Assembly (NCBI GenBank): GCA_937146805.1
Contig: CAKZRR010000052.1
Location: 1 to 64,000, forward strand
DNA from: an uncultured Owenweeksia sp.
GTDB lineage: Bacteria > Bacteroidota > Bacteroidia > Flavobacteriales > Schleiferiaceae
Direction of reading: 5' to 3'
DNA length: 64,000 bases
Shown here: one piece after another, positions 1 through 64,000 of the stretch
Layout of the letters: every line of letters begins with the position of its first letter
How positions within the stretch are numbered: position 1 is the first letter of the stretch
Translations under genes and position numbers: made by a program
The notes under the pieces: generated by a model
The model's database searches: none
Told to the model about the DNA's origin: nothing
Seen by the model: only the letters and a program-made list of their open reading frames with translations

Positions 1-883
1 CTTCACTGCGGCCAACAAGATTTGAATAATAAATTAATTGTATAATTTTAAACCGTACTAAAAATGGGGAGCTTACACATTGGCAGGCCGTAAAGCTGCA
101 CATAAATAGTAAGTTTCGTAATTTTTGGTTACCCACTTTGCTAATACGCGGCCTGCCTTTTACACTGCTACCCGATTGCCGTATAATGGGCGTTAAACCC
201 GCAAAAGAACAAAGCTGTTTGGCAGATTGAAAACGCGCAAAACCATCCGTTAATACAATCAACATTATAGATGTTTTTCTACCCATGCCTGGGATGCTCT
301 CTAGCAATGTAAGCAGCTGTTGATGCTCTTTTTTTACTAAATCGTGTAAACTTTCTTCCAATGTTTTTATCTCTAATCTAACCTGCTTTAAGCTCTTTTT
401 CAATGATTTTAAAACCAATTTACTCGGCTCGCCTAACACCTGCTCGCCATGTATTTTGTTCTTTAAAGCCGTACTCTGCTTATTATACAGCGATAACAAC
501 CGGGTAATTTGCAAGCACTCTTGTTGTACCGCGCTATCCCCTTGCCAAAGTTTTAAATTGGCTTGCTGGGCGTAGGCACATATCATTTTTGCATCGCTCT
601 TATCCGTCTTAATTTTTGATAATCGCATTTGAATAAAACGCTTTACCGAAAGCGGATTTTCTACCGATACTTTGATCTGCTGATCTACCAAAAAATAAGC
701 TAGCTTATAATGATAATAGCCTGTAGCCTCCATTACACAATGTGCATTAGACCCTAGTGCTTTTAACAACTGTTTAAAGCCTTTATAGCTGTTTAAAAAT
801 TGGTGATAAGCACCTTGAGAATCTACCACATCAAATACATCCTTACTGATGTCGATGCCGTAATAATTTGTACTTTTATCCAT
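1..883 (-). CDS. IS110-family DEDD transposase, partial
   Basis: The frame is open for 294 codons from ATG at 883 to the window edge. The N-terminal RuvC-like domain shows YYGIDISKD (D11), VMEATG (E52) and KTDKSDAK (D94, D97), the DEDD acidic set. The C-terminal Tnp_20 part has SIPGMG, FAGLTP and RQSGSSVKGRPRISKVGN around residues 235-252, with the Ser nucleophile expected in the SGSS stretch. Both domains are typical of IS110 transposases of about 310-350 residues. After about residue 267 (FTACQC) the sequence no longer resembles the usual C-terminal tail (normally C-x3-C...LY.RL...GK..K.AL), so the gene may be truncated, frameshifted or simply divergent near the edge; more sequence to the left would decide. 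Confidence 0.88.
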   Translation of the reverse strand, partial: MDKSTNYYGIDISKDVFDVVDSQGAYHQFLNSYKGFKQLLKALGSNAHCVMEATGYYHYKLAYFLVDQQIKVSVENPLSVKRFIQMRLSKIKTDKSDAKMICAYAQQANLKLWQGDSAVQQECLQITRLLSLYNKQSTALKNKIHGEQVLGEPSKLVLKSLKKSLKQVRLEIKTLEESLHDLVKKEHQQLLTLLESIPGMGRKTSIMLIVLTDGFARFQSAKQLCSFAGLTPIIRQSGSSVKGRPRISKVGNQKLRNLLFMCSFTACQCVSSPFLVRFKIIQLIYYSNLVGRSE

Positions 884-900
884 AACGTATTTCTTTTTTG

Positions 901-1059
901 GAAAGAACCAGCTACGTAGGTTTCAACTACTTAAAAACGAGATCTAATGTCTCAAACAACTGTACGAAATTAGCGTAGTAAAAGAGAGGGGATTACCTAT
1001 GTTGACGAAGTCCTAGCTTCTACGTATATCTTAATCTTACTCCTCTCTTTTGTTCTTTC
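901..1059 (-). ncRNA. Candidate bridge RNA of the IS110 element
   Basis: The 5' leader of the transposase is non-coding and rich in nested inverted repeats. An outer 8-bp stem pairs 901-908 (GAAAGAAC) with 1052-1059. An inner 10-bp stem pairs 980-989 (AAAAGAGAGG) with 1042-1051. A short hairpin (GAAG/CTTC) lies near 1008-1020. In IS110-group elements the bridge RNA (about 170-180 nt in IS621) is encoded between the left end and the transposase start, so place and size fit. The RNA itself is inferred; guide loops cannot be assigned without both element ends and the target. Confidence 0.5.
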
Positions 1060-1084
1060 TGATAATATGTTAAAATTAACCATT

Positions 1085-1213
1085 CGCAACTTAAGATGTA
1101 TAAAAATAATTGCGGTTTAGTGCTTAATCAAAGGTAGTTGCGTGTTTGCTACGTCTGAATTTCCTTCGGAAATTCCTCGCACGCAAACCCGCAACTATTC
1201 TTATACCAAACCG
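1085..1213. repeat. attC-like imperfect palindrome, copy 1
   Basis: Outer arms TGTATAAAAATAATTGCGG (1097-1115) and the near-complement at 1189-1208; middle arms TAGTTGCGTGTTTGC (about 1136-1150) against GCAAACCCGCAACTA; and a perfect inner hairpin GAATTTCC-TTC-GGAAATTC (1157-1175). The right end reads CCGTTAGCAA, similar to the right end of copy 2 (ACGTTGGCAA). The left half matches the copy at 13.07 kb (both contain AAAAATAATTGC). It separates the IS110 element from the first small gene. Confidence 0.6.
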
Positions 1214-1233
1214 TTAGCAATAATATAAATACG

Positions 1234-1950
1234 ATGTTTGATTCATTTAAAAGATGGTTATCCAAAGACAAGTTATCTAATGATGACAGGGATAAACTTA
1301 TTGACAAACAAATTAATAGAAATTACAAATCAAAAGAGTTTTTTCAATTTTCGAAAGAAATATTATCTCCTCGAATTAGAGCTCTAGGTTTTAAAGGCTC
1401 AGGTGCAAATTTTAGAAGAACAACTGATAGATACATACACACAATTCAGGTATTTCAAGACAAATACGGTGGCGAATGTTGGATTGAACTAGGTGTACAT
1501 TTAGTTTTTTTACCAGATTCTTGTGAAAATAAAATCGATATTAAAAATATTAAGACTATAGATTGCTTCATTAGAAAAGATCTTATGCAGGATAATGGGA
1601 ATCGGAACTTTGATAATGGAGAAACCCCTGAAGAAATAAATGAAACGTTAAGTGCTATTGCTAATTTAATTGAAACGAAGGCTATCGATTTTTTTGGAAA
1701 CTTTACTAAGTTCCCCGAACCTTTTGAATCTTTAAGCACAATTAATCAGACTGAATTACCAGAATATCTAAGAGAGAATACATGGATGGGAACTTCATCT
1801 AGGATATGTATGCAGTTGGCAAGAATTAAATTAATACTAGGAGATAAAGAAAAAGCTTACGAATTAGCAAAATACGGTGCAGAAGTTCTCGAACCAAAAA
1901 ATCCAACATTGCGGATCCATTTTGAAAAGATACTTAGAGATGAAATTTGA
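1234..1950 (+). CDS. DUF4304-like protein
   Basis: This is a 238-residue soluble protein without signal peptide or membrane segment. The stretch ALGFKGSGANFRRTT followed by a region rich in aromatic and beta-strand residues (IHTIQVFQDKYGGECWIELGVHL) matches the pattern of the DUF4304 family, whose function is unknown. The C-terminal 60 residues (ARIKLILGDKEKAYELAKYGAEV) look like a short helical TPR-type pair. It stands alone, bounded on both sides by attC-like palindromes, as a gene cassette would be. The ATG follows an AT-rich leader with no Shine-Dalgarno sequence, as is normal for Bacteroidota. Family assignment is from pattern recognition, not a search. Confidence 0.7.
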   Translation: MFDSFKRWLSKDKLSNDDRDKLIDKQINRNYKSKEFFQFSKEILSPRIRALGFKGSGANFRRTTDRYIHTIQVFQDKYGGECWIELGVHLVFLPDSCENKIDIKNIKTIDCFIRKDLMQDNGNRNFDNGETPEEINETLSAIANLIETKAIDFFGNFTKFPEPFESLSTINQTELPEYLRENTWMGTSSRICMQLARIKLILGDKEKAYELAKYGAEVLEPKNPTLRIHFEKILRDEI

Positions 1951-1980
1951 TTAGACTGTAGATAAGAAACATAAAATACT

Positions 1981-2115
1981 ATTGCTAACAAAAAATATAG
2001 TGCATTTGGCAGATAGTGCTAAAATTGAAGATGATAGCAATTAAGAAACATAGTGGTAAATTGAAAATTTGGAGCGTTTAAATGCCAAACGCACCATATT
2101 CAAAACGTTGGCAAC
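1981..2115. repeat. attC-like imperfect palindrome, copy 2
   Basis: Left arm 1981-2011 begins TTGCTAACAA and ends TTTGGCA; right arm 2083-2115 begins TGCCAAA and ends CGTTGGCAAC. The arms pair over about 30 bp with a few mismatches and bulges around a loop of about 70 bases. The ends TTGCTAAC/GTTGGCAA keep the AAC/GTT core triplets of attC sites but differ from the consensus RYYYAAC/GTTRRRY at other positions. It lies directly after the DUF4304 gene and 9 bp before the next gene. Confidence 0.65.
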
Positions 2116-2124
2116 TATTAAAAA

Positions 2125-2487
2125 ATGAATTTTAATTCCCCGATAATATTTTTCATCCTGACAGTTTTAATATTAATTGCTTGGAAAAAAATTAAAGCCA
2201 TTAATATTTTTAAACCCACGAAAGAAAGACTAATCAAATTACTTGTAAAGGCGGAAAAAATGGCATCACATTATTCTGGCGGATATTCAGGAAAACATTT
2301 ATCAGCAGAAGAATTTCATCAAGACTTAAAAACAGCAATTAAAGAATATAAAAATGGTGACGATTCACAAATAAATGAGTTTTACTTTTGGTTTGCACCA
2401 ACTTGTGCTTGGGATGATTTTGTAGGACAAGAAGGTGAAAACTTAGGAAATCAAATCTTTGACATTTTAACAAAAATGAAAAAATGA
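2125..2487 (+). CDS. Small membrane-anchored hypothetical protein
   Basis: A 120-residue protein with one N-terminal hydrophobic segment (residues 5-20, SPIIFFILTVLILIAW) followed by a basic stretch (KKIKAINIFK) and a charged soluble domain. The domain contains an acidic and aromatic C-terminal part (FYFWFAPTCAWDDFVGQEGENLG). I do not recognise the family. The gene overlaps the next by four bases (ATGA), so the two are probably translated together. It lies between two attC-like sites with its partner, consistent with a two-gene cassette. Low G+C resembles its neighbours here rather than the housekeeping genes further right. Confidence 0.65.
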   Translation: MNFNSPIIFFILTVLILIAWKKIKAINIFKPTKERLIKLLVKAEKMASHYSGGYSGKHLSAEEFHQDLKTAIKEYKNGDDSQINEFYFWFAPTCAWDDFVGQEGENLGNQIFDILTKMKK

Positions 2488-3275
2488 AACTGAAAAAATT
2501 GGCAATATTATCCGCTTTAACCTTTATGCTATTTAGTTGTAAAACTGAAGTGAAAGAAGGCGGAAAAGAAATTATTGAAGATTCTATTATTGAATCAGAA
2601 GTAAAGCAAGTTGAGCAAGAATCAGTTTCAAAGAATATTGACTTCACTGATGGAAACATAACAACTGAATCTATATCTCTAAAAGACATTACTGTTTCAA
2701 TAATTCAAAAGACACCACCTAAAGACAACTTTGATTTCTCGTGTCATTCAAAAATTATCTCTACAAAAAACAACAAGACGGTTGACTCTTTAATTTTTAA
2801 ATATATGGAAGCTGTTGGTGGTAGCTACGGGCTGACAAATCCAATAATAATTAATAATCACATCATACTGACAAAACACGGAGATTATGACGGGCGGACA
2901 ATAGTAATTAATGAAAATGGTCAAATATTTAATATAATTGGCGGAGAAAACTATATTGACGAAGAAGCCGAATTACTATTTACAATCTTTGATTCTGACC
3001 TTAGTGGTTATGCTGTGTTTGACCTAAAATCTGATTCATTGATAACGGCTATTGACGAAACAGAAGACCGAATAAGGTCAATTCACAAAGAATACGGGAA
3101 TAGATATTTTATGAACTGTTTTAACGATGAAACAGACCAGAATACAATTTGGGAATTTGAATTTGACTTAGATAGAACAATGCAAGTTGATTTAGATTCA
3201 AACGATATTAATAGTTCTAATCAATTAAAAATAATTGAACTCAATGAAGCAAACTGCACCTGTAAAAAAGAATAA
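2484..3275 (+). CDS. Hypothetical lipoprotein
   Basis: 263 residues with a lipoprotein signal: MKLKKLAILSALTFMLFSC, lipobox FSC at Cys19. The acidic segment behind the cysteine (KTEVKEGGKEIIEDS) is the type of tether seen in exported Bacteroidota lipoproteins. The rest is mostly beta-strand with short turns (NNHIILTKHGDYDGRTIVINENGQ and similar), perhaps a propeller-like fold, and ends NCTCKKE. I do not recognise the family. The start codon overlaps the stop of the upstream membrane protein (ATGA), suggesting coupling, and an attC-like palindrome begins two bases after the stop codon. Confidence 0.7.
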   Translation: MKLKKLAILSALTFMLFSCKTEVKEGGKEIIEDSIIESEVKQVEQESVSKNIDFTDGNITTESISLKDITVSIIQKTPPKDNFDFSCHSKIISTKNNKTVDSLIFKYMEAVGGSYGLTNPIIINNHIILTKHGDYDGRTIVINENGQIFNIIGGENYIDEEAELLFTIFDSDLSGYAVFDLKSDSLITAIDETEDRIRSIHKEYGNRYFMNCFNDETDQNTIWEFEFDLDRTMQVDLDSNDINSSNQLKIIELNEANCTCKKE

Positions 3276-3277
3276 CA

Positions 3278-3475
3278 GTTGCCAACAATGGCTATACGTA
3301 ATACGGGTTTTCTGCTAAACGAAAGGTCAGTGCATTTAATGAAGTTCGCCAATACTTTAATTTGGTGTTTAAAATGAATAAATTAAAAACAAAATATAAA
3401 CTCTTGGCTACGTGCAAATTTGAAAACTCCGCTTTTCAAATCCCGCACTACGCATAGCCGGGTCGTTGTGTGCAA
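3278..3475. repeat. attC-like imperfect palindrome, copy 3
   Basis: Left arm 3278-3307 contains GTTGCCAACAATGGCTATAC; right arm 3442-3475 contains GCATAGCCGGGTCGTTGTGT and ends TGCAA. They pair through the GGCTATRCGTARTRCGGG core. A perfect inner hairpin TTTGAAAA (3419-3426)/TTTTCAAA (3433-3440) sits beside the right arm. The same layout, and the shared internal words CGAAAGGTC and CCCGCACT-CGCATAGC, recur at 12.7-12.9 kb, so these two are homologous copies. Confidence 0.65.
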
Positions 3476-3540
3476 TTTCGACAATGAACCTGTCCTATAT
3501 TGACCAAAACATAAATTCCACACTTTTTCCAGCCCCTTCT

Positions 3541-3575
3541 TTTCGACTTCAGTCTCTCAATTTCGACTTCATCAA
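3541..3575. promoter_or_regulatory. Paired direct repeat upstream of the efflux operon (candidate operator)
   Basis: TTTCGACTTCA occurs at 3541-3551 and again at 3561-3571, exactly 20 bp apart, about 65-95 bp before the tolC start. A related 35-bp block with the same 20-bp spacing is found at 9159-9193, after the pump gene and before the LytTR operon (25 of 35 positions identical). Two direct repeats two helical turns apart suggest a dimeric regulator; the LytTR regulator encoded at 11.9 kb is one candidate. Alternatively the blocks are footprints of an insertion. Confidence 0.4.
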
Positions 3576-3596
3576 TTAATCTATAAATAAGAAATA

Positions 3597-3652
3597 AGAT
3601 CGCTCTAGTCTTGCATTGAATTTAAATTTCAATCAAGGTGATAAAGCGATCT
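3597..3652 (+). promoter_or_regulatory. Long hairpin enclosing the tolC start codon
   Basis: Outer arms AGATCGCT (3597-3604) and AGCGATCT (3645-3652) are perfectly complementary. Inner arms CTTG-C-ATTGAA (3610-3620) and TTCAATCAAG (3628-3637) pair with one bulge. The inner arm ends on the base before the GTG start codon at 3638 and the outer arm lies inside codons 3-5. In the mRNA this would hide the start; in DNA it could be an operator. Function is inferred. Confidence 0.5.
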
Positions 3653-5008
3653 ATAATATTCTTATTTTATTATTTATATAGTATTTCTGCATATAGCCAG
3701 AACCATACACTGGACTCCTATATTCAAATTGCACTAGACAGTAATTTAGCTCTAAAGCAAAAAGAATACTCGTACCAAAAAAGTTTGGAAGCGCTCAAGG
3801 AGGCTAAGCGGATGTATTTACCTAGCGTATCATTCGAAGCGCGCTATTCGTTGGCAGAAGGCGGAAGAACAATGAGTATTCCCACCGGAGACCTTCTTAA
3901 TCCTGCATACAACAATCTTAACCAGATAAACGAAACGTTAAACCCGGGTGCTCCCAAGTATCCTGAAGTTCAAAACACCGAGCTCAACTTTATTAGAAGT
4001 CCAGATCAGGAAACAAAGCTTGTGGCTACCATGCCCATTTTTAATAACTCAATTATTCAAAACCATAAAATAAAAGAAGGTTTTACCGAAGTAGATAAGA
4101 TCAATGTAGAGATCTACAAGAGAGAGTTGGTTAAGGAAGTGAAGGAGGCATATGTAAAGTATTTACAAGCACAACAATCACGGCTACTGTATACCAATAC
4201 ACTTACCGCGGTAAATCAAAACTTAAAAAATAGACAAAGCCTCTACAAAAACGACAAGATTACCATAGACGAGGTATACTCAGCAGAAGCGCAAGTAAAG
4301 CAAATAGAGAAATTTCTAGTAGAGGCCAATAAGAACAATTACCTGGCTATTGCCTGGTTCAACTATTTATTAAACCGGGAGTTAAACACAGAAATTATAG
4401 TTGATCAAACCTTACAGCTAAATATTCTAAGTTACAATCTTGAAGACCTTAAAATGGCCTCCGTAACGAACCGAGAAGAACTAAAACAACTTGATGAATA
4501 TCTGGAAATACAAACTAACACCATTAGGCTAGAGCAAGGAATGGGCTTACCGCAAATAAATGTGGGGGCACAATATGGTTTTCAAGGGTCGGATTATGAG
4601 TTTAACAACGAAGGCGATTTTGCCTCGATTGGATTTAACTTGAAGTGGGATTTGTTTACATCTGGTCAACGAAAATCAAAGGTTAACCAGGCAAAAATAG
4701 AACGTAGCATTACCGAAAATAAAAAGCAAGAAGTAGAACGTCAGGTGCAGCTTGAGGTAATAGAAGCTTATTACTCTATTCAAACCGCAATGCAGGGCAT
4801 AGAACTCGCACAAGACGAGCTAAAGAACTACAAGAAGTCCTACGATTTAGTAGAGAAAAAATACCAACAAGGCATGGTAAACTACCTCGAATATTCCAAT
4901 GCATTAAACAATAAGCTAGACGCTGAAAACACCTTGATTATAGCTCAATATGGTTATCTACTAGAAGAAATAAAATTAGAACGCTTAACCTCTAGCTACC
5001 AATTCTAA
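3638..5008 (+). CDS. TolC-family outer membrane efflux protein
   Basis: Outer-membrane channel of a tripartite efflux pump. 456 residues with a signal peptide ending near SAYSQ (residue 21), then two outer-membrane-efflux-protein repeats with long alpha-helical coiled coils (residues about 25-235 and 260-450), as usual for the family. The start is a GTG; later in-frame ATGs would remove the signal peptide, so the GTG is needed. It is followed 16 bp later by the adaptor gene and then the pump gene, the TolC-adaptor-RND order common in Bacteroidota. The start codon sits inside a strong inverted repeat, so translation control is possible. Substrate cannot be read from sequence. Confidence 0.9.
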   Translation: MIKRSIIFLFYYLYSISAYSQNHTLDSYIQIALDSNLALKQKEYSYQKSLEALKEAKRMYLPSVSFEARYSLAEGGRTMSIPTGDLLNPAYNNLNQINETLNPGAPKYPEVQNTELNFIRSPDQETKLVATMPIFNNSIIQNHKIKEGFTEVDKINVEIYKRELVKEVKEAYVKYLQAQQSRLLYTNTLTAVNQNLKNRQSLYKNDKITIDEVYSAEAQVKQIEKFLVEANKNNYLAIAWFNYLLNRELNTEIIVDQTLQLNILSYNLEDLKMASVTNREELKQLDEYLEIQTNTIRLEQGMGLPQINVGAQYGFQGSDYEFNNEGDFASIGFNLKWDLFTSGQRKSKVNQAKIERSITENKKQEVERQVQLEVIEAYYSIQTAMQGIELAQDELKNYKKSYDLVEKKYQQGMVNYLEYSNALNNKLDAENTLIIAQYGYLLEEIKLERLTSSYQF

Positions 5009-5024
5009 ATACTCCATTAAAAAG

Positions 5025-6092
5025 ATGAATAGATTTTTTAATAGCACACTAATGCTCGTTTCGAGCATTATAGCAATCAGTTGCTCTGAAACAACCGATG
5101 AACACAAGACCACTGCGCTTGGCGCTCCAATTAGTGTAACCACTACAACGGTAAACACCATTACATATTCTGAAGAAGTACGAACAACAGGAAGGCTGGT
5201 TTATAAAAACGAGTATAAAATGTCTTTTAAAACCGCTGGTATTGTTGAAGAAGTGTATGTTAAAGAGGGACAAAAAGTAAAATCGGGAAAAGTTTTGGCC
5301 TCTGTGAAGCTAGATGAAATTGAGGCAAAAACTTCTCAGGCTGAAATTGCACTGAACAAAGCAAAAAGAGATTATGCCCGGACAAAATCCCTCTATACCG
5401 ACAGTGTTGCAACATTGGAACAACTTGAAAATGCAGAAAGCTATTTGAAGAGTGCCGAACATGATCTACAGGCAGCTAAATTCAATTTAAACCAGTCTAA
5501 AATTATTGCTCCGGCCAACGGAATTATTCAAAAAATTCTTGTGAAAGAAAATGAGATTACAGGAGCTGGAAACCCAATAATAATTTTTGGCGCAGAAGAC
5601 CAGGGTAAAGTGTTGATGGTAAATATCTCAGATGTAGACGCCACCAAAATTAATGAACAAGACAAAGCCATCATCAATTTTGACGCCTGGCACGGAACCA
5701 ATTTTTACGGTCGGATAATAGAGATCGAAGGAATGGCAAGTCCAACCACGGGAACCTACGAAATGAAGATTCTTATAGATGATTCAGACAATAAGTTAAT
5801 GCCTGGTTTTATCGGCACTGCAATTATCACATCATCAAAGGTGGATGAATGGATAGACCTGCCCATAGAGAGTCTGGTAAATGCCAATAGAAAGACAGGT
5901 ACCGTTTATTTGGTTAAAAACGAAATTGCCATAAAGCAAGTAGTTCGATTTGAAAGAATATTGAACGATAAGTTACTTATATCGAGTGGCCTTACTAAAG
6001 GAGACAACATTGTTGTAGAAGGACTTGGTAAACTAAAAGGTGATTCTGTAGCGGTAAAGTCTAATCCTATAAACCACAAACACCATGACTAG
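5025..6092 (+). CDS. RND efflux periplasmic adaptor (HlyD/MFP family) lipoprotein
   Basis: Membrane-fusion subunit linking the RND pump to the TolC channel. 355 residues; lipoprotein signal with Cys20 (IIAISCSE). A lipoyl/biotinyl-like first half (TAGIVEEVYVKEGQKVKSGK) leads to a helical hairpin (about residues 100-155, KAKRDYARTKSLYTDSVATLEQL) and the second lipoyl half (IIAPANGIIQKILVKENE), then beta-barrel and membrane-proximal domains. The stop overlaps the start of the pump gene by 8 bp. Ends with a His-rich NHKHHD, which may be incidental. Confidence 0.9.
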   Translation: MNRFFNSTLMLVSSIIAISCSETTDEHKTTALGAPISVTTTTVNTITYSEEVRTTGRLVYKNEYKMSFKTAGIVEEVYVKEGQKVKSGKVLASVKLDEIEAKTSQAEIALNKAKRDYARTKSLYTDSVATLEQLENAESYLKSAEHDLQAAKFNLNQSKIIAPANGIIQKILVKENEITGAGNPIIIFGAEDQGKVLMVNISDVDATKINEQDKAIINFDAWHGTNFYGRIIEIEGMASPTTGTYEMKILIDDSDNKLMPGFIGTAIITSSKVDEWIDLPIESLVNANRKTGTVYLVKNEIAIKQVVRFERILNDKLLISSGLTKGDNIVVEGLGKLKGDSVAVKSNPINHKHHD

Positions 6093-9000
6093 TTTACCGA
6101 AGTTTTCAATTAGCAATTTCCAGTTTGTTCTGATTGTATTTGTGGTAGCATTGATCTGGGGGTTAAATTCCTTTTTAACCATGCCACGTACAGAAGATCC
6201 ACCAGCCGCACAACCCGGAGCTATCGTAGTGGTCACCTATCTTGGTGCATCGCCTAGCGACATGGAAGAACTGGTGGTGAACCCCATGGAAGAGAAAATT
6301 AATGGACTGGAGGATATTTCAGAAATTAAGTCTATTTCCGGAAGTGGGTTTGCATTTATTAACGTGAGCTTCGATTATGGCAACTACAATTTTGACGATA
6401 AATACGATGATGTAGTTCAACAAGTAAATGAAGTAAAGTCAGAATTACCCAACGGGTTAAAAGACATCACCTTCCGTAAAAAGACAACCACCGATACTAA
6501 AATTCTACAATTAGCTCTTAGTTCTGAAGTAATGCCCTATAGCGAAATGCGCATTTGGGCAGAAAGCTTAGAGAAAAAGCTAGAACAGGTAGGAGGTATA
6601 AAAACCGTAGATATTGTTGCCCTTCCTGAGCAACAAATTAGAATACAGATGAACTCCAGTAAAATGGTGAACATGGGTATTGGCGTAACAGATATTGAAA
6701 ACGGGATAAAAGCCAATAATCAGAACATTCCGGGAGGAGAAGTTGTAATGGGCGAAAACACCTTTAATATAAAAACCAGCGGCTCTTATGAATCTTTAGA
6801 CGATATTAAAAACACCGTTGTAGGCGCAGCAGATGGTCAACTGATATATATGAAAGATGTTGCGACAGTAGAAATAGACTATGAAGAAAATAAATACCTG
6901 GCCAACTTTAACGGAGCTCGTTCGATATTTCTAACCGCTGAGCAAAAAAAAGGAACCAACGTTTTAGACATCATCGATGACGCTAAACTTGTTATCGAGG
7001 GTTACAAAGCTGAGCTACCCGAAAACATCCAACTACATTATGTACACAACCAAGGGGTAAACGTAGAGAAAAGTGTAAATGGCTTTATCAGCAATCTTTT
7101 ACAAGGAATTTTCTTGGTAGGTCTTGTCATCATGTTAGTGATTGGTTTTAGATCTAGCATGGTTATCATGGTGGCTATCCCTTCCTCTATACTAATCGGT
7201 TTAGGATTTGTAGAGTTAGCCGGATTTGGCTTGCAGAGTGTTTCTATTGCAGCACTGGTTATTGCCTTAGGACTTTTGGTAGACAACTCCATTGTTGTGG
7301 TAGAAAACACAGAGCGATATTTAAAACAAGGCATGAGCAGTATGCAAGCCGCCATAAAAGGCACATCGCAAGTAGCTTACCCCATCATTAGTTCTACACT
7401 TACCACGTTGGCAGCATTTATTCCTATTGCTATGATACCAGATGCAGCAGGAGATTTTATTAAAAGTATGCCTGTTACAGTGGTAGCCACATTGACTGTA
7501 TCCGTTTTTATTGCACTAACGGTTTCCCCCTTACTAATGTCTATTTTACTTAAACGGAAAAAGGGCAGTGTACACAAAGAAAATGGTGTTCAGAGGTCTT
7601 TAAATAAATTCATTTTAGGTCCGTATGACAAGATTTTGCAATATGCCCTATCCCATACTAAAACCATACTTTCAGGAGCTTTTCTACTATTCATTTCGGC
7701 CTTAGTTGTTTTTCAACTCTTTGTGGGTTCAAGTTTTTTTCCAAAAGCAGAAAAGCCCATGTTAATGATACAGGCAACCCTGCCGCAAAACAAAACCATT
7801 GCAGAAACAGAAAAAGTAGCACACTATATTCAGAGTGCATTAGATACACTTCCCGAGATAAAACAATATGCAACTAACATAGGAAATGGCAATCCTAAAA
7901 TTCACTTTAACCTTTTCCCGAAAGACAATGCCATTAATTACACCGAGATTTTTGTGGAGTTGCATGAATACGACCTTGAGGAGTTTGAACAGTTTGTAAT
8001 CCGTTTACGCAAGCAGTTTAAAGATTATGCTAAAGCGGAAATAGTCATAAAAGAATTCCAAGCCGGACAGGTTATTCAATATCCTATTGAAGTTATTCTA
8101 AGTGGAGACAACATAACCCAGTTAATACAAGCAGCAGATGATGTTGAAGCCATCATGAAAAAGCATCCGGGTATTATAAATGTTGAAAATGAATTGGATG
8201 GTATGCGCACCGATTTGCATGTGGTCATTAACAAAGATAAAGCTTCGCTACTTGGTGTACCTGTTTCTACTATAGACAGAAACATTAGAACAGCCATGAG
8301 CGGTACTGTTGTATCTACCTTTAATGCAGAAGACGGCAAAGAATACGATATCCTACTAAGCTTACCACTGGAAGGAAAACCTAAAATTGAGGATTTCGAT
8401 AAAATCTACATCAAATCGCTTTTAGGTGAAGCTATTCCTTTGAGTCAATTGGCGCGCATAGAATTTGTGGAAACCCCAAATAAAATAAGTCATTACAACC
8501 TAAGTCGTAGTGCCATTATAGGGAGTAGTGTTGCCACAGGATACAACACAGCAGAAGTAACCAAAGAAATTGAAGCTGAGATTGAGGCCTATAAAATGCC
8601 TTTGGGAGTAGAATTTAAAGTTGCGGGAGAATCTGCTAAAAAGAACAAATCGTTTGGAGGACTGGGTGCAGCCGCTGTTATTGCCATGCTCGTGATTTTT
8701 GCCATTCTGGTATTGCAATTTGGATCTTTTATCCAGCCTTTTATAATCTTTACTTCTATTCCTTTTGCACTCATTGGCTCTTTTTACGCACTATTTATTT
8801 CAGGTTTCGATTTCTCATTCACCGCATTTATTGGGGCTATTGCTTTAATTGGTATTGCCATTAACGATGCTATTATTTTCATCGACTTTACCAACGAAGA
8901 AAGAAAACTCGGTAAAAGCATAAACGAAGCTCTAGTTCAAGCTGGTCATCTTCGATTTACCCCAATACTAATTACATCGGTTACAACCATTGGCGGTTTG

Positions 9001-9144
9001 CTTCCACTAACGCTTCAAGGAGGTTTGTTTTGGGGACCTTTAGGTTGGGTCATTATTGGAGGGTTATCACTTTCGACAATGCTGATTTTGGTGATCGTAC
9101 CTGTGCTCTACAAAGTGATGGTAAAAGAAGAAAAATTAGTTTAA
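6085..9144 (+). CDS. RND efflux transporter permease (AcrB/SwrC-like)
   Basis: Inner-membrane proton-driven efflux pump. 1019 residues with the usual duplicated layout: N-terminal membrane helix (FVLIVFVVALIWGLNSFLTM), a large periplasmic loop, six helices (about 335-545), a second loop and six C-terminal helices (about 855-1010). The fourth helix carries LGLLVDNSIVVVEN; compared with AcrB GLLVDDAIVVVEN the first proton-relay Asp is kept and the second is Asn. In the tenth helix IGIAINDAIIF replaces the AcrB KNAI, so the relay Lys is missing and an Asp sits next to it. This variant set occurs in other AcrB/SwrC-type pumps and need not mean inactivity. Third gene of the efflux operon. Confidence 0.92.
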   Translation: MTSLPKFSISNFQFVLIVFVVALIWGLNSFLTMPRTEDPPAAQPGAIVVVTYLGASPSDMEELVVNPMEEKINGLEDISEIKSISGSGFAFINVSFDYGNYNFDDKYDDVVQQVNEVKSELPNGLKDITFRKKTTTDTKILQLALSSEVMPYSEMRIWAESLEKKLEQVGGIKTVDIVALPEQQIRIQMNSSKMVNMGIGVTDIENGIKANNQNIPGGEVVMGENTFNIKTSGSYESLDDIKNTVVGAADGQLIYMKDVATVEIDYEENKYLANFNGARSIFLTAEQKKGTNVLDIIDDAKLVIEGYKAELPENIQLHYVHNQGVNVEKSVNGFISNLLQGIFLVGLVIMLVIGFRSSMVIMVAIPSSILIGLGFVELAGFGLQSVSIAALVIALGLLVDNSIVVVENTERYLKQGMSSMQAAIKGTSQVAYPIISSTLTTLAAFIPIAMIPDAAGDFIKSMPVTVVATLTVSVFIALTVSPLLMSILLKRKKGSVHKENGVQRSLNKFILGPYDKILQYALSHTKTILSGAFLLFISALVVFQLFVGSSFFPKAEKPMLMIQATLPQNKTIAETEKVAHYIQSALDTLPEIKQYATNIGNGNPKIHFNLFPKDNAINYTEIFVELHEYDLEEFEQFVIRLRKQFKDYAKAEIVIKEFQAGQVIQYPIEVILSGDNITQLIQAADDVEAIMKKHPGIINVENELDGMRTDLHVVINKDKASLLGVPVSTIDRNIRTAMSGTVVSTFNAEDGKEYDILLSLPLEGKPKIEDFDKIYIKSLLGEAIPLSQLARIEFVETPNKISHYNLSRSAIIGSSVATGYNTAEVTKEIEAEIEAYKMPLGVEFKVAGESAKKNKSFGGLGAAAVIAMLVIFAILVLQFGSFIQPFIIFTSIPFALIGSFYALFISGFDFSFTAFIGAIALIGIAINDAIIFIDFTNEERKLGKSINEALVQAGHLRFTPILITSVTTIGGLLPLTLQGGLFWGPLGWVIIGGLSLSTMLILVIVPVLYKVMVKEEKLV

Positions 9145-9158
9145 GCTCATCCTATCGG

Positions 9159-9193
9159 TTTCGACCTCAGAGCAGAAAATTCGAGTTCACCAA
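9159..9193. promoter_or_regulatory. Second copy of the paired direct-repeat block
   Basis: TTTCGACCTCA (9159-9169) and ATTCGAGTTCA (9179-9189) are 20 bp apart and align with the block at 3541-3575 (25 of 35 identical). The block lies 14 bp after the pump stop codon and before the broken gene and the DUF2147-LytTR operon. With the left copy it brackets the efflux operon, so it could be a regulator site or the scar of an insertion. Confidence 0.35.
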
Positions 9194-9596
9194 CTTATTC
9201 CTGAAAAGGGAATTGAATCACGTTATTCTTGAGAAAAATTTAAGAGGAATTAAAAAACAGAAAATCACTGAAGGTTCTATAATTAATGAAGTTTCAAATC
9301 ATATCGTGACCTACAACAGTGAAATAAATAACCTCTTGTTCTTACATACTCAAACCTTGAAAGATTTAGAAAAAGAGTTTGATAGAAATGTAAAAATCGC
9401 TGTGCAAAATAGAGACAGAAGCCAAATGAATGGAGTGAAAAATAAGATAAAAGAAATCATTCCGCCAATTAGATATGAAATATCAAAACACGAAAAAGTT
9501 TTGAATGAAGCGTTCAAAAGTGTTTTGACGGCAAAACAATTTAAAAAATGGTTGGAATACCAAAAACAACATAATCCAAGTTCAACAAATTTATAA
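9194..9596 (+). pseudogene. 5'-truncated gene remnant, helical C-terminal domain
   Basis: An open frame continues from inside the pump gene to a stop at 9596, but only the part after the pump looks like protein: strongly helical, charged, ending FKSVLTAKQFKKWLEYQKQ, reminiscent of Spy/CpxP-like or ECF-sensor-type proteins of Bacteroidota. There is no ATG before residue M in RSQMNGV and no signal peptide, which these proteins normally have. The frame upstream is pump sequence read out of phase. The simplest reading is that the 5' end was lost where the efflux operon joins. It ends 10 bp before the DUF2147 gene and was probably the first gene of that operon. A rare non-ATG start cannot be excluded. 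Confidence 0.5.
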
Positions 9597-9606
9597 AAGA
9601 GAAAAA

Positions 9607-9969
9607 ATGAAAAATTTAAGAATTGTAATCGTATTACTAGCATTTGGTCTATTCAGCTTTGCCAGTTCAGCTCAATCAAATGTTGCAGGAAACTGGATAG
9701 CAGGAAAAGAAAACACTGTTATAAAAATAGCTCAAGAAGGGAGTTCGTATTCTGGTAAAATCATTTCCTCAGAAAATCCTAAAGCCAAAGCAGGTTCACT
9801 AATGATCAAAGACCTTAAACAAGACAAAAAAGGTAATTGGAAAGGACAAGTGTATGCGCCAAAACGTGACGAGTGGTATGATGCCGAGTTTACGCCTAAA
9901 GGAAATATACTGGAGATCGAAATATCAGTTGGCTTTTTCAGCAAAACTATGGAATGGAAAAAGCAGTAG
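9607..9969 (+). CDS. DUF2147 family secreted protein
   Basis: 120 residues with a signal peptide cleaved after SSAQ (about residue 22). The mature part follows the DUF2147 pattern: GNWIAGKENTVIKIAQEG, YSGKIIS, a LKQDKKGNWKGQVYAPKRDEWYDAEF block and an ending IEISVGFFSKTMEWKK (family: G-sl-G-t-tW). The family is a small periplasmic beta-barrel of unknown role. Its 3' end overlaps the DUF6268-like gene by 16 bp, so both belong to one operon with the LytS/LytTR pair. Confidence 0.8.
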   Translation: MKNLRIVIVLLAFGLFSFASSAQSNVAGNWIAGKENTVIKIAQEGSSYSGKIISSENPKAKAGSLMIKDLKQDKKGNWKGQVYAPKRDEWYDAEFTPKGNILEIEISVGFFSKTMEWKKQ

Positions 9970-10874
9970 TTATAAAACCAATAGTTGGGTGGACACAAGG
10001 AGTGATAGGCTTATGCGTATTGCTCTTTGTTACCAACGTTAATGGACAAGATTTCAAGCTTGGTGGTTTAAAGTATGCCTACTACCCACAATCGGAAATA
10101 AAAAAAGGTAACAATGGCGAAAAAACATCCTTTAATGAATTTGGCTTTTTAATAAACATTCCCAAAAAACTGAAAAATGACAGTACAATTCTAATCAATG
10201 GAATTGGATATGGTTCTGTCAATGCAACGATGTATAATTTTTTAGGAGCACCTTCAAATAAATATGACAAAAAAATGGAGGTATTTTACTACCAAGCAAC
10301 CCTTCTTCATCAATGGAAAAAGGATTGGACATTTGTAGTTAATCTACAGCCTACTTTAGCATCTGATTTCGAAGAAAAACTCAGTATAGATGATTTTGTA
10401 TTACAAGGGGCTGTATTAGTCACTAAAAAAATGAATGATAAAATAAAGCTAGGTGGTGGAATAGCACATAGTACACGATGGGGATCTCCAATTGTAGTTC
10501 CTACATTTAGTTTTTTCTATAAAAACAAAAAACATACAGTAAACGCACTTTTACCAGCAAGTTGTGTTTACACTTATTCAATGCTACCAAAAAACAATTT
10601 GAAACTAGGGGTGAAGTTCATTACAAATGGTGCCAATTTTAATATTAGCAGTGATTTCTCTAAAATTAATAAACTCAATTATTCTAGAGCGAACATTGGT
10701 TTAATAGCAATGTATCAACCAAGAAAAATATTTCGTTTTGAATTACATACAGGAATTAGTACAAACCGCATATATCGTTTGGTAGACGACAATCTCAATG
10801 TAACAACGTTTGATTCTAAAGCTGAACCATTTATAAATATAGGTTTTTCGATAGTTCTTCCTCAAAGAGATTAA
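9954..10874 (+). CDS. Outer-membrane beta-barrel protein (DUF6268-like)
   Basis: 306 residues, with a signal peptide ending near NVNGQ (residue 32) and then amphipathic beta-strands to a C-terminal strand with alternating hydrophobic residues (INIGFSIVLP). Pattern and gene context match DUF6268 outer-membrane proteins, which often precede LytS/LytTR two-component genes in Flavobacteriia. Function unknown; a sensing or transport role in the outer membrane is inferred from the context. Overlaps the DUF2147 gene by 16 bp and lies 12 bp before the kinase gene. Confidence 0.65.
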   Translation: MEKAVVIKPIVGWTQGVIGLCVLLFVTNVNGQDFKLGGLKYAYYPQSEIKKGNNGEKTSFNEFGFLINIPKKLKNDSTILINGIGYGSVNATMYNFLGAPSNKYDKKMEVFYYQATLLHQWKKDWTFVVNLQPTLASDFEEKLSIDDFVLQGAVLVTKKMNDKIKLGGGIAHSTRWGSPIVVPTFSFFYKNKKHTVNALLPASCVYTYSMLPKNNLKLGVKFITNGANFNISSDFSKINKLNYSRANIGLIAMYQPRKIFRFELHTGISTNRIYRLVDDNLNVTTFDSKAEPFINIGFSIVLPQRD

Positions 10875-10886
10875 CTTAGCAATAGA

Positions 10887-11921
10887 ATGATTAAGAAAAT
10901 CGGGGAAATAGTACTTCGTATAGTATTAGTATCGCTCTACGCCATACTAACTCTGATGCTCGTTGGTTTTGCTCGACACACTGATACTGAATTTCATTCC
11001 ATTGCTACAAATAGGGGGCTATTTATCTTCTTGTATATCCTCCTTTTCAACTTGAATACAGAAGGCAATTTTTACTTCTCAAAATACATAAATACAAAAA
11101 TCAGTTGGTCAAAAAACTTAAAAAAGAGACTAATCATACAATTAGGTTTTCTCTTTGTATGGACAATCCCAACAATCGTTTTTCCTTTTGGTATTTGGTA
11201 CATCATTAACGGAATGTCTTTTGCCTACCCACCAGCTTCCGTATTCATATTCATTTCAGCTGTTGTGTTTTTACTCGTGTTTAACGCTGTTTCAATAGCT
11301 GTCAACTTCTTCAAAAAGTCACAAAAACATTTACTAGATGTTGAGCATTATAAACAAGAAAAGCTCAAAGCAGATTACCGTGTTTTGCAAAATCAGGTTA
11401 ACCCTCACTTCTTATTTAACAGCTTAAACGTCCTTATCTCAGAAATCAAACACGACCCAAATACAGCTGTAGATTTTACTCGAAGGCTTTCTAAAGTTTA
11501 TCGCTACGTTTTACAAAGCAAAAATCACGACTTGATTAGTTTGAGCAAAGAGCTAGAGTTTATAAATTCTTTCATCTATTTACACAAAGTCAGGATAGGC
11601 AATGCTTTAGACTATTCCGTTAACATTTCAGAGGATGTAAAACAATTGATGTTACCTCCATTAACACTCCAAATTTTAATTGAAAATGCTATTAAGCACA
11701 ATGTAGTGAATGAAGAAAATGTTTTATCCATTTCTATTACCTCTAAGGGCGAAAACAATCTAATTGTAAAAAACAATCTTCAAAAAATAAATAGTGTAGA
11801 ATCAACCAATACAGGTTTGTCTAACCTAAAAGAGCGATTTAACTTATTGAATACAAATGGTTTTTCTTACCGAGAAACTGAAATTTATTTCGAAGTAACC
11901 ATTCCTTTAATTGGTAAATAA
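10887..11921 (+). CDS. LytS-type sensor histidine kinase
   Basis: 344 residues. Four membrane helices in residues about 5-145, then a coiled linker and a His_kinase domain with LQNQVNPHFLFNSLN (phosphoacceptor His174) and an ATPase part with PLTLQILIENAIKHN (N box) and TGLSNLKERF (G2-like box). There is no HisKA dimerisation domain, typical for the LytS/YehU class. The partner regulator begins one base after its stop codon. It senses either an envelope signal itself or one passed by the DUF6268-like barrel encoded upstream (inferred). Confidence 0.92.
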   Translation: MIKKIGEIVLRIVLVSLYAILTLMLVGFARHTDTEFHSIATNRGLFIFLYILLFNLNTEGNFYFSKYINTKISWSKNLKKRLIIQLGFLFVWTIPTIVFPFGIWYIINGMSFAYPPASVFIFISAVVFLLVFNAVSIAVNFFKKSQKHLLDVEHYKQEKLKADYRVLQNQVNPHFLFNSLNVLISEIKHDPNTAVDFTRRLSKVYRYVLQSKNHDLISLSKELEFINSFIYLHKVRIGNALDYSVNISEDVKQLMLPPLTLQILIENAIKHNVVNEENVLSISITSKGENNLIVKNNLQKINSVESTNTGLSNLKERFNLLNTNGFSYRETEIYFEVTIPLIGK

Positions 11922-11922
11922 T

Positions 11923-12699
11923 ATGGCTATAAAAGTATTGATTCTAGAAGACGAACTTCCTGCTCAACGATTATTAAAGGAAACTTTGGAGGAGCTTAAT
12001 ATAGAAATAGATGTCTTGGACTGTTTAAATAGTGTCCAATCATCTGTAGAATGGCTTAATAAAAACCCTCATCCAGATATTGTTTTGTTAGATATTCAAC
12101 TTTCAGATGGAATAAGCTTTGATATTTTCAAACAGGTGAAAGTAGATAGTATGATTATTTTCACTACGGCTTATGATGAATACGCCATACAGGCTTTTAA
12201 AGTGAATAGCTTGGACTATTTATTAAAACCGATTGAAAAGGATGAGCTAGAAACTGCATTTCAAAAATTCCATGCATACAACAAGACATTTGTTCAAGAG
12301 CAAAATACTAGCATAGATTTCACTGAATTAGCTTCTCTGATTTCAAGTCAAAAAACAGAGTACCGCAAACGCTTTGTTATACATTCCATTGAATCATTTT
12401 TTCATTTGCCCATTGAGGACATTGCAATCTTTTACAGCACGCAAGGCATTACTTTTGCCGTTACTTTCGAAAAGAGAGAATATCCAGTTAATTTTTCCCT
12501 CGAAAACTTAAAAGAACAATTGCATCCTGATAATTTCTTTAAAATTAATCGTCAATTCATAGTGAATATTGAAGCTATTAAAAGAGTCCATTCCTACTTT
12601 AATGGGAAATTAAAACTGGAAATAAAACCTTTACACGCAGAAGATATTATTATCGGAAAAGATAAGGCAGCATCTTTTAAGCGATGGATGGATAGGTAA
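11923..12699 (+). CDS. LytTR response regulator
   Basis: 258 residues from the ATG at 11923 (a TTG 12 bp upstream is possible but would overlap the kinase gene). Receiver domain residues 1-120 with acidic pair E9/D10/E11, phosphoacceptor D57 (VLLDIQLSDG), T/TAYDEYA switch and LLKPIEK with the conserved Lys. LytTR DNA-binding domain at about 150-258 (HPDNFFKINRQFIVNIEAIK). Cognate partner of the LytS kinase just upstream. LytTR proteins bind paired direct repeats, making the spaced repeats at 3541 and 9159 candidate targets (inference). Confidence 0.93.
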   Translation: MAIKVLILEDELPAQRLLKETLEELNIEIDVLDCLNSVQSSVEWLNKNPHPDIVLLDIQLSDGISFDIFKQVKVDSMIIFTTAYDEYAIQAFKVNSLDYLLKPIEKDELETAFQKFHAYNKTFVQEQNTSIDFTELASLISSQKTEYRKRFVIHSIESFFHLPIEDIAIFYSTQGITFAVTFEKREYPVNFSLENLKEQLHPDNFFKINRQFIVNIEAIKRVHSYFNGKLKLEIKPLHAEDIIIGKDKAASFKRWMDR

Positions 12700-12706
12700 T
12701 AAAAAA

Positions 12707-12900
12707 GCACACAACAACACCTATACGCAATGCGGGCTGAAGGAATAACCGAAAGGTCTGTTCCCCTATTCCGCCAAAGCTGTGCTTTTGCGTTTATAAA
12801 ATGAAAATTAACTTAAACCACAGCTTTGGCTAGCAACCGTGCCAGATTGAAAACTATCGCTTTTCAATCCCGCACTGCGCATAGCTAGGCGTTTTCCTGC
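12707..12900. repeat. attC-like imperfect palindrome, copy 4
   Basis: Left arm 12707-12736 (CACAACAACACCTATACGCA then ATGCGGG) pairs with right arm 12869-12900 (CCCGCACTGCGCATAGCTAG then GCG). Inside are a perfect 11-bp inverted repeat CCAAAGCTGTG (12774-12784)/CACAGCTTTGG (12819-12829) and a perfect hairpin ATTGAAAA (12846-12853)/TTTTCAAT (12861-12868). Homologous to the copy at 3.3 kb. It starts 7 bp after the LytTR stop codon. The stretch from 12901 to 13014 holds a short CGACAGGCTCAGTACGGG word of the kind seen scattered in many genomes, and nothing else I can name. Confidence 0.65.
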
Positions 12901-13014
12901 TCTCCTAATCCAAAAATTGAAAGCTTAAAAACAACTCTTCTTGATAATCACCTCGACAGGCTCAGTACGGGATTTTTTTGCCTGGCATACCTCAAGATAC
13001 GAAGTATAACTTTT

Positions 13015-13179
13015 CAATTGATTTAGTTAGTTTTGGCTTATTAACATCGTTGTGCAACAGACACACTATGTAAAAATAATTGCTTGGTTCTTGCCTACTC
13101 GGAAAATCCTGCGGATTTTCCTCTGGTTCGTTCCACTTTTGTTAAGTTAGTTGCTTAATCACGCAACTATCCTTACATA
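13015..13179. repeat. attC-like imperfect palindrome, copy 5, with conserved left flank
   Basis: The left flank 13015-13066 (including TTGTGCAACAGACACA) recurs at 22.72-22.78 kb. Outer arms TATGTAAAAATAATTGC (13067-13083) and GCAACTATCCTTACATA (13163-13179) pair at 14 of 17 positions. A perfect inner hairpin GGAAAATCC-TGC-GGATTTTCC spans 13101-13121. The right arm ends two bases before the start codon of the SBBP protein gene, so the palindrome forms the leader of its mRNA. Related to copy 1 by the shared AAAAATAATTGC and GCAACTAT words. Confidence 0.6.
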
Positions 13180-13181
13180 CT

Positions 13182-16085
13182 ATGAAATTATTTTTGGCTC
13201 TCACTCTATTATCATTTACTGCATTAAACGCGCAATCATCAGAACATGAACTCAATGGACTTTCCAGTTTTGGTTTGCTGGAGAATAAAGGTCAGGTAGT
13301 TGATTCAGAAGGAAATACAAGGTCAGATATCCTCTTTACAACTGAGAACCAGGGCATGAAGGTTTTTATCGGAAAAACGGGGTTTCATTATCAGTTTTCA
13401 AGACCCCTTAACCAAGATCTTTTGGACGAAGAACTAACCGAAGATAATCTTTTTGAAAAAGAGAGAATTGAAGATCTACGATTCGAAACTTATCGCGTTG
13501 ATATTGAATTAATAGGAGCCAATCCGAGTCCAAAACTTATCTGTGAAGATGTTTTAGGGTATTACGAAAACTTTTATCTACCCCACTGTCCTAAAGGAAT
13601 TACAGGAGTTCAGAGTTTTAGAAAAGTTATTTTAAAAGAAGTTTACCCTGGAATTGATTGGATCTTTTACAGAAATTTAAAAAATTTAAAATATGATTTC
13701 CTCGTTCATCCCGGAGCAGACCCATCGCAGATAAAATTAAAGTTTAATGGGGCTTCTGATATAAAAATAAAAGAAGATGGTAGCCTTTTTGTTGAAACTC
13801 CGCTCGGTTATATACATGAACAAGCACCGATTAGCTTTGCGGGCACTAAACCAGTTCAAAGTAGTTTTTGTTTAAATCAATCAGTAGTAACTTTTAACGT
13901 TGAAAAATATTTAGACCAGTCATTAAGAATTGACCCCGTAATATCATGGGGTACATACTATGGAAGCATTGATAGAGAAGAAGGCAAGGATTGTGCAACA
14001 GACCTTAATGACAATGTTTATTTAACCGGGTTTACTTACAGCACCACTTCCATTTCTTCAGGGGGGCATCAGAATACTATTAACGGATCGTCTGATGTGT
14101 TTTTGGTGAAATTTGATAGCACAGGATCTAGGCTTTGGGGAACTTACTATGGAGGATCTGGGGTTGACAACGGATATGTATGTACAACAGATGATTCAGG
14201 GAATGTATATGTGGCTGGTAGGACTGAAAGCCCAACAGGAATGGGTGTTGGTGGGCACCAAGCATTAGCAGGAAGCAATTTAGATGCTTTTTTAGTAAAG
14301 TTTAATAGTGCTGGACTGAGATTATGGGGGACTTATTATGGCAGTACAGGGTATGATCGAGGTTACGGCTGTTCAACAGACAAGAACGGCAATGTTTATT
14401 TGTGTGGAGAAACTTCTGGTGGTCTGAACACCACACCTGGAACTGGACAAGGTTCTTTTGGTGGCGCTTGGGATGCTTTTTTAGTGAAGTTTAACAGTTT
14501 AGGCACATTGCAATGGGCAAACTACTTTGGTGGATCTGGTACTGACCAAGGCTATGATGTTGCCGTGGACACAGCCTTAAATGTGTACTTAACCGGTAAA
14601 ACAAATAGCCTAAATAATATTGACTCATTAGCCTATCAGGATTCAATCGGGGGATCATATGATGGCTTTCTCGTAAAATATGATCAAAATGGACTAATAG
14701 AATGGTCTACCTATATTGGAGGCGCAGGGCTTGATTTTGGTTTATCATGTTCTGTAGATGACAGCAGCCATGTGTTTGTTGCTGGTATAGTTGGCTTTCA
14801 ATCGTTCTTTTCACATAAAGGGTTTAAGGATACGATTGAAGGTATACGTGACGTATTTGTATCAAAATATTGGTCTTCTGGAGTGCTAGAATGGTGCACC
14901 TATTTTGGAGGTAATGGGGACGAAGGGGCACCAGGGTTTTATTCACCTCCTAAGATCATGGCGATTGGAAAAAATGCAATTTTTATTTCAGGAACTACGG
15001 ATAGTCAAAATAATTTGGCTTCGGGAGGTCCTCAAAACTTACCTGGCTTCATTCCTTTTGGTCAGGATGATGGTTTTATTGCTAAGCTTAATAAAAGAGG
15101 TCAAAGGATTTGGGCAACTTATTTTGGTTCTGGTTCTGAAGAAATCGGCCACGGATGTGCTGTTGATTCAAAAGGAAATAGTTATCTCTGCGGAACAGCT
15201 ACTCACCGTAATCGACAACCCTTAGTACTCTCGGGTGGTTTTAAGAGCACCCTTCCAACTAGTGGACTTTTTGGTGATGCTTATTTAATCAAATATAGTG
15301 GGTGCACAACCGTCTCCTCGTTCATCAATGTAACAACATGTAATAACTACCTCTGGCCGATTTCCAATAAAAGTTATACAAAAAGTGGTGTCTATATTCA
15401 GAATATATTGACTTCAACTAACTGCGACTCCGCCATTTATCTGAATTTACAGATTGAAAGAGATACCACAGTACAGCAAATCATTAAAGCTTGTAACAAC
15501 TTCAGGTGGAGTGCGGATAGCGTTATTTATTCACAAGGAGGTAAATATCTTGCCCAACTAAAAAGCAAAGTTGGCTGCGATTCAGTGGTAGAGCTAACTT
15601 TAGACATTGTCACTATGGACACTTCAATTTCAAAAGCGGGAAGTGAAATAGCGGCCAACCTTGCAGGGGTAAATTACCAATGGCTGGATTGCAACAATGG
15701 ACATGCACCGATTAATGGAGCCACACAGCAACAATTTACACCATTAGTAAATGGTTCATATGCTGTACAGCTTACAGATACAAACTGTACCGATACTTCC
15801 GCTTGTTATTTTGTAACTGATGTTAGTTTAAATGAGTTTACGAAAAATGTTGGCTTGCAGATTTACCCCAATCCAACAAAAGAAATTGTTACGATTTATT
15901 TTTCTGACTTGAAAAATAGTTTCTCTTATAGGCTGAGAAATAGTATCGGACAAACAATTTTAAGCGGATCAAAAGAGAATATTCTAGAATTCGAACTCAT
16001 GATTCCAGGAAGCCCAGGACTTTACTTTCTACAAATAGAGACCACAACTCAAGAACCACAAAGTTTTAAAATTTTAAAGAAATAA
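13182..16085 (+). CDS. SBBP-repeat T9SS-secreted surface protein
   Basis: 967 residues, exported by signal peptide (ends near LNAQS, residue 19) and probably secreted and anchored by the type IX system. After an N-terminal DUF7948-type domain (FGLLENKGQV...YPGIDWIFYRN...YDFLVHPGADPSQIKL, residues about 30-250) come at least six SBBP beta-propeller repeats with GTYYGGSG/DNGY and AFLVKFNSAG words (about 255-700). Two Cys-containing modules (CNNYLW, CNNFRW) and an Ig-like module (YQWLDCNN...CTDTSACYFV) follow, then the type A sorting domain (IYPNPTKEIVTIYF to the end). Possibly an adhesin or sugar-binding protein. It shares its Ig-like module with the FG-GAP protein at 26.1 kb. Confidence 0.88.
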   Translation: MKLFLALTLLSFTALNAQSSEHELNGLSSFGLLENKGQVVDSEGNTRSDILFTTENQGMKVFIGKTGFHYQFSRPLNQDLLDEELTEDNLFEKERIEDLRFETYRVDIELIGANPSPKLICEDVLGYYENFYLPHCPKGITGVQSFRKVILKEVYPGIDWIFYRNLKNLKYDFLVHPGADPSQIKLKFNGASDIKIKEDGSLFVETPLGYIHEQAPISFAGTKPVQSSFCLNQSVVTFNVEKYLDQSLRIDPVISWGTYYGSIDREEGKDCATDLNDNVYLTGFTYSTTSISSGGHQNTINGSSDVFLVKFDSTGSRLWGTYYGGSGVDNGYVCTTDDSGNVYVAGRTESPTGMGVGGHQALAGSNLDAFLVKFNSAGLRLWGTYYGSTGYDRGYGCSTDKNGNVYLCGETSGGLNTTPGTGQGSFGGAWDAFLVKFNSLGTLQWANYFGGSGTDQGYDVAVDTALNVYLTGKTNSLNNIDSLAYQDSIGGSYDGFLVKYDQNGLIEWSTYIGGAGLDFGLSCSVDDSSHVFVAGIVGFQSFFSHKGFKDTIEGIRDVFVSKYWSSGVLEWCTYFGGNGDEGAPGFYSPPKIMAIGKNAIFISGTTDSQNNLASGGPQNLPGFIPFGQDDGFIAKLNKRGQRIWATYFGSGSEEIGHGCAVDSKGNSYLCGTATHRNRQPLVLSGGFKSTLPTSGLFGDAYLIKYSGCTTVSSFINVTTCNNYLWPISNKSYTKSGVYIQNILTSTNCDSAIYLNLQIERDTTVQQIIKACNNFRWSADSVIYSQGGKYLAQLKSKVGCDSVVELTLDIVTMDTSISKAGSEIAANLAGVNYQWLDCNNGHAPINGATQQQFTPLVNGSYAVQLTDTNCTDTSACYFVTDVSLNEFTKNVGLQIYPNPTKEIVTIYFSDLKNSFSYRLRNSIGQTILSGSKENILEFELMIPGSPGLYFLQIETTTQEPQSFKILKK

Positions 16086-16525
16086 TATGAATTCACTTTT
16101 TACCAAATTCATATTATTTCTCCCCATTTTTCTAAAGGTTATTGTTCACTGGAAATGGAGAAGAATTAAACTCAAGTGATTTGGATGACTCAGCCAAAGT
16201 AAGCATACAACAACGGTAGCCGGTTTACAACCCCGTCCAGCGCAAAACAATAGATTTAACAGAAACCCTTAACGGGCTTCTGTTTTTTAGCCTTAGGTTT
16301 TGCGGGCAAAAATGGGATTGGCTAAATGGGCTTAAAAAAACAGGTGAAAGAGAGAGGCTATTAGGCCAATTGGTTTCTCGCTTTTATACATTTAGTTAAA
16401 CCAGTGGGAGAAATTTTGACCTACGATATCCCACCGAAAAATAAAGGCCTATTTTAAGTTCTAAAAATGCATCTTAAATTTACGCTACTAACAATCACGA
16501 AAAGAGAAATCCCGCCACCACCAAA
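16086..16525. other. Intergenic region with a decayed cassette-like sequence
   Basis: 440 bp without a convincing gene. A 30-codon frame from ATG at 16087 encodes a hydrophobic start (MNSLFTKFILFLPIFLK) and stops soon after, probably the dead beginning of an exported protein. CATACAACAACGGTAGCCGG near 16203 resembles the left arm of the attC-like copies 3 and 4. GCGCAAAAC (about 16240) and GTTTTGCGGGC (about 16297) flank the terminator hairpin as wider arms. The last 130 bp before the response regulator must hold its promoter, but I see no clear TAnnTTTG. Confidence 0.4.
16259..16288 (+). terminator. Rho-independent terminator
   Basis: Stem ACAGAAACCC (16259-16268) with GGGCTTCTGT (16274-16283), one A-C mismatch, five-base loop, followed by a run of T. 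It lies 170 bp after the SBBP protein gene and could end its transcript. Confidence 0.65.
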
Positions 16526-17266
16526 ATGACCCAACAGCAAATATTCGAAATGCCGCACTTGAATTCTAACAATAGCCACAAGTTAAAGGCAAAGGTATTG
16601 CTGGCAGAAGATGACGCCAACACGGCATTTATGCTTAAGCAAAATTTACAGCAAAGTGGTTATAAGGTTACACATGCCTTAGATGGACAACAGGCAGTTA
16701 TAGCCTTAAATACGCATACTTTTGATATAGCATTGCTTGATATTATGATGCCCAAAAAGGATGGCCTAGAACTTACCGAGTTCATCAAATCTCGTTACAA
16801 AAATTTGCCTGTTGTTTTACTCACTGCACGAAACTTACTGGAAGACAGAGTAAAAGGCTTTAAAACTGGGTGCGATGATTATGTTTCAAAACCCTTTTAT
16901 TATGAGGAATTGGAGTTACGCTTAGAAGCGGTGTTACGAAGAAACAAGCCCCAAAAGGAGGCTTCGAAGTTTTACAATATCAAAGGTGTTCATTTTGATT
17001 TTAGGGAAAATACTGTAAAATCTAAATCCCATGAAGTTTTATTAACTCCAACCGAATCAAAGATAATGGCTGTATTTGTGGAGCAATTTGATCGCACCGT
17101 TTCACGAGACTTACTTTTAGAAAAAGTTTGGGGCGTTTCCAATACTTACACCTCTCGCTCCTTTGATGTATATCTTAATCGCATCCGTAAAATCATAAAA
17201 CCCTTTTTGGTTTTTGAGATTGAAAACACACACGGTTTAGGCTACAAAATGAAGCCTTTAAAGTAA
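16526..17266 (+). CDS. OmpR-family response regulator
   Basis: 246 residues. Receiver domain (about 23-138) with E28/D29/D30, phosphoacceptor D72 (IALLDIMMPKKDG), TAR switch and SKPFYYEEL with conserved Lys; winged-helix Trans_reg_C domain (about 150-245; LTPTESKIMAVFVEQFDRTVSRDLLLEKVWG, SRSFDVYLNRIRKII, THGLGYKM). The N-terminal 20 residues are extra and low in complexity. A sensor kinase follows on the same strand 1.3 kb later, with a T9SS gene in opposite orientation between them; the two are the likely partners. The stop codon is part of a terminator hairpin. Confidence 0.92.
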   Translation: MTQQQIFEMPHLNSNNSHKLKAKVLLAEDDANTAFMLKQNLQQSGYKVTHALDGQQAVIALNTHTFDIALLDIMMPKKDGLELTEFIKSRYKNLPVVLLTARNLLEDRVKGFKTGCDDYVSKPFYYEELELRLEAVLRRNKPQKEASKFYNIKGVHFDFRENTVKSKSHEVLLTPTESKIMAVFVEQFDRTVSRDLLLEKVWGVSNTYTSRSFDVYLNRIRKIIKPFLVFEIENTHGLGYKMKPLK

Positions 17267-17300
17267 GAATGTAGGTGGCTTTTAAACCACCCACATTCTT
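17265..17300. terminator. Bidirectional terminator hairpin
   Basis: AAGAATGTAGGTGG (17265-17278) pairs with CCACCCACATTCTT (17287-17300) with a single mismatch and an 8-base loop. It lies between the converging response-regulator and T9SS genes and overlaps the regulator's stop codon. T-tracts are short, so efficiency is uncertain. Confidence 0.6.
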
Positions 17301-17316
17301 TACCATCCATCCCCTG

Positions 17317-18153
17317 TTAATACTTAATGAATTTCTTGGTGGTCATTGTTTTTTGACCTGCAACTTCTAAAAAATAAACCCCAGCGTTTAATCTGGTTAA
17401 GTCAATTTCCATTGGAAAATTTTGGTAGTCAAACTCACTAATCAACTTTCCCTCAATTGTGTAAACACTTGCCTTAGCGCCATTGACACTTTTATCCTGT
17501 GTAGTTATATTTAAATAATCTTTTGTAGGGTTGGGATAAAAATCAATTTGTAAGCCCTCTAATTTCAAGTCGCTAATTCCCACAGTTCCGCCCTCACCTG
17601 CCTTTACGGCCGTGTTATTCGTATTTTCATAGCCTAGCTCTTTAATAGTAAGAGTCATCGCCCCTGAGCCAGAAAGCTCTACCAGCATCCAGCCATACTT
17701 ATAGGTACCGGGTGCAATAATTAATCTATACCCGATATACTTGGCTCCTGCTCCTAAAAAATTCTGATTATAGATATCGCCCAGTTGAGGGTAGGTTGAC
17801 GAATAGTTACCAGACTGGTTAATGGGATCGCTAGCGCTGAGCATTTTCACATAAAAATCTCCAATCGGGCTTGCATTTACTGAGTTATCATAGAGCAATT
17901 CTACTTTAGGATTGTTGGTATCTATGGGTCTAAGACCAATATTCCAGATACCAAAAGATGGATAATTATAGTAATCAAACTTGGCATCATCAATATTGTC
18001 ACCATCAAAATCAACTGGGAAATTGCCAAAGGCGCCCGTAGCAACTTGAAAGGTCAAATCAGGACTAAAATCAGTGTAATTGACTTGGCCTTTTGCCACA
18101 GTAAAACAAATGACTAGCGTCATTGTCATAAATAATTGAGTAATTCTTTTCAT
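17317..18153 (-). CDS. T9SS-secreted protein with type A sorting domain
   Basis: 278 residues: signal peptide ending near AKGQV (residue 23), a beta-rich middle without recognised family (SPDLTFQVATGAFGNFPVDFDGDNIDDAKFD contains a short calcium-binding-like DFDGDNIDD), a stretch predicting a surface jelly-roll (GYRLIIAPGTYKYGWMLVEL), and the type A sorting domain from about residue 205 (LQIDFYPNPTKDYLNITT...GVYFLEVAGQKTMTTKKFIKY). Secreted through T9SS. It is transcribed against, and located between, a response regulator and its probable kinase, so it may be their target; paired direct repeats lie in its upstream region. Confidence 0.85.
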   Translation of the reverse strand: MKRITQLFMTMTLVICFTVAKGQVNYTDFSPDLTFQVATGAFGNFPVDFDGDNIDDAKFDYYNYPSFGIWNIGLRPIDTNNPKVELLYDNSVNASPIGDFYVKMLSASDPINQSGNYSSTYPQLGDIYNQNFLGAGAKYIGYRLIIAPGTYKYGWMLVELSGSGAMTLTIKELGYENTNNTAVKAGEGGTVGISDLKLEGLQIDFYPNPTKDYLNITTQDKSVNGAKASVYTIEGKLISEFDYQNFPMEIDLTRLNAGVYFLEVAGQKTMTTKKFIKY

Positions 18154-18375
18154 TTTATTTGAATTTTAAGTTTCAGCCAAACTAGCCAGCGGCATAGTGA
18201 AAGGCTGAAAACATTTCTTAATAAATCCTTAAAATGAAGTAGTTAGTAACTCATCGCATAATAATGAAACCCTTGCGGAGACTAATTCAGAATTTAAATG
18301 AGTTTTCGTTTCCATTCAAAATATCTTGGAACATTCAAAAACAAAACTGCACACATACACCTGAATTACTGATTA

Positions 18376-18413
18376 TTACGAACCGTAACTTGAAATCAAG
18401 AACCGTAATTACG
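18376..18413. promoter_or_regulatory. Tandem AACCGTAA repeats with palindromes (candidate regulator site)
   Basis: AACCGTAA is repeated at 18381-18388 and 18401-18408, 20 bp apart. Between them is CTTGA-AA-TCAAG, and the ends form TTACG-AAC-CGTAA and the perfect palindrome CGTAATTACG (18404-18413). The site sits in the 384-bp divergent region between the T9SS gene and the kinase gene. OmpR-type regulators bind such tandem direct repeats; the regulator encoded at 16.5 kb is the obvious candidate, by inference only. Confidence 0.45.
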
Positions 18414-18532
18414 TCCGCCTAGCAAATCAACAGCCTAAAACTGCACAGTAAGTGCTTACCCTAAATAGGCGTACCAAAACTTAAAATATACTTAATTCCC
18501 TTCGAGAGTTTTTCACCGATAAGTCATAAACG

Positions 18533-18540
18533 TACCTTTG
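18533..18540 (+). promoter_or_regulatory. Bacteroidota -7 promoter element, likely leaderless mRNA
   Basis: TACCTTTG fits TAnnTTTG exactly and ends three bases before the kinase ATG at 18544. The start point would then fall at or next to the start codon, giving a leaderless or nearly leaderless mRNA. A -33 element is weak (GTTTTTC near 18508). The rest of the 18154-18532 gap holds the repeats above and nothing else that I recognise. Confidence 0.45.
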
Positions 18541-18543
18541 AAA

Positions 18544-20043
18544 ATGCTCAAAAATAAGCGCACACCATTTTTTTTAATGTTGCTGGCTCTCCTCGGGCTT
18601 TTTGCCGTTCAAGCATTTTGGATTTACGAATCTATGGCAACGCGCAATCAACAAATTGAAGAGAACCTTGAACAAGCGGCTTTTAGAATTAAAAAAGAGG
18701 TGGAAGACGATTTCTACTGTTTTAAGCTTAACACCCAAACCGATATTATGGATTCTGATTTTCTCTCGGTAGTTAAAAAACGAGACGGAAATGAGACGGA
18801 CACCTTGGAGAATTATTTGCTAAAAAGCGGAGATTCAACTTTTACCTACCCAAAGTATGTTTTCAACTACCAAATTCCGGTACGAGTACAAGTAGAAATG
18901 AAGTTTGACTACTTAATAGATAGTATCTCCGTTGAAAGCTTACAGAAATCGGACATTCGTGATTTTGCCAAGGAATACCGAGAGGGATCCATAGTGGACA
19001 CCATAAATGGAATACGTGTTGGCTACCAAAAAAGTCTTAAAAAAATAGTTAAAAGCAATCTCCTCTTTTTACCTCTTGGCGAGGAAGAAATTGGCTACTC
19101 CATAAATCATGTAGCAAGCAACAGATTGGTTTACACACATGGAGTTCAATCCAATAAGGATCAAATTTTGAGCATTGACTTGTTTGATAATAAAATTGAA
19201 TTTGCTGAGCCGTATCGCCTCGAAATTTACTCTCAACCGCCTTACAAACAGGTTCTTATTTCACTTGTTCCGTTTTTACTTGCCACCGTATTAATTATGG
19301 TTATTGGGATAATAGTAATACTCTATTGGCTACGAGCTTGGCGGAAAGAAAAAATGGTGGCCGATTTTCAAAAAGATATGATGCACAGTCTTTCGCATGA
19401 AATGAATACACCCATTTCTAACGTTCAGCTAGCGGTACAATCTTTACTTGAAAAACAAAGTAATACACCCGATGACTCTCTCAAATATTTGAGGATAATT
19501 GAGCAGGAAAACAAAATACTAGCGGAGAATACGTCCTTATTAATGGATTATATTCAGATTGAACAAGATAAAATACCGCTACGTTTTGAAAAGATAAACC
19601 TGGATACTCTACTATGCAATGTGGTGGACTCTTTTCAGCATCGTATAGCGTTGCTAAAGGGTAAGCTCACGCTAAAAATAGAGCGCAATGAGATAATAGT
19701 AGAAGCTGATGAAACACACATCATCAATGTAGTTTACAACTTGCTTGATAATGCCATAAAGTTTTCAGAAAAAGCACCCCTCATTGAAGTAAACCTATCG
19801 CTGCAAAACGGAAAAGCAATTTTGCAATTTGCTGATAACTGCACTAAAATAGACAGTCAGCAACTTTCCAGCATTTTTGAAAAATTTTATCGGGCACCGG
19901 GCACTAAAGTAAAAGGGCAAGGCATTGGGTTGTACTATGTAAAGTTAATTATCGACAAACATCACGGCAGTCTAAACGTTCACCCCTCTCATCTTGGTGG
20001 CAATACTTTTGAAATTGGATTAGACACCTCTGCAGCCAAATAA
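18544..20043 (+). CDS. Sensor histidine kinase (HisKA type)
   Basis: 499 residues from ATG 18544 (TTG at 18538 is the alternative). Two membrane helices (about 9-28 and 238-263) enclose a periplasmic domain of about 205 residues of no known family. Then come HisKA with HSLSHEMNTPISN (phosphoacceptor His285) and HATPase_c with NLLDNAIKFSE (N box) and GQGIGLYYVKLI (G2 box). There is no HAMP domain. Probably the partner of the OmpR-type regulator encoded 1.3 kb upstream on the same strand; together they would control an envelope response. Confidence 0.92.
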   Translation: MLKNKRTPFFLMLLALLGLFAVQAFWIYESMATRNQQIEENLEQAAFRIKKEVEDDFYCFKLNTQTDIMDSDFLSVVKKRDGNETDTLENYLLKSGDSTFTYPKYVFNYQIPVRVQVEMKFDYLIDSISVESLQKSDIRDFAKEYREGSIVDTINGIRVGYQKSLKKIVKSNLLFLPLGEEEIGYSINHVASNRLVYTHGVQSNKDQILSIDLFDNKIEFAEPYRLEIYSQPPYKQVLISLVPFLLATVLIMVIGIIVILYWLRAWRKEKMVADFQKDMMHSLSHEMNTPISNVQLAVQSLLEKQSNTPDDSLKYLRIIEQENKILAENTSLLMDYIQIEQDKIPLRFEKINLDTLLCNVVDSFQHRIALLKGKLTLKIERNEIIVEADETHIINVVYNLLDNAIKFSEKAPLIEVNLSLQNGKAILQFADNCTKIDSQQLSSIFEKFYRAPGTKVKGQGIGLYYVKLIIDKHHGSLNVHPSHLGGNTFEIGLDTSAAK

Positions 20044-20119
20044 CACCTAATCAAAAATTAATATATAAGCTAAATACGCTTAGCAATCTTTCCATTAACA
20101 ATCTGATAATCATCAACAA

Positions 20120-20635
20120 ATGAAAAAATGCATTTCAATTATAGTTCTGGTATTTACATCCCTGCTGCTCAAGGCGCAAGGTGATTCAAACAAAAATTCT
20201 GAGCAATCTATTCTATCCGCTCTCATCAATAATAATTGGGATGGAGAAGGAATGTTAATGGGAGCCAAAGCAACATTCACCATGAAATGGGAACACGCAT
20301 TGCAAAGTCAATTTATAAAACTAGAATTTCAAAACTCGCGAAAATTAGAGGGCAAAGAAGATATTGTATTTATGGCAACCGCCTTTTATAAAATAGAAAA
20401 TGACACGGTAGTCATTGGATATTGGTTTGACAGCAGAGGGGTATCCTTCCCTTTAAAAGGAAATATAAAAGATAAAGAAATGATTATTAATTGGGGAAAC
20501 CCTGAAACTGAAATGGGCAAGACCGTTTATCGCTATACAGCGGATAACACCATTACCGTTGAGGATTATATTGGGAGCAAAGGAACATACCATAAATTTG
20601 GTAACGCCACTTATATCGTAAAAACTAAACAGTAA
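20120..20635 (+). CDS. Secreted lipocalin-like hypothetical protein
   Basis: 171 residues with a signal peptide (cleavage near LLLKAQG, residue 20). The mature part alternates beta-strands with GEGMLMGAKATFTMKWEHAL, YKIENDTVVIGYWFDSRGVSF and GTYHKFGNATYIVK, which suggests a small closed barrel of the DUF1579/nitrobindin-like kind. I cannot assign a family with certainty. It lies 38 bp before the erythromycin-esterase-like gene and 76 bp after the kinase gene, all on one strand, so it may be co-transcribed. Confidence 0.65.
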   Translation: MKKCISIIVLVFTSLLLKAQGDSNKNSEQSILSALINNNWDGEGMLMGAKATFTMKWEHALQSQFIKLEFQNSRKLEGKEDIVFMATAFYKIENDTVVIGYWFDSRGVSFPLKGNIKDKEMIINWGNPETEMGKTVYRYTADNTITVEDYIGSKGTYHKFGNATYIVKTKQ

Positions 20636-20673
20636 CATCAAGACAAATAGCTCAACCAAGTCATTTCCTAAAA

Positions 20674-22509
20674 ATGAACAAGCTCCTAAAATTCATCATT
20701 TTGTTGACCCTCCTCCCATGTGGGTTATTAGCGCAGCAACCTTTAAACTTAGATTTTGAAAGGAAAAGTGTGGAGGGCGCTAAGAGGCCTTGGGGTTGGT
20801 CTTCACTAACATGGGGCTCCCATTTTGAAATGGACAGCACAACGGTTAAAACAGGAAACTACAGTCTGCATTCAAAATGCAGAGATCAAGAATCCCCTTG
20901 CAACAATCAATCATTGGCTTATAGTTTTGAAGTGTATGAATTGACTGGAAAGGAAATTACCATTTCGGGCTTTGTAAAAACTAAAAAAGCAGTAGCATCC
21001 ACTGGTATTTCGGTTAGATATACCCTCTTAACAAAAGAAACGGAGGAGTTTTCGTTTGGAGAGTTACATAGCCGAAAACTATCAGGAACATTTAACTGGC
21101 AAAAGGTCACCATTACTTTAAAAGTGCCTGAATCTGTAACTCAATTTAGCTTAAACCTACATCAAGATGGATTAGGAGAGGTTTGGTATGACGACTTTAC
21201 GCTAAGCATTGAAAATAAAACAGTGAAGCAGTTGAACGCTGCTGAAGCATTTTCAAATAAAAATATAGATTGGCTGTCCAATCATGTACATTCCTTTAAC
21301 TCCCCGCTACCTGCTATAGGTACTAATCCTATTCCTTCCAAAGATTTGTCCTTTTTTAAAGATGCCGTTGGAGACAGCAAAATTGTGGGCTTAGGAGAAT
21401 CCACACATGGAACCAGTGAGTTTTTTAGTTTAAAGCACAAATTATTACAATACGCGGTAACCGAACTGGGCTTTAGAGTGTTTGTTCTGGAAGATCACTT
21501 TATGGCTGGGGAGGACATAAACGCCTTTGTTACAAACGGGACTGGGACATTGCGAGAAGCCATAAAAGGGATTTTTGCAACTTGGAATACAGCAGAAGTT
21601 CACAAGATGATTCAATGGATAAGAAACTATAACCAAGCCCATGCTGATGATTTGATTTATTTTGTTGGAGTGGATATTCAAGAGGTTACTCGACCAATAG
21701 ACAGCTTACTATATTTCATTAAAAGACAAGACTCTTTGTATTTTGAAAAAACGGAGCTGGAACTAAAAGAATTAAGGGAAGTAGGAGCGCGCCATTATAT
21801 GATACAAGACACTTTGGTGAGGATGAGTTGGATTGATAAATCTGAAAGTATTTATACTACTCTTCTAGCCAACAAAGAAAAATGGCTGCAAACCGCAACA
21901 TCAAACGCTGAAAAAACACAAATTGAATATGGAGTTCAATACGCAAATATTGTTCAACAGTATTTTAAAGAGATTTACAGTTTCGGTAGTGCCCTATACC
22001 GGGATGAGGCCATGGCTGAAAATATATCTTGGTATTTTGAAAAAATACATCCCAACAAAAAGATGATAGTTTGGGCTCATGATAGTCATGTGAGTCGAGG
22101 TGATCACGATGGCATTTTTACAAATTTAAATAATGGCGTTACAATGGGCTCCTTCCTATCTAAAAAATATAAGAATAATTATAAAAGTTTTGGGCTAGCT
22201 ACTTACCAAGGTAATTATTTGGCTTTTAAGACTTACGCTTATCAAGTACAAATACAGGCTCCATTATTTCCAAGCCCCGTTGGATCTTTAGAAGAGGCGT
22301 TGCATCAGATTGCTCAAGAAAAAAAATGTGAGAATTTATATCTCAGCTTACCGCGATCCATCGATTGGCTAAACAAACCCTTACCCCTACGATTTGCAAA
22401 CCATGTGAGTATAGACTACGGGTATTGGGGAAGGCTAGTGGTGCCTTGTCAGTTTGATGGATTGTTTTTTATTGACAACACAACAAGTGCAAAAAATAAC
22501 TCCAGATAA
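20674..22509 (+). CDS. Erythromycin-esterase-family protein with N-terminal carbohydrate-binding-like domain
   Basis: 611 residues, signal peptide ending near LLAQQ. Residues about 22-175 form a beta-sandwich like galactose-binding/CBM modules (NLDFERKSVEG, YDDFTLSIEN). The erythromycin-esterase (EreA/EreB-like) domain follows from about 220: IVGLGESTHGTSEFF contains the signature Glu and His, with FVLEDHF, FVGVDIQEV and VWAHDSHVSRGD further on, as in Ere enzymes. Exported, unlike cytoplasmic EreB. Substrate is unknown; most chromosomal members of this family in Bacteroidota are not shown to act on macrolides. The gene is followed by a dead integrase fragment. Confidence 0.85.
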   Translation: MNKLLKFIILLTLLPCGLLAQQPLNLDFERKSVEGAKRPWGWSSLTWGSHFEMDSTTVKTGNYSLHSKCRDQESPCNNQSLAYSFEVYELTGKEITISGFVKTKKAVASTGISVRYTLLTKETEEFSFGELHSRKLSGTFNWQKVTITLKVPESVTQFSLNLHQDGLGEVWYDDFTLSIENKTVKQLNAAEAFSNKNIDWLSNHVHSFNSPLPAIGTNPIPSKDLSFFKDAVGDSKIVGLGESTHGTSEFFSLKHKLLQYAVTELGFRVFVLEDHFMAGEDINAFVTNGTGTLREAIKGIFATWNTAEVHKMIQWIRNYNQAHADDLIYFVGVDIQEVTRPIDSLLYFIKRQDSLYFEKTELELKELREVGARHYMIQDTLVRMSWIDKSESIYTTLLANKEKWLQTATSNAEKTQIEYGVQYANIVQQYFKEIYSFGSALYRDEAMAENISWYFEKIHPNKKMIVWAHDSHVSRGDHDGIFTNLNNGVTMGSFLSKKYKNNYKSFGLATYQGNYLAFKTYAYQVQIQAPLFPSPVGSLEEALHQIAQEKKCENLYLSLPRSIDWLNKPLPLRFANHVSIDYGYWGRLVVPCQFDGLFFIDNTTSAKNNSR

Positions 22510-22520
22510 CTGCCCACAAC

Positions 22521-22612
22521 AAAAAAAGAACGAATTACTTTACTAATAAAAAATCGCTTAGTTTTACAGAGGGAGTTTTGCAAAGCGTGTATATAAAAAA
22601 ATGATTCTTTGA
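22521..22612 (+). pseudogene. Tyrosine recombinase fragment A
   Basis: A 92-bp stretch about 85% identical to 29112-29205. It reads KKERITLLIKNRLVLQ and has a stop codon soon after; compare KKERITLSLKNGLVLLREYY in fragment B, which matches the region before the second catalytic motif of phage-type integrases (KKDR..LS..L..LLR.YY). No catalytic residues remain here. It precedes, by about 110 bp, the conserved attC-like flank and the next small gene. Confidence 0.55.
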
Positions 22613-22719
22613 TTAATCCCAGGTCAGCCATTGATTAGCAAAACATCTCTTCGTAGAACCGAACGCCATTTAGATGCTATTTCAATATATAAACCTCTGA
22701 TTGTAATTAACGCTGTGTT

Positions 22720-22778
22720 CAATTGATTTGACTAGTTTTGGATTATTAATATTTTGTGCAACAGACACAATGGCTAAA
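22720..22778. repeat. Second copy of the attC-like left flank
   Basis: Aligns with 13015-13077 with one 2-base gap; shared words are CAATTGATTT, AGTTTTGG, TTATTAA and TTGTGCAACAGACACA. Only the left half of the palindrome is present. The start codon of the following gene lies 13 bp further on, as with the copy at 13 kb where the gene starts directly behind the element. Confidence 0.55.
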
Positions 22779-22791
22779 ATCATAGACTCCG

Positions 22792-23943
22792 ATGAAAATT
22801 TTTTTCTTGATAATCTTTTTCATTTTTTCTATAAGCAGTTATGCTCAAACAATAGAGGAATTAGAGTCAAACATAGGTTCTTCTGTATTGTATGAAGATT
22901 GGAACACTTTAAAAGTTAAGGCGCTTGAACTTCTTGAAATGGATAAGTTCAATAAAACTGCAATTGATGGTTTACTCACATTGTATTATGAAGAAGACCT
23001 TTATGACTCCATCTCTTTTTTTTGGGTAACAATGATTGATAAAAATCCCGAAAACATAACTCCTTACCTACTCAGAGTAGAATTTTCTAATTATGAAGGA
23101 CTAACAACAAGTGAAAAAATTACATATTTAAAACTTGCCTATTCTTTAGATAAAACTAATGAAGAAGTTAACTATTTACTAGGTCTCTTAAGCTATGATT
23201 ATTTCATTGATTCAAATTCAATAGATCGAGCAACTATTTCTATTAAATTCCTGAGCAATCTTTGCCAAATGGAAGGTTGGTATAAAGGTTTCCTTAAAAC
23301 ACCGTTAATCCAACTTTCGAATTACTTAAACGACTCAATAAATCAAACGAAATATTCTCATTACCCAGACCGCAATTCGTATTTTCCGTTACTTCCATTT
23401 GCCAATTTAAAAGAAGACTGGGAAACGGATTATGGTTATAATGTTTTCTATGGTAATGATTTAGAATTACTCTCGCGATCCGGTATAGAGGATGCGCAAT
23501 CTAGCCTCAAATGGTATTCCAAATATCTATCGACACTTAAAGAGCCTATAATTTATGATACAATTCCAAAAACAATTTACAGGTTTACATGGCTAAGGTC
23601 ATTTAATCATCCAATTGTAATAAGAGTTGAAACAAACACAGACGTGTCTATCATTTATTGGAAAATGGGCAATGAAGAAAAAATTATTAAGAGTAAATCA
23701 AGAAAACTTAGTTCCGAAGAACTTGAAATAATCAAAGAAAATATCGAATCTTTAGATTTCTTCAATGTCCCTACAACAGCAGATGGTCTTATAGGAATTG
23801 ATGGCGCACGATGGATTCTGGAAGTTTTAATAGATGGAGAATATCATGTTGTTGATAGGTGGTCTGGAGGAGCAATCAAGCCTCTTTGTCTAGAATTATT
23901 AAACCTCACAAAACTGAAAATTAAAAATGTTGATCTTTATTAA
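22792..23943 (+). CDS. Exported hypothetical protein with TPR-like helices
   Basis: 383 residues with a signal peptide (MKIFFLIIFFIFSISSYAQ). Residues about 20-200 are helical with TPR-like spacing (LLEMDKFNKTAIDGLLTLYYEEDLYDSI, YLKLAYSLDKTNEEVNYLLGLLSYDYF). The C-terminal 130 residues are beta-rich (IYRFTWLRSFNHPIVIRVE, GARWILEVLIDGEYHVVDRWSGG). No family recognised. The last 17 bp overlap the start of a lipoprotein gene, so the two form a unit, possibly a two-gene cassette behind the attC-like flank. Confidence 0.7.
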   Translation: MKIFFLIIFFIFSISSYAQTIEELESNIGSSVLYEDWNTLKVKALELLEMDKFNKTAIDGLLTLYYEEDLYDSISFFWVTMIDKNPENITPYLLRVEFSNYEGLTTSEKITYLKLAYSLDKTNEEVNYLLGLLSYDYFIDSNSIDRATISIKFLSNLCQMEGWYKGFLKTPLIQLSNYLNDSINQTKYSHYPDRNSYFPLLPFANLKEDWETDYGYNVFYGNDLELLSRSGIEDAQSSLKWYSKYLSTLKEPIIYDTIPKTIYRFTWLRSFNHPIVIRVETNTDVSIIYWKMGNEEKIIKSKSRKLSSEELEIIKENIESLDFFNVPTTADGLIGIDGARWILEVLIDGEYHVVDRWSGGAIKPLCLELLNLTKLKIKNVDLY

Positions 23944-24373
23944 AAAATCTCTTCTCTTTTTAATTCTATTAGTTTCCTTTCTCTCTTGCGAAAAATCAAA
24001 ATTTGAAAGGAGAATTGAAGGCACTTGGAAGGTTTCCTTGTTTAAGGTTAATGGAGTTGACTCCACTCAATATGTTACCTATAGTAATATCAAAGGATAT
24101 AGATTCGAACCCAACGATAATGATTCGGATAATCCATTTCATAACCTGTATGAAGTAAAAATAAACGGCTCTGAAATGTTATTTGGGCATTGGGGTGAAA
24201 GAAGTAAGGATAAAATGTTTTTGGGTGTTGAATACAAAACAGACTCTACCGGCCCGTTTCACCGAAGCCATTACTATAAACCATTTGATATTGAGCTTAT
24301 TAAGAAAAGAGAGATGAAATACTCTCTTCAAGATGGTAATCTTAAATATGAGGTTTTATTCGTGAAAGTTTAA
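23927..24373 (+). CDS. Hypothetical lipoprotein, lipocalin-like
   Basis: 148 residues with a lipoprotein signal (LLVSFLSCEKS, Cys21). The sequence RRIEGTWKVSLFKVNG then alternating beta-strands resembles the lipocalin-like lipoproteins common in Bacteroidota (start G-x-W). Its ATG lies inside the previous gene in another frame (17-bp overlap), indicating translational coupling. The 215 bp that follow to the next gene hold no feature I can name. Confidence 0.65.
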   Translation: MLIFIKKSLLFLILLVSFLSCEKSKFERRIEGTWKVSLFKVNGVDSTQYVTYSNIKGYRFEPNDNDSDNPFHNLYEVKINGSEMLFGHWGERSKDKMFLGVEYKTDSTGPFHRSHYYKPFDIELIKKREMKYSLQDGNLKYEVLFVKV

Positions 24374-24588
24374 AGAAACCACTCAAATAAACTAATCAAG
24401 AATAACTAAAGTGATGGCCCAAATTAAATATGACTTTTCGTCAAAATTATGGAGAGATAGTATAACAGGTAGAACCTTAAGCCCATAAATGGCTAATGAA
24501 TCACCTTTCGGAATACTCCTTCTCGTTTAGTATATTAGCTATCTGATTTTCAAACACTTCTTCTTAATTTTAACCAAAACCTATACTT

Positions 24589-25089
24589 ATGAAAAAAATA
24601 CTCATTTTAGTGCTGATAGCTTTTTCGACCTTTAAGATTTCGGCCCAAGCCAAAATAGACTTTCAAGTTGGTGGAGCTAATTTTTTAGGCGCAGCCTTAA
24701 ACGCTGAATTCGACATTCCGGTTAACAAGGAAAAAGAACATTATCTCATGCCTCGGTTTGGTATTGGTTTGCTAGGAACTTCTAATACTATTATGCATTT
24801 AGGACTCCATTATCGTATGAATAAGTTTGGCGTAGGATGTGAAGTTTCCAATTTTTCTATTAGTCCCTTTACGGCAGATGGATATATTAATGATTTTGTT
24901 GACGTACTTCTTTATCCAAATATAAACTACACCCTTATCCGTAGCAAAGATCCCAAATGGTATTACCGTTTTTCGGCTGGGGCTTATTTTGCTTATTCAA
25001 AATATACGAACTATGACCAGGAAACCTATTTGGAATGGGAAGGAGATATGATACCGGGCATAGGCATTACCGCAGGATATATGTTTTAA
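24589..25089 (+). CDS. Small outer-membrane beta-barrel protein
   Basis: 166 residues with a signal peptide ending KISAQ (residue 19). The rest is built of short amphipathic strands with glycine turns (KIDFQVGGANFLGAALNAEFDI, YRFSAGAYFAYSKY) and ends GIGITAGYMF, a typical aromatic last strand of an eight-stranded barrel of the OmpA/OmpW size class. Function unknown. Followed by a small exported protein 32 bp later on the same strand. Confidence 0.65.
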   Translation: MKKILILVLIAFSTFKISAQAKIDFQVGGANFLGAALNAEFDIPVNKEKEHYLMPRFGIGLLGTSNTIMHLGLHYRMNKFGVGCEVSNFSISPFTADGYINDFVDVLLYPNINYTLIRSKDPKWYYRFSAGAYFAYSKYTNYDQETYLEWEGDMIPGIGITAGYMF

Positions 25090-25121
25090 GTTGGCTTGTA
25101 TCATAATTACCGTCAATTGAA

Positions 25122-25553
25122 ATGAAAGGAATCATAATTATTTTAACTACTCTATTCACCTCAAACTTCTGCATAGGACAAGACAATGGTGAATCAGTTG
25201 TGGCAAATGTGGCATATTTTGAACAATCGGACACCTTAGGAATACTTAGCTGTAAAAAGTATGATAGCACAGAATATATCATCCAAAAGTACAACATGAA
25301 CCAGAGGAAGAAAGCCTACAATAAAATTGATTCATTAAGCCAGAGCTTTCCTTGCTACGAATTCACCCTAAGCAGCGACTGTAAGTTTTACCTTGAAGAT
25401 ATTGCAGAAAGAGATACATGTGGTTATTACCATGAAAGTACTGGATATACTACATGTATAAACGCAAACCTCCTAATCCTGAAAAGGAGAAGATTCAAGA
25501 TACTGGGTGACGGCAGCAAAACCATATATTGTCAAGAGGATCTCATGGAATAA
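25122..25553 (+). CDS. Exported hypothetical protein with several cysteines
   Basis: 143 residues, signal peptide ending NFCIGQ. The mature part contains Cys at LSCKKYD, FPCYEF, SDCKFY, DTCGYY, TTCINA and IYCQED, an even number that could form disulphides in the periplasm or outside. No family recognised. The gene is probably co-transcribed with the barrel gene before it. Confidence 0.6.
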   Translation: MKGIIIILTTLFTSNFCIGQDNGESVVANVAYFEQSDTLGILSCKKYDSTEYIIQKYNMNQRKKAYNKIDSLSQSFPCYEFTLSSDCKFYLEDIAERDTCGYYHESTGYTTCINANLLILKRRRFKILGDGSKTIYCQEDLME

Positions 25554-25574
25554 AAAACTGGCTATAACTAACTC

Positions 25575-25600
25575 CTAAACTGCTTTGAAACGCAGTTTAG
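25575..25600 (+). terminator. Hairpin without clear T-tract
   Basis: CTAAACTGC (25575-25583) and GCAGTTTAG (25592-25600) pair perfectly over 9 bp with an 8-base loop, 21 bp after the preceding stop codon. There is no run of T directly behind it, so it may be a weak terminator or a processing hairpin. Confidence 0.4.
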
Positions 25601-25705
25601 ACGGACGTTTCCTAAAAAAAAGAAATTAGAAATTTAAGACTTCATGTGCTTCAAATAATTCCTGTAACCATTTTATTATGAGCACATAAATCATCAATAC
25701 GTATA

Positions 25706-26044
25706 ATGGACAATCACATAAACTACGTTGAATTTAAAGCACCCAACTTGGCTAAAGTTAAATCCTTTTACCAAACAGTGTTTAATTGGGAATTTACCGA
25801 TTACGGCCCCACCTATGTGGCCTTCTCAAATAGTGGACTAGAAGGTGGTTTTGAAAAAACGGATGATGAGATTGTAAATGGTGTGTTGGTAGTACTGTAT
25901 CATAGCAACCTCAAAACAGCAAAAGAAGCGGTGATGAAGGCGCAGGGAAAAATTTCAGAAGACATCTTTTCATTTCCGGGTGGACGTAGATTTCACTTTA
26001 TAGACCCAGCCGGAAACGAGCTGGCGGTATGGTCGGATAAGTAA
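25706..26044 (+). CDS. VOC-family (glyoxalase/bleomycin-resistance-like) protein
   Basis: 112 residues with one betaalphabetabetabeta-duplicated VOC fold: INYVEFKAPNLAKVKSFYQTVFNWEF at the start, GGFEKTDDEI, and a second half VLVVLYHSNLKTAKEAVMKAQGKIS...RRFHFIDPAGNELAVWS. The FIDPAGNELAVW motif with the terminal Glu is typical. Cytosolic, stand-alone. Members include glyoxalases and antibiotic-binding proteins; specificity is unknown. Confidence 0.85.
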   Translation: MDNHINYVEFKAPNLAKVKSFYQTVFNWEFTDYGPTYVAFSNSGLEGGFEKTDDEIVNGVLVVLYHSNLKTAKEAVMKAQGKISEDIFSFPGGRRFHFIDPAGNELAVWSDK

Positions 26045-26056
26045 CTCTTAAGACAT

Positions 26057-26087
26057 TTTAACCACCGCTACACAAATTGTAAATTTG
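26057..26087 (+). promoter_or_regulatory. Probable promoter of the FG-GAP protein gene
   Basis: TAAATTTG (26080-26087) matches TAnnTTTG. The -33 position has TTTA (26057-26060), one mismatch from TTTG, with a 19-bp spacer. The leader to the ATG would be about 40 bases. Confidence 0.45.
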
Positions 26088-26133
26088 ATTTTTTAATTAT
26101 TCCCATTGCTATCCAAATACTATTATTTACCTC

Positions 26134-29064
26134 ATGAAACAAGCATGGCTCCTCTTTACTTTAGTATCTATTATTGGCCAAGCACACGGCCAATCTATTA
26201 ACTTTACTAAAAGCTACCCGCTGCTGCCAGCTGCCCAAATTGAAAACCCCTTTGAAGGGGTAGAAAATGGCGCTTCGGCCTTAGCTGATATTAATGGAGA
26301 TACTTTGCCCGATCTGCTAATTATGGGTAGGAGCAATGATTTTACATACTTCTCTAAACTATATGTAAATAATGGATTGGGTAACTATACCTTACTTAGC
26401 AACCATACCACCACACCGCTTACTAATAGCGCCTTGGCTTTTGCAGATGTAGATAATGATGGAGACCAAGACCTTTTTTGCAGCGGTAAAGACAGCAACT
26501 CTCTTCGCAAAAGTGAGCTTTACCTAAACAATGGAAGCGGTATTTTTTCGCTTGCCGCCAACACCACTTTTCCAGCTGTAGATAATGGCTCTATAGCCTT
26601 TGCAGATGTGGATGGAGATAACGATCAAGATTTGATTCTAACAGGGCAAAACAACCTAAACCAATTTGAGTGTGCCTTATATAAAAATAACGGCTCGGGC
26701 TCATTTACCTTAGATGCCACCACCCCTTTTACGGGAGTACGTTACAGCTCTATAGCTTTTGCAGATGTAGATGCTGACACCGATATGGATGTGATGATTA
26801 CTGGAGACATCGTTTCGGCAGGACAAAATATTTCGAACCTTTACTTAAACAACGGCACAGGCACCTTTACGCTACAGCCAAACTCCCCCTTTACCGCAGT
26901 TGAAGAAAGCGCCATCGCCTTTTTAGATTTTGATAATAATCAAACCTTAGACTTGCTCATTACCGGTGAAGATCTTGCTCAAAACGAACAAGCTAAACTT
27001 TACGCCAACAACGGTAGTGGTATTTTTAGTTTGATAGACTCTACCAGTTTTAACCCCGTGCGCAGAGGGCAAGTTGCCACAGCCGATATTAACAATGATG
27101 GTTTTGAGGATTTGTTTATTTCTGGAACCCCGTCTGTAGGCTACAATGCCGCACACCTGTACTTTAGCAATGGCGATAGCACCTTTACAGAGGCCTCCAA
27201 TATACCCATGGATGGCGCACAGTTTGGTGATGCTCAGCTTATAGATATTGATGCTGATAGCGATGTAGATCTCTTTTTGGCAGGCGAAAAAGTGGGGAAT
27301 ATTTTTAATGCCAAAATGTACCTCAACGATAGCTCAGGAAACTTTTACCAAGCCGGAGGCCATGTTTTTAAGGGTGTTTACTCAGGCACCCTTACAGCCG
27401 GAGATGTAGATGGAGACCAAGACATAGATGTTTTTGCAACGGGCTTAGACGTTCACTTAAACCCCACCGCCACCCTCTACCTAAACAACGGTGCTGGTAT
27501 TTTTAGCCCTTCGGCCGATACTATTTTTAAAGCTACCAGCACAGGCACTTCGGTATTTGCTGATGTAGATGGGGATAATGATTTGGACCTAATGCATACG
27601 GGAAGGAACTCGGCCGGCTTAGGCTTTGCCGAACTTTACCTAAACAACGGAACGGGCAGTTTTAGCCTAAGCACCAGTTCTACATTTCAAGGCGTACAAA
27701 GAAGCGCCTTGGCCTTTGCCGATATTGATGGAGATAATGATTTAGACCTGTTTATGTCTGGACGCAATTTAGTAAACCAACGCTTTACCAAACTATACAC
27801 CAACAATGGTAGTGGCACCTTTAGCAATGTGGCCTCCGTGCCATTTCCCAATGTAGAAAATGGTTCGGTTGCCTTCGCAGATGTAGATGGAGACAACGAC
27901 TTGGATCTTTTTATGACAGGCCAAAGTGGCTCAAATACTTATGTTGCAAATCTCTATTTAAACGATAGTTTGGGAAACTTTACACTGGTTACTGGTCAGC
28001 CCTTTACCGGTGTTAGGTATGGTGCTATGGCTTTCGCAGATGTAGATGGAGATACTGATATGGACATCGTATACACAGGCGAAACCAGTGCTCAAAATGA
28101 ATGCACCATATACTTAAACAACGGCAGTGGCAACTATACCAAAGATCTCAACAACTCCTTAACCGGTTTACAGTTGGGTACCCTAAACGCCCGCGACTTA
28201 GAAGGTGATGGAGATATAGATTTGATAATTAGTGGGCTAAACAATAATGAAAAACGCCAATCATTAGTGTACAAAAACGACAGCGGTAATTTCACCTTAC
28301 AGGCCTCCATTTTGCGGGGTGTTTATTTCAGTGCTTCGGTTATGGCTGGTTTTAGCGGTAGTCAAAATCAAGATTTACTAGTAACAGGATTAAACAACTC
28401 AGGACAAATGCTGGCCTATCTTTACAAAAACACTCCCTGCTACCCCGTTGTCATTACCGATAGTATTGTGGCTTGTAATACATACACTTGGATAGATGGC
28501 AACACTTACACCAGTAATGATACCAACGCCACATTTACCATTTCACATATAGGCACTTGCGATACTTTACTAAAACTAAACCTCGCTATTAAAACTGTAA
28601 ATACCGCTGTAACTCGAGTTAAAAATAAATTTACAGCACAAGCCACAAACGCCACTTATCAGTGGATTGACTGCAGCAATAACAACATCCCAATTACCAG
28701 TGCTACTCAGGCTCTATTTGAACCCAATGTAAACGGAGGTTATGCTGTAGTAGTGAGTAAAAATGGTTGCACCGATACTTCTGCCTGCTTTTTGGTAAAT
28801 GATATTCTATTAAACGAAGTTTCCATTCCCACTGATCCCACACTATTTCCAAACCCTACCAACGGAAGTGTAACTATTGAATTTGAACAAACGGCAACAG
28901 AGATAACCATTGATGTATATAACACACTAGGAGAAAAAATAATTAGAAAAGTAAATACGGGAAATAAGTACAGCCAAATCAATCTTCCCAAAGCAGCGGG
29001 GCTCTATTACATTAGCATTGCACACGATCATTATTATAAAACTTTTAAGGTTAGAAAGCTCTAA
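26134..29064 (+). CDS. FG-GAP/VCBS-repeat T9SS-secreted protein
   Basis: 976 residues with a signal peptide (ends HGQS, residue 20). Residues about 45-770 contain around a dozen FG-GAP/VCBS repeats, each with a calcium-binding loop FADVDGDNDLDLF and a strand LYLNNGSGTF, forming one or two beta-propellers. A Cys-containing module (VACNTYTW) and an Ig-like module (YQWIDCSN...CTDTSACFLV) follow, and a type A sorting domain (LFPNPTNGSVTIEF to KTFKVRKL). Exported by T9SS to the cell surface. The FG-GAP repeats are also near-repeats at DNA level, so the gene is prone to recombination. Its tail is homologous to that of the SBBP protein at 13.2 kb. Confidence 0.88.
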   Translation: MKQAWLLFTLVSIIGQAHGQSINFTKSYPLLPAAQIENPFEGVENGASALADINGDTLPDLLIMGRSNDFTYFSKLYVNNGLGNYTLLSNHTTTPLTNSALAFADVDNDGDQDLFCSGKDSNSLRKSELYLNNGSGIFSLAANTTFPAVDNGSIAFADVDGDNDQDLILTGQNNLNQFECALYKNNGSGSFTLDATTPFTGVRYSSIAFADVDADTDMDVMITGDIVSAGQNISNLYLNNGTGTFTLQPNSPFTAVEESAIAFLDFDNNQTLDLLITGEDLAQNEQAKLYANNGSGIFSLIDSTSFNPVRRGQVATADINNDGFEDLFISGTPSVGYNAAHLYFSNGDSTFTEASNIPMDGAQFGDAQLIDIDADSDVDLFLAGEKVGNIFNAKMYLNDSSGNFYQAGGHVFKGVYSGTLTAGDVDGDQDIDVFATGLDVHLNPTATLYLNNGAGIFSPSADTIFKATSTGTSVFADVDGDNDLDLMHTGRNSAGLGFAELYLNNGTGSFSLSTSSTFQGVQRSALAFADIDGDNDLDLFMSGRNLVNQRFTKLYTNNGSGTFSNVASVPFPNVENGSVAFADVDGDNDLDLFMTGQSGSNTYVANLYLNDSLGNFTLVTGQPFTGVRYGAMAFADVDGDTDMDIVYTGETSAQNECTIYLNNGSGNYTKDLNNSLTGLQLGTLNARDLEGDGDIDLIISGLNNNEKRQSLVYKNDSGNFTLQASILRGVYFSASVMAGFSGSQNQDLLVTGLNNSGQMLAYLYKNTPCYPVVITDSIVACNTYTWIDGNTYTSNDTNATFTISHIGTCDTLLKLNLAIKTVNTAVTRVKNKFTAQATNATYQWIDCSNNNIPITSATQALFEPNVNGGYAVVVSKNGCTDTSACFLVNDILLNEVSIPTDPTLFPNPTNGSVTIEFEQTATEITIDVYNTLGEKIIRKVNTGNKYSQINLPKAAGLYYISIAHDHYYKTFKVRKL

Positions 29065-29111
29065 TTTTAAATTGTACCATTTTTGGGAGAGCCTACCACA
29101 CAACATCTGCA

Positions 29112-29470
29112 AAAAAAAGAACGAATTACTTTATCATTAAAAAATGGCTTAGTTTTATTGCGGGAGTATTACAAAGCGTATACACCAAAAAATGGCTCTT
29201 TGAAGGACAACATGGCAAGTAATACAGTGCCGAAAGCTTATAACAAGTGTTTAGAAAACCCTATCAACACGTTTGATGGTTTAAGTCAATAGTTTTGCTG
29301 CCCACTTGCTGGAAAACGAAACTGATAATAGATATACAACTACTTCTGGGACACTCGAGTACTAAGACTACCGAAATTTACAGAAGAGCAAGTAAAGGCC
29401 ATGTCAACCTAATAAAGAGCACATTAGACGAAAAAATATATAGAGGATATAACCGAAATTCCCGTTATCC
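29112..29470 (+). pseudogene. Tyrosine recombinase remnant B (frameshifted)
   Basis: The C-terminal third of a phage-type integrase broken by shifts and stops. Frame one gives KKERITLSLKNGLVLLREYY and AYTPKNGSL; a second frame gives NSFAAHLLENETDNRY (normally RHSFATHLLENGTDIRY, with the catalytic HxxR Arg lost); a third gives IQLLLGHSSTKTTEIY followed by SKGHVNLIKSTLDEKI, the box with the second His and the nucleophilic Tyr. At its end GTTGACAGCAA (29475-29485) resembles the right ends of attC-like copies 1 and 2. It cannot make a working enzyme. A homologous shorter piece lies at 22.5 kb. Confidence 0.75.
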
Positions 29471-29491
29471 CCTAGTTGACAGCAATGTAAA

Positions 29492-29947
29492 ATGAAACCA
29501 CAAATTGAAACTTTCCTGAAAATACTTGCACTTGTCGCTTTGACGACAGGAATGACATCTTGTTTCTATTCGACAAAATATGTTGCTGAATATAAAATCA
29601 GAAACAACGCTAAAACTAACGAGACACGAAAAAAAATTGAAAATGTAATCATAAATCTATCTGAAGATTACGAGCTAATGACCGATAAAAAGTACTATGA
29701 GACTGATACGCTTGGATACTTTGGAAACCCCTACCACTACTTCAAATATTGGACTTCAAAGCAAGACACAGTTATAAGCTTAACATTGAACTATAATGGA
29801 GCATTTGGAAAACGAAAGCAACCACCTTATGAAAGCATGTTAAATCAACTAACTAACGACTTGAACGCTCAATTTAGGGTGCTTGATTTAGAAATAAGCG
29901 AGAAGTCAAATGGAAAGTTGAAGAGTAAAAAAAATAAAAAACACTAA
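29492..29947 (+). CDS. Hypothetical lipoprotein
   Basis: 151 residues with a lipoprotein signal (LTTGMTSCFYSTKY, Cys24). Short N-terminal hydrophobic core, then a mixed alpha/beta part (NETRKKIENVIINLSEDYEL, QDTVISLTLNYNGAF) and a basic tail (KLKSKKNKKH). No family recognised. It starts 7 bp after the GTTGACAGCAA motif that ends the dead integrase, the place where a first cassette would sit after an attachment site. The following 200 bp to the endonuclease gene contain no recognisable feature. Confidence 0.65.
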   Translation: MKPQIETFLKILALVALTTGMTSCFYSTKYVAEYKIRNNAKTNETRKKIENVIINLSEDYELMTDKKYYETDTLGYFGNPYHYFKYWTSKQDTVISLTLNYNGAFGKRKQPPYESMLNQLTNDLNAQFRVLDLEISEKSNGKLKSKKNKKH

Positions 29948-30148
29948 TACCAACAAAACCTAAGAAAACATGAGACGGAAAGTACATAAACTAGGCTTGA
30001 TTCTTCCTAGTTAAAGTTCTCCTCGGTGAACAAAAATATTCTACGAAAGTCCCGCGCCTCTGCGTCAAACAAAACCTTACACCATTTAAATTACTCCTAT
30101 CCGCCTTAAGAACCACAATCCAAAAAAAGAACTCCTTCTACCACCAAA

Positions 30149-30802
30149 ATGACCAAACAAGAAAAAGTAGACTATGTAATAGAGCAATTGGAACTATTCT
30201 TTCCAGAAGTGCCTATTCCGTTAAACCATAGCAGCACGTACACCCTACTTATTGCGGTATTACTTTCGGCACAATGTACCGATGCGCGGGTTAATAAAAT
30301 AACGCCTTTGCTTTTTGCGAAAGCAGATACCCCTGAGGAAATGGTAAAACTTAGCGTAGAGCAAATTGCTGAGATTATCCGCCCTTGTGGCTTAACCCCC
30401 ATGAAATCAAAAGGTATTAGAGGTTTGTCCGAAATTTTGATTGAAAAATACGAAGGACAGGTACCCGCTAGTTTTGAGGCGTTGGAAAGCCTACCAGCCG
30501 TTGGCCATAAAACAGCTTCGGTGGTTATGAGCCAAGCCTTTAATGTACCTGCCTTTCCGGTAGATACACACATTCATAGATTAATGTTTAGATGGGGTTT
30601 AAGTAACGGTAAATCGGTGGTGCAAACTGAGAGAGATGCCAAGCGCATTTTTCCTGAAAACCTTTGGAACAAACTGCACCTTCAAATAATATATTATGCC
30701 CGTGCTTACTCGCCCGCCCGCGGTTGGGATTTGGAAAAGGATGTTATTTCTCAAAAAATTGGGCGAAAGAGTGAAATAGCCAAATTAAAAATCAAGCCCT
30801 AA
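30149..30802 (+). CDS. nth: Endonuclease III homologue lacking the Fe-S cluster cysteines
   Basis: DNA glycosylase/AP lyase of the HhH-GPD family for oxidised pyrimidines. 217 residues: LLIAVLLSAQCTDARVN at the start, the helix-hairpin-helix LPAVGHKTASVV with the catalytic Lys, and FPVDTHIHRLMFRWGL with the catalytic Asp. The C-terminal part where most homologues carry four cysteines for a [4Fe-4S] cluster reads YSPARGWDLEKDVISQKIG and has none. The fold is otherwise of normal length. The 3' end overlaps the convergent gene by 18 bp. Activity is expected from the intact active site, but stability without the cluster is an open question. Confidence 0.88.
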   Translation: MTKQEKVDYVIEQLELFFPEVPIPLNHSSTYTLLIAVLLSAQCTDARVNKITPLLFAKADTPEEMVKLSVEQIAEIIRPCGLTPMKSKGIRGLSEILIEKYEGQVPASFEALESLPAVGHKTASVVMSQAFNVPAFPVDTHIHRLMFRWGLSNGKSVVQTERDAKRIFPENLWNKLHLQIIYYARAYSPARGWDLEKDVISQKIGRKSEIAKLKIKP

Positions 30803-33800
30803 GCTTACACTAAACTCATTGGGCAGCACAATACCATCTTCTACTGGCCAGGCCCAATCCATACGGATGTAATAGCCAAACAATCTAAAGTGAGCTCCCA
30901 CTCCATAGCTCACTACAATAGGATCCTTTTTACTATCCAGCACCACTTTGGCATTACTGTTTCCAGGACCAAAAGGAATGGTTCGGGTATTGATGGCATT
31001 TTCTTTATCGTAAGGACTTGGGCCGTTCCAAGCGGTACCCGCATCCACAAAACCTACGGCCATTAAATTGCGTATAAAATCATTTCGAATGGGCTTATTC
31101 AACAGGTAACTAAAAACAGGAACACGCAATTCGCTGTTAAAAACGGCAAAGCTATTTCCGTTACGCACATTTTGGTAAAAGCCGCGCATATTGGTCGCCA
31201 GCGTTTGAAATATATAATTGTTATCCGCCATGGGCGTGGTAGGGTCTAAGGTAGGCGAAAAGTCATTATCAACCCCGCCCATTATGTAAATCAGTTTTTC
31301 GGCTCCCCAAGAGGTTCCGGCTGCCAATCTATTGGCCCAAATAATATTACGGTGTACCCTTGTATAATTTCTAGCATCAAAACCCGCGGTATATAAGCCT
31401 GTTTCACTTTTATAGAGATTGCGATAATACTCCCCAAAAACCTTATAGCGTAAACCTACATTTTGATTAAGACCTAACTTTCGAGTATTATCATATACAA
31501 ACGAACCACGCGCCACTAGGTAATCTTTAAAGCTGTTGGGTTCCTCTAAACTGTTGGTCCCTCTACTCAATTGCACAAATTGATCTATACGATAACCCAC
31601 ACTTCCTCTAAGCGAGGCTACTGGGTTAAATGGGTAAGATCCTTTTACATTAAAATCGTTGGTGATAACCCGTCTGTAATTCTCATTACTAAATATCTCT
31701 ACCTTACTTCGCCTCGAAAATATATAGTGCTTATCTAACCTTTCTTTTAAATTACTAACCGCTAAAATAAACTCCGAATTAGGCACTAAAGAGGTTCCTT
31801 CTAATGGTTGAAAACCCGAACGAAAACCAGCTGTAACACGGTAATCATGCATTAGGTCCATAACGCCCAGCTTTAAATTCATATTAAAACCCGAGTTCAA
31901 TAAATCAGAACTTACAAAACCGGTGTACGACTGGTATTGGTTGTTGTCAAAAACGTTATCAAAACCCACTGTAAAATCATCTCTGTAAAAGGAAATTATC
32001 GCATTTCGCTTAGGTGGAATTTCGAGCTCTTCCTCCTCTTCATTGGCCACCTCAACGGTTCTTTTTGGCAAAATATCTTGTAATTCCGGATCCGATTTGG
32101 GCGCTTTTTTTGGCTTGCCTTCAAACTGGTAATCGTAAATATCTATTTCAAAATCGTTGGGATTGCTTCCTGGGTAATACAACGTTTGATTACTGGTATG
32201 GCTATTTTTATTAGCCGTATCGCCTGGCTCCTTCCCGACTAAATTAGGAATACTAGGCACATCTACTCGCTCCAAATCGGCCACATCCCGATAAGGGTGA
32301 ACAAACAAATTATGGCGGCCTTTGTAGAACACCAAATCCAATACCTGTTTACTAGCGGCATTGTACTCACTCTTAATTAAATCGCGGTTAAACTCGTCCA
32401 GTTTATACTCCGAAAAATTGTATTCGTAATGCGTGGCGGTATCTACAAAAGCAATACTGCTATCTATCTTAATCAGCCTTCTGCTTTTTAAAAAGTTGTA
32501 ATTACCTGTAAAAGCAACATAACCATTTCCATAGCCGCTTGGGTTATTTTCGTTTACCAGCGGAGTATTAGTTAGTTGCCAAATGTATGTGGTGTCTTCA
32601 AATGCACGGCTGGGCATCACAAATAGGTCTAAGTCCTTTTCGGGAAACTTGGTAATTTTAGATTTTGGCGCCAAAACCGCATTAGGCCTGTTAGAAGCAA
32701 AGGCAATACGTGTGTCGTTTTCTATCCAAGTGGGATTTAGGTCTGCATAAGTATCGTTGGTAAGCTGCTCTATTTTAGTATTGAGAACGGTGTAAATAAA
32801 AATATCAGACTGCCCCTTTTTGATGCCAGAAACCGCCAAACGCTTACCATCTCTGGAGTATTCAAAAGACAGCACTTTATCAAAACGGTAAAAAGTTTTC
32901 TCTTGCCATTTCTTCTCATCCGTACGGTAAAAATTAAGGTAGCTATCTCCTTTTTTCTCTGTAAACATGGCCAGTATTTCCCCATTAGGGTGCCATGCCA
33001 TTACGGGGTAACTCTTATCCGAGTTTTGAGCAATTCTATATCCATCCGTTAAAATGGTTCTGGTTTTTCCTTTTTCAAAATCGTGTAAAAACACTTGGTA
33101 GCGCGAAAACCGTTGACATACATAAGCCAAATACTTACCATTTCTACTTCGCGCCATTTGTGTAATCTCATAACCTTTAGGTGCTTTTACCAAGGGTTTA
33201 CCCTCTAGCTCCTTAACGGGGATGTAACTCTCGTACTTCTCTTTTAAATAAGCATTCCAATCTTGTACTACTGAGTTTAAGTCTTTTCCTAAAATATATA
33301 AAAAGCCGCTTTCAATATTTCTATTTACAATAGACAAGTACACTACATTTTTAAGCACTTTTCTACCGTACACCTCCACCAAATAATTCCAAATACTGTG
33401 ACCCGCCCTACGCGCATCATCTCCCATAAAGGAATTCATTTTTTTGAGCTTTCCCTTAAAATAGGTGTCTCTAGTCCATGTATCAATTTCTTCGTTTCTC
33501 GGAAAAGAAACATAGGATATAAGTCCTTCGGTGTACCACTCGGGGAGGTTGAGTAAAGCCGAATTACGAATAGACTGTGTAAAGCTGCCGTACACCATTT
33601 TGCTAAGTACAATTTCGGCCATAGCCGCGCGCAGTTCTCGTTCTAAGTCAACGTAATTTCCATTAAAATGTAAAAACAATCTACGTCCGCTAAGCCTGGT
33701 TATACCGGTAGCATTGTAATCATCTTCGCTATTACCGTTAACATTGCTCTGCTTTAAATCGGTTAAATTATTAAACACCAAAATCTGAATACGTTCATCC

Positions 33801-34030
33801 ACTGGTTCGTCCAGCAGGTTTTCCATATTCACCAATTGCTTTTCGGCCATACGAGCTACCTGAGCCGCCAAGGCATCGTTGCCCTTATAAAAATGCACAT
33901 CGTATCTATCAAAACGGTGATACACCCAGTCAAACTCTGTAAACTGCACTCGGTTTTTGCCATACGTTTGACGTGTGCCATAAAAAAACTGGCCGTTTAT
34001 AGGAACACTTAAGCCTATAAACAACAACAC
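30785..34030 (-). CDS. WD40-like (PD40) and beta-barrel surface protein, peptidase-MA-like N-terminus
   Basis: 1081 residues from a GTG; the hydrophobic signal core (FLVLLFIGLSVPINGQ) extends a few residues upstream in frame (RTYLISKTSQALKG), so the true start may be a rarer codon before 34030. Residues about 20-275 resemble a peptidase-MA/gluzincin-like domain, but the expected HExxH reads MAEIVLSK, so it is probably inactive. TolB-like PD40 repeats follow (about 285-480; ISFASNRPNA, KRLAVSGIKKGQSDIFIYT), and the C-terminal 370 residues form an outer-membrane barrel like those of BamA/surface-antigen type (ending EFSVSLGLDF). Often annotated as a Tol-like biopolymer transporter in Bacteroidota. 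Function unknown. Confidence 0.75.
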   Translation of the reverse strand: MLLFIGLSVPINGQFFYGTRQTYGKNRVQFTEFDWVYHRFDRYDVHFYKGNDALAAQVARMAEKQLVNMENLLDEPVDERIQILVFNNLTDLKQSNVNGNSEDDYNATGITRLSGRRLFLHFNGNYVDLERELRAAMAEIVLSKMVYGSFTQSIRNSALLNLPEWYTEGLISYVSFPRNEEIDTWTRDTYFKGKLKKMNSFMGDDARRAGHSIWNYLVEVYGRKVLKNVVYLSIVNRNIESGFLYILGKDLNSVVQDWNAYLKEKYESYIPVKELEGKPLVKAPKGYEITQMARSRNGKYLAYVCQRFSRYQVFLHDFEKGKTRTILTDGYRIAQNSDKSYPVMAWHPNGEILAMFTEKKGDSYLNFYRTDEKKWQEKTFYRFDKVLSFEYSRDGKRLAVSGIKKGQSDIFIYTVLNTKIEQLTNDTYADLNPTWIENDTRIAFASNRPNAVLAPKSKITKFPEKDLDLFVMPSRAFEDTTYIWQLTNTPLVNENNPSGYGNGYVAFTGNYNFLKSRRLIKIDSSIAFVDTATHYEYNFSEYKLDEFNRDLIKSEYNAASKQVLDLVFYKGRHNLFVHPYRDVADLERVDVPSIPNLVGKEPGDTANKNSHTSNQTLYYPGSNPNDFEIDIYDYQFEGKPKKAPKSDPELQDILPKRTVEVANEEEEELEIPPKRNAIISFYRDDFTVGFDNVFDNNQYQSYTGFVSSDLLNSGFNMNLKLGVMDLMHDYRVTAGFRSGFQPLEGTSLVPNSEFILAVSNLKERLDKHYIFSRRSKVEIFSNENYRRVITNDFNVKGSYPFNPVASLRGSVGYRIDQFVQLSRGTNSLEEPNSFKDYLVARGSFVYDNTRKLGLNQNVGLRYKVFGEYYRNLYKSETGLYTAGFDARNYTRVHRNIIWANRLAAGTSWGAEKLIYIMGGVDNDFSPTLDPTTPMADNNYIFQTLATNMRGFYQNVRNGNSFAVFNSELRVPVFSYLLNKPIRNDFIRNLMAVGFVDAGTAWNGPSPYDKENAINTRTIPFGPGNSNAKVVLDSKKDPIVVSYGVGAHFRLFGYYIRMDWAWPVEDGIVLPNEFSVSLGLDF

Positions 34031-34195
34031 TAAAAAACCTTTTAGCGCCTGCGAAGTTTTAGAAATTAGGTATGTGCGAATTGCTTTTAAAATGATCTTT
34101 ATTTTTGAGAAAATGGGCGAAACGAATATAACGCAATAGTTACATACTTAGCTTTCGCAATTGTTAGATTTCATAATTAAAAAACGTTGCCGCTA

Positions 34196-35542
34196 TTAGC
34201 CAAGTAATTCCAGCATTTTTTCTTCTACTGCCACGCTATCCCAAATAGTTTCAATTTGCGGCATAGCCATTACCTGCTCCATAATATCGTCCTGTCGTGC
34301 TCCTTCTTTTAGTGCATCGCTGTAGCGGAGATGGCTAAACGTTACCATGCTGTAAAGTGGTATCCACTTTTGTGGATGTTTTTTAGCAAAGTTATTTTCA
34401 ATCTTTTTACGAAGTAAAAAATCAGCATTTCCTGTAAGATCCCGCATCTCTACAAAGTTACGCATGGCTAAATCGGCAATAGCATCAGCATCTGGTTTAC
34501 GCTTGGTTTCAAAGGCTTTTAACAGTTGCTCCCAATCATCATCACTATGCGCATCCATCATTTCACTCAACACAGTACAATCCTCAAAACCGCTATTCAT
34601 ACCTTGTCCGTAAAACGGCACAATGGCGTGAGAAGCATCGCCTAGTAAGGCCACCTTACCATTTTTACTCCACGGAAAACAACGAATTATTACCAACGAA
34701 GAAATAGGGTTCTCTTCCCACTCCGCATCAAAATGAGGCATTAAGTCCAAGGCATCGCTAAAATGAGTTTCAAAAAACTGGCGCGCTTTTGTAAGTGTGT
34801 TTAAATGTTCAAAGGCATGTTTTCCTTCAAAAGCTAAAAACAATGTGCAGGTAAAAGTGCCATCTGGGTTTGGTAAGGCAATCAACATAAAATTACCACG
34901 TGGCCAAATATGCAGGGCCTCGCGTTCCAATTTATGACTACCATCCGCATTAGCGGGAATGCTTAATTCTTTGTAGCCGTGATCAATATATTGTTGCGAA
35001 TAATTAAAACGATCGCTCTTTTGAAAACTACTTCTAACGGCACTAAAAGCGCCATCGGTACCAAATATTAAATCGGCTTTAACCTGTGTTTTCTCATCGG
35101 TATCATACGATCGAAAATGCGCATTATTAAGCTTAAAATCAATGCCTTCACATTTTTGGTTAAAATGTAAATTCACATCTTCCAACTTCTCGGCTTCGGT
35201 CATTAGCAGCTCATTTAAACCACCTCTTGAAACCGAGTAAATAGCCTCCCCTTCTTTACCATAAGGTTGATGACTCAACTCGCCATTAGCGGCATGCATA
35301 ACCCTTCTATACATAGGTATGGCTACTTTTCGTACCTCATCACCAATCCCAACTCCTTCCAAAGCTTTCCAACCTCTATTGCTCAAAGCTAGATTTATAC
35401 TGCGGCCGCCATCAATAAGAGTTTTTCGCATATCGGGTCTGCGTTCGTACACATTTACAGTATGGCCGCGCTTACCCATATATAAAGCCCAAAGCGAACC
35501 AACCAGCCCAGCTCCTGCTATTACTACCTTTTTACTTTCCAT
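34196..35542 (-). CDS. kmo: Kynurenine 3-monooxygenase
   Basis: FAD-dependent hydroxylation of kynurenine to 3-hydroxykynurenine with NADPH and O2. 448 residues: N-terminal Rossmann FAD motif VVIAGAGLVGSLWALYMGKRGH, GGRSINLALSNRGW (substrate and FAD region specific to KMO), and GDASHAIVPFYGQGMNSGFED in the second FAD motif. The C-terminus (FLLRKKIENNFAKKHPQKWIPLYSMVTF) is the membrane-associating helix region of KMO. Starts 2 bp after kynureninase, forming an operon. Together they turn kynurenine into 3-hydroxyanthranilate, for NAD synthesis or tryptophan breakdown; the first and last enzymes are not in the window. Confidence 0.95.
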   Translation of the reverse strand: MESKKVVIAGAGLVGSLWALYMGKRGHTVNVYERRPDMRKTLIDGGRSINLALSNRGWKALEGVGIGDEVRKVAIPMYRRVMHAANGELSHQPYGKEGEAIYSVSRGGLNELLMTEAEKLEDVNLHFNQKCEGIDFKLNNAHFRSYDTDEKTQVKADLIFGTDGAFSAVRSSFQKSDRFNYSQQYIDHGYKELSIPANADGSHKLEREALHIWPRGNFMLIALPNPDGTFTCTLFLAFEGKHAFEHLNTLTKARQFFETHFSDALDLMPHFDAEWEENPISSLVIIRCFPWSKNGKVALLGDASHAIVPFYGQGMNSGFEDCTVLSEMMDAHSDDDWEQLLKAFETKRKPDADAIADLAMRNFVEMRDLTGNADFLLRKKIENNFAKKHPQKWIPLYSMVTFSHLRYSDALKEGARQDDIMEQVMAMPQIETIWDSVAVEEKMLELLG

Positions 35543-35544
35543 GT

Positions 35545-36822
35545 TTATTTTATCTCATTTAAACTTTGAATCATCAGCTCTCCGAAACGGAAAATATCTT
35601 CAAAATTATTGTACATCGGCACAGGCGCAATTCGTATAACATCTGGCTCACGCCAATCGGCCATCACGCCATTTTTAGAAAGATAATCGAAAACTTTTCT
35701 GCCCACTTTAGGCACTACTACCGAAATTTGTGAACCTCTTTGAACGGGATTAGTAGGCGTTAGTGATTTAACGGGCACGCCTGTAGCTGCCTTTACTTCA
35801 GCTAAAACAAAATCTAAATAAGCCGTTAAACGTTCCGATTTGGCTCTAAGCGCTTCCATACCCGCTTTGTCAAAAAGCTCTAAACTAGCCAACAGCGGCA
35901 CCATAGCAAAAACGGGTGCATTGCTCAATTGCCAAGCCTCTGCCGTTGGTATCGGCACAAAATCCTCAGGCATTACAAAGCGCGTTCTTTTATCATGACC
36001 CCACCAACCTTCAAAACGCGGTATTTCTGGTTTATCATGATGCTTTTCGTGTACAAACACACCACTAACACCGCCAGGACCACTGTTTAAATATTTATAT
36101 CCGCACCAAGCGGCAAAATCCACATCCCAATCGTGCAGTTTTAAGATTACATTACCCGCAGCATGGGCTAAATCCCAACCTACCATAGCGCCAATTTCTT
36201 TTCCCTTTCGGGTGATGGCTTCGAGGTTAAAAAGCTGTCCGGTATAATAGTTAACACCTCCTAACATTACCAAGGCTATCTCATCGGCATGGGTATCCAG
36301 CACCTCCAAAACCTGATCCTCGCTAATCAACTCTGTTATAGGATCGGGTTCTATTTCAATAAGGTTACTGGCATCCAAACCATGAAACCGCAACTGACTG
36401 CGCAAAGCATATTGATCAGAAGGAAAGGCTTTACCCTCACACACTATTTTTACCCGTTTGCCCGCTGGCCTGTAAAAACTAGCCATCATTAAATGAAGAT
36501 TGGTAGTTAAACCATTCATGGCCACCACCTCCGTTTTTTTAGCGCCTACAATTTTGGCCAGGCTATCAGTAAAAAACTCATGGTAATGCAACCATGGCCT
36601 GCGGCTTTCCACATGTCCTTCTACACCAAAGGTGCCCCAGTCATCAAATTCTTCGTTAGCATATTGTCTTGCTTTTTTTGCCTGTAACCCAAGTGAGTTA
36701 CCTGTAAAATACACGCAATTAGTTCCTTTAAACTGTGGAAAAACAAACTCTTTTCTAAACTCCTTTAAAGGATCTGACTCATCTGCCTTTAAGGCAAATT
36801 CTTTGGTAAATTGATACTCCAT
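35545..36822 (-). CDS. kynU: Kynureninase
   Basis: PLP-dependent hydrolysis of 3-hydroxykynurenine to 3-hydroxyanthranilate plus alanine. 425 residues, typical length. Seen: FTGNSLGLQ near the N-terminus, MNGLTTNLHLMMASFYRP, GVNYYTGQLF, VGWDLAHAAGNV, and WCGYKYLNSGPGG with the PLP-binding Lys (FAAWCGYKYLN). Also RFEGWWGHDKRTRF, characteristic of kynureninases. First gene of the kynU-kmo pair. The 80 bp upstream hold a weak TACTTTTA in the -7 position and no full promoter that I can assign. Confidence 0.95.
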   Translation of the reverse strand: MEYQFTKEFALKADESDPLKEFRKEFVFPQFKGTNCVYFTGNSLGLQAKKARQYANEEFDDWGTFGVEGHVESRRPWLHYHEFFTDSLAKIVGAKKTEVVAMNGLTTNLHLMMASFYRPAGKRVKIVCEGKAFPSDQYALRSQLRFHGLDASNLIEIEPDPITELISEDQVLEVLDTHADEIALVMLGGVNYYTGQLFNLEAITRKGKEIGAMVGWDLAHAAGNVILKLHDWDVDFAAWCGYKYLNSGPGGVSGVFVHEKHHDKPEIPRFEGWWGHDKRTRFVMPEDFVPIPTAEAWQLSNAPVFAMVPLLASLELFDKAGMEALRAKSERLTAYLDFVLAEVKAATGVPVKSLTPTNPVQRGSQISVVVPKVGRKVFDYLSKNGVMADWREPDVIRIAPVPMYNNFEDIFRFGELMIQSLNEIK

Positions 36823-36902
36823 ATTTGTACTAAAAATTGCTGGAGGGCGAAGTTAAGGATTGAAACGACCTATAAAAGTAAGAAAGCGGAAAAGCCTCTT
36901 AT

Positions 36903-37760
36903 TTAAATCCATTGAAAAATAATATACAAACCCGCTCCATAAATCGGGATGCCTTCAATCCAAAAAGAGAAATAGGTTTCGTGTTTAGCTAGGTGCACTT
37001 GCCTAATAAGCCAATAGCCTATTTCTACAGCCATAAAAAGAGCCAGTGCCTGCGGTAAGTTGCCCTCAAAAATAAAATAGCGAAGAACAATCCAAATTTG
37101 ATACATCAATAAAAAAAACAAAGCCAGTTGCTTGGCTTTATAAGTACCTAAAACTTGTGGAATAGTACGCATCTCGCTGTCATCATAGGCTAAGTCACGC
37201 ATATCAAAAGGTATCACCAAAGCCAAAATAAAAAAACTTCGCATTACAAATTCAATCCAATGTGCCCAAGTTATTCTATCAAACAATACAACAGGAACCA
37301 ACGTGCTAACGTAGCTCCAGCACACCGCAATTAAAAACATTTTCAATCCTGGAAAAGTGCGTAGAGAAGTAAAACCATGAAAGGCCTTTTTAAAACTTAA
37401 AGGATAAATTAACGAGACTAATGCAGGAACGGCAAAAACTACCGGTAAGCGCCAATCCCAAATTTGTAGTAAAAAATAAAAAGCCGCAGCACCAAAAAAC
37501 AAGGTGAAAAACCACACGGCATTTCGATGACGAACAATCCAAGCTTTAAAGCTAAAATCGTTTCGCAAATCGTACTTGCGTGCCTGCACCAAGCGCATAT
37601 AATTGTACAAAAAGGTAGTAGTGCAAGCAACAAAGCCATAAAAATACAAAGCATTGGCGTGATGCACTCCAATAGTAAGGTAACACAACGAAGCCACCGC
37701 AACACCCACCCACATGTTGCTGTAAACCAAAATCTTAATAACGGATGATAAACCTTTCAA
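36903..37760 (-). CDS. UbiA-superfamily integral membrane protein
   Basis: 285 residues with about eight transmembrane helices. The second Asp-rich motif is present (IPFDMRDLAYDDSEMRTIP), and the first is represented by YNYMRLVQARKYDLRND rather than the NDxxDxxxD of UbiA prenyltransferases. The superfamily makes quinones, haem O and similar lipids; here the altered first motif leaves the reaction open. It lies 80 bp upstream of kynU on the same strand and may be co-transcribed, and diverges from gcvP. Confidence 0.7.
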   Translation of the reverse strand: MKGLSSVIKILVYSNMWVGVAVASLCYLTIGVHHANALYFYGFVACTTTFLYNYMRLVQARKYDLRNDFSFKAWIVRHRNAVWFFTLFFGAAAFYFLLQIWDWRLPVVFAVPALVSLIYPLSFKKAFHGFTSLRTFPGLKMFLIAVCWSYVSTLVPVVLFDRITWAHWIEFVMRSFFILALVIPFDMRDLAYDDSEMRTIPQVLGTYKAKQLALFFLLMYQIWIVLRYFIFEGNLPQALALFMAVEIGYWLIRQVHLAKHETYFSFWIEGIPIYGAGLYIIFQWI

Positions 37761-37794
37761 AAGATGAAAATGAAATTAAAAAATTGCTAGTGCC

Positions 37795-37830
37795 TTGACA
37801 AAATTTTAAGCCGTGTAATATGTACTTTTG
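37795..37830 (+). promoter_or_regulatory. Promoter of gcvP
   Basis: TTGACA at 37795-37800 and TACTTTTG (TAnnTTTG) at 37823-37830 with a 22-bp spacer. Leader of about 25 bases to the ATG. It fits the Bacteroidota sigma-ABfr consensus. Confidence 0.7.
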
Positions 37831-37861
37831 CCGTTCAAAAATCTAAAAATAAAGCATAGCT

Positions 37862-40726
37862 ATGACAACGGATTCATTTGCTTATAGACATATTGGCCCA
37901 CGTGCTGCCGACCATTCAAAAATGTTGGAGGCCGTTGGCGCCCAATCTATGGAACAATTAATTGCCGAAACCATTCCTGCGGACATCCGCATGGAAGGAG
38001 ATTTAAAATTGAGTCCGGCAATGAGTGAGCACGAATTTTTAGGCCATATTAGAAACATAGCGCGTAAAAACAAGGTATTTAAAAGTTACATAGGGCTAGG
38101 TTACCACCCTACTATTTTGCCTGGTGTGGTGCAACGAAACATATTAGAAAACCCAGGTTGGTACACGGCCTACACGCCTTACCAAGCCGAAATTGCACAA
38201 GGTAGATTAGAAGCCTTGCTGAACTATCAAACAATGGTTACCGACCTTTGTGGGTTGCCTATTGCCAATGCCAGTTTACTTGACGAGGCTACCGCTGCCG
38301 CTGAAGCTATGGCCATGTTTTTTGCCTCACGCCCGCGCGCTAAGAAGAAAGCGAATGCTTCCAAGTTTTTTGTTTCAATGCACTGCTTACCACAAAACAT
38401 TGAGCTGCTGCGCACCCGAGCCGAGCCATTAGGAATAGAACTTACGGTTGGCGATCACCGCGAATTTACTTTTAGCGAGGAATACTTTGGCGCCTTATTG
38501 CAGTACCCTGCAGCCGAAGGTGAAGTTTTTGACTACACACAATTTGTGGCAAACGCCAAAGAACATGAAGTACAAATTGCCGTGGCCGCTGATATTTTAA
38601 GCCTTGTTTTATTAAGTCCTCCGGGCGAATGGGGAGCCGATGCTGTAGTTGGCACCACTCAAAGAATGGGAATACCTTTAGGGTTTGGCGGACCCCATGC
38701 TGCTTTCTTTGCTACCAAAGAAGAATACAAGAGAGCCATACCAGGACGTATTATTGGTTTAACCAAAGATATTGACGGTAACCCTGCTATGCGAATGGCT
38801 TTGCAAACGCGTGAGCAACACATTAAACGCGAAAAGGCAACTTCAAATATTTGTACCGCACAGGTTTTACTAGCGGTAATGGCTGGCATGTATGCTGTTT
38901 ACCATGGCCCAAATGGCTTGTTAAACATCTCCGCAAAAATTCATCATTCGGCTGTAACTCTTGCCAGTACATTAAAAAAATTAGGCTTTGATCAATTAAA
39001 CGAGTTCTTCTTTGATACGCTAAAAATTGAAACAGGAGACGTTAATACCGAACTGATAAAATCCATCGCACTGGAGCGTGAGCTGAATTTTAATTACATC
39101 AGCAATCACGAAATTGGAATTAGTCTTAACGAAACCACTACTGTGGGAGACGTTAATGAAATTGTAAGTGCATTTGCCAAAGCCAAAGAGCTAAGCACCG
39201 AAAAAGTGGAAAAATTGCTAGAGGTAAAAGCCTTTCCAGAAAATTTAAAAAGGAGCAGCCGCTTTTTGCAGCAAGACATTTTTAATCGCTACCACAGCGA
39301 AACTGAAATGATGCGTTACATGAAAAAGCTAGAACGCAAGGATCTTTCACTAAATCATTCTATGATTCCGTTGGGAAGTTGCACCATGAAATTAAATGCC
39401 GCTACCGAGATGATTCCTTTAAGCTGGCCTCTTTTTGCCAATATTCATCCTTTTGCGCCAAGCGATCAAACGGGAGGATACACAGAAATGATTGCCGACC
39501 TAGAAAGAGATTTAAGTGAAATTACGGGATTTCATGCAGTATCGTTGCAACCTAACTCAGGTGCGCAAGGTGAGTACGCTGGTTTATTAACTATTAGAGC
39601 CTATCACCAATCTAGAGGAGAAGGGCATCGAAACATTACGCTTATACCGAGTTCGGCACACGGGACTAATCCCGCTAGCGCTATTATGGCTGGGATGAAA
39701 GTGGTAGTGGTAAAGTGCGATGAAAAAGGAAACATTGATGTATCCGACTTAAAAGCCAAGGCAGAATTGCATCAAGAGAATCTTTCTGCCCTAATGCTCA
39801 CTTACCCAAGCACCCACGGGGTGTTTGAAGAATCGGTAAAAGAAATTACAAGTGTAATTCACCAGCATGGCGGCCAAATATATATGGATGGTGCCAATAT
39901 GAATGCCCAGGTGGGACTAACCAGCCCAGGTAACATTGGCGCTGATGTTTGCCATCTTAATTTGCATAAAACGTTTGCCATACCGCACGGTGGTGGCGGG
40001 CCAGGAATGGGGCCTATTGGTGTGGCTAAGCATTTAGCTCCTTTTTTACCAGGACACCCGCTAGTATCAACGGGAGGATCAAGTGCCATTAGTCCAGTAT
40101 CAGCCGCTCCGTTTGGTAGTGGCCTTATCCTTATTATTAGTTATGGTTATGTAAAAATGCTAGGAGCCAAGGGACTTCGTCAGTCTACCGAGTTTGCCAT
40201 TTTAAACGCCAATTATATTAAGAGCCAATTAGAATCTAGATTTGAGATTCTGTACACCAATAAAAACAACCGTGTAGCCCATGAAATGATTGTAGACTGC
40301 CGTATGTTTAAAAAGGAAAGTGGAATCGAAGTAGTGGATATTGCCAAGAGATTGATGGATTACGGGTATCATGCCCCAACGGTTTCGTTTCCGGTAGCCG
40401 GTACTATTATGATTGAGCCTACCGAAAGCGAAAGCACGGATGAACTAGACCGATTTTGTGAAGCGTTGCTTAGCATTCGTAGCGAGATTGACGGCATTGC
40501 CAATGGAGATTTTGACCATGAAAACAACCCGCTTAAAAATGCACCCCATACAATGGGTATGTTAACGGCTGATGAATGGACATTACCTTATAACAGACAA
40601 ACAGCGGCATTTCCACTTGATTATGTTCACGAGAACAAATTTTGGCCCAGCTCACGTAGAGCAGATGATGCCCATGGAGATCGCAACTTAATTTGTACTT
40701 GCGAACCGATGGAATCCTATTCATAG
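37862..40726 (+). CDS. gcvP: Glycine dehydrogenase (decarboxylating), P protein
   Basis: PLP-dependent decarboxylase of the glycine cleavage system, passing the aminomethyl group to lipoyl-H protein. 954 residues, the fused single-chain form. Two homologous halves: N-terminal ([54 protein letters not shown]) and C-terminal ([49 protein letters not shown]). PLP-Lys is K703 in [21 protein letters not shown]. Monocistronic by position, with its own promoter and terminator. Confidence 0.97.
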
Positions 40727-40750
40727 GAGTTGAAACCTATTTTTTTTATG

Positions 40751-40783
40751 AGAGCGATTGCACAGATGCAGTCGCTCTTTTTT
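40751..40783 (+). terminator. Terminator of gcvP
   Basis: AGAGCGATTGC (40751-40761) pairs with GCAGTCGCTCT (40768-40778), one mismatch, followed by a T6 run. Confidence 0.85.
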
Positions 40784-40899
40784 AGTTAGAGCATAGTCAG
40801 AAATAAATACCTCTATCCTTTAAAAAAGCAATTACTATGCGTGAATAGTAAATACAACACTATAAAACACCCTGATAATCAACTAGTAGCAATAAAAAT

Positions 40900-40949
40900 T
40901 TTGTGATTCATTCCAGTTATGTTAAATTTGACCCTCTTAATTTTAAGAG
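40900..40949 (+). promoter_or_regulatory. Promoter and 5' hairpin of the first tandem T9SS gene
   Basis: TTTG (40900-40903), 19-bp spacer, TAAATTTG (40923-40930): a complete Bacteroidota promoter. Right at the predicted mRNA 5' end, CTCTTAA-TT-TTAAGAG (40934-40949) can form a perfect 7-bp hairpin, which may stabilise the message. Leader about 37 bases. Confidence 0.75.
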
Positions 40950-40972
40950 AAATTTAACGTTTAATACAAATT

Positions 40973-42259
40973 ATGAAAAAAGTTCTACTAGCCCTATCAG
41001 TAGTTGTTGGATTTGGAGCCATGGCGCAAAATGCCGCTTCAGACAATCTACACCCAATTTCAGCCAAAGATTTGGCCAAATTGCAAAACGCACAAGCCCA
41101 AAAGCAGGTGCAAAACGTAAAAGCTAAAGCTGCCGGAGGCCCAGTTAGCCAGCGTGTAAGTCATACCGACATTGCCGTAGATCAGTTTGGCACCTCTCTT
41201 CAAACTTACATCTCTCCAATTTTTCAGGACAGTACAGTAATGGAAGATTTTGGAACTCCTGCCAATGTTGATGGCTTTGGTTTCGGTGCTACTTTTGATA
41301 TTCGCACCCCGGTATTTAGCTTATTAGGTCAAGATTATTTTGCAGATGTGGACACTTATATGGTGGACACCATTTACACAGCAGGATTTTATGAGTATGT
41401 AAACTCAAGTACAGCTGGTGATAGTTTAATCGTAGACATTGTATGGGGAGACCCTACAGCTTCTATGTTTAATGATGCCTATGCTTTTCCTGCAGGAACG
41501 TGGACCAACCAACCAACGCAAGCTCCTTTATTAGCATTGGAGTGGAACGCAAGTGCTAACCACGGTTTTGCTGGTAGTGTTGCTTGGGGAAATAAAATCA
41601 CCCTAAAAAAGGCATTAGTTGCTAATGACACTAATACAACTTACCATAAATTTTGGCCATCAACACCTATTACTGTTGGCCCAGGAGAAGTGATTGGAAT
41701 GCTGTTACGCTACAAATCTGGTGAGTCTTATTCTCCAGGTGCAATTTACTTTGCTGGTTCAGGAGGTACAACTACCCCAACTATGAACAGTTTTAGGGTT
41801 GCTATTTCGGGTCCTGCCAACCAATCTGATGACAACAACTACTTTATGGAAGAATTTTCATTAGGTACTAAGTCTTTTGGAATGAGCGGCCCACAATTAA
41901 GCGAACGTTACGATACGCAATTTCCTATTTCTCACACACCACAAGGAACACAAGGTGCTCTTTTTGATGTTTGGGTACATGGAAACTCAACCGTTGGTTT
42001 GAATGAAAACAATGTAAATAGCAACGTTAACATTTACCCTAACCCAACTAACGGCAATATAAATTTAGCTATTACTCAAGGTGGTAATTACCAAATTGAA
42101 GTAGTTAACATGGTTGGTCAAGTAGTATCTACGGAGACTGTTTCTGTTAACGCTAGCGAAACATTGAATAGAGATTTCTCTAATCTTAACAAAGGAATTT
42201 ATCTTGTTAATGTTTCAACAGACAACGTTTCAAACACCATTAAGCTTACTATTCAGTAG
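40973..42259 (+). CDS. T9SS-secreted protein, tandem paralogue 1
   Basis: 428 residues; signal peptide MKKVLLALSVVVGFGAMAQ, an N-terminal helical region rich in Ala/Lys/Gln (AKDLAKLQNAQAQKQVQNVKAKA), a beta-rich central domain of unknown family (residues about 60-345) and the type A sorting domain (VNIYPNPTNGNINLAITQGGNYQIEVVNMVGQVV to the end). Roughly two-thirds identical to the next gene, including the signal peptide and the SGGTTTPTMNSFRV motif. It has a full promoter with a 5' hairpin and a strong terminator, suggesting high expression. Probably secreted in quantity; role unknown. Confidence 0.85.
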   Translation: MKKVLLALSVVVGFGAMAQNAASDNLHPISAKDLAKLQNAQAQKQVQNVKAKAAGGPVSQRVSHTDIAVDQFGTSLQTYISPIFQDSTVMEDFGTPANVDGFGFGATFDIRTPVFSLLGQDYFADVDTYMVDTIYTAGFYEYVNSSTAGDSLIVDIVWGDPTASMFNDAYAFPAGTWTNQPTQAPLLALEWNASANHGFAGSVAWGNKITLKKALVANDTNTTYHKFWPSTPITVGPGEVIGMLLRYKSGESYSPGAIYFAGSGGTTTPTMNSFRVAISGPANQSDDNNYFMEEFSLGTKSFGMSGPQLSERYDTQFPISHTPQGTQGALFDVWVHGNSTVGLNENNVNSNVNIYPNPTNGNINLAITQGGNYQIEVVNMVGQVVSTETVSVNASETLNRDFSNLNKGIYLVNVSTDNVSNTIKLTIQ

Positions 42260-42283
42260 GACTTAAAATTTTGAATAAATTAA

Positions 42284-42322
42284 AATCCCATTAAGGCCAT
42301 GCCTTGGTGGGATTTTTTTTTT
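42284..42322 (+). terminator. Terminator of T9SS paralogue 1
   Basis: AATCCCATTAAGGC (42284-42297), loop CAT, GCCTTGGTGGGATT (42301-42314), with two mismatches, followed by about ten T. The end of the T-tract overlaps the -33 element of the next promoter. Confidence 0.88.
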
Positions 42323-42348
42323 GTTTAAACCAATTATATCTAACTTTG
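42320..42348 (+). promoter_or_regulatory. Promoter of T9SS paralogue 2
   Basis: TTTG (42320-42323), 17-bp spacer, TAACTTTG (42341-42348) match the Bacteroidota consensus. The leader is about 80 bases. The -33 element is made by the T-tract of the preceding terminator. Confidence 0.7.
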
Positions 42349-42434
42349 CAGATAATTAATATGAAGAGTTTTAATTGAATGCTTGGCATTTAAGTGAAAC
42401 TTAATTCTAAAATAACGTAACACAAAAACACATT

Positions 42435-43724
42435 ATGAAAAAAGTTTTACTAGCCCTTTCAGTATTAGTAGGGTTTGGAGCTGCTGCTCAAAATCAATCA
42501 TCAAATGACAGCAGAATTCCCGCCTCAGCTAAAATTACTGCTAAGCTACAAGCAGAGCAGGCAAAAAAACAAGCACTAAACCTAAAAGCTAAAGCAGCTG
42601 GTGGTATTATTAGCCAACGCATGAGCCACACAGATGTAGCTGTAGATCAGTTTGGAACGTTGCTTTCCAACTATATCGCTCCTATTTTTCAAGATAGTAC
42701 GGTAAGCCAAGATTTTGGAACACCAGCCCCTATTAGCCGTTATGCTTATGGTGCTACCTTTGATCTTACATCTCCTGTCTTCTCTTTGATTGGTCAAGAT
42801 TTGTTTGATGCGGGCGATACCTATTATATCGACACGGTTTATGTTGGGGGTATTTACGACATGGTAAACCCTACTTCGGCCAACGACAGTTTAATCGTAG
42901 ATGTTGTTTTTGGAGACCCTGCCGGAGCCAACTTCGTTGATAACTGGGGTTTCCCAGCTAACACTTGGACAAACCAACCTACTAGAGCTAACTTTTTAGC
43001 GATGGACTGGACAGGTAATCCTGCTCAAGGTTTTCAAGGAAACGTAAATGCCGGAAACAGCATTACAGTGAAAAAGGGGTTAGTTGCCAATGACACCAAC
43101 AATGTATATCACAAATTTGCTATGCCGGCTGCTGTTAAAATCAACCCAGGTCAGGCTTTTGGTTTCTTGGTGCGTTACAAATCAGGTGAAACCTTCTTGC
43201 CAGGAGCCATTTACTTTTCAGGCTCTGGTGGTACAACTACAGCTACCATGAACAGTTTTAGAGTTTTAACTTCAGGTTCTGCTTCATCAAGTGATGATAA
43301 TGCTTACTTTTTTGAAGAGTTTTCTCTAGGTACACCTTCAAATGGTTTTTCAGGCCCGCAACTATCAACTTCTCGTTACGATATTACTAGACCTACATCT
43401 CACTCTCCACAAGGAGGATCAGGCGCATACTTTGATGTATGGGCACACGGTAACTCTACTTTTGAATTGAATGAGAATACCAACAACAATGTGAAAATTT
43501 ACCCTAACCCAACTACGGGTAGCGTAAATTTAGCTTTGGCTCAGGGTGGTAACTACCAAATTGAGGTAGTAAACATGATTGGCCAAGTGGTATACAGTGA
43601 AACTGTTTCTATCAATGGTAACGAAACATTAAACAGAGATTTCTCAGAACTTAACAAAGGTATTTACCTTGTTAATGTATCTAGCGACAATTTCTCAAAT
43701 ACTACTAAGCTTACTATCCAGTAA
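42435..43724 (+). CDS. T9SS-secreted protein, tandem paralogue 2
   Basis: 429 residues, the same layout as the gene before it: signal peptide MKKVLLALSVLVGFGAAAQ, helical linker (AKITAKLQAEQAKKQALN), central beta domain and type A sorting domain (VKIYPNPTTGSVNLALAQGGNYQIEVVNMIGQVV). Central domains differ most around residues 95-130 and 160-200, so they may bind different partners. Separate promoter and terminator show that the two copies are expressed independently. The pair arose by tandem duplication. Confidence 0.85.
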   Translation: MKKVLLALSVLVGFGAAAQNQSSNDSRIPASAKITAKLQAEQAKKQALNLKAKAAGGIISQRMSHTDVAVDQFGTLLSNYIAPIFQDSTVSQDFGTPAPISRYAYGATFDLTSPVFSLIGQDLFDAGDTYYIDTVYVGGIYDMVNPTSANDSLIVDVVFGDPAGANFVDNWGFPANTWTNQPTRANFLAMDWTGNPAQGFQGNVNAGNSITVKKGLVANDTNNVYHKFAMPAAVKINPGQAFGFLVRYKSGETFLPGAIYFSGSGGTTTATMNSFRVLTSGSASSSDDNAYFFEEFSLGTPSNGFSGPQLSTSRYDITRPTSHSPQGGSGAYFDVWAHGNSTFELNENTNNNVKIYPNPTTGSVNLALAQGGNYQIEVVNMIGQVVYSETVSINGNETLNRDFSELNKGIYLVNVSSDNFSNTTKLTIQ

Positions 43725-43740
43725 GACTTTAGACTGTACC

Positions 43741-43781
43741 AAAAAAAAGGGGTTGTAGCAATGCTACAACCCCTTTTTTTT
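43741..43781. terminator. Strong bidirectional terminator
   Basis: Perfect 19-bp inverted repeat: AAAAAAAAGGGGTTGTAGC (43741-43759), loop AAT, and its full complement (43763-43781). With A8 on one side and T8 on the other it serves both the T9SS gene and the converging mlaF-type gene. Confidence 0.92.
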
Positions 43782-43840
43782 ATTTTCAATACTATTATCT
43801 AGAGCTTCTTAGCTGAAACAAACATTCACATCAAAGCTAT

Positions 43841-44593
43841 CTAAAGTTTAGCTTTAATCTTTCTGAACAAAGCCGAAGAAAAAACAAAATCATTGATAGC
43901 CTCATTGCTACTCGTTAAAATATCCTCGCTACTCCCTTCCCATGCCTTTCTACCTTCTTTAATAAAGATGATTTGATCTCCAATCTCCATTACCGAGTTC
44001 ATATCATGGGTATTTATCACGGTGGTCATATTATATTCTTCGGTAATTTCTTGAATCAGTCTATCAATTACAATAGCCGTTTTAGGGTCTAAGCCCGAAT
44101 TAGGTTCATCGCAAAAAAGATACTTCGGATTTAACACCATAGCTCTAGCAATAGCTACCCTTTTTTGCATTCCACCACTCAATTCAGCCGGAAACTTTTT
44201 ATTTACACCATCTAAGTTAACCCGCTTAAGACAAAAATTAGCTCTATCCAACATTTCATCCTTAGGCATCTTTCCAAACATTCCTAGAGCAAAGGTTACA
44301 TTATCCTCAATACTTATTGAATCAAACAAAGCATTGCCCTGAAATACCATCCCCATTTCGGTACGAAGCTCTTTTTTGGCATCATCATCCATTTCTGCCA
44401 GCTTACGACCATCGTATTCAATTTCGCCTTTATCTACCTCATGTAAACCCACTAAACTCTTTAAAAACACAGTTTTACCAGAGCCCGATTGCCCAATCAC
44501 TAAATTAGTTTTGCCTTGTAAAAATGTTGCTGAGATACCTTTTAAAACCGATTGATCTCCAAAGCTTTTATGAATTTCTCTAACCTCAATCAT
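43841..44593 (-). CDS. ABC transporter ATPase of the Mla type
   Basis: 250 residues; ATPase that powers a MlaE-type phospholipid or hydrophobic-substrate transporter at the inner membrane. Walker A GQSGSGKTVFLKSLVG, Q-loop MGMVFQGNALFDS, signature LSGGMQKRVAIARAM, Walker B YLFCDEPNSGLDP and switch His NTHDMNSV are all intact. It overlaps the permease gene by one base. Homologous to MlaF of E. coli; an MlaD-like partner is not in the window. Confidence 0.92.
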   Translation of the reverse strand: MIEVREIHKSFGDQSVLKGISATFLQGKTNLVIGQSGSGKTVFLKSLVGLHEVDKGEIEYDGRKLAEMDDDAKKELRTEMGMVFQGNALFDSISIEDNVTFALGMFGKMPKDEMLDRANFCLKRVNLDGVNKKFPAELSGGMQKRVAIARAMVLNPKYLFCDEPNSGLDPKTAIVIDRLIQEITEEYNMTTVINTHDMNSVMEIGDQIIFIKEGRKAWEGSSEDILTSSNEAINDFVFSSALFRKIKAKL

Positions 44594-45342
44594 TAACTCA
44601 AAATAATTTGGGTTAAAATATAATTAGCTACAATTATAGCCACACTACTAGTTACTACCGCTTTAGTTGCATTAATGCCTACTTGTACCGCTCCTCCTTT
44701 TACATAGAATCCAAAATAGGCCGAAATGGTGGCAATAATAAAAGCAAAAACCATGGTTTTAATAAGGGCGTAAGCCACATAAAACGAGTTAAACTCCAGT
44801 TGTAAACCTTGGATAAAATCTGCAGGAGCAACAACGCCAATATAATCTGCGGCTAAATAGCCGCCCACAATACCTAAAAACATGCTAATAATTATGAGAA
44901 TAGGGTTAAACAAAACCAAGGCAATGGTTTTTGGTAATATTAAATAGCTAGCTGGATTAACTCCCATCACCTCTAACGCCTCAATTTGTTCCGAAACCCT
45001 CATACTTCCTAAGGTAGAAGCGATATTAGACCCTACCTTACCGGCCAATATTAAACTTATCATGGTGGGAGAAAACTCTAGAATAATGGACTCGCGTGTA
45101 GCCAGTGCCACATAATAGTCGGGAATTAGAGGATCATCCAAGTTGTAAGCCGTTTGTATAGTTACAATGGCACCTACAAAAAGAGATATCACCGCAACAA
45201 TCCAAACACTGTTTAAACCGAGATAATCCAAATCGCGCATAAAGGCCTTCCAGTACTCTTTAGAGCTTTCGGGCTTCTTAAATGTTTTACCCAAAAGGAT
45301 AAAATAACTACCCACAGAATGGATGGCTTCCTTTACAATCAT
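44593..45342 (-). CDS. MlaE-family ABC transporter permease
   Basis: 249 residues with five or six transmembrane helices and the MlaE core: FSPTMISLILAGKVGSNIASTLGSMRVSEQIEALEVMGVNPASYLILPK, the conserved loop between helices. Maintains outer-membrane lipid asymmetry in proteobacteria; a similar role is inferred here. First gene of the pair, divergent from the small-lipoprotein/SprT/purK operon across 57 bp. Confidence 0.92.
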   Translation of the reverse strand: MIVKEAIHSVGSYFILLGKTFKKPESSKEYWKAFMRDLDYLGLNSVWIVAVISLFVGAIVTIQTAYNLDDPLIPDYYVALATRESIILEFSPTMISLILAGKVGSNIASTLGSMRVSEQIEALEVMGVNPASYLILPKTIALVLFNPILIIISMFLGIVGGYLAADYIGVVAPADFIQGLQLEFNSFYVAYALIKTMVFAFIIATISAYFGFYVKGGAVQVGINATKAVVTSSVAIIVANYILTQIILS

Positions 45343-45399
45343 TTCGCTAAAATAAAAGTAATTTTGGAGCTCAGGCTTTTTAAAATTTGATTTTAAAAA

Positions 45400-45519
45400 A
45401 TGATTAAAAACAACTGGAAAATCTTTGCTCTTAGTTTAGCCACCGTGCTACTATTAACTGGCTGTGGTAGCTTTGAAAAATGCAATTGCCCGGGCAAATC
45501 ATCATTGCAGTTATTTTGA
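45400..45519 (+). CDS. Small lipoprotein (39 residues)
   Basis: ATG at 45400, TGA at 45517-45519. It encodes a basic N-terminus (MIKNNWK), hydrophobic core and lipobox LTGC (Cys21 region, TVLLLTGCGSF), then EKCNCPGKSSLQLF with a CNC pair. The shape matches tiny lipoproteins found next to sprT genes in Flavobacteriales. Its 3' end overlaps the SprT frame; if SprT began at TTG 45516, the overlap would be only TTGA, a coupling arrangement. Confidence 0.6.
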   Translation: MIKNNWKIFALSLATVLLLTGCGSFEKCNCPGKSSLQLF

Positions 45520-46154
45520 GCAATCACACCTCTGTTCTTCTAAATTATATTCCCGAAAGCAGCCTGCCGCTGGTAACCAGCTTGCTGCAAAGCGAACCCG
45601 TTACAATAACCATTACCAAGCCTCGCAAAACCAAATTTGGCGATTACCGTTTCCCAACCAATGGCTCAAAGCATAAAATTAGCATTAATTGTAATTTAAA
45701 TAAATATGCTTTTTTGATTACGCTAATCCATGAAATGGCACACCTTAAAGCCTTTAAAAATTACGGGCGCAACATAAAACCGCACGGCAACGAGTGGCAA
45801 CAATGCTTTATCAATTTGGCAGAGCCCTTTTTAAACAAAGCTATTTTTCCAGAAGATTTAAAATCCGTTTTTATAAAAACCCTTAACAAAGGCGTAGCTA
45901 GCAGCTGTACCGATTTAGACTTGTTTAGAGCGTTAAAAGAATACGACTTACAAACCTCACAACTATGCACGGTAGAAAGCTTGGAAGAGCTGGCCTATTT
46001 TGCCATTGGAAAAAATAAAATATTTAAAAAGGGGCCTAAGTCGAGAAAACGATACCGCTGCTTAAATTTGCAAAACGGCAAGGAGTACATGGTACACCCC
46101 CTGGCCGAAGTACAAGAAATACAACAACCCAAATTATTTAATCAACTTGACTAA
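45480..46154 (+). CDS. SprT-like zinc metalloprotease-fold protein
   Basis: 224 residues from ATG 45480; the family-like sequence begins only at about residue 14 (NHTSVLLNYIPESSLPLV), so TTG at 45516 is a possible start. Zinc motif HEMAHLKAFKNYGRNIKPHGNEW (HExxH plus a third His) and a C-terminal Zn-ribbon-free region (KIFKKGPKSRKRYRCLNL). SprT/Spartan-type proteins are proteases in eukaryotes; the bacterial role is not established. Its stop overlaps purK by 8 bp. Confidence 0.85.
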   Translation: MQLPGQIIIAVILSNHTSVLLNYIPESSLPLVTSLLQSEPVTITITKPRKTKFGDYRFPTNGSKHKISINCNLNKYAFLITLIHEMAHLKAFKNYGRNIKPHGNEWQQCFINLAEPFLNKAIFPEDLKSVFIKTLNKGVASSCTDLDLFRALKEYDLQTSQLCTVESLEELAYFAIGKNKIFKKGPKSRKRYRCLNLQNGKEYMVHPLAEVQEIQQPKLFNQLD

Positions 46155-47310
46155 TCCATTATACTTCTCCTCGGCATTTAAACTTGGTATTTTAGGTGGT
46201 GGCCAATTAGGTAAAATGCTGCTCTCGGACACAAGGCGTTACGACATCACAACCAAAGTGATGGATCCATCTGGGAGTGCTCCATGCCGGATTGGAAGCA
46301 ATGAATTTGTACAAGGTTCGCTAAACGATTACCAAACTGTGCTTGATTTTGGTACCGATTGTGACGTGCTTACCATCGAAATTGAAAATGTAAATACCGA
46401 TGCCCTGCATGAACTGCAAAACCAAGGAGTAAAAGTTTTTCCAAAACCAGAAACCTTGGAGCTTATTAAAAATAAAGTGCTTCAAAAAAACTTCTATCAG
46501 AAAAAAAACATCCCTACTGCACCCTTTTTTAGCTTTACCAAAAAAGCCCAAATGGAACAAGAGCTTGCAAAAAGCAAACTATCTTTTCCTTTTGTATGGA
46601 AAGCTGCTACCGGTGGCTACGATGGCAAAGGGGTGAGTATTGTTAAAACAGAAAATGACCTTTCTGCGCTACCGGATTGCGAAGGCCTTATTGAAGAACT
46701 TATACCATTTGAAAAGGAGTTGGCCGTAGTTTGTGCACGATCAGAAAAAGGCGAAATTACCAGTTATCCCATGGTAGAAATGGATTTTCATCCTACCGCT
46801 AATTTGGTGGAATATGTTTTTAGCCCTTCACTTCTAGATCAAAACATTCAGACGAAAGCCAAAAAAATTGCCGAAGATATTTGCCAACAGCTTAACCATG
46901 TGGGCTTATTGGCTGTAGAGATGTTTTACACTGCAACGGGTGATGTTTTAATTAATGAAATTGCCCCAAGAGTGCATAACAGTGGGCATTTAAGTATTGA
47001 GGGCAACAATTGTTCGCAATTTGATATGCACCTACGTGCGATATTAAATCTGCCATTAGGCAACACCGATATTGTATTGCCTTCTGTAATGATTAACCTT
47101 ACGGGCGAAGAAGGCTTTGAAGGGCCTGTGCGCTACGAAGGTGTAGAAAAAATAATGGCATTGTCTGGCGTGCACATTCACTTATACGGAAAAGCAGAAA
47201 CACGTCCTTTTAGAAAAATGGGACACATTACCATTACTGCTCCTAGCCTTGAAGAAGCCAGGGCAAAGGCTAAAATTGTAAAAGAAACTATTAAAGTAAA
47301 AAGTCAATAA
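46147..47310 (+). CDS. purK: 5-(carboxyamino)imidazole ribonucleotide synthase
   Basis: ATP-dependent carboxylation of AIR to N5-CAIR in purine synthesis. 387 residues. Start is TTG at 46147: the first ATG (before LLSDTRR) would remove GILGGGQLGKM, which is part of the nucleotide-binding N-terminal fold. ATP-grasp features: FVWKAATGGYDGKGV, EELIPFEKELAVV, and NEIAPRVHNSGHLSIEGNNCSQFDMHLRAI, the PurK signature. purE follows after 3 bp; the two enzymes act one after the other. Confidence 0.95.
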   Translation: MTNPLYFSSAFKLGILGGGQLGKMLLSDTRRYDITTKVMDPSGSAPCRIGSNEFVQGSLNDYQTVLDFGTDCDVLTIEIENVNTDALHELQNQGVKVFPKPETLELIKNKVLQKNFYQKKNIPTAPFFSFTKKAQMEQELAKSKLSFPFVWKAATGGYDGKGVSIVKTENDLSALPDCEGLIEELIPFEKELAVVCARSEKGEITSYPMVEMDFHPTANLVEYVFSPSLLDQNIQTKAKKIAEDICQQLNHVGLLAVEMFYTATGDVLINEIAPRVHNSGHLSIEGNNCSQFDMHLRAILNLPLGNTDIVLPSVMINLTGEEGFEGPVRYEGVEKIMALSGVHIHLYGKAETRPFRKMGHITITAPSLEEARAKAKIVKETIKVKSQ

Positions 47311-47313
47311 GTT

Positions 47314-47796
47314 ATGAGTGCCGAAGTAGGAATTATAATGGGCAGCAAATCTGATTTACCCGTAATGCAGGCCGCTGCCGATGTTTTAAACGAGTTAGGT
47401 ATTGCCTTTGAGATGAACATTGTATCGGCTCATCGCACACCAGACCTAATGTACGATTACGCCAAAAATGCACATAACCGAGGTATTAAAACCATTATTG
47501 CCGGTGCAGGTGGTGCAGCTCATTTACCTGGAATGACAGCCAGTATGAGCCCTTTGCCTGTGATTGGGGTTCCGGTAAAATCTAGTAACTCTATTGACGG
47601 ATGGGACTCTGTACTTTCTATTTTACAAATGCCCGGGGGCGTACCTGTAGCTACTGTAGCACTTAATGGCGCCAAAAATGCAGGTATTTTAGCCGCCCAA
47701 ATAGTAGCCTGCCAACAACCGGAGGTACTTAAGCGCATTGAAGCTTATAAAGAGAGTATGCGAGACAAAGTATTAGATTCGGCTAAAAATCTATAA
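47314..47796 (+). CDS. purE: N5-CAIR mutase
   Basis: Converts N5-CAIR to CAIR. 160 residues, class I size, with GSKSDLPVM near the N-terminus, SAHRTPDLMYDYA (active-site His), and GAGGAAHLPGMTASM. Coupled to purK with a 3-bp gap. Its last 6 bp overlap the end of the LytTR gene on the other strand, so the two transcripts converge without a visible terminator. Confidence 0.96.
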   Translation: MSAEVGIIMGSKSDLPVMQAAADVLNELGIAFEMNIVSAHRTPDLMYDYAKNAHNRGIKTIIAGAGGAAHLPGMTASMSPLPVIGVPVKSSNSIDGWDSVLSILQMPGGVPVATVALNGAKNAGILAAQIVACQQPEVLKRIEAYKESMRDKVLDSAKNL

Positions 47797-48549
47797 ATTT
47801 TTAAGGGTACTAAGTAGTAATTCTTTTTTGCGATTGGCAACTGGAATTTTGGAACCATCTTCCAAAATAATATAACCACCATCCGTTTGCACATAGCGTT
47901 TTAGGCAGTTCATATTAATCAAATGGGATTTGTGAATTCGCATAAAGTTGTAATTGGTAAGCATGCCATCAAACTCCTTTAAAGTACGTGATGCCAGCAA
48001 GGTTTTACCACTGGTAAGCGTAAAGGTGGTGTAATTACTGCTGCTTTCAAGGCGAACTATTTCAGAAAGCTTTATAACATGCATCCCATCTGAAGTGGGC
48101 ACCACAATTTTTTTAGGCATTTCAGAGGCTTGACGAATATTCTCTACCAATACATCAATATTATTGGTTTCTTTAGGTGTACCCCTGCCTTCTTCCACCT
48201 TGCGTATTGACCTCACCAAATCCTCTGGATCTATGGGTTTTAAGAGGTAGTCAAGGGCACTGAACTTAATCGCCTTTATGGCAAACTCATCATGGGCGGT
48301 AATAAAAATTATTTCTGGATCCAGCTCTTCGTTATCGCGGATGCTCTCTAAAATATCGAAACCACTTTCGCCTGCCAATTTTATATCTAAAAACAAGGCA
48401 TCGGGCTTTTGCTCTGTAATTACAGATACGCCATCGGCCACGGTGCCTACTTCGCCCACAATCTCTACATCGGGGCAAAACAAACCCAGCTTTCCTTTTA
48501 AGGAATCTCTTGAATTTTCTTCGTCATCAACAATTACAACTCTTACCAT
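47791..48549 (-). CDS. LytTR response regulator
   Basis: 252 residues. Receiver with D8/D9/E10, phosphoacceptor D55 (ALFLDIKLAGESG), TAHDEFA and LLKPIDP with conserved Lys; LytTR DNA-binding domain about 150-252 (VRLESSSNYTTFTLTSGK, FMRIHKSHLINMNCLKRYV). Partner of the large sensor kinase encoded directly upstream (19-bp gap). The pair resembles the propeller-kinase/LytTR systems that are expanded in Bacteroidota. Confidence 0.94.
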   Translation of the reverse strand: MVRVVIVDDEENSRDSLKGKLGLFCPDVEIVGEVGTVADGVSVITEQKPDALFLDIKLAGESGFDILESIRDNEELDPEIIFITAHDEFAIKAIKFSALDYLLKPIDPEDLVRSIRKVEEGRGTPKETNNIDVLVENIRQASEMPKKIVVPTSDGMHVIKLSEIVRLESSSNYTTFTLTSGKTLLASRTLKEFDGMLTNYNFMRIHKSHLINMNCLKRYVQTDGGYIILEDGSKIPVANRKKELLLSTLKNL

Positions 48550-48568
48550 GGTTTTTGTCTTTAGTCGG

Positions 48569-51448
48569 TTAAATACTTTCTGCGGGTAATTTTATTTCCA
48601 CTCGGGTTCCTGTTGGATCCTTTAAATCTTCAATTTTCATTTCAATCTCTTCGTTCATCGATATTTTAAGCAATCGTAAACGATCTTCATTTATTTGGGT
48701 AGCCATGCTTCTATGGTCTTTTCGCTGTGGCATCTCCTTTGCTTTTTCCCTGCCTATTCCATTGTCTTCAACGCGGCAAATCAAAAACTCCTCATCTAAG
48801 CAAAAGCTGATTTTTAAAAAGCCGCCTTCGGCCATAGGCTTTAAGCCATGTAAAATAGCATTTTCTACATGTGGCTGTATCAGCATAGGCGGAATTCCCA
48901 CATCATAGTCAATCTCCTCATCTACCTCAATCTCGTATTCAAATTTACCCTTAAAGCGTAATTTCTCCAGCTCTAAGTAATTTTTTAAAATAGAAACCTC
49001 TGTTTCTACGGGGTGCAAATGTTCCATGGATGACTCCAAGGTCAGTCGCATTAATTTTGCAAAATTATTAAGGTAGCGTACCGCTTGTTTGGGGTCATTT
49101 TTAAAAATGAAGCTACTAATAGAATCTAGTGCATTAAAAATGAAATGCGGATTCATTTGCAAGCGTAATGCTTTTCGCTCCATATCCAAAAGGGAATTTT
49201 GTAAACGGAGGCGCATATTTATTGAACGAACACGAGAAATTATAAAACCACCCGTTAAACCCCCAACAACTAAAACAAGTAAAGTAATAAACCACCACCT
49301 TTTATAAACAGGGTTTTGAATAGTAAACAGATAATTTACACCGCTTTGTGGCCAAGTTTCTGACTTTCTTTTTACCTGCGCTTCAAAATTATAGCTCCCC
49401 GGTTTTAAATTTGAAAAAACAGCTTCTCGTCTATTTCCCGCCAAGGTCCAACTTTCAGTTCCCCCCTTAATTCTGTAACGATATTCCAATTCATCGGTAT
49501 GATAAGCTCCCAAACCCGCCAACTTAAAGCTTATAAAGTTCATGTTATGCGGCAGCTGTAATCCATTGGGCAGCCTGCTAAACGGAATACTTCCGTTACC
49601 ATATTCCGCTACATTTTTTACATCTCCAAAAAACAGTTCTACATTGGTTAAGGCCAACTGTGTTTGCGGCCTAACTTTTTCGAGCTCTGCTCTACTAATT
49701 TTCACCAAACCCTCATTGGTTCCGCCCAAAACGTAATCATCAGTAACGGCCAATGCTAGCGGGCTATAAGCCGTACCGCTTTGCTTATTGGCATCACTTA
49801 CCTGTTGTAAACTATAGGATTCGCCATTAACACTAAGAGTAAACAAACCTTTATTGGTTCCCATCCACAGCTGGCCTGTGGCATCTACCTTTAATGACTT
49901 TATTTCGGCATACTTAAGTTGTTGCGTGCTAAATACCTTATAGCCATTATTATGTATCCAGTACAATTCATCATTGAGCGTAGCCGCCCAAAAGCTGGTA
50001 GAATCTACAGGAGTAAAGTTGGTAAACTGGAGACTATCCAAGCGCAAGCCTCCCCATTTTTTTAGATGCTTAAATTGATTGCCTATTTTTCTAAATACGC
50101 CCCCACTATAGGTAGCAAACCACAAGCTTTTGTCGGTAGCCTCGCTTATCGAATATACCGTAGCAGGTGGTAAACCTTCGCTCCTACTTATATCCTGTAA
50201 ATGCCCGTTTCGGTAATTAATAATACCGCTGCCGGTACCAAGCCATAGTCCTTCATTATTACCATGTAACGAAAAAATAAAACTACCCAAAGCTGCCGGT
50301 AGTGGCATTTGGGCAAACTGCTTTCCGTTAAACTGAATCAAGCCACTTTCGGTACCAAGCCACGTTTTACCACCATACTCAGCTATGCCTAAAATTACGC
50401 CATACGGAAAATCCTCATCGTAAAAATTACTTATTCCTTTCTCGCTCACTACGCTTAAACCCTTGCCTGAACCTGCAAAAAACTGCTTGCGCTCACCAAT
50501 ATGTACGGCCAACACCTCATCTCTCAAACCATTTTGTTTACCGTAAAAGGCCACTGCCGTATTTTCCAGTTTTATAAGCCCATTGTTTGAAAACAGCCAC
50601 ACCAGCCCTTCTTTGCTCACAAAGCAGCCGTTAAACTCCTCTTTGGGTAAGCCATTTTCGGCACGCAGCGGCAAACTTTTATCGTTGCTTAACAACTCCA
50701 GCACTTGCGTACCTACCATTGCCAACGTACTATCCGAACTGTGCATTTGATACACCGCTTCACTTTGTTGTTGTGAAACACCTTTACCATCAAACCGCCA
50801 CAAACCACTACCACCGCCAAACCACAGCTTGTTATTAAACACCTGCAAACTTTGCCAATTACCTTTTTTTATTTCTTTATTAAAAGCAAAAAGCGCGCTA
50901 TCGGTGGCTACATACCATTGCTTTTTATACCAGGCCAGGCTGTTTATTTTTCCCCTTAGCGGGAAATCTATTTTTTCTAACGTATCTCTCTTCCCTTTTC
51001 GATATAAGTTCTTTTCGGTATGTACCCAAATATCGCCTTCGCCCGAAAGGGCTATATGCTGAATTCGACTTTCGGTATTGGGCAGATAATAATAATTGTA
51101 ACCTACTCCATCATAAGCAATAAGCGTATAATCAGAAGACGCCCAAATACGCCCGTCACCGTCTTCCGCTAAACTAGAAACCAGCGGTCGTATTTCTTCA
51201 TTCGGAAACTCGAAGTTACTAAACTCATAACCATCGTAACGCACCAAGCCGGCACCTTGAGTTGCTAGCCAGTAATAGCCACGCGAATCTTGCAAAAAGT
51301 CGTTTACCCGAGCTGAGAGCATACCTTGTTCCAAACCAATTTTTACAAAAGGATATTGTTGCGCCTGTAGGCCAATAGTGCTAAAAAAAAGGCCGCCCAA
51401 AAAGACGAGTACCAGCCAAGAGTGATTTGATGTTTTGATTACATTCAC
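48569..51448 (-). CDS. Propeller-type sensor histidine kinase (Reg_prop/Y_Y_Y/His_kinase)
   Basis: 959 residues. Signal sequence, then two seven-bladed Reg_prop propellers in the periplasm (about 30-620; repeats such as DSRGYYWLATQGAGLVRYDG and ATGQLWMGTNKGLFTL), a Y_Y_Y domain (about 640-715; YRYRIKGGTESWTLAGNRREA), one membrane helix (RWWFITLLVLVVGGLTGGFI) and a His_kinase/HATPase_c pair with LRLQMNPHFIFNALDSI (His768), HVENAILHGL and EDNGIG. No HisKA. It probably senses an extracellular or periplasmic ligand and phosphorylates the LytTR regulator. Confidence 0.93.
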   Translation of the reverse strand: MNVIKTSNHSWLVLVFLGGLFFSTIGLQAQQYPFVKIGLEQGMLSARVNDFLQDSRGYYWLATQGAGLVRYDGYEFSNFEFPNEEIRPLVSSLAEDGDGRIWASSDYTLIAYDGVGYNYYYLPNTESRIQHIALSGEGDIWVHTEKNLYRKGKRDTLEKIDFPLRGKINSLAWYKKQWYVATDSALFAFNKEIKKGNWQSLQVFNNKLWFGGGSGLWRFDGKGVSQQQSEAVYQMHSSDSTLAMVGTQVLELLSNDKSLPLRAENGLPKEEFNGCFVSKEGLVWLFSNNGLIKLENTAVAFYGKQNGLRDEVLAVHIGERKQFFAGSGKGLSVVSEKGISNFYDEDFPYGVILGIAEYGGKTWLGTESGLIQFNGKQFAQMPLPAALGSFIFSLHGNNEGLWLGTGSGIINYRNGHLQDISRSEGLPPATVYSISEATDKSLWFATYSGGVFRKIGNQFKHLKKWGGLRLDSLQFTNFTPVDSTSFWAATLNDELYWIHNNGYKVFSTQQLKYAEIKSLKVDATGQLWMGTNKGLFTLSVNGESYSLQQVSDANKQSGTAYSPLALAVTDDYVLGGTNEGLVKISRAELEKVRPQTQLALTNVELFFGDVKNVAEYGNGSIPFSRLPNGLQLPHNMNFISFKLAGLGAYHTDELEYRYRIKGGTESWTLAGNRREAVFSNLKPGSYNFEAQVKRKSETWPQSGVNYLFTIQNPVYKRWWFITLLVLVVGGLTGGFIISRVRSINMRLRLQNSLLDMERKALRLQMNPHFIFNALDSISSFIFKNDPKQAVRYLNNFAKLMRLTLESSMEHLHPVETEVSILKNYLELEKLRFKGKFEYEIEVDEEIDYDVGIPPMLIQPHVENAILHGLKPMAEGGFLKISFCLDEEFLICRVEDNGIGREKAKEMPQRKDHRSMATQINEDRLRLLKISMNEEIEMKIEDLKDPTGTRVEIKLPAESI

Positions 51449-51490
51449 AAAATCAAATGTTGCATATAAAATGGCAATTTACAACAAGCA

Positions 51491-52297
51491 ATGATGAAAC
51501 ACTGGCTCCTAGTATTTTTAATAGCGTCCTCAGTGAGTTATAGCCAAAATTACAGTCACTTAGCAGGTGGCCGATCGGCTGGGTTAGCGCATAGCAGTGT
51601 AGCTTTAGAAGATGTTTGGGCGGCACACCACAACCAAGCGGCTTTGGCCTATTTAACCAATACCTCACTGGGCATTAGCTACGAAAATCGCTATTTTCTA
51701 AACGACCTATCGGTGCTTAACGTAGCACTAGTACATCCCACGAAAGTGGCCAACATAGGATTTAGCGCCTCCTATTTTGGCTTTGATTTATACCACCAAA
51801 GTAAATTTGGGTTAAACCTGTCACGCGGTTTTGGAAAAAGTTTTTCGGCTGGTTTTCAAGCTAATTACGAAAGCTATTATGTAGAAGAAGGCGGAAATGA
51901 GGGCAATGTTACCTTTGAGCTAGGGATTTTGGCCAAAGCCAGTAAAAAGTTAAACATTGGATTTGCCGTATATAACCCTAGCGGGAATTACAAAAACAAA
52001 GATAATGATGAGCGCCTACCTGTAATTGGACGGTTGGGTTTTGCCTATGAGGTAGATGAGAAAGCGACTATTACGGGGGAGGTAAAAAAACAAGAAAATT
52101 TTAGTGAGCATTATGCTGTAGGCGTTGAATACGCCCTTATAAAACAACTGTTTTTACGAGTAGGCATGGGCATAAACCCATGGACCAGTAGCTTTGGCCT
52201 AGGCTTAGATTTTGATCATTGGCAGTTTAATGTAAGCTATGAATACGCCCAAACTTTGGGTAACAATGCTAATCTTGGATTTCAATACCACTTGTAA
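51491..52297 (+). CDS. PorV/PorQ-like outer-membrane beta-barrel protein
   Basis: 268 residues; signal peptide ending SVSYSQ (about residue 19). The mature N-terminus LAGGRSAGLAHSSVALEDVWAAHHNQAALAYL follows the pattern GxRAAGMGxAxVAxxDDxxAxxxNPAxL of the PorV/PorQ/FadL-like barrels, with NP replaced by NQ; the rest is beta-strand pairs ending LGFQYHL. PorV and PorQ shuttle and anchor T9SS cargo; whether this one does so is not known. It is 3 bp upstream of the helix-hairpin-helix barrel gene. Confidence 0.65.
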   Translation: MMKHWLLVFLIASSVSYSQNYSHLAGGRSAGLAHSSVALEDVWAAHHNQAALAYLTNTSLGISYENRYFLNDLSVLNVALVHPTKVANIGFSASYFGFDLYHQSKFGLNLSRGFGKSFSAGFQANYESYYVEEGGNEGNVTFELGILAKASKKLNIGFAVYNPSGNYKNKDNDERLPVIGRLGFAYEVDEKATITGEVKKQENFSEHYAVGVEYALIKQLFLRVGMGINPWTSSFGLGLDFDHWQFNVSYEYAQTLGNNANLGFQYHL

Positions 52298-52300
52298 TTC

Positions 52301-54340
52301 ATGAAAAAAGCTTGGGTTTGTTTGTTGCTGTTTTTTGGGCTTGGTATACAGGCTCAGGTAGATCCCAACTCGGAGTTAGAGAATGAGATTGAATCTATTG
52401 CCGAAAGTAGCGATGAAAACCAAACGGATTTAACCCAACTGGCTGAAGATCTTGAGCAACTAAAACAAAACCCAATTGCGCTCAACTTTACGGATGCCGA
52501 GGAGCTTCAAAAAATCCCTTACCTCAATGTTTTTCAAATAAATAGCCTACTCTCCTATCGTAAAAGTACAGGCCTTATTTACTCTAAGTACGAGTTAATT
52601 GCCATACATGGTTTTGATCAGGCTTTAGCCGAAAAAATAGCACCCTTTATAAACTTTGGTACTGAGAATGGCCCTCCTCAGCTAAAGCTAAAAAATGTAC
52701 TTAAGTATGGTCGCCACGATGTTATTTTTAGAGCCGCCCAAGTTTTAGAGGATCGTGCGGGCTACACAGATACCAGCGGAAAGGGTTATTTAGGGAACCC
52801 ACAAAATTATTATTTGCGCTACAAATGGCATTACAGCAAATACCTATCGGTTGGTTTAGTAGCCCAGCACGACCCAGGCGAACCTTTTGGTGGTAGTTAT
52901 CAAAACCTTGGTGCCGATTTTTGGGCAGGACATATAGCTCTTCAAAATTACGGTAAGCTCAAAAAATTAATTGTGGGTGACTACCAAGTAGAATTTGGTC
53001 AAGGATTGGCACTGTGGAGCAGTTTGGCCTTTGGCAAATCGGCCAGCAGCACCGAAATAAAACGGTATGCACGTGGCTTTAAACCTTTTAGTGGCTCCGA
53101 AGAAAATCGCTTTTTTAGAGGAGCCGCTGCTACCTATCGCTTTTTTGATCATTTAGATGTAAGTGCTTTTTACTCTAAAAACACCATTGATGCCAACCGT
53201 ATAGTAAAGGACACCACCGATGAGTTTGACGAAGTAAGCTCGTTGCAAACCACTGGCATGCACCGAACCCAAAACGAAATAGACGATAAAGATGCCAACC
53301 AATTACAAACCCTAGGCGCCAATGCCAATTTTAAAGGTCAGCAGTTTTCGGTGGGAATTACGGGTGTAAACTACCAGCTAGAACACGGACTACAAGCTGG
53401 CTCACAGCCCTATCAGCAGTTTAGGTTTAGCGGAAAACAACTCAGCAACTTCTCTATAGATGCCAATTATCTTTTAGGGCGAAACAACTTTTTTGGTGAA
53501 TTGGCTGGCAGTGATAATGGCGCACTATACGGAACAGTAGGTTTACAAAGTAATCCGGCAGATGGAATTTACTTGAGTATGCTGTACCGAAACATGGAAA
53601 AAGATTACCAAAGTATTTTTAATGGGCCTTTTGGCGAAAGCGGCAACTACGGTGAAAGCGGTATTTACATGGGTTTGCAATGGCAGCTCAACAAAAAAGT
53701 GTTGCTCAAATCATACATTGATATGTACCAATTTAGCTGGCTTAAGTTTGGTGTTGATGCACCCTCTAAAGGTCAAGATATTTTGGGGCAACTTGATTTT
53801 AACTGGAGCCGGTATGCTAAATCATACCTTAGAGTAAAAACAGAGGAGCAAGAAACCAATGGAAACAATGAAACCGCCATTCGTACTTTAACCACACAAC
53901 GAAAAACCCAATTAAGGCTACATCACTCTTACTCATTAAAAGGTGGCTTTAGTTTGGCTTCTAGGTTAGAATATTCTTTTTATCAAAAAGAAGAAACCAA
54001 CGATCGTGGTTTTGCGCTAATGCAAGATTTTAAATACCAACTCAAAAAGCTGCCCTTGCAATTTGCCACGCGCATTGCCTTTATTGAAACCGACAGCTAT
54101 GACACCCGTATGTACGCCTACGAAAAAGACGTGTTATACGCCTTTAGCATACCCGCTTATTACGGCCACAGCACACGTTTTTACTTACTGGGCACTTATA
54201 AAATGAACCGTACTATTAGCTTACAGGTACGCTATGCGATTAGTAGATATACCGACCGCGATGTAATTAGCAGTGGCCTACAAGAAATTGAAGGAAACAA
54301 AATAAGCGACCTTAAAATACAATTACGCATTAGGCTATAG
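52301..54340 (+). CDS. Helix-hairpin-helix and outer-membrane barrel protein
   Basis: 679 residues with a signal peptide (MKKAWVCLLLFFGLGIQAQ). A helical linker rich in acidic residues leads to a ComEA-like helix-hairpin-helix pair (about 55-120; NFTDAEELQKIPYLNVFQINSLLSYRKSTG, YELIAIHGFDQALAEKIAPFI), then about 550 residues of beta-strand barrel, ending IQLRIRL. This is a known Bacteroidota architecture of unknown role; the HhH part suggests contact with DNA or protein in the periplasm. Co-transcribed with the PorV-like gene. Confidence 0.78.
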   Translation: MKKAWVCLLLFFGLGIQAQVDPNSELENEIESIAESSDENQTDLTQLAEDLEQLKQNPIALNFTDAEELQKIPYLNVFQINSLLSYRKSTGLIYSKYELIAIHGFDQALAEKIAPFINFGTENGPPQLKLKNVLKYGRHDVIFRAAQVLEDRAGYTDTSGKGYLGNPQNYYLRYKWHYSKYLSVGLVAQHDPGEPFGGSYQNLGADFWAGHIALQNYGKLKKLIVGDYQVEFGQGLALWSSLAFGKSASSTEIKRYARGFKPFSGSEENRFFRGAAATYRFFDHLDVSAFYSKNTIDANRIVKDTTDEFDEVSSLQTTGMHRTQNEIDDKDANQLQTLGANANFKGQQFSVGITGVNYQLEHGLQAGSQPYQQFRFSGKQLSNFSIDANYLLGRNNFFGELAGSDNGALYGTVGLQSNPADGIYLSMLYRNMEKDYQSIFNGPFGESGNYGESGIYMGLQWQLNKKVLLKSYIDMYQFSWLKFGVDAPSKGQDILGQLDFNWSRYAKSYLRVKTEEQETNGNNETAIRTLTTQRKTQLRLHHSYSLKGGFSLASRLEYSFYQKEETNDRGFALMQDFKYQLKKLPLQFATRIAFIETDSYDTRMYAYEKDVLYAFSIPAYYGHSTRFYLLGTYKMNRTISLQVRYAISRYTDRDVISSGLQEIEGNKISDLKIQLRIRL

Positions 54341-54419
54341 CAAATGGCCGCCCATGCCTACCTGACAATTTAATGCCCAGAAACCCCTAAATTCGCAGAA
54401 ACAAACTAAAATTAAAAAA

Positions 54420-54971
54420 ATGCCTAAAGCAGTAAAGTGGATTTTAATAATACTCATTGGATTGGGAGTTTTAGCCTATGGTGGCTTTAAATTTATGCAG
54501 TACAACACCAAAAAGGCAAGCCCCGAATCGGAGTTTGAATTTGTAAAAAACGACACCGAAATTGAAATTTTTTACAACCGTCCGTATAAAAAAGAACGCA
54601 TTATTTTTGGCGAATTAGTGCCCTTTGGACAAGTATGGCGTACCGGAGCCAACGAGCCTACCACGATAGAGGTGAGTGACGATATAAAACTAGCAGGACA
54701 AAAATTAGCGGCTGGTGAGTACAGTATTTGGACTATACCCACAGCCGAAAGCTGGGAGGTGATTTTTAATAGTAAAGTACCTGGCTGGGGCGTAAGTTTT
54801 GAAGGTGTAGCCGCTAGAGATGCCGAGTATGATGCACTTAAAATTACCGTACCTGTGCAAGGTTTAGATGCAGTAGTAGAACAATTTACCATTCAAATAA
54901 GAGAAGCCGAGCAGGTAAACTTAGAAATGATGTGGGATCAAACAAAGATTTCTATCCCTGTAGATTTATAG
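54420..54971 (+). CDS. DUF2911 family protein
   Basis: 183 residues; one N-terminal membrane anchor (about 5-23, WILIILIGLGVLAYGGF), then the DUF2911 domain: IFYNRPYKKERIIFGELVPFGQVWRTGANEPTTIEV, AGEYSIWTIPTAESWEVIFN and later WGVSFEG. The family is of unknown function and probably located at the periplasmic face here. A strong terminator follows 21 bp later. Confidence 0.85.
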   Translation: MPKAVKWILIILIGLGVLAYGGFKFMQYNTKKASPESEFEFVKNDTEIEIFYNRPYKKERIIFGELVPFGQVWRTGANEPTTIEVSDDIKLAGQKLAAGEYSIWTIPTAESWEVIFNSKVPGWGVSFEGVAARDAEYDALKITVPVQGLDAVVEQFTIQIREAEQVNLEMMWDQTKISIPVDL

Positions 54972-54992
54972 ACTTAAGATCTAATAAAATGT

Positions 54993-55025
54993 AAAGCCTG
55001 CGCCTTTTTTGCGCGGGCTTTTTTT
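54993..55025 (+). terminator. Rho-independent terminator
   Basis: AAAGCCTGCGC (54993-55003) with GCGCGGGCTTT (55011-55021), one mismatch, followed by T7. Ends the DUF2911 transcript and meets the operon from the right. Confidence 0.88.
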
Positions 55026-55032
55026 ATGCTTT

Positions 55033-55106
55033 TTAAAACTGCTTACCGATGGAGGCGCAAAGGTTAGGGTAGCTCTTAAAATAAGGCAAACACCAACTAA
55101 GGACAT
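55033..55106 (-). pseudogene. aroA 3'-tail copy C (displaced)
   Basis: On the minus strand it reads KSYPNLCASIGKQF then stop (55077 down to 55033), matching aroA KSYPTFWADLEKVGF and copy B KSYPNFWASLEKVGF. Similarity to copy B, about 80%, extends outward over 50 bp to the stop region of the gene before it (CCTTAG at about 55100). Too short to be a gene. It marks the left end of the region between DUF2911 and aroA. Confidence 0.55.
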
Positions 55107-55113
55107 TACATCA

Positions 55114-55614
55114 TTATGGCTCCCCTTCGTAAAGCACGTCATATTCTTGCGTCAAAGATAGGACCCTTGCATAGATTTTAACGCTAACAAATGTTCCATC
55201 CTCAGAATAAGTCACCATAAACCAAAATGCTTCCTCAGCAATACTCCAGTCTTTCTTTTTCTTTCTATAAAGTTCAAAATTAATCTCAAACTCTCTTCCT
55301 TGCGCAACCTCCTTCTGTTCCGCAATATACAAAGTGCCTTCATAATTGGATCTCCTCCACCTTCTCTTCTCATCTGATCCAAACCTATATTTAGTAACAT
55401 TATTTACTCCATATACATTATTTGAATCTATAAAATCCATCTCCTTCACTATTACATTAAAGTGTTTTTTTTTGTTAATATCAGAAATGAAAGATACTAA
55501 GGTAGAATCAACCTTACCACTCACAACGTACCGGGCGCTATCTTGCGCATACAACAATGTACCTCCAATAAAAACAAGCAGGGAAATAGTTAAAAATGCT
55601 TTATTACTAATCAT
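55114..55614 (-). CDS. Exported hypothetical protein (166 residues)
   Basis: Signal peptide ending LLYAQ (about residue 24). The mature protein is alpha/beta mixed: SGKVDSTLVSFISDINKKKHFNVIVKEMDF, GREFEINFELYRKKKKDWSIAEEAFWFMVTYSEDGTFVSVKIYARVL. I do not recognise a family. It is read in the same direction as aroA but lies 1 kb downstream, between two copies of the aroA tail. Like its neighbour it appears to be inserted material; codon use and low G+C are unlike aroA. Confidence 0.6.
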   Translation of the reverse strand: MISNKAFLTISLLVFIGGTLLYAQDSARYVVSGKVDSTLVSFISDINKKKHFNVIVKEMDFIDSNNVYGVNNVTKYRFGSDEKRRWRRSNYEGTLYIAEQKEVAQGREFEINFELYRKKKKDWSIAEEAFWFMVTYSEDGTFVSVKIYARVLSLTQEYDVLYEGEP

Positions 55615-55779
55615 TCTCTTTTCGTTAAAGCCTTATTTATTAGGAGTCAGAGAAAAGGGCGTCCTGGCATTACGGAGCCGAAGCGTATAGCTATACCCTA
55701 AAATTATTTTATCGTGTTTAAAAATGTTACCATTATACCATCATTTTAACTCTATACGCCCAACACCCCTGTTTGGCCT

Positions 55780-55864
55780 TTAATGCAAAGCCTCTATCTC
55801 AAACCCCACTTTCTCTAAACTAGCCCAAAAGTTAGGGTAACTTTTGAAATATGGTAAATACTAC
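55780..55864 (-). pseudogene. aroA 3'-tail copy B (displaced)
   Basis: On the minus strand it reads KSYPNFWASLEKVGF and continues for six more codons (EIEALH) to a stop at 55780. The part at 55800-55845 is 41 of 46 bases identical to the real aroA tail at 56644-56689. It lies directly after the 212-residue gene, whose last codons (55861 onwards) are part of the repeat shared with copy C. The remaining 165 bp to the next gene contain no other feature. Confidence 0.75.
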
Positions 55865-56503
55865 CTAAGGAACATTATCCCCCCAGACCTCAAATATTTT
55901 TGAAAACTTGGGTTCAATTCCAACAAGCGCAATATGCTCTCCATAGCTCAATCTACTCGTAGACCTCCATTCTCCTTTCTTAATAAAAACACCAAATTCA
56001 GAAAACCCGTAGACTACAAATTTACCAGTAGCAATAGTTCCAAAAACTAGATACTCGCGATTATCCTTTCCTAAATGCAATCTTGAATCGGTCGATGATA
56101 CTAAAAAATCGATTATTGCAATTCTGTTTTTTCTAAGCTTAAAAAACCTTTGAACATATAAAGTGTCATTACTATGAAATTTTAAATGCCATTTATAACC
56201 ACTAGCAATTAAAAAAACCTTTCCCTGTTCATGAACCGTCACGTTATAGTAATTTGTTCCAGAAATATAAGACAAACACAAAACCGCATTAGTTTCAAGT
56301 ACAGTTAACTTCTCAATTGAAATAAAGTCTCCTTTGTATTTACTATGATCTTCTTCTACAAAATTTTTCATATCACTTACATTTTCGCAGTGCATGTGAT
56401 AATAATCCTCTATTTCAGCTATGTATTTATCAAAAGATGCTTGGCATATCGTATATGATAGACAAAATAGCACTAGAAAGGTGATTTTTTTTGCTGTGAT
56501 CAT
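55865..56503 (-). CDS. Exported hypothetical protein (212 residues)
   Basis: Signal peptide ending TICQAS (about residue 23). The mature part is helical at first (FDKYIAEIEDYYHMHCENVSDMKNFVEEDHSKY), then beta-rich to the end (KFVVYGFSEFGVFIKKGEWRS). No family recognised. Its ATG overlaps the stop of the 41-codon gene in front by ATGA, and that small gene overlaps the end of aroA, so all three may be translated in a chain. Its end lies in a repeat that also contains an aroA tail copy. Confidence 0.65.
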   Translation of the reverse strand: MITAKKITFLVLFCLSYTICQASFDKYIAEIEDYYHMHCENVSDMKNFVEEDHSKYKGDFISIEKLTVLETNAVLCLSYISGTNYYNVTVHEQGKVFLIASGYKWHLKFHSNDTLYVQRFFKLRKNRIAIIDFLVSSTDSRLHLGKDNREYLVFGTIATGKFVVYGFSEFGVFIKKGEWRSTSRLSYGEHIALVGIEPKFSKIFEVWGDNVP

Positions 56504-56625
56504 AATCCTTTTGTTTGAGTTTGAGATTCACCATCGTAATCTTCTTCAGTTTTATCGGTGAAATCCGTTCCACCTGTTAATACTTTTTTGATTTTGTAAA
56601 GCCAATGTGCGGCTTCATGTTTCAT
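56500..56625 (-). CDS. Small protein of 41 residues coupled to aroA
   Basis: ATG at 56625 inside the last codons of aroA (11-base overlap) and TGA sharing ATGA with the next gene. The product starts MKHEAAHWLYKIKKVLTGGT and continues with acidic residues (DKTEEDYDGES) to a Gln/Thr-rich end; no signal or membrane segment. Being overlapped at both ends argues for a real, coupled gene, but 41 codons can also occur by chance. Family unknown. Confidence 0.45.
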   Translation of the reverse strand: MKHEAAHWLYKIKKVLTGGTDFTDKTEEDYDGESQTQTKGL

Positions 56626-57853
56626 TGCTTTCCCTGTAGATATGAAACCCCACCTTCTCTAAATCAGCCCAAAAGGTAGGGTAACTTTTATTTACCACCT
56701 CCGGGTTTTTAATTTGAATAGATCCTAGCAAAGCCAATGGTGCCAAACACATGGCCATTCTGTGGTCCTCATACGTATCAAAACAAAGGCCCTCTACTTT
56801 TTCAATTCCTTTTTTTACTCCCAAAAAATCCGGTCCAATTTCAATTTGCGCGCCTGTTTTTTCTAACTCTTTTTTTAAGGCATGTAATCGGTCGGTTTCC
56901 TTAATTTTTAAACTTTGTAACCCCGTTATTTTTGCTCTTATATTTTTAGCGGCATAGGCCACCGCTAGGCTTTGGGCTAAATCGGGGTTGTGTACCAAAT
57001 TTACCTCTATTGTCTTGGGTAAAACTGGCTTTACGCGCAACCTAAACCCGGTTCCCATTCCCAACGATTGTACTCCCAAAGGCTCAAACAAATCACTCAC
57101 AAAAGCATCTCCTTGTAAGCTATGCTCTTTAAAACCCGTTAAAAATACCTCAGCTTTTTGCGCCAATAAACTCTGCAAATACCAATACGAAGCCGCTGTC
57201 CAATCGGGCTCCACACTTATATTTTTAGTCAACTTGGGCACCTCATTTTCAATCCAAATTTCGCCTCCTTCCCACAAAACCTTAAAGCCCAAACTGCGCA
57301 TTATATGTCCCGTTAATTGCCAATAAGGCGTAGAAACCAAAGTGCCGCTAAGCTTAATGTGTAAAGGCTGCAACATACCCGGCCCCAACATCATTAGGGC
57401 ACTAATAAACTGGCTACTCACCGAGGCATCCATCTTTATCGTGCCGCCCTTTAAGCGGCCACCTGTAATATTTAATGGAGGAAAACCCTCATCTCCAACA
57501 TATTCTATTTGCGCCCCTACTTTTCGCAAAGCCTCCACCAAAATACCGATGGGTCGTTTTTGCATTCTTTTACTGCCCGTTAGTCTGTATTTTTTTTTCG
57601 CTTTCGCGGATAGATAAGCCGTACCAAAGCGCATGGCGGTGCCAGCATCTCGTATGTCTACCTCAGGCAAGCTTGCGTTTATTAATTGCTGCATTAAAGC
57701 AGTATCTCTGCTATTAGATAAGCCCGAAATCTCCATTTCAGGAAAGTACATAGCCTGCAAAAACAGCAACCTATTTGATTCACTTTTACTACCCGGAATC
57801 TGTATTTTCCCGATTACTTTTTTAGTTGGATGTGATAGGCGTATTATTTTCAA
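56615..57853 (-). CDS. aroA: 3-Phosphoshikimate 1-carboxyvinyltransferase (EPSP synthase)
   Basis: Joins shikimate-3-phosphate and PEP on the way to chorismate. 412 residues, usual length slightly over 400. Seen: IPGSKSESNRLLFLQAM (Lys/Ser of the phosphate site), AGTAMRFGTAYLS, MQKRPIGILVEALRKVGA, KMDASVSSQFISALMML, and IKETDRLHALKKEL near the C-terminus. Starts 8 bp after aroB, same operon. The last 15 codons (KSYPTFWADLEKVGF...) are of a sequence that occurs again in two displaced copies downstream. Confidence 0.95.
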   Translation of the reverse strand: MKIIRLSHPTKKVIGKIQIPGSKSESNRLLFLQAMYFPEMEISGLSNSRDTALMQQLINASLPEVDIRDAGTAMRFGTAYLSAKAKKKYRLTGSKRMQKRPIGILVEALRKVGAQIEYVGDEGFPPLNITGGRLKGGTIKMDASVSSQFISALMMLGPGMLQPLHIKLSGTLVSTPYWQLTGHIMRSLGFKVLWEGGEIWIENEVPKLTKNISVEPDWTAASYWYLQSLLAQKAEVFLTGFKEHSLQGDAFVSDLFEPLGVQSLGMGTGFRLRVKPVLPKTIEVNLVHNPDLAQSLAVAYAAKNIRAKITGLQSLKIKETDRLHALKKELEKTGAQIEIGPDFLGVKKGIEKVEGLCFDTYEDHRMAMCLAPLALLGSIQIKNPEVVNKSYPTFWADLEKVGFHIYRESNET

Positions 57854-57861
57854 TCGAAAAA

Positions 57862-58959
57862 CTATTTAAGGGCCGTTTGTTCTGTTAAATAGTGTAGCGC
57901 CTCCAGTATCCTCTCTTCTTCCACCATTATATCTACTCGGCATGCTCCTATTCGGGTTAACAGTGCCATTTTTATTTGTTGTTCGGTATTCTTTTTATCA
58001 CTTCGCATTAGCGGTAAAAGCGCCTCCATATCCGGTGTAAACCGCACCGCAGTATATTGATTTTTTATACTTTGAGTAGCTTCCAAAAACTCTTCCTCCG
58101 GCAAACGGCCATAATGTTTAGATAAAAACAATTCAGCTATCATTCCCAAAGCCACCGCTTCGCCATGCAGTAATGGCACACCTTGCACGTGCGAAAGAGA
58201 CTCGATAGCATGGCCAACCGTATGGCCAAAATTGAGGCATTTTCGAAGTCCCACTTCCTTAAAATCTTGCGAAACAATTTGCTGCTTTATTTCAATCGAC
58301 TTTTTAATCAACTCCAATGATATCACTCCCTTTTCAGGCTTTATCTGCCGTAATTGTTTCCAATAATTTGCATCTGCAATTAGAGCGTGTTTTAGCATTT
58401 CGGCAAAGCCACTCCTTAATTGTTTGCTGGGCAATGTTTCTAAAAATAGAGGTTGCACCAAAACCATAGTAGGTTCTAAAAACAGACCAATTCTATTTTT
58501 TAAGCCTCCCAAGTTTACGCCATTTTTACCACCGTTAGAGGCATCTACCATAGCTAGCAACGAGGTAGGCACATTTACAAAATCAATTCCTCGTAAATAG
58601 GTACCCGCCAAAAAGCCACCTATATCTGTAATTACTCCACCCCCCACATTTACCATCAAGGCATTTCTATCCACCTCCATTTCGGCCAAAGCCTCCCAAA
58701 GCTGGCAAACAATCTCCATTGATTTACTCTCTTCTCCCGCCTCTATCTCTAGTACCTCGCAAGGGGGCAACTCACCGCTATTTTGTAAAAAATAAGGCAA
58801 GCAATACTCGTGGGTGTTTTCATCTACCAAAAAAACAAGTTTACTGTAATGGTTTGTTTCCAGCAGGTTTTGTAAGGCTTCAAAAGCTTTATCTGCGAAG
58901 TAAATAGTTGGGTGTTTTTCTGTGAGCACAATTGCTTTTTTAAAAATATCTTTGGCCAA
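57862..58959 (-). CDS. aroB: 3-Dehydroquinate synthase
   Basis: Cyclises DAHP to 3-dehydroquinate with NAD and a divalent metal. 365 residues. NAD and substrate motifs: VNVGGGVITDIGGFLAGTYLRGIDFVNVPTSLLAMVDASNGGKNGVN, GFAEMLKHALIAD, and the metal ligands in LNFGHTVGHAIES and LLHGEAVALGM. First gene of the aroB-aroA pair; divergent from the proline dehydrogenase gene with about 60 bp between. Confidence 0.96.
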   Translation of the reverse strand: MAKDIFKKAIVLTEKHPTIYFADKAFEALQNLLETNHYSKLVFLVDENTHEYCLPYFLQNSGELPPCEVLEIEAGEESKSMEIVCQLWEALAEMEVDRNALMVNVGGGVITDIGGFLAGTYLRGIDFVNVPTSLLAMVDASNGGKNGVNLGGLKNRIGLFLEPTMVLVQPLFLETLPSKQLRSGFAEMLKHALIADANYWKQLRQIKPEKGVISLELIKKSIEIKQQIVSQDFKEVGLRKCLNFGHTVGHAIESLSHVQGVPLLHGEAVALGMIAELFLSKHYGRLPEEEFLEATQSIKNQYTAVRFTPDMEALLPLMRSDKKNTEQQIKMALLTRIGACRVDIMVEEERILEALHYLTEQTALK

Positions 58960-59018
58960 ATTAACAAAACCAAAAGGCTTGCCCTAGTCCTTTTTAAAAG
59001 GAAACATATTTTTTGTTT

Positions 59019-60182
59019 ATGCTAAATTTTAACGATACCGAAATTGCCTTTGCAAGCAAGACTAACCAACAGCTTAAAAAGGCTTATTGGCTATTTAAAT
59101 TAGTAGGTAATGCTCGCCTAGTTTCCTTTGGCAAATGGGGAACCAGTGTGGCCTTGCAATTGGGTTTACCTATTAAAGGTATTGTTAAAAAAACAGTGTA
59201 TGAGCAATTTGTAGGAGGCGAAACCATTGATGATTGTGAGGATACCATCCAAAAAATGATGGATTATTCAGTACACTCCATTTTAGATTACTCGGTAGAA
59301 GGCATGAAAAGCGAAACCGACTTTGAAGCCACTACCCATAAAATTATTGAAACCATTGAGTTTGGCGCGCAAAACAAAGGCTTGCCCTTTGCTGTTTTTA
59401 AAGTAACTGGCTTAAGTCGCTTTGCCCTACTGGAAAAAGTAAGTGCCCACCAAAATTTAACCGAAGAAGAGCGAGCGGAATTTGAGAAAACAAAAGAACG
59501 TGTAAAACGCATTTGTGAAGCAGCGGTACAACACCAAGTGGCTCTGCTTATTGATGCCGAAGAAAGTTGGATACAGCCAGCCATTGACCAGATGGCATTG
59601 GATATGATGCGCACCTTTAACCAGCAAAAAGCCTGTATTTTTAATACCCTTCAAATGTATCGTTGGGATAGATTGGGTTACCTCAAAGAATTGCAGCAAC
59701 TATCTAAAAAAGAAAATTGGCATTGCGGATTAAAATTAGTGCGTGGTGCCTATATGGAAAAGGAACGTGAACGTGCAGAAGAACTAGGATACAAAGACCC
59801 AATACAACCCAACAAACAAGCCAGCGATAGCGATTACAACGCAGGCTTAGAAGTGATGATTAAACATTTAGACAACATGGCTTTAGTGGCGGGTAGCCAC
59901 AACGAAGAAAGCATGCTTGTTTTAAGCGAATTACTCGCCAAAAACAATTTTAGCAAAAACGACTCACGTGTATGGTTCAGCCAACTATATGGCATGAGCG
60001 ACCACCTGTCTTTTAACCTAGCCAAAAATGGTTACAACGTGGTAAAATACCTGCCGTTTGGCCCCATCAAAAAAACCTTGCCCTACCTTATCCGCAGAGC
60101 CGAAGAAAATACTTCGGCCGCAGGGCAAACAAGCCGCGAGCTGTTATTGATTCAGAAAGAAATGAAAAGAAGAGGCTTGTAA
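59019..60182 (+). CDS. Proline dehydrogenase
   Basis: FAD enzyme that oxidises proline to pyrroline-5-carboxylate. 387 residues from ATG 59019 (TTG at 59013 is the alternative). TIM-barrel motifs: QMYRWDRLGYLKELQQL, LKLVRGAYMEKERERAEELGY, GSHNEESM, YGMSDHLSFNLAKNGYNVVKYLPFGPI and RRAEENTSAAGQTSRE, all typical of stand-alone PRODH. No P5C dehydrogenase domain, so a partner is elsewhere. Confidence 0.95.
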   Translation: MLNFNDTEIAFASKTNQQLKKAYWLFKLVGNARLVSFGKWGTSVALQLGLPIKGIVKKTVYEQFVGGETIDDCEDTIQKMMDYSVHSILDYSVEGMKSETDFEATTHKIIETIEFGAQNKGLPFAVFKVTGLSRFALLEKVSAHQNLTEEERAEFEKTKERVKRICEAAVQHQVALLIDAEESWIQPAIDQMALDMMRTFNQQKACIFNTLQMYRWDRLGYLKELQQLSKKENWHCGLKLVRGAYMEKERERAEELGYKDPIQPNKQASDSDYNAGLEVMIKHLDNMALVAGSHNEESMLVLSELLAKNNFSKNDSRVWFSQLYGMSDHLSFNLAKNGYNVVKYLPFGPIKKTLPYLIRRAEENTSAAGQTSRELLLIQKEMKRRGL

Positions 60183-60208
60183 CAAGCCGCCTCACCAAAA
60201 TTTAGGGC

Positions 60209-60313
60209 TTACCAGCCAACAATAGCGGCTACCACAATAATGGCCGAAATAACCACCATTACCATTACTTTCTCAGGATTGTTAGAGCGCTGTTTAGTAG
60301 GAATCGTTTTCAT
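60209..60313 (-). CDS. Small single-span membrane protein (34 residues)
   Basis: ATG at 60313, TAA at 60209. A basic start (MKTIPTKQRSNNPEK) then one hydrophobic helix (VMVMVVISAIIVVAAIVGW) to the end, a plausible topology for a small regulatory or complex-stabilising membrane peptide. No family assignment. The 250 bp behind it to the next gene are AT-rich and contain no recognised feature except a TTAACGTTAA palindrome near 60420. Confidence 0.5.
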   Translation of the reverse strand: MKTIPTKQRSNNPEKVMVMVVISAIIVVAAIVGW

Positions 60314-60565
60314 GACGTTAAAATTTTAGTGTTTAACTATTTGATTTTGTTTTCAATGACAAGGCAAAGCACGGAATATTTACGAGCCCTTCATTTCAAA
60401 TTTAGATAAATAGCATTTTCTTAACGTTAAAAGGTCAAAATACAGTTTATCAACCACTTAAATAAACAATTATTTAACAAGCAAAATAAATTAGGGACAG
60501 AATAGTGTGTATAGCAAAGCAATGACCATCGGCCCTATTAATGTATTTGATATCACAAAAGGGGT

Positions 60566-60946
60566 TTACTTAAGGGAGATAATTTGTAAAATAGTGGCGC
60601 TGCTATCGCAGTTTTTCCATTCGGCTGCAAAAGGTTTTTCAGTTCCTTTTTTCAAATCCAACCAATAGGTTTTACAGCCTTTCTTTTTGGGCTTACTCTT
60701 TTCAAAATCTACCTTAGCACTAATCAGCATGGTGTTTATATCATTGGTATCCAGCTGTAGGGCTTGCATTTCCGATTCAATTTCGGGCGTAAGATTCAAT
60801 TCCTTTCCGCGCAAATCGTAAAGTACTCTATCGTTTGGAAAATAGGTACACTGAATATCGGTTCTATCTCCAAACAGAAACATTACCGCAAAAACTCCTA
60901 AAACCACTCCAACAAAATAGACCAGTAATCTTCTCCAAATAGGCAT
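60566..60946 (-). CDS. Small single-pass membrane protein, DUF4258-like
   Basis: 126 residues: N-terminal helix (LLVYFVGVVLGVFAVMFLFG), then a periplasmic or cytoplasmic domain with Cys at DIQCTYFPNDRVLYDLRGKE, KKGCKTYWLDLKKG and EWKNCDSSATI. It resembles small DUF4258 proteins that accompany alanine dehydrogenase genes in Flavobacteriia; family not proven. It lies 24 bp after ald and belongs to that operon. Confidence 0.6.
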   Translation of the reverse strand: MPIWRRLLVYFVGVVLGVFAVMFLFGDRTDIQCTYFPNDRVLYDLRGKELNLTPEIESEMQALQLDTNDINTMLISAKVDFEKSKPKKKGCKTYWLDLKKGTEKPFAAEWKNCDSSATILQIISLK

Positions 60947-60970
60947 ACTATAATTTTTGGCTAAAGTACA

Positions 60971-62179
60971 TTAGTCGTACAACAAGCTGGCCTCGGTAAA
61001 GGGCAAATTAAACCACTCACCAATAGATTTATTTACCAAGGTTCCTTTGCAAACGTAAAGACCTTTTCTAACGCCCTTGTTTTTAGCTAAAACCTCTTCC
61101 ACTCCACCCGCATCGCCAATAGCAAGCAGTATAGGTGTAAAAATATTACTCAACGAAAAGGATGCCGTTCTGCTAACCCTTGAGGCAATATTGGGCACGC
61201 AATAATGTACTATATCGTATTTATTAAAAATAGGGTTGGCGTGACTGGTAAGCTCCGAAGTTTCAAAACAACCCCCTTGGTCTATACTTACATCTACAAT
61301 TACGCTACCCGCTTTCATTTTACTCACCATATCATCGCTTACCACGCAGGGTGTTCTTCCGCTATCCGATCGTATGGCACCAATGGCCACATCGCAACGC
61401 ATCAAAGCTTTTTCCAAAATACGTGGTTGAATTACGCAGGTATAAATTGGCATATTATTAATTAGCCCCTGTAAGCGTCTCAATTTTGAAAGCGATTTAT
61501 CAAAAACCTTTACGTTGGCGCCTAAACCCAAAGCCGTACGCGCGGCATAAGCCCCTACGGTACCGGCTCCTATTATTACCACCTCCGTGGGAGGAACACC
61601 CGAAACACCCCCCAGCATAAAACCTTTTCCGTTATTGGCATTACTCAAATATTCGGCTGCAATAAGTACCGAAGTGTTTCCCGCAATCTCGCTCATGCTC
61701 CTTACCACAGGCACAATACCATCTTCATCCTCCATATTTTCAAAAGAGATTGCCGTCACTTTTTTAGCCATCAAATCCTTAAAATAACGCTCGGTTTGCG
61801 TTTTCAGCTGTAAAGCAGAAATAAGAGTTTGTTTGGGTTTCATTAAACCAACTTCTCGCTCAGAAGGAGGCTCTACCTTTAAAATAATATTGCTTTCAAA
61901 AACCTTTTCAGGCGAATACACGATTTGAGCTCCGGCATCGCTGTAGTCCTTATCGCTGTAGCTGGCCTCGGTACCCAAACCGCTTTCTACCACCACTTGG
62001 TGGCCATGATCCGTAAGCAACCTAACTCCATCTGGCGTAAGCGGCACCCGCTTTTCTTGAAACGAAACCTCTTTGGGTATTCCTATTTTTAATTCCGATT
62101 TAGAGGCTTGTACCTCCAGCACTTCCTCTTGCGGCATTAACTCGGTTGATGAAAAAGACAAAAATCCGGGTTTACTCAT
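60971..62179 (-). CDS. ald: Alanine dehydrogenase
   Basis: NAD-dependent interconversion of alanine and pyruvate plus ammonia. 402 residues, about 30 longer at the N-terminus than B. subtilis Ald. Motifs: KIGIPKEVSFQEKRVPLTPDGV, LGTEASYSDKDYSDAGAQIV, EVVIIGAGTVGAYAARTALGLGANVKVFD (Rossmann), DVSIDQGGCFETS and HYCVPNIASRVSRTASFSLSN. The C-terminus is typical. The start overlaps tsaE by 4 bp (coupled). Confidence 0.93.
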   Translation of the reverse strand: MSKPGFLSFSSTELMPQEEVLEVQASKSELKIGIPKEVSFQEKRVPLTPDGVRLLTDHGHQVVVESGLGTEASYSDKDYSDAGAQIVYSPEKVFESNIILKVEPPSEREVGLMKPKQTLISALQLKTQTERYFKDLMAKKVTAISFENMEDEDGIVPVVRSMSEIAGNTSVLIAAEYLSNANNGKGFMLGGVSGVPPTEVVIIGAGTVGAYAARTALGLGANVKVFDKSLSKLRRLQGLINNMPIYTCVIQPRILEKALMRCDVAIGAIRSDSGRTPCVVSDDMVSKMKAGSVIVDVSIDQGGCFETSELTSHANPIFNKYDIVHYCVPNIASRVSRTASFSLSNIFTPILLAIGDAGGVEEVLAKNKGVRKGLYVCKGTLVNKSIGEWFNLPFTEASLLYD

Positions 62180-62601
62180 ATTGTTTGGTTTTTAAGCTGG
62201 TAGCTGCGGGCTTGGCCGCTTAGCGCGATATTGATTTCGGTAAATTGCGAAGGCATTAAGTTAGTGATTTTTTCGGCCCATTCAAGCAAACACCAATCTT
62301 CCGAATCTAAATATTCTTCCACACCAAAATCTGAGGCCTCACTTTCGTGATTCAATCTATAAAAATCAAAATGAAAAATCCTTTCCGACCTTACAGTACA
62401 ATACTCATTTACAATAGCATACGTAGGGCTACTTACCGCATCTTGCACCTGTAATTGTTTACAAATCTCCTTAATTAAGGTAGTTTTGCCTGCGCCCATT
62501 TCTCCATTAAAAACAAGCACCTTATGGGCAGCATTTTTGAGCACCCACTGTGCTACCTCCTCTAAATTGGCCAATGTGGCCAAGTTGAAATTGAAAACCA
62601 T
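62176..62601 (-). CDS. tsaE: tRNA threonylcarbamoyladenosine biosynthesis ATPase
   Basis: ATPase of the t6A pathway, with TsaB, TsaC and TsaD. 141 residues, normal length. Walker A GEMGAGKTTLIKEI, SSPTYAIVNEY and HFDFYRLNHESE with LLEWAEKI, typical of TsaE. It lies between porX and ald and is coupled to ald by a 4-bp overlap. The porX-tsaE-ald order is a familiar one in Bacteroidota. Confidence 0.95.
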   Translation of the reverse strand: MVFNFNLATLANLEEVAQWVLKNAAHKVLVFNGEMGAGKTTLIKEICKQLQVQDAVSSPTYAIVNEYCTVRSERIFHFDFYRLNHESEASDFGVEEYLDSEDWCLLEWAEKITNLMPSQFTEINIALSGQARSYQLKNQTI

Positions 62602-62643
62602 ACGGCAAAGGTAAATGGCAAAAGCGCAGCAATTACGGCTTGG

Positions 62644-64000
62644 TTAACTTTTAGGGCTTAAAACTGCAAATGGAATAATTACCTCCTCCAACGAAATACC
62701 GCCATGCTGGTAGGTATTTACATAGTATTTTACGTAGTGATTAAAATTATTAGGATAGGCAAAAAAGAGGTCCTCTTTGGCAAACAAAAACACCGAGTTA
62801 ATGTTTTCCTTGGGTAAATAAATATCCTCCGGCTTGGCTACCTCATACACATCCTTTTTTTGATAGCTCATATTACGGCCTGTTTTATACCGCAAATTGG
62901 TATTCACATTTCTATCTCCCACCAGCTTGGTTGGGCTACCCACGTTAATTGTTCCGTGGTCGGTTGTAATTATTAGCTTAACTCCTTTGGCGCTCAAAAT
63001 TTTAATCATCTCCAACAAAGGCGAGTTTTTAAACCAGCTTAAAGTAAGCGAGCGATAGGCCTTATCATTATCAGCCAATTCCTTAATTACCTTCATATCC
63101 GTTTTAGCATGCGATAGCATATCCACAAAATTGTAGACAATTACATTAAAGGGGTTGCCCAAAATATTAGGTAAATTATCTACCAACTTTTTACCCGCAT
63201 TGTGGTTGGTGATTTTATGATAGCTAAACTTGGTACTCCCTTGCCCTAAGCGTTGCATTTGATCTGCTAAAAAATCCTTTTCAAAATTATTTTTACCATC
63301 CTCATCAGTATCGCTTATCCACTTATCCTTAAACCTTTTCTGAATTTCTGAAGGCATCATACCGCTAAAAATAGCGTTACGAGCGTACTGCGTAGCAGTG
63401 GGCAAAATGCTGTAAAAACTATCCTCTCTTTCGGTGTTATAGTACTGCTCTATAATTGGTTTAATAATTTTCCATTGATCGTAACGCAAGTTATCAATCA
63501 CCAAAAGCAATAAATTATCAGGCGCCTTTACTTCGGGTAAAACCCATTTTTTAAATAAGGTGTGTGACATCACGGGAGCCTCATCACCATCATGCAACCA
63601 ATCTTCGTAATTTTTTTGAATAAACTTAAAAAATTGTGAATTGGCTTCTTTCTTCTGCGCCAGCAAAATATCATTTAAACCTTCATCCTCTAATTTATCA
63701 AGCTCTAGCTCCCAGTAAATCAACTTTTTGTAAAGTTCCTCCCAACCTTCAAAATCGTTTACCATGGCCATTTCCATCCCTATCTGTCTAAACTCCTGCT
63801 GGTAGTTGCTGGTTGTTTTTTCGCTCACCAACCTACGGGTGTCCAAATTCTTTTTTATAGATAGTAAAATTTGCTTGGGATTTACCGGCTTAATCAAGTA
63901 ATCGGCAATTTGCGAACCAATGGCATCCTCCATTATCGACTCCTCCTCGCTTTTGGTAATCATTATTACAGGCACCGAACTTTGGCTTTCCTTTAATCGT
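62644..64000 (-). CDS. porX: PorX, response regulator with PglZ domain, partial
   Basis: Regulator of the type IX secretion system. The frame is open to the window edge, so the receiver domain's front part and phosphoacceptor Asp are missing; the visible 452 codons start in the receiver (VIMITKSEEESIM, DYLIKPVNPKQIL with the conserved Lys). A helical linker then leads to an alkaline-phosphatase-like PglZ domain: LLLVIDNLRYDQW, ILPTATQYARNAIFSGMMP, LIITTDHGTINVGSPTKLVGDRNVNTNLRYKTG. An in-frame GTG at 63975 is not the start. PorX phosphatase-domain proteins act with kinase PorY and sigma factor SigP in Porphyromonas; here it fits the many T9SS cargo genes. Confidence 0.92.
   Translation of the reverse strand, partial: RLKESQSSVPVIMITKSEEESIMEDAIGSQIADYLIKPVNPKQILLSIKKNLDTRRLVSEKTTSNYQQEFRQIGMEMAMVNDFEGWEELYKKLIYWELELDKLEDEGLNDILLAQKKEANSQFFKFIQKNYEDWLHDGDEAPVMSHTLFKKWVLPEVKAPDNLLLLVIDNLRYDQWKIIKPIIEQYYNTEREDSFYSILPTATQYARNAIFSGMMPSEIQKRFKDKWISDTDEDGKNNFEKDFLADQMQRLGQGSTKFSYHKITNHNAGKKLVDNLPNILGNPFNVIVYNFVDMLSHAKTDMKVIKELADNDKAYRSLTLSWFKNSPLLEMIKILSAKGVKLIITTDHGTINVGSPTKLVGDRNVNTNLRYKTGRNMSYQKKDVYEVAKPEDIYLPKENINSVFLFAKEDLFFAYPNNFNHYVKYYVNTYQHGGISLEEVIIPFAVLSPKS

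Follow-up and report, generated by a model that had tools for sequence, protein, structure and literature searches.

Serial insertion with tail displacement at the 3' end of aroA is well supported in the window, the 64,000-nt stretch of DNA that was analysed. This reading had been proposed in the first-pass annotation, and two observations bear it out: the outermost tail copy, copy C, lies at the position where aroA ends in related genomes, and the pattern is repeated independently in G019, a genome of another genus.

Three aroA tails in the window

On the minus strand the locus runs from aroB through aroA, a gene of 212 aa, copy B, a gene of 166 aa and copy C to a terminator-like hairpin, beyond which lie the convergent genes DUF2911, p679 and p268. 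The anchor gene, aroA (56615..57853, minus strand), encodes an EPSP synthase of 412 aa (PF00275, E 1e-73). Its functional tail, copy A (56640-56689, minus strand), forms a DNA repeat with copy B (55780..55845, minus strand), which alignments identify as a displaced aroA tail reading KSYPNFWASLEKVGFEIEALH and a stop. Copy C (55033..55077, minus strand), reading KSYPNLCASIGKQF and a stop, was placed by its alignment with copy B and by synteny. Copies B and C begin at the same point of the aroA tail. The hairpin, which is followed by a T run (54985..55022, no strand assigned), is a probable shared terminator; the Rfam matches at or around it all stayed below threshold, and single-strand folding of the three tail sites was unremarkable (z -1.4, 0.4 and -0.9). 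On the plus strand, synteny identified the DUF2911 gene (54420..54971; PF11138, E 3.4e-47) as the convergent neighbour in the window's genus and p679 (52301..54340), which a domain search found to carry HHH_3 near its N-terminus, as the convergent neighbour of aroA that is conserved within the family.

The minus-strand tails KSYPTFWADLEKVGF (56689), KSYPNFWASLEKVGF (55845) and KSYPNLCASIGKQF (55077), with spacings of 844 and 768 bp, were all present as the annotation had listed them. It had named a chance origin of the matches beforehand as a refutation of its reading, and the alignment statistics exclude such an origin. In DNA alignments, A and B matched at 88% over 50 nt (score 202 against a maximum of 125 in 500 dinucleotide shuffles) and B and C at 80% over 49 nt (168 against 112, again in 500 dinucleotide shuffles), both pairs exceeding every shuffle. 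Aligned directly, A and C gave no significant score: 75 compared with 93 for the best of 500 shuffles, and in a second run 162 of 1000 shuffles did as well. Copy C was likewise not significantly similar to the aroA tails of G001 and G003 (436 and 342 of 1000 shuffles as good). Judged from these alignments, copy C is linked to aroA only through copy B. An explanation in which the matches are chance or convergent and the two intervening genes an old, fixed pair of neighbours can draw on the A-C comparison, which taken alone lies within the shuffle range; it is hardly credible, being refuted by the A-B and B-C scores and opposed both by the lack of any credible relative of either cargo gene in the related genomes searched and by the repetition of the pattern in G019. 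The expectation that the oldest copy should be outermost held as well, copy C being the most decayed and copy B closer to A than C is. Copy B lacks the nearly invariant Asp of 'xDLEKVGF', and so is itself decaying.

The younger insert, unit 1, has at its left end a 41-aa ORF (56500..56625, minus strand) that overlaps the aroA stop, has no family match in Pfam or PADLOC and may be spurious. Its cargo gene (212 aa; 55865..56503, minus strand) has its stop codon at the junction with copy B, and the GC content of the unit is 0.328 against 0.42 for aroA. The older insert, unit 2, contains the cargo gene of 166 aa (55114..55614, minus strand). Both products are probably exported, their signal peptides having been called by eye, and the two genes are unrelated to one another (BLASTP E 3.0), as had been claimed. 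Neither protein reached any Pfam family cut-off, the best match below cut-off being DCP1 for the 166-aa protein (E 0.00037, 20.9 of 22.5 bits), and neither had a match in PADLOC or NCBIfam at E 0.01. Among 99 genomes, own included, the 212-aa protein had matches at E 0.1 in 7 besides its own (best non-self E 0.009) and the 166-aa protein in 8 (best non-self E 0.011); we count these best matches as chance. A scan of the genome-contig collection returned distant relatives only; going by these and by the type IX secretion domains, the DNA probably belongs to the Bacteroidota. The 212-aa protein had no match in viral contigs, the window cargo none in plasmids and the 166-aa protein none in phages, for which the DNA search was also empty; structure models of the cargo were too poor for a structure search (pLDDT 42.7 and 49.0). 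For the 186-nt stretch that precedes unit 2, four genomes of the genus yielded a single match of 80% over 37 nt (E 0.0017), any others being weak.

Copies B and C have about 55 nt in common, including some 30 nt upstream of KSYP. Over those 30 nt the junction stretch of copy B (55846..55878, minus strand) is homologous to that of copy C (55078..55109, minus strand), none of 2000 shuffles being as good, and the common stretch has about 10 nt more than aroA, though the cargo of B and C is unrelated. When the copy B stretch was compared with the NPEVV codons of aroA in relatives, 13, 23 and 35 of 2000 shuffles were as good, with 1446 of 2000 in a fourth genome; 203 of 2000 were as good for its own aroA. 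The copy B stretch is possibly derived from the NPEVV region of aroA, with about 10 extra nt. The copy C stretch had no aroA likeness of its own (174 to 835 of 2000 shuffles as good). The common stretch may reflect an exchange between displaced tails, an incoming tail that was already displaced and had a crossover inside it, or a common right end of the units; the second of these would also explain why copy B reads on unbroken from KSYP onward. The left ends of the two units showed no likeness (101 of 300 shuffles scored as well). A common motif TTCCTTAG, suspected by eye at the window and G019 junctions, was discarded, since 20 of 300 shuffles were as good for copy B with piece P1, 60 of 300 for copy C with P1, and 69 to 261 of 300 for the other five pairs of B or C with G019 or G002 pieces.

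Related genomes and an independent case in G019

The aroA end meets the DUF2911 end in G003. DUF2911 is missing at this place from G029, G015 and G037, where 20, 33 and 52 nt, respectively, separate the aligned ends of aroA and p679. Copy C occupies this ancestral meeting point of aroA and the convergent gene. Since aroA abuts its convergent neighbour in relatives and copy C stands where the two meet, the intervening 1.65 kb is an insertion. Species differ in what the aroA junction contains, one genome per species having been compared. In G002, which belongs to the same genus, the place is taken by another single gene (251 aa, TPR-like by eye), with no displaced tail detected in the insert behind aroA (524 of 1000 shuffles as good). 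The spacing between aroA and p679 is 3.6 kb in G009, 4.5 kb in G011 and 11 kb in G019; own-tail and tail-only scans detected no displaced tail in the G009 and G011 inserts.

A full-length aroA search of the 99 genomes, own included, pointed to a second aroA tail in G019, a 77-residue match whose start coincides with the stop codon of an 857-aa FG-GAP/Por_Secre_tail gene. A third, first noticed by eye, scored 197 (shuffles reached at most 126, with none of 1000 as good) and lies directly at the p679 end, as copy C lies at the DUF2911 end in the window. These copies start at aroA residues ~326 and ~379, and are fragments of variable length. Within the same insert the tail-only scan located three p679 tails on the opposite strand, 3394, 7678 and 8534 nt from p679 and 82, 63 and 53% identical to it, respectively; for each copy, none of 300 shuffles matched the real tail as well. 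From aroA, the order is a 671-aa gene, a p679 tail, a 222-aa gene on the minus strand, a p679 tail, the 857-aa gene and the middle aroA tail, followed by a protease-like gene, an 80-aa ORF, a p679 tail, TPR-like genes, SprB-like ORFs, the last aroA tail and p679 itself. The last cargo, the SprB-like ORFs of 523 and 133 aa, appears to be cut off at the junction. GC content within the insert is 0.357 and 0.388, against 0.472 for aroA. Of the three p679 fragments, two read GQNLI, the G019 type, and one RQNLI; in this they differ from the p679 tails of the nine other genomes compared. By eye, two of the p679 fragments also seem in the alignment to have TCTTCCTAAAA in common just upstream of the tail. 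The G019 locus also corrects the earlier picture of single-gene units at a site special to aroA: its units contain several genes, and the neighbour p679 is affected too.

Proposed capture anchored in a core gene, and its alternatives

We consider it somewhat more probable than its negation that DNA has been captured repeatedly where aroA meets its convergent neighbour, through recombination anchored in the core gene. DNA with unrelated genes lies directly behind a core gene, with a 3' fragment stranded beyond it, twice in the window lineage and several times, independently, in G019. The use of two gene ends, the differing start points, the low GC content and the lack of a recombinase in the scanned insert ORFs all point to such recombination, and two anchor genes with differing start points suit homology-anchored joining better than a single att site. 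A scan of the three insert ORFs of the window and of seven of the nine from G019 with at least 80 aa (all but those of 80 and 133 aa) detected neither a recombinase nor a transposase. Incoming DNA, in linear form or circular as the Rhs model has it, would carry part of aroA, or of p679 in the G019 lineage, and this part would pair with the resident copy and recombine homologously in the gene body. The other end would join inside the 3' part of the resident gene, through illegitimate recombination or short homology to a tail already displaced. The gene would be left whole with the cargo behind it and the old tail stranded and decaying, and the tail repeats might then favour later events. The G019 insert could be reconstructed as a series of aroA-anchored events, two further events anchored on p679 having taken place in a donor or ancestor.

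Some observations count against this explanation. Two independent illegitimate joints do not predict the junction stretch common to B and C, and the inserts of G002, G009 and G011 have no detectable tail. In addition, homology-facilitated illegitimate joining is described as rare in a passage of PMC5361080, yet the aroA junction was hit repeatedly. Each insert may have brought a foreign tail, but tails of about 45 nt are too short for phylogeny, and a duplicated tail would look like a foreign one.

In another reading, without any foreign tail, part of the resident aroA tail was copied when the cargo entered, as a long target duplication or a segmental duplication. It would account for the unremarkable functional tail, and it agrees with the 88% likeness of A and B and with the GQNLI and RQNLI of the G019 fragments, which set them apart from the nine other genomes. 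We nevertheless regard it as unlikely: the scanned insert ORFs encode no transposase, the stretch common to B and C would be left unaccounted for, and at 50 to 230 nt the duplications would be long by the standard of known transposition. That common stretch, found beside unrelated cargo, is what a site-specific process would produce, in which a tyrosine recombinase acting in trans would place units of one gene each, their right end conserved, at a fixed core of the aroA tail, the palindrome AAAAGTTACCCTAACTTTT of copy B. The A-B similarity starts exactly at this palindrome, and the genome encodes tyrosine recombinases (seven PF00589 matches, some mere fragments). As to a fixed crossover core, B and C have the same start in the window, and G019 has differing starts in two genes. 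We hold site-specific insertion to be improbable, because the G019 fragments have two starting points within aroA and p679 is involved as well, the left ends of the window units are unlike (101 of 300), no recombinase is found in the scanned insert ORFs, and the palindrome as such is absent, by eye, from the aroA tails of G001, G002 and G003. Nor did another good copy of the B region turn up in the own genome, in a search that also missed copy C and would therefore miss diverged copies.

Genomic islands found at the 3' end of a tRNA or protein gene bring an integrase with them and insert at a single core site. Like the aroA locus, they have the gene end restored on one side and a displaced end on the other, but the earlier comparison with islands at tRNA genes gains no support from the scanned insert ORFs, which include no integrase or other recombinase, or from G019, which has several breakpoints, at differing points of two genes. 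In integron cassette arrays, as here, the newest units lie nearest the anchor and a short repeat follows each gene. However, no intI lies beside the array, the neighbours aroB, aroA, DUF2911, p679 and p268 not being integrases and the insert ORFs including none. An integron or dispersed element was discarded as an explanation: the 101-nt B region, searched in its own genome, retrieved only aroA and short, weak matches (at E <0.1 only aroA besides B itself), with no sign of a recurring attC-like site, in a search of limited sensitivity that missed copy C even at E 10.

Rhs loci, in the part of Jackson et al. (2009, PMC2935791) used here, have GC-poor DNA with variable-length core fragments as direct repeats behind a conserved gene, and sequential displacement of their tips via circular intermediates is proposed there. 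The aroA locus likewise has a conserved gene followed by GC-poor DNA with gene fragments as direct repeats. As far as that account goes, Rhs loci differ in that the C-terminus itself changes, giving variable tips, whereas the aroA tail remains an aroA tail; the aroA locus is further set apart by its biosynthetic anchor and, in G019, by the part taken by the convergent neighbour. For T6SS effectors of V. cholerae, displacement perhaps by homology-facilitated illegitimate recombination is described in a portion of Kirchberger et al. (2017, PMC5361080). There, as at aroA, the anchor is upstream, the downstream join is non-homologous, and the old 3' end and genes are shifted back by order of arrival. 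On that description, the cargo of T6SS arrays consists of effector-immunity modules, in contrast to the orphans of the aroA locus, which were judged by eye to be exported and have no PADLOC match. Among the traits of displacement arrays, serial 3' fragments of the anchor split by unrelated genes were seen in the window and in G019, and farther fragments are the older ones (B against C; the falling identities of the p679 copies). Fragment length is variable in G019, and B and C start alike in the window. A variable toxin tip with an immunity gene was not seen, the tail being that of EPSP synthase and the tested cargo containing no toxin or defence family.

Occurrence and significance of displaced tails

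A tail-only scan of ORFs of at least 150 aa (same strand, within 15 kb) was first applied to 626 ORFs in ~858 kb of G000 and G002 together with 16 kb of G019, and gave five hits beyond the window and G019 tails. Two of these, one each in two genomes, look like tandem oxidase-subunit paralogues, and three like type IX secretion-type C-terminal domains, all names being by eye except the sorting domain of a 976-aa protein. With a reach of 20 kb, no new displaced tail was found in G019 (167 ORFs in 247 kb, the 16 kb included again) or at other aroA loci (142 ORFs in 193 kb). In all, ~1.3 Mb yielded no further displaced tail apart from the five paralogue-like or shared-domain-like hits, with a scan that sees only fragments of genes still intact nearby and that missed recombinase fragments.

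Profile searches, whose counts miss short remnants such as window copy C and the third G019 tail, placed an extra aroA-tail match less than 10 kb from aroA in two of 88 family genomes (G000 and G019) and extra p679 tails near p679 in one of 88 (G019), 37 of the 88 having any p679 match. The remaining extra aroA-tail matches in the family were either weak ones located on other contigs or lay at a great distance, in G002. Order-wide, three of 393 genomes had more than one aroA match at E 0.01 (G000, G019 and G166); one of the three matches in G000 is a second EPSP-synthase-like gene on another contig, and the second match in G166, an aroA-like piece at a contig edge, was set aside. An own-tail scan of 20 aroA loci put the window, G019 and L039 (in G053) above shuffles; L039 (49 against 43) is a gapped match inside an apparent other gene and was not counted. 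A literature search on aroA as an integration site found no paper, and we do not claim its absence from print.

Tentatively, and with rather less confidence than we place in the capture site itself, we suggest that the 3' ends of ordinary convergent housekeeping genes may be reusable docking sites for gene capture. Either neighbour could be the anchor, stranded tails would preserve the order of arrival, and tail repeats would allow tandem growth by plain homologous recombination, so that displacement arrays might serve gene gain in general instead of being confined to toxin loci. If this is true, core-gene tails in intergenic DNA would provide a relative chronology of gene acquisition, and the integration of element-free genes would become testable through stranded tails. 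It would also extend a process of toxin loci to biosynthetic and ordinary core genes, and would point to a way in which single orphan genes can come to occupy a fixed place with no mobile element involved.

Recombinase-like fragments and a tandem gene pair

Two decayed fragments in the window, at 22521-22612 and 29112-29500, bear a likeness to the C-terminal half of tyrosine recombinases; the sole family support is a match of one of the two pieces to PF00589 with an E-value of 0.038, which is below the cut-off. The fragment at 22521-22612 begins approximately 12 nt past the stop codon of an erythromycin-esterase-like gene, and the 6.6 kb block between the two fragments is made up of small genes together with one that encodes an FG-GAP/type IX-sorted protein. 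It is possible that the region 22521-29500 is another gene-tail array, in which displaced 3' gene fragments are separated by unrelated inserted genes. Fragments related to these pieces were observed at other places in the same genome, on C1 and C34, and C1 also carries two short ORFs with nearly identical starting residues.

Paralogous exported proteins of 428 and 429 aa are encoded in tandem at 40973-43724, where the DNA repeats are 72 to 81% identical at a spacing of 1462-1465 nt.

The p679 protein and its surroundings

The conserved convergent neighbour of aroA, p679 (52301-54340), contains a ComEA-like helix-hairpin-helix (HHH_3, E-value 1.3e-6), and its score against the comE model was far under the model's cut-off. 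By eye, the protein looks like an outer-membrane barrel protein. It is adjoined by a PorV/PorQ-like gene, which scored 55 of 90 bits, below the cut-off. The place where p679 lies is a recurrent insertion site.

In the related genome G011, genes that by eye look like those of polyamine metabolism lie between aroA and p679 (positions 2043-6218 of its aroA locus, L034), on the strand opposite to aroA.

A second EPSP-synthase-like gene

Contig C32 of the window's own genome (G000) carries a second EPSP-synthase-like gene (891-2138, minus strand), with 35% identity to the window's aroA. If this gene is functional, it might relax the constraint on the window's aroA.
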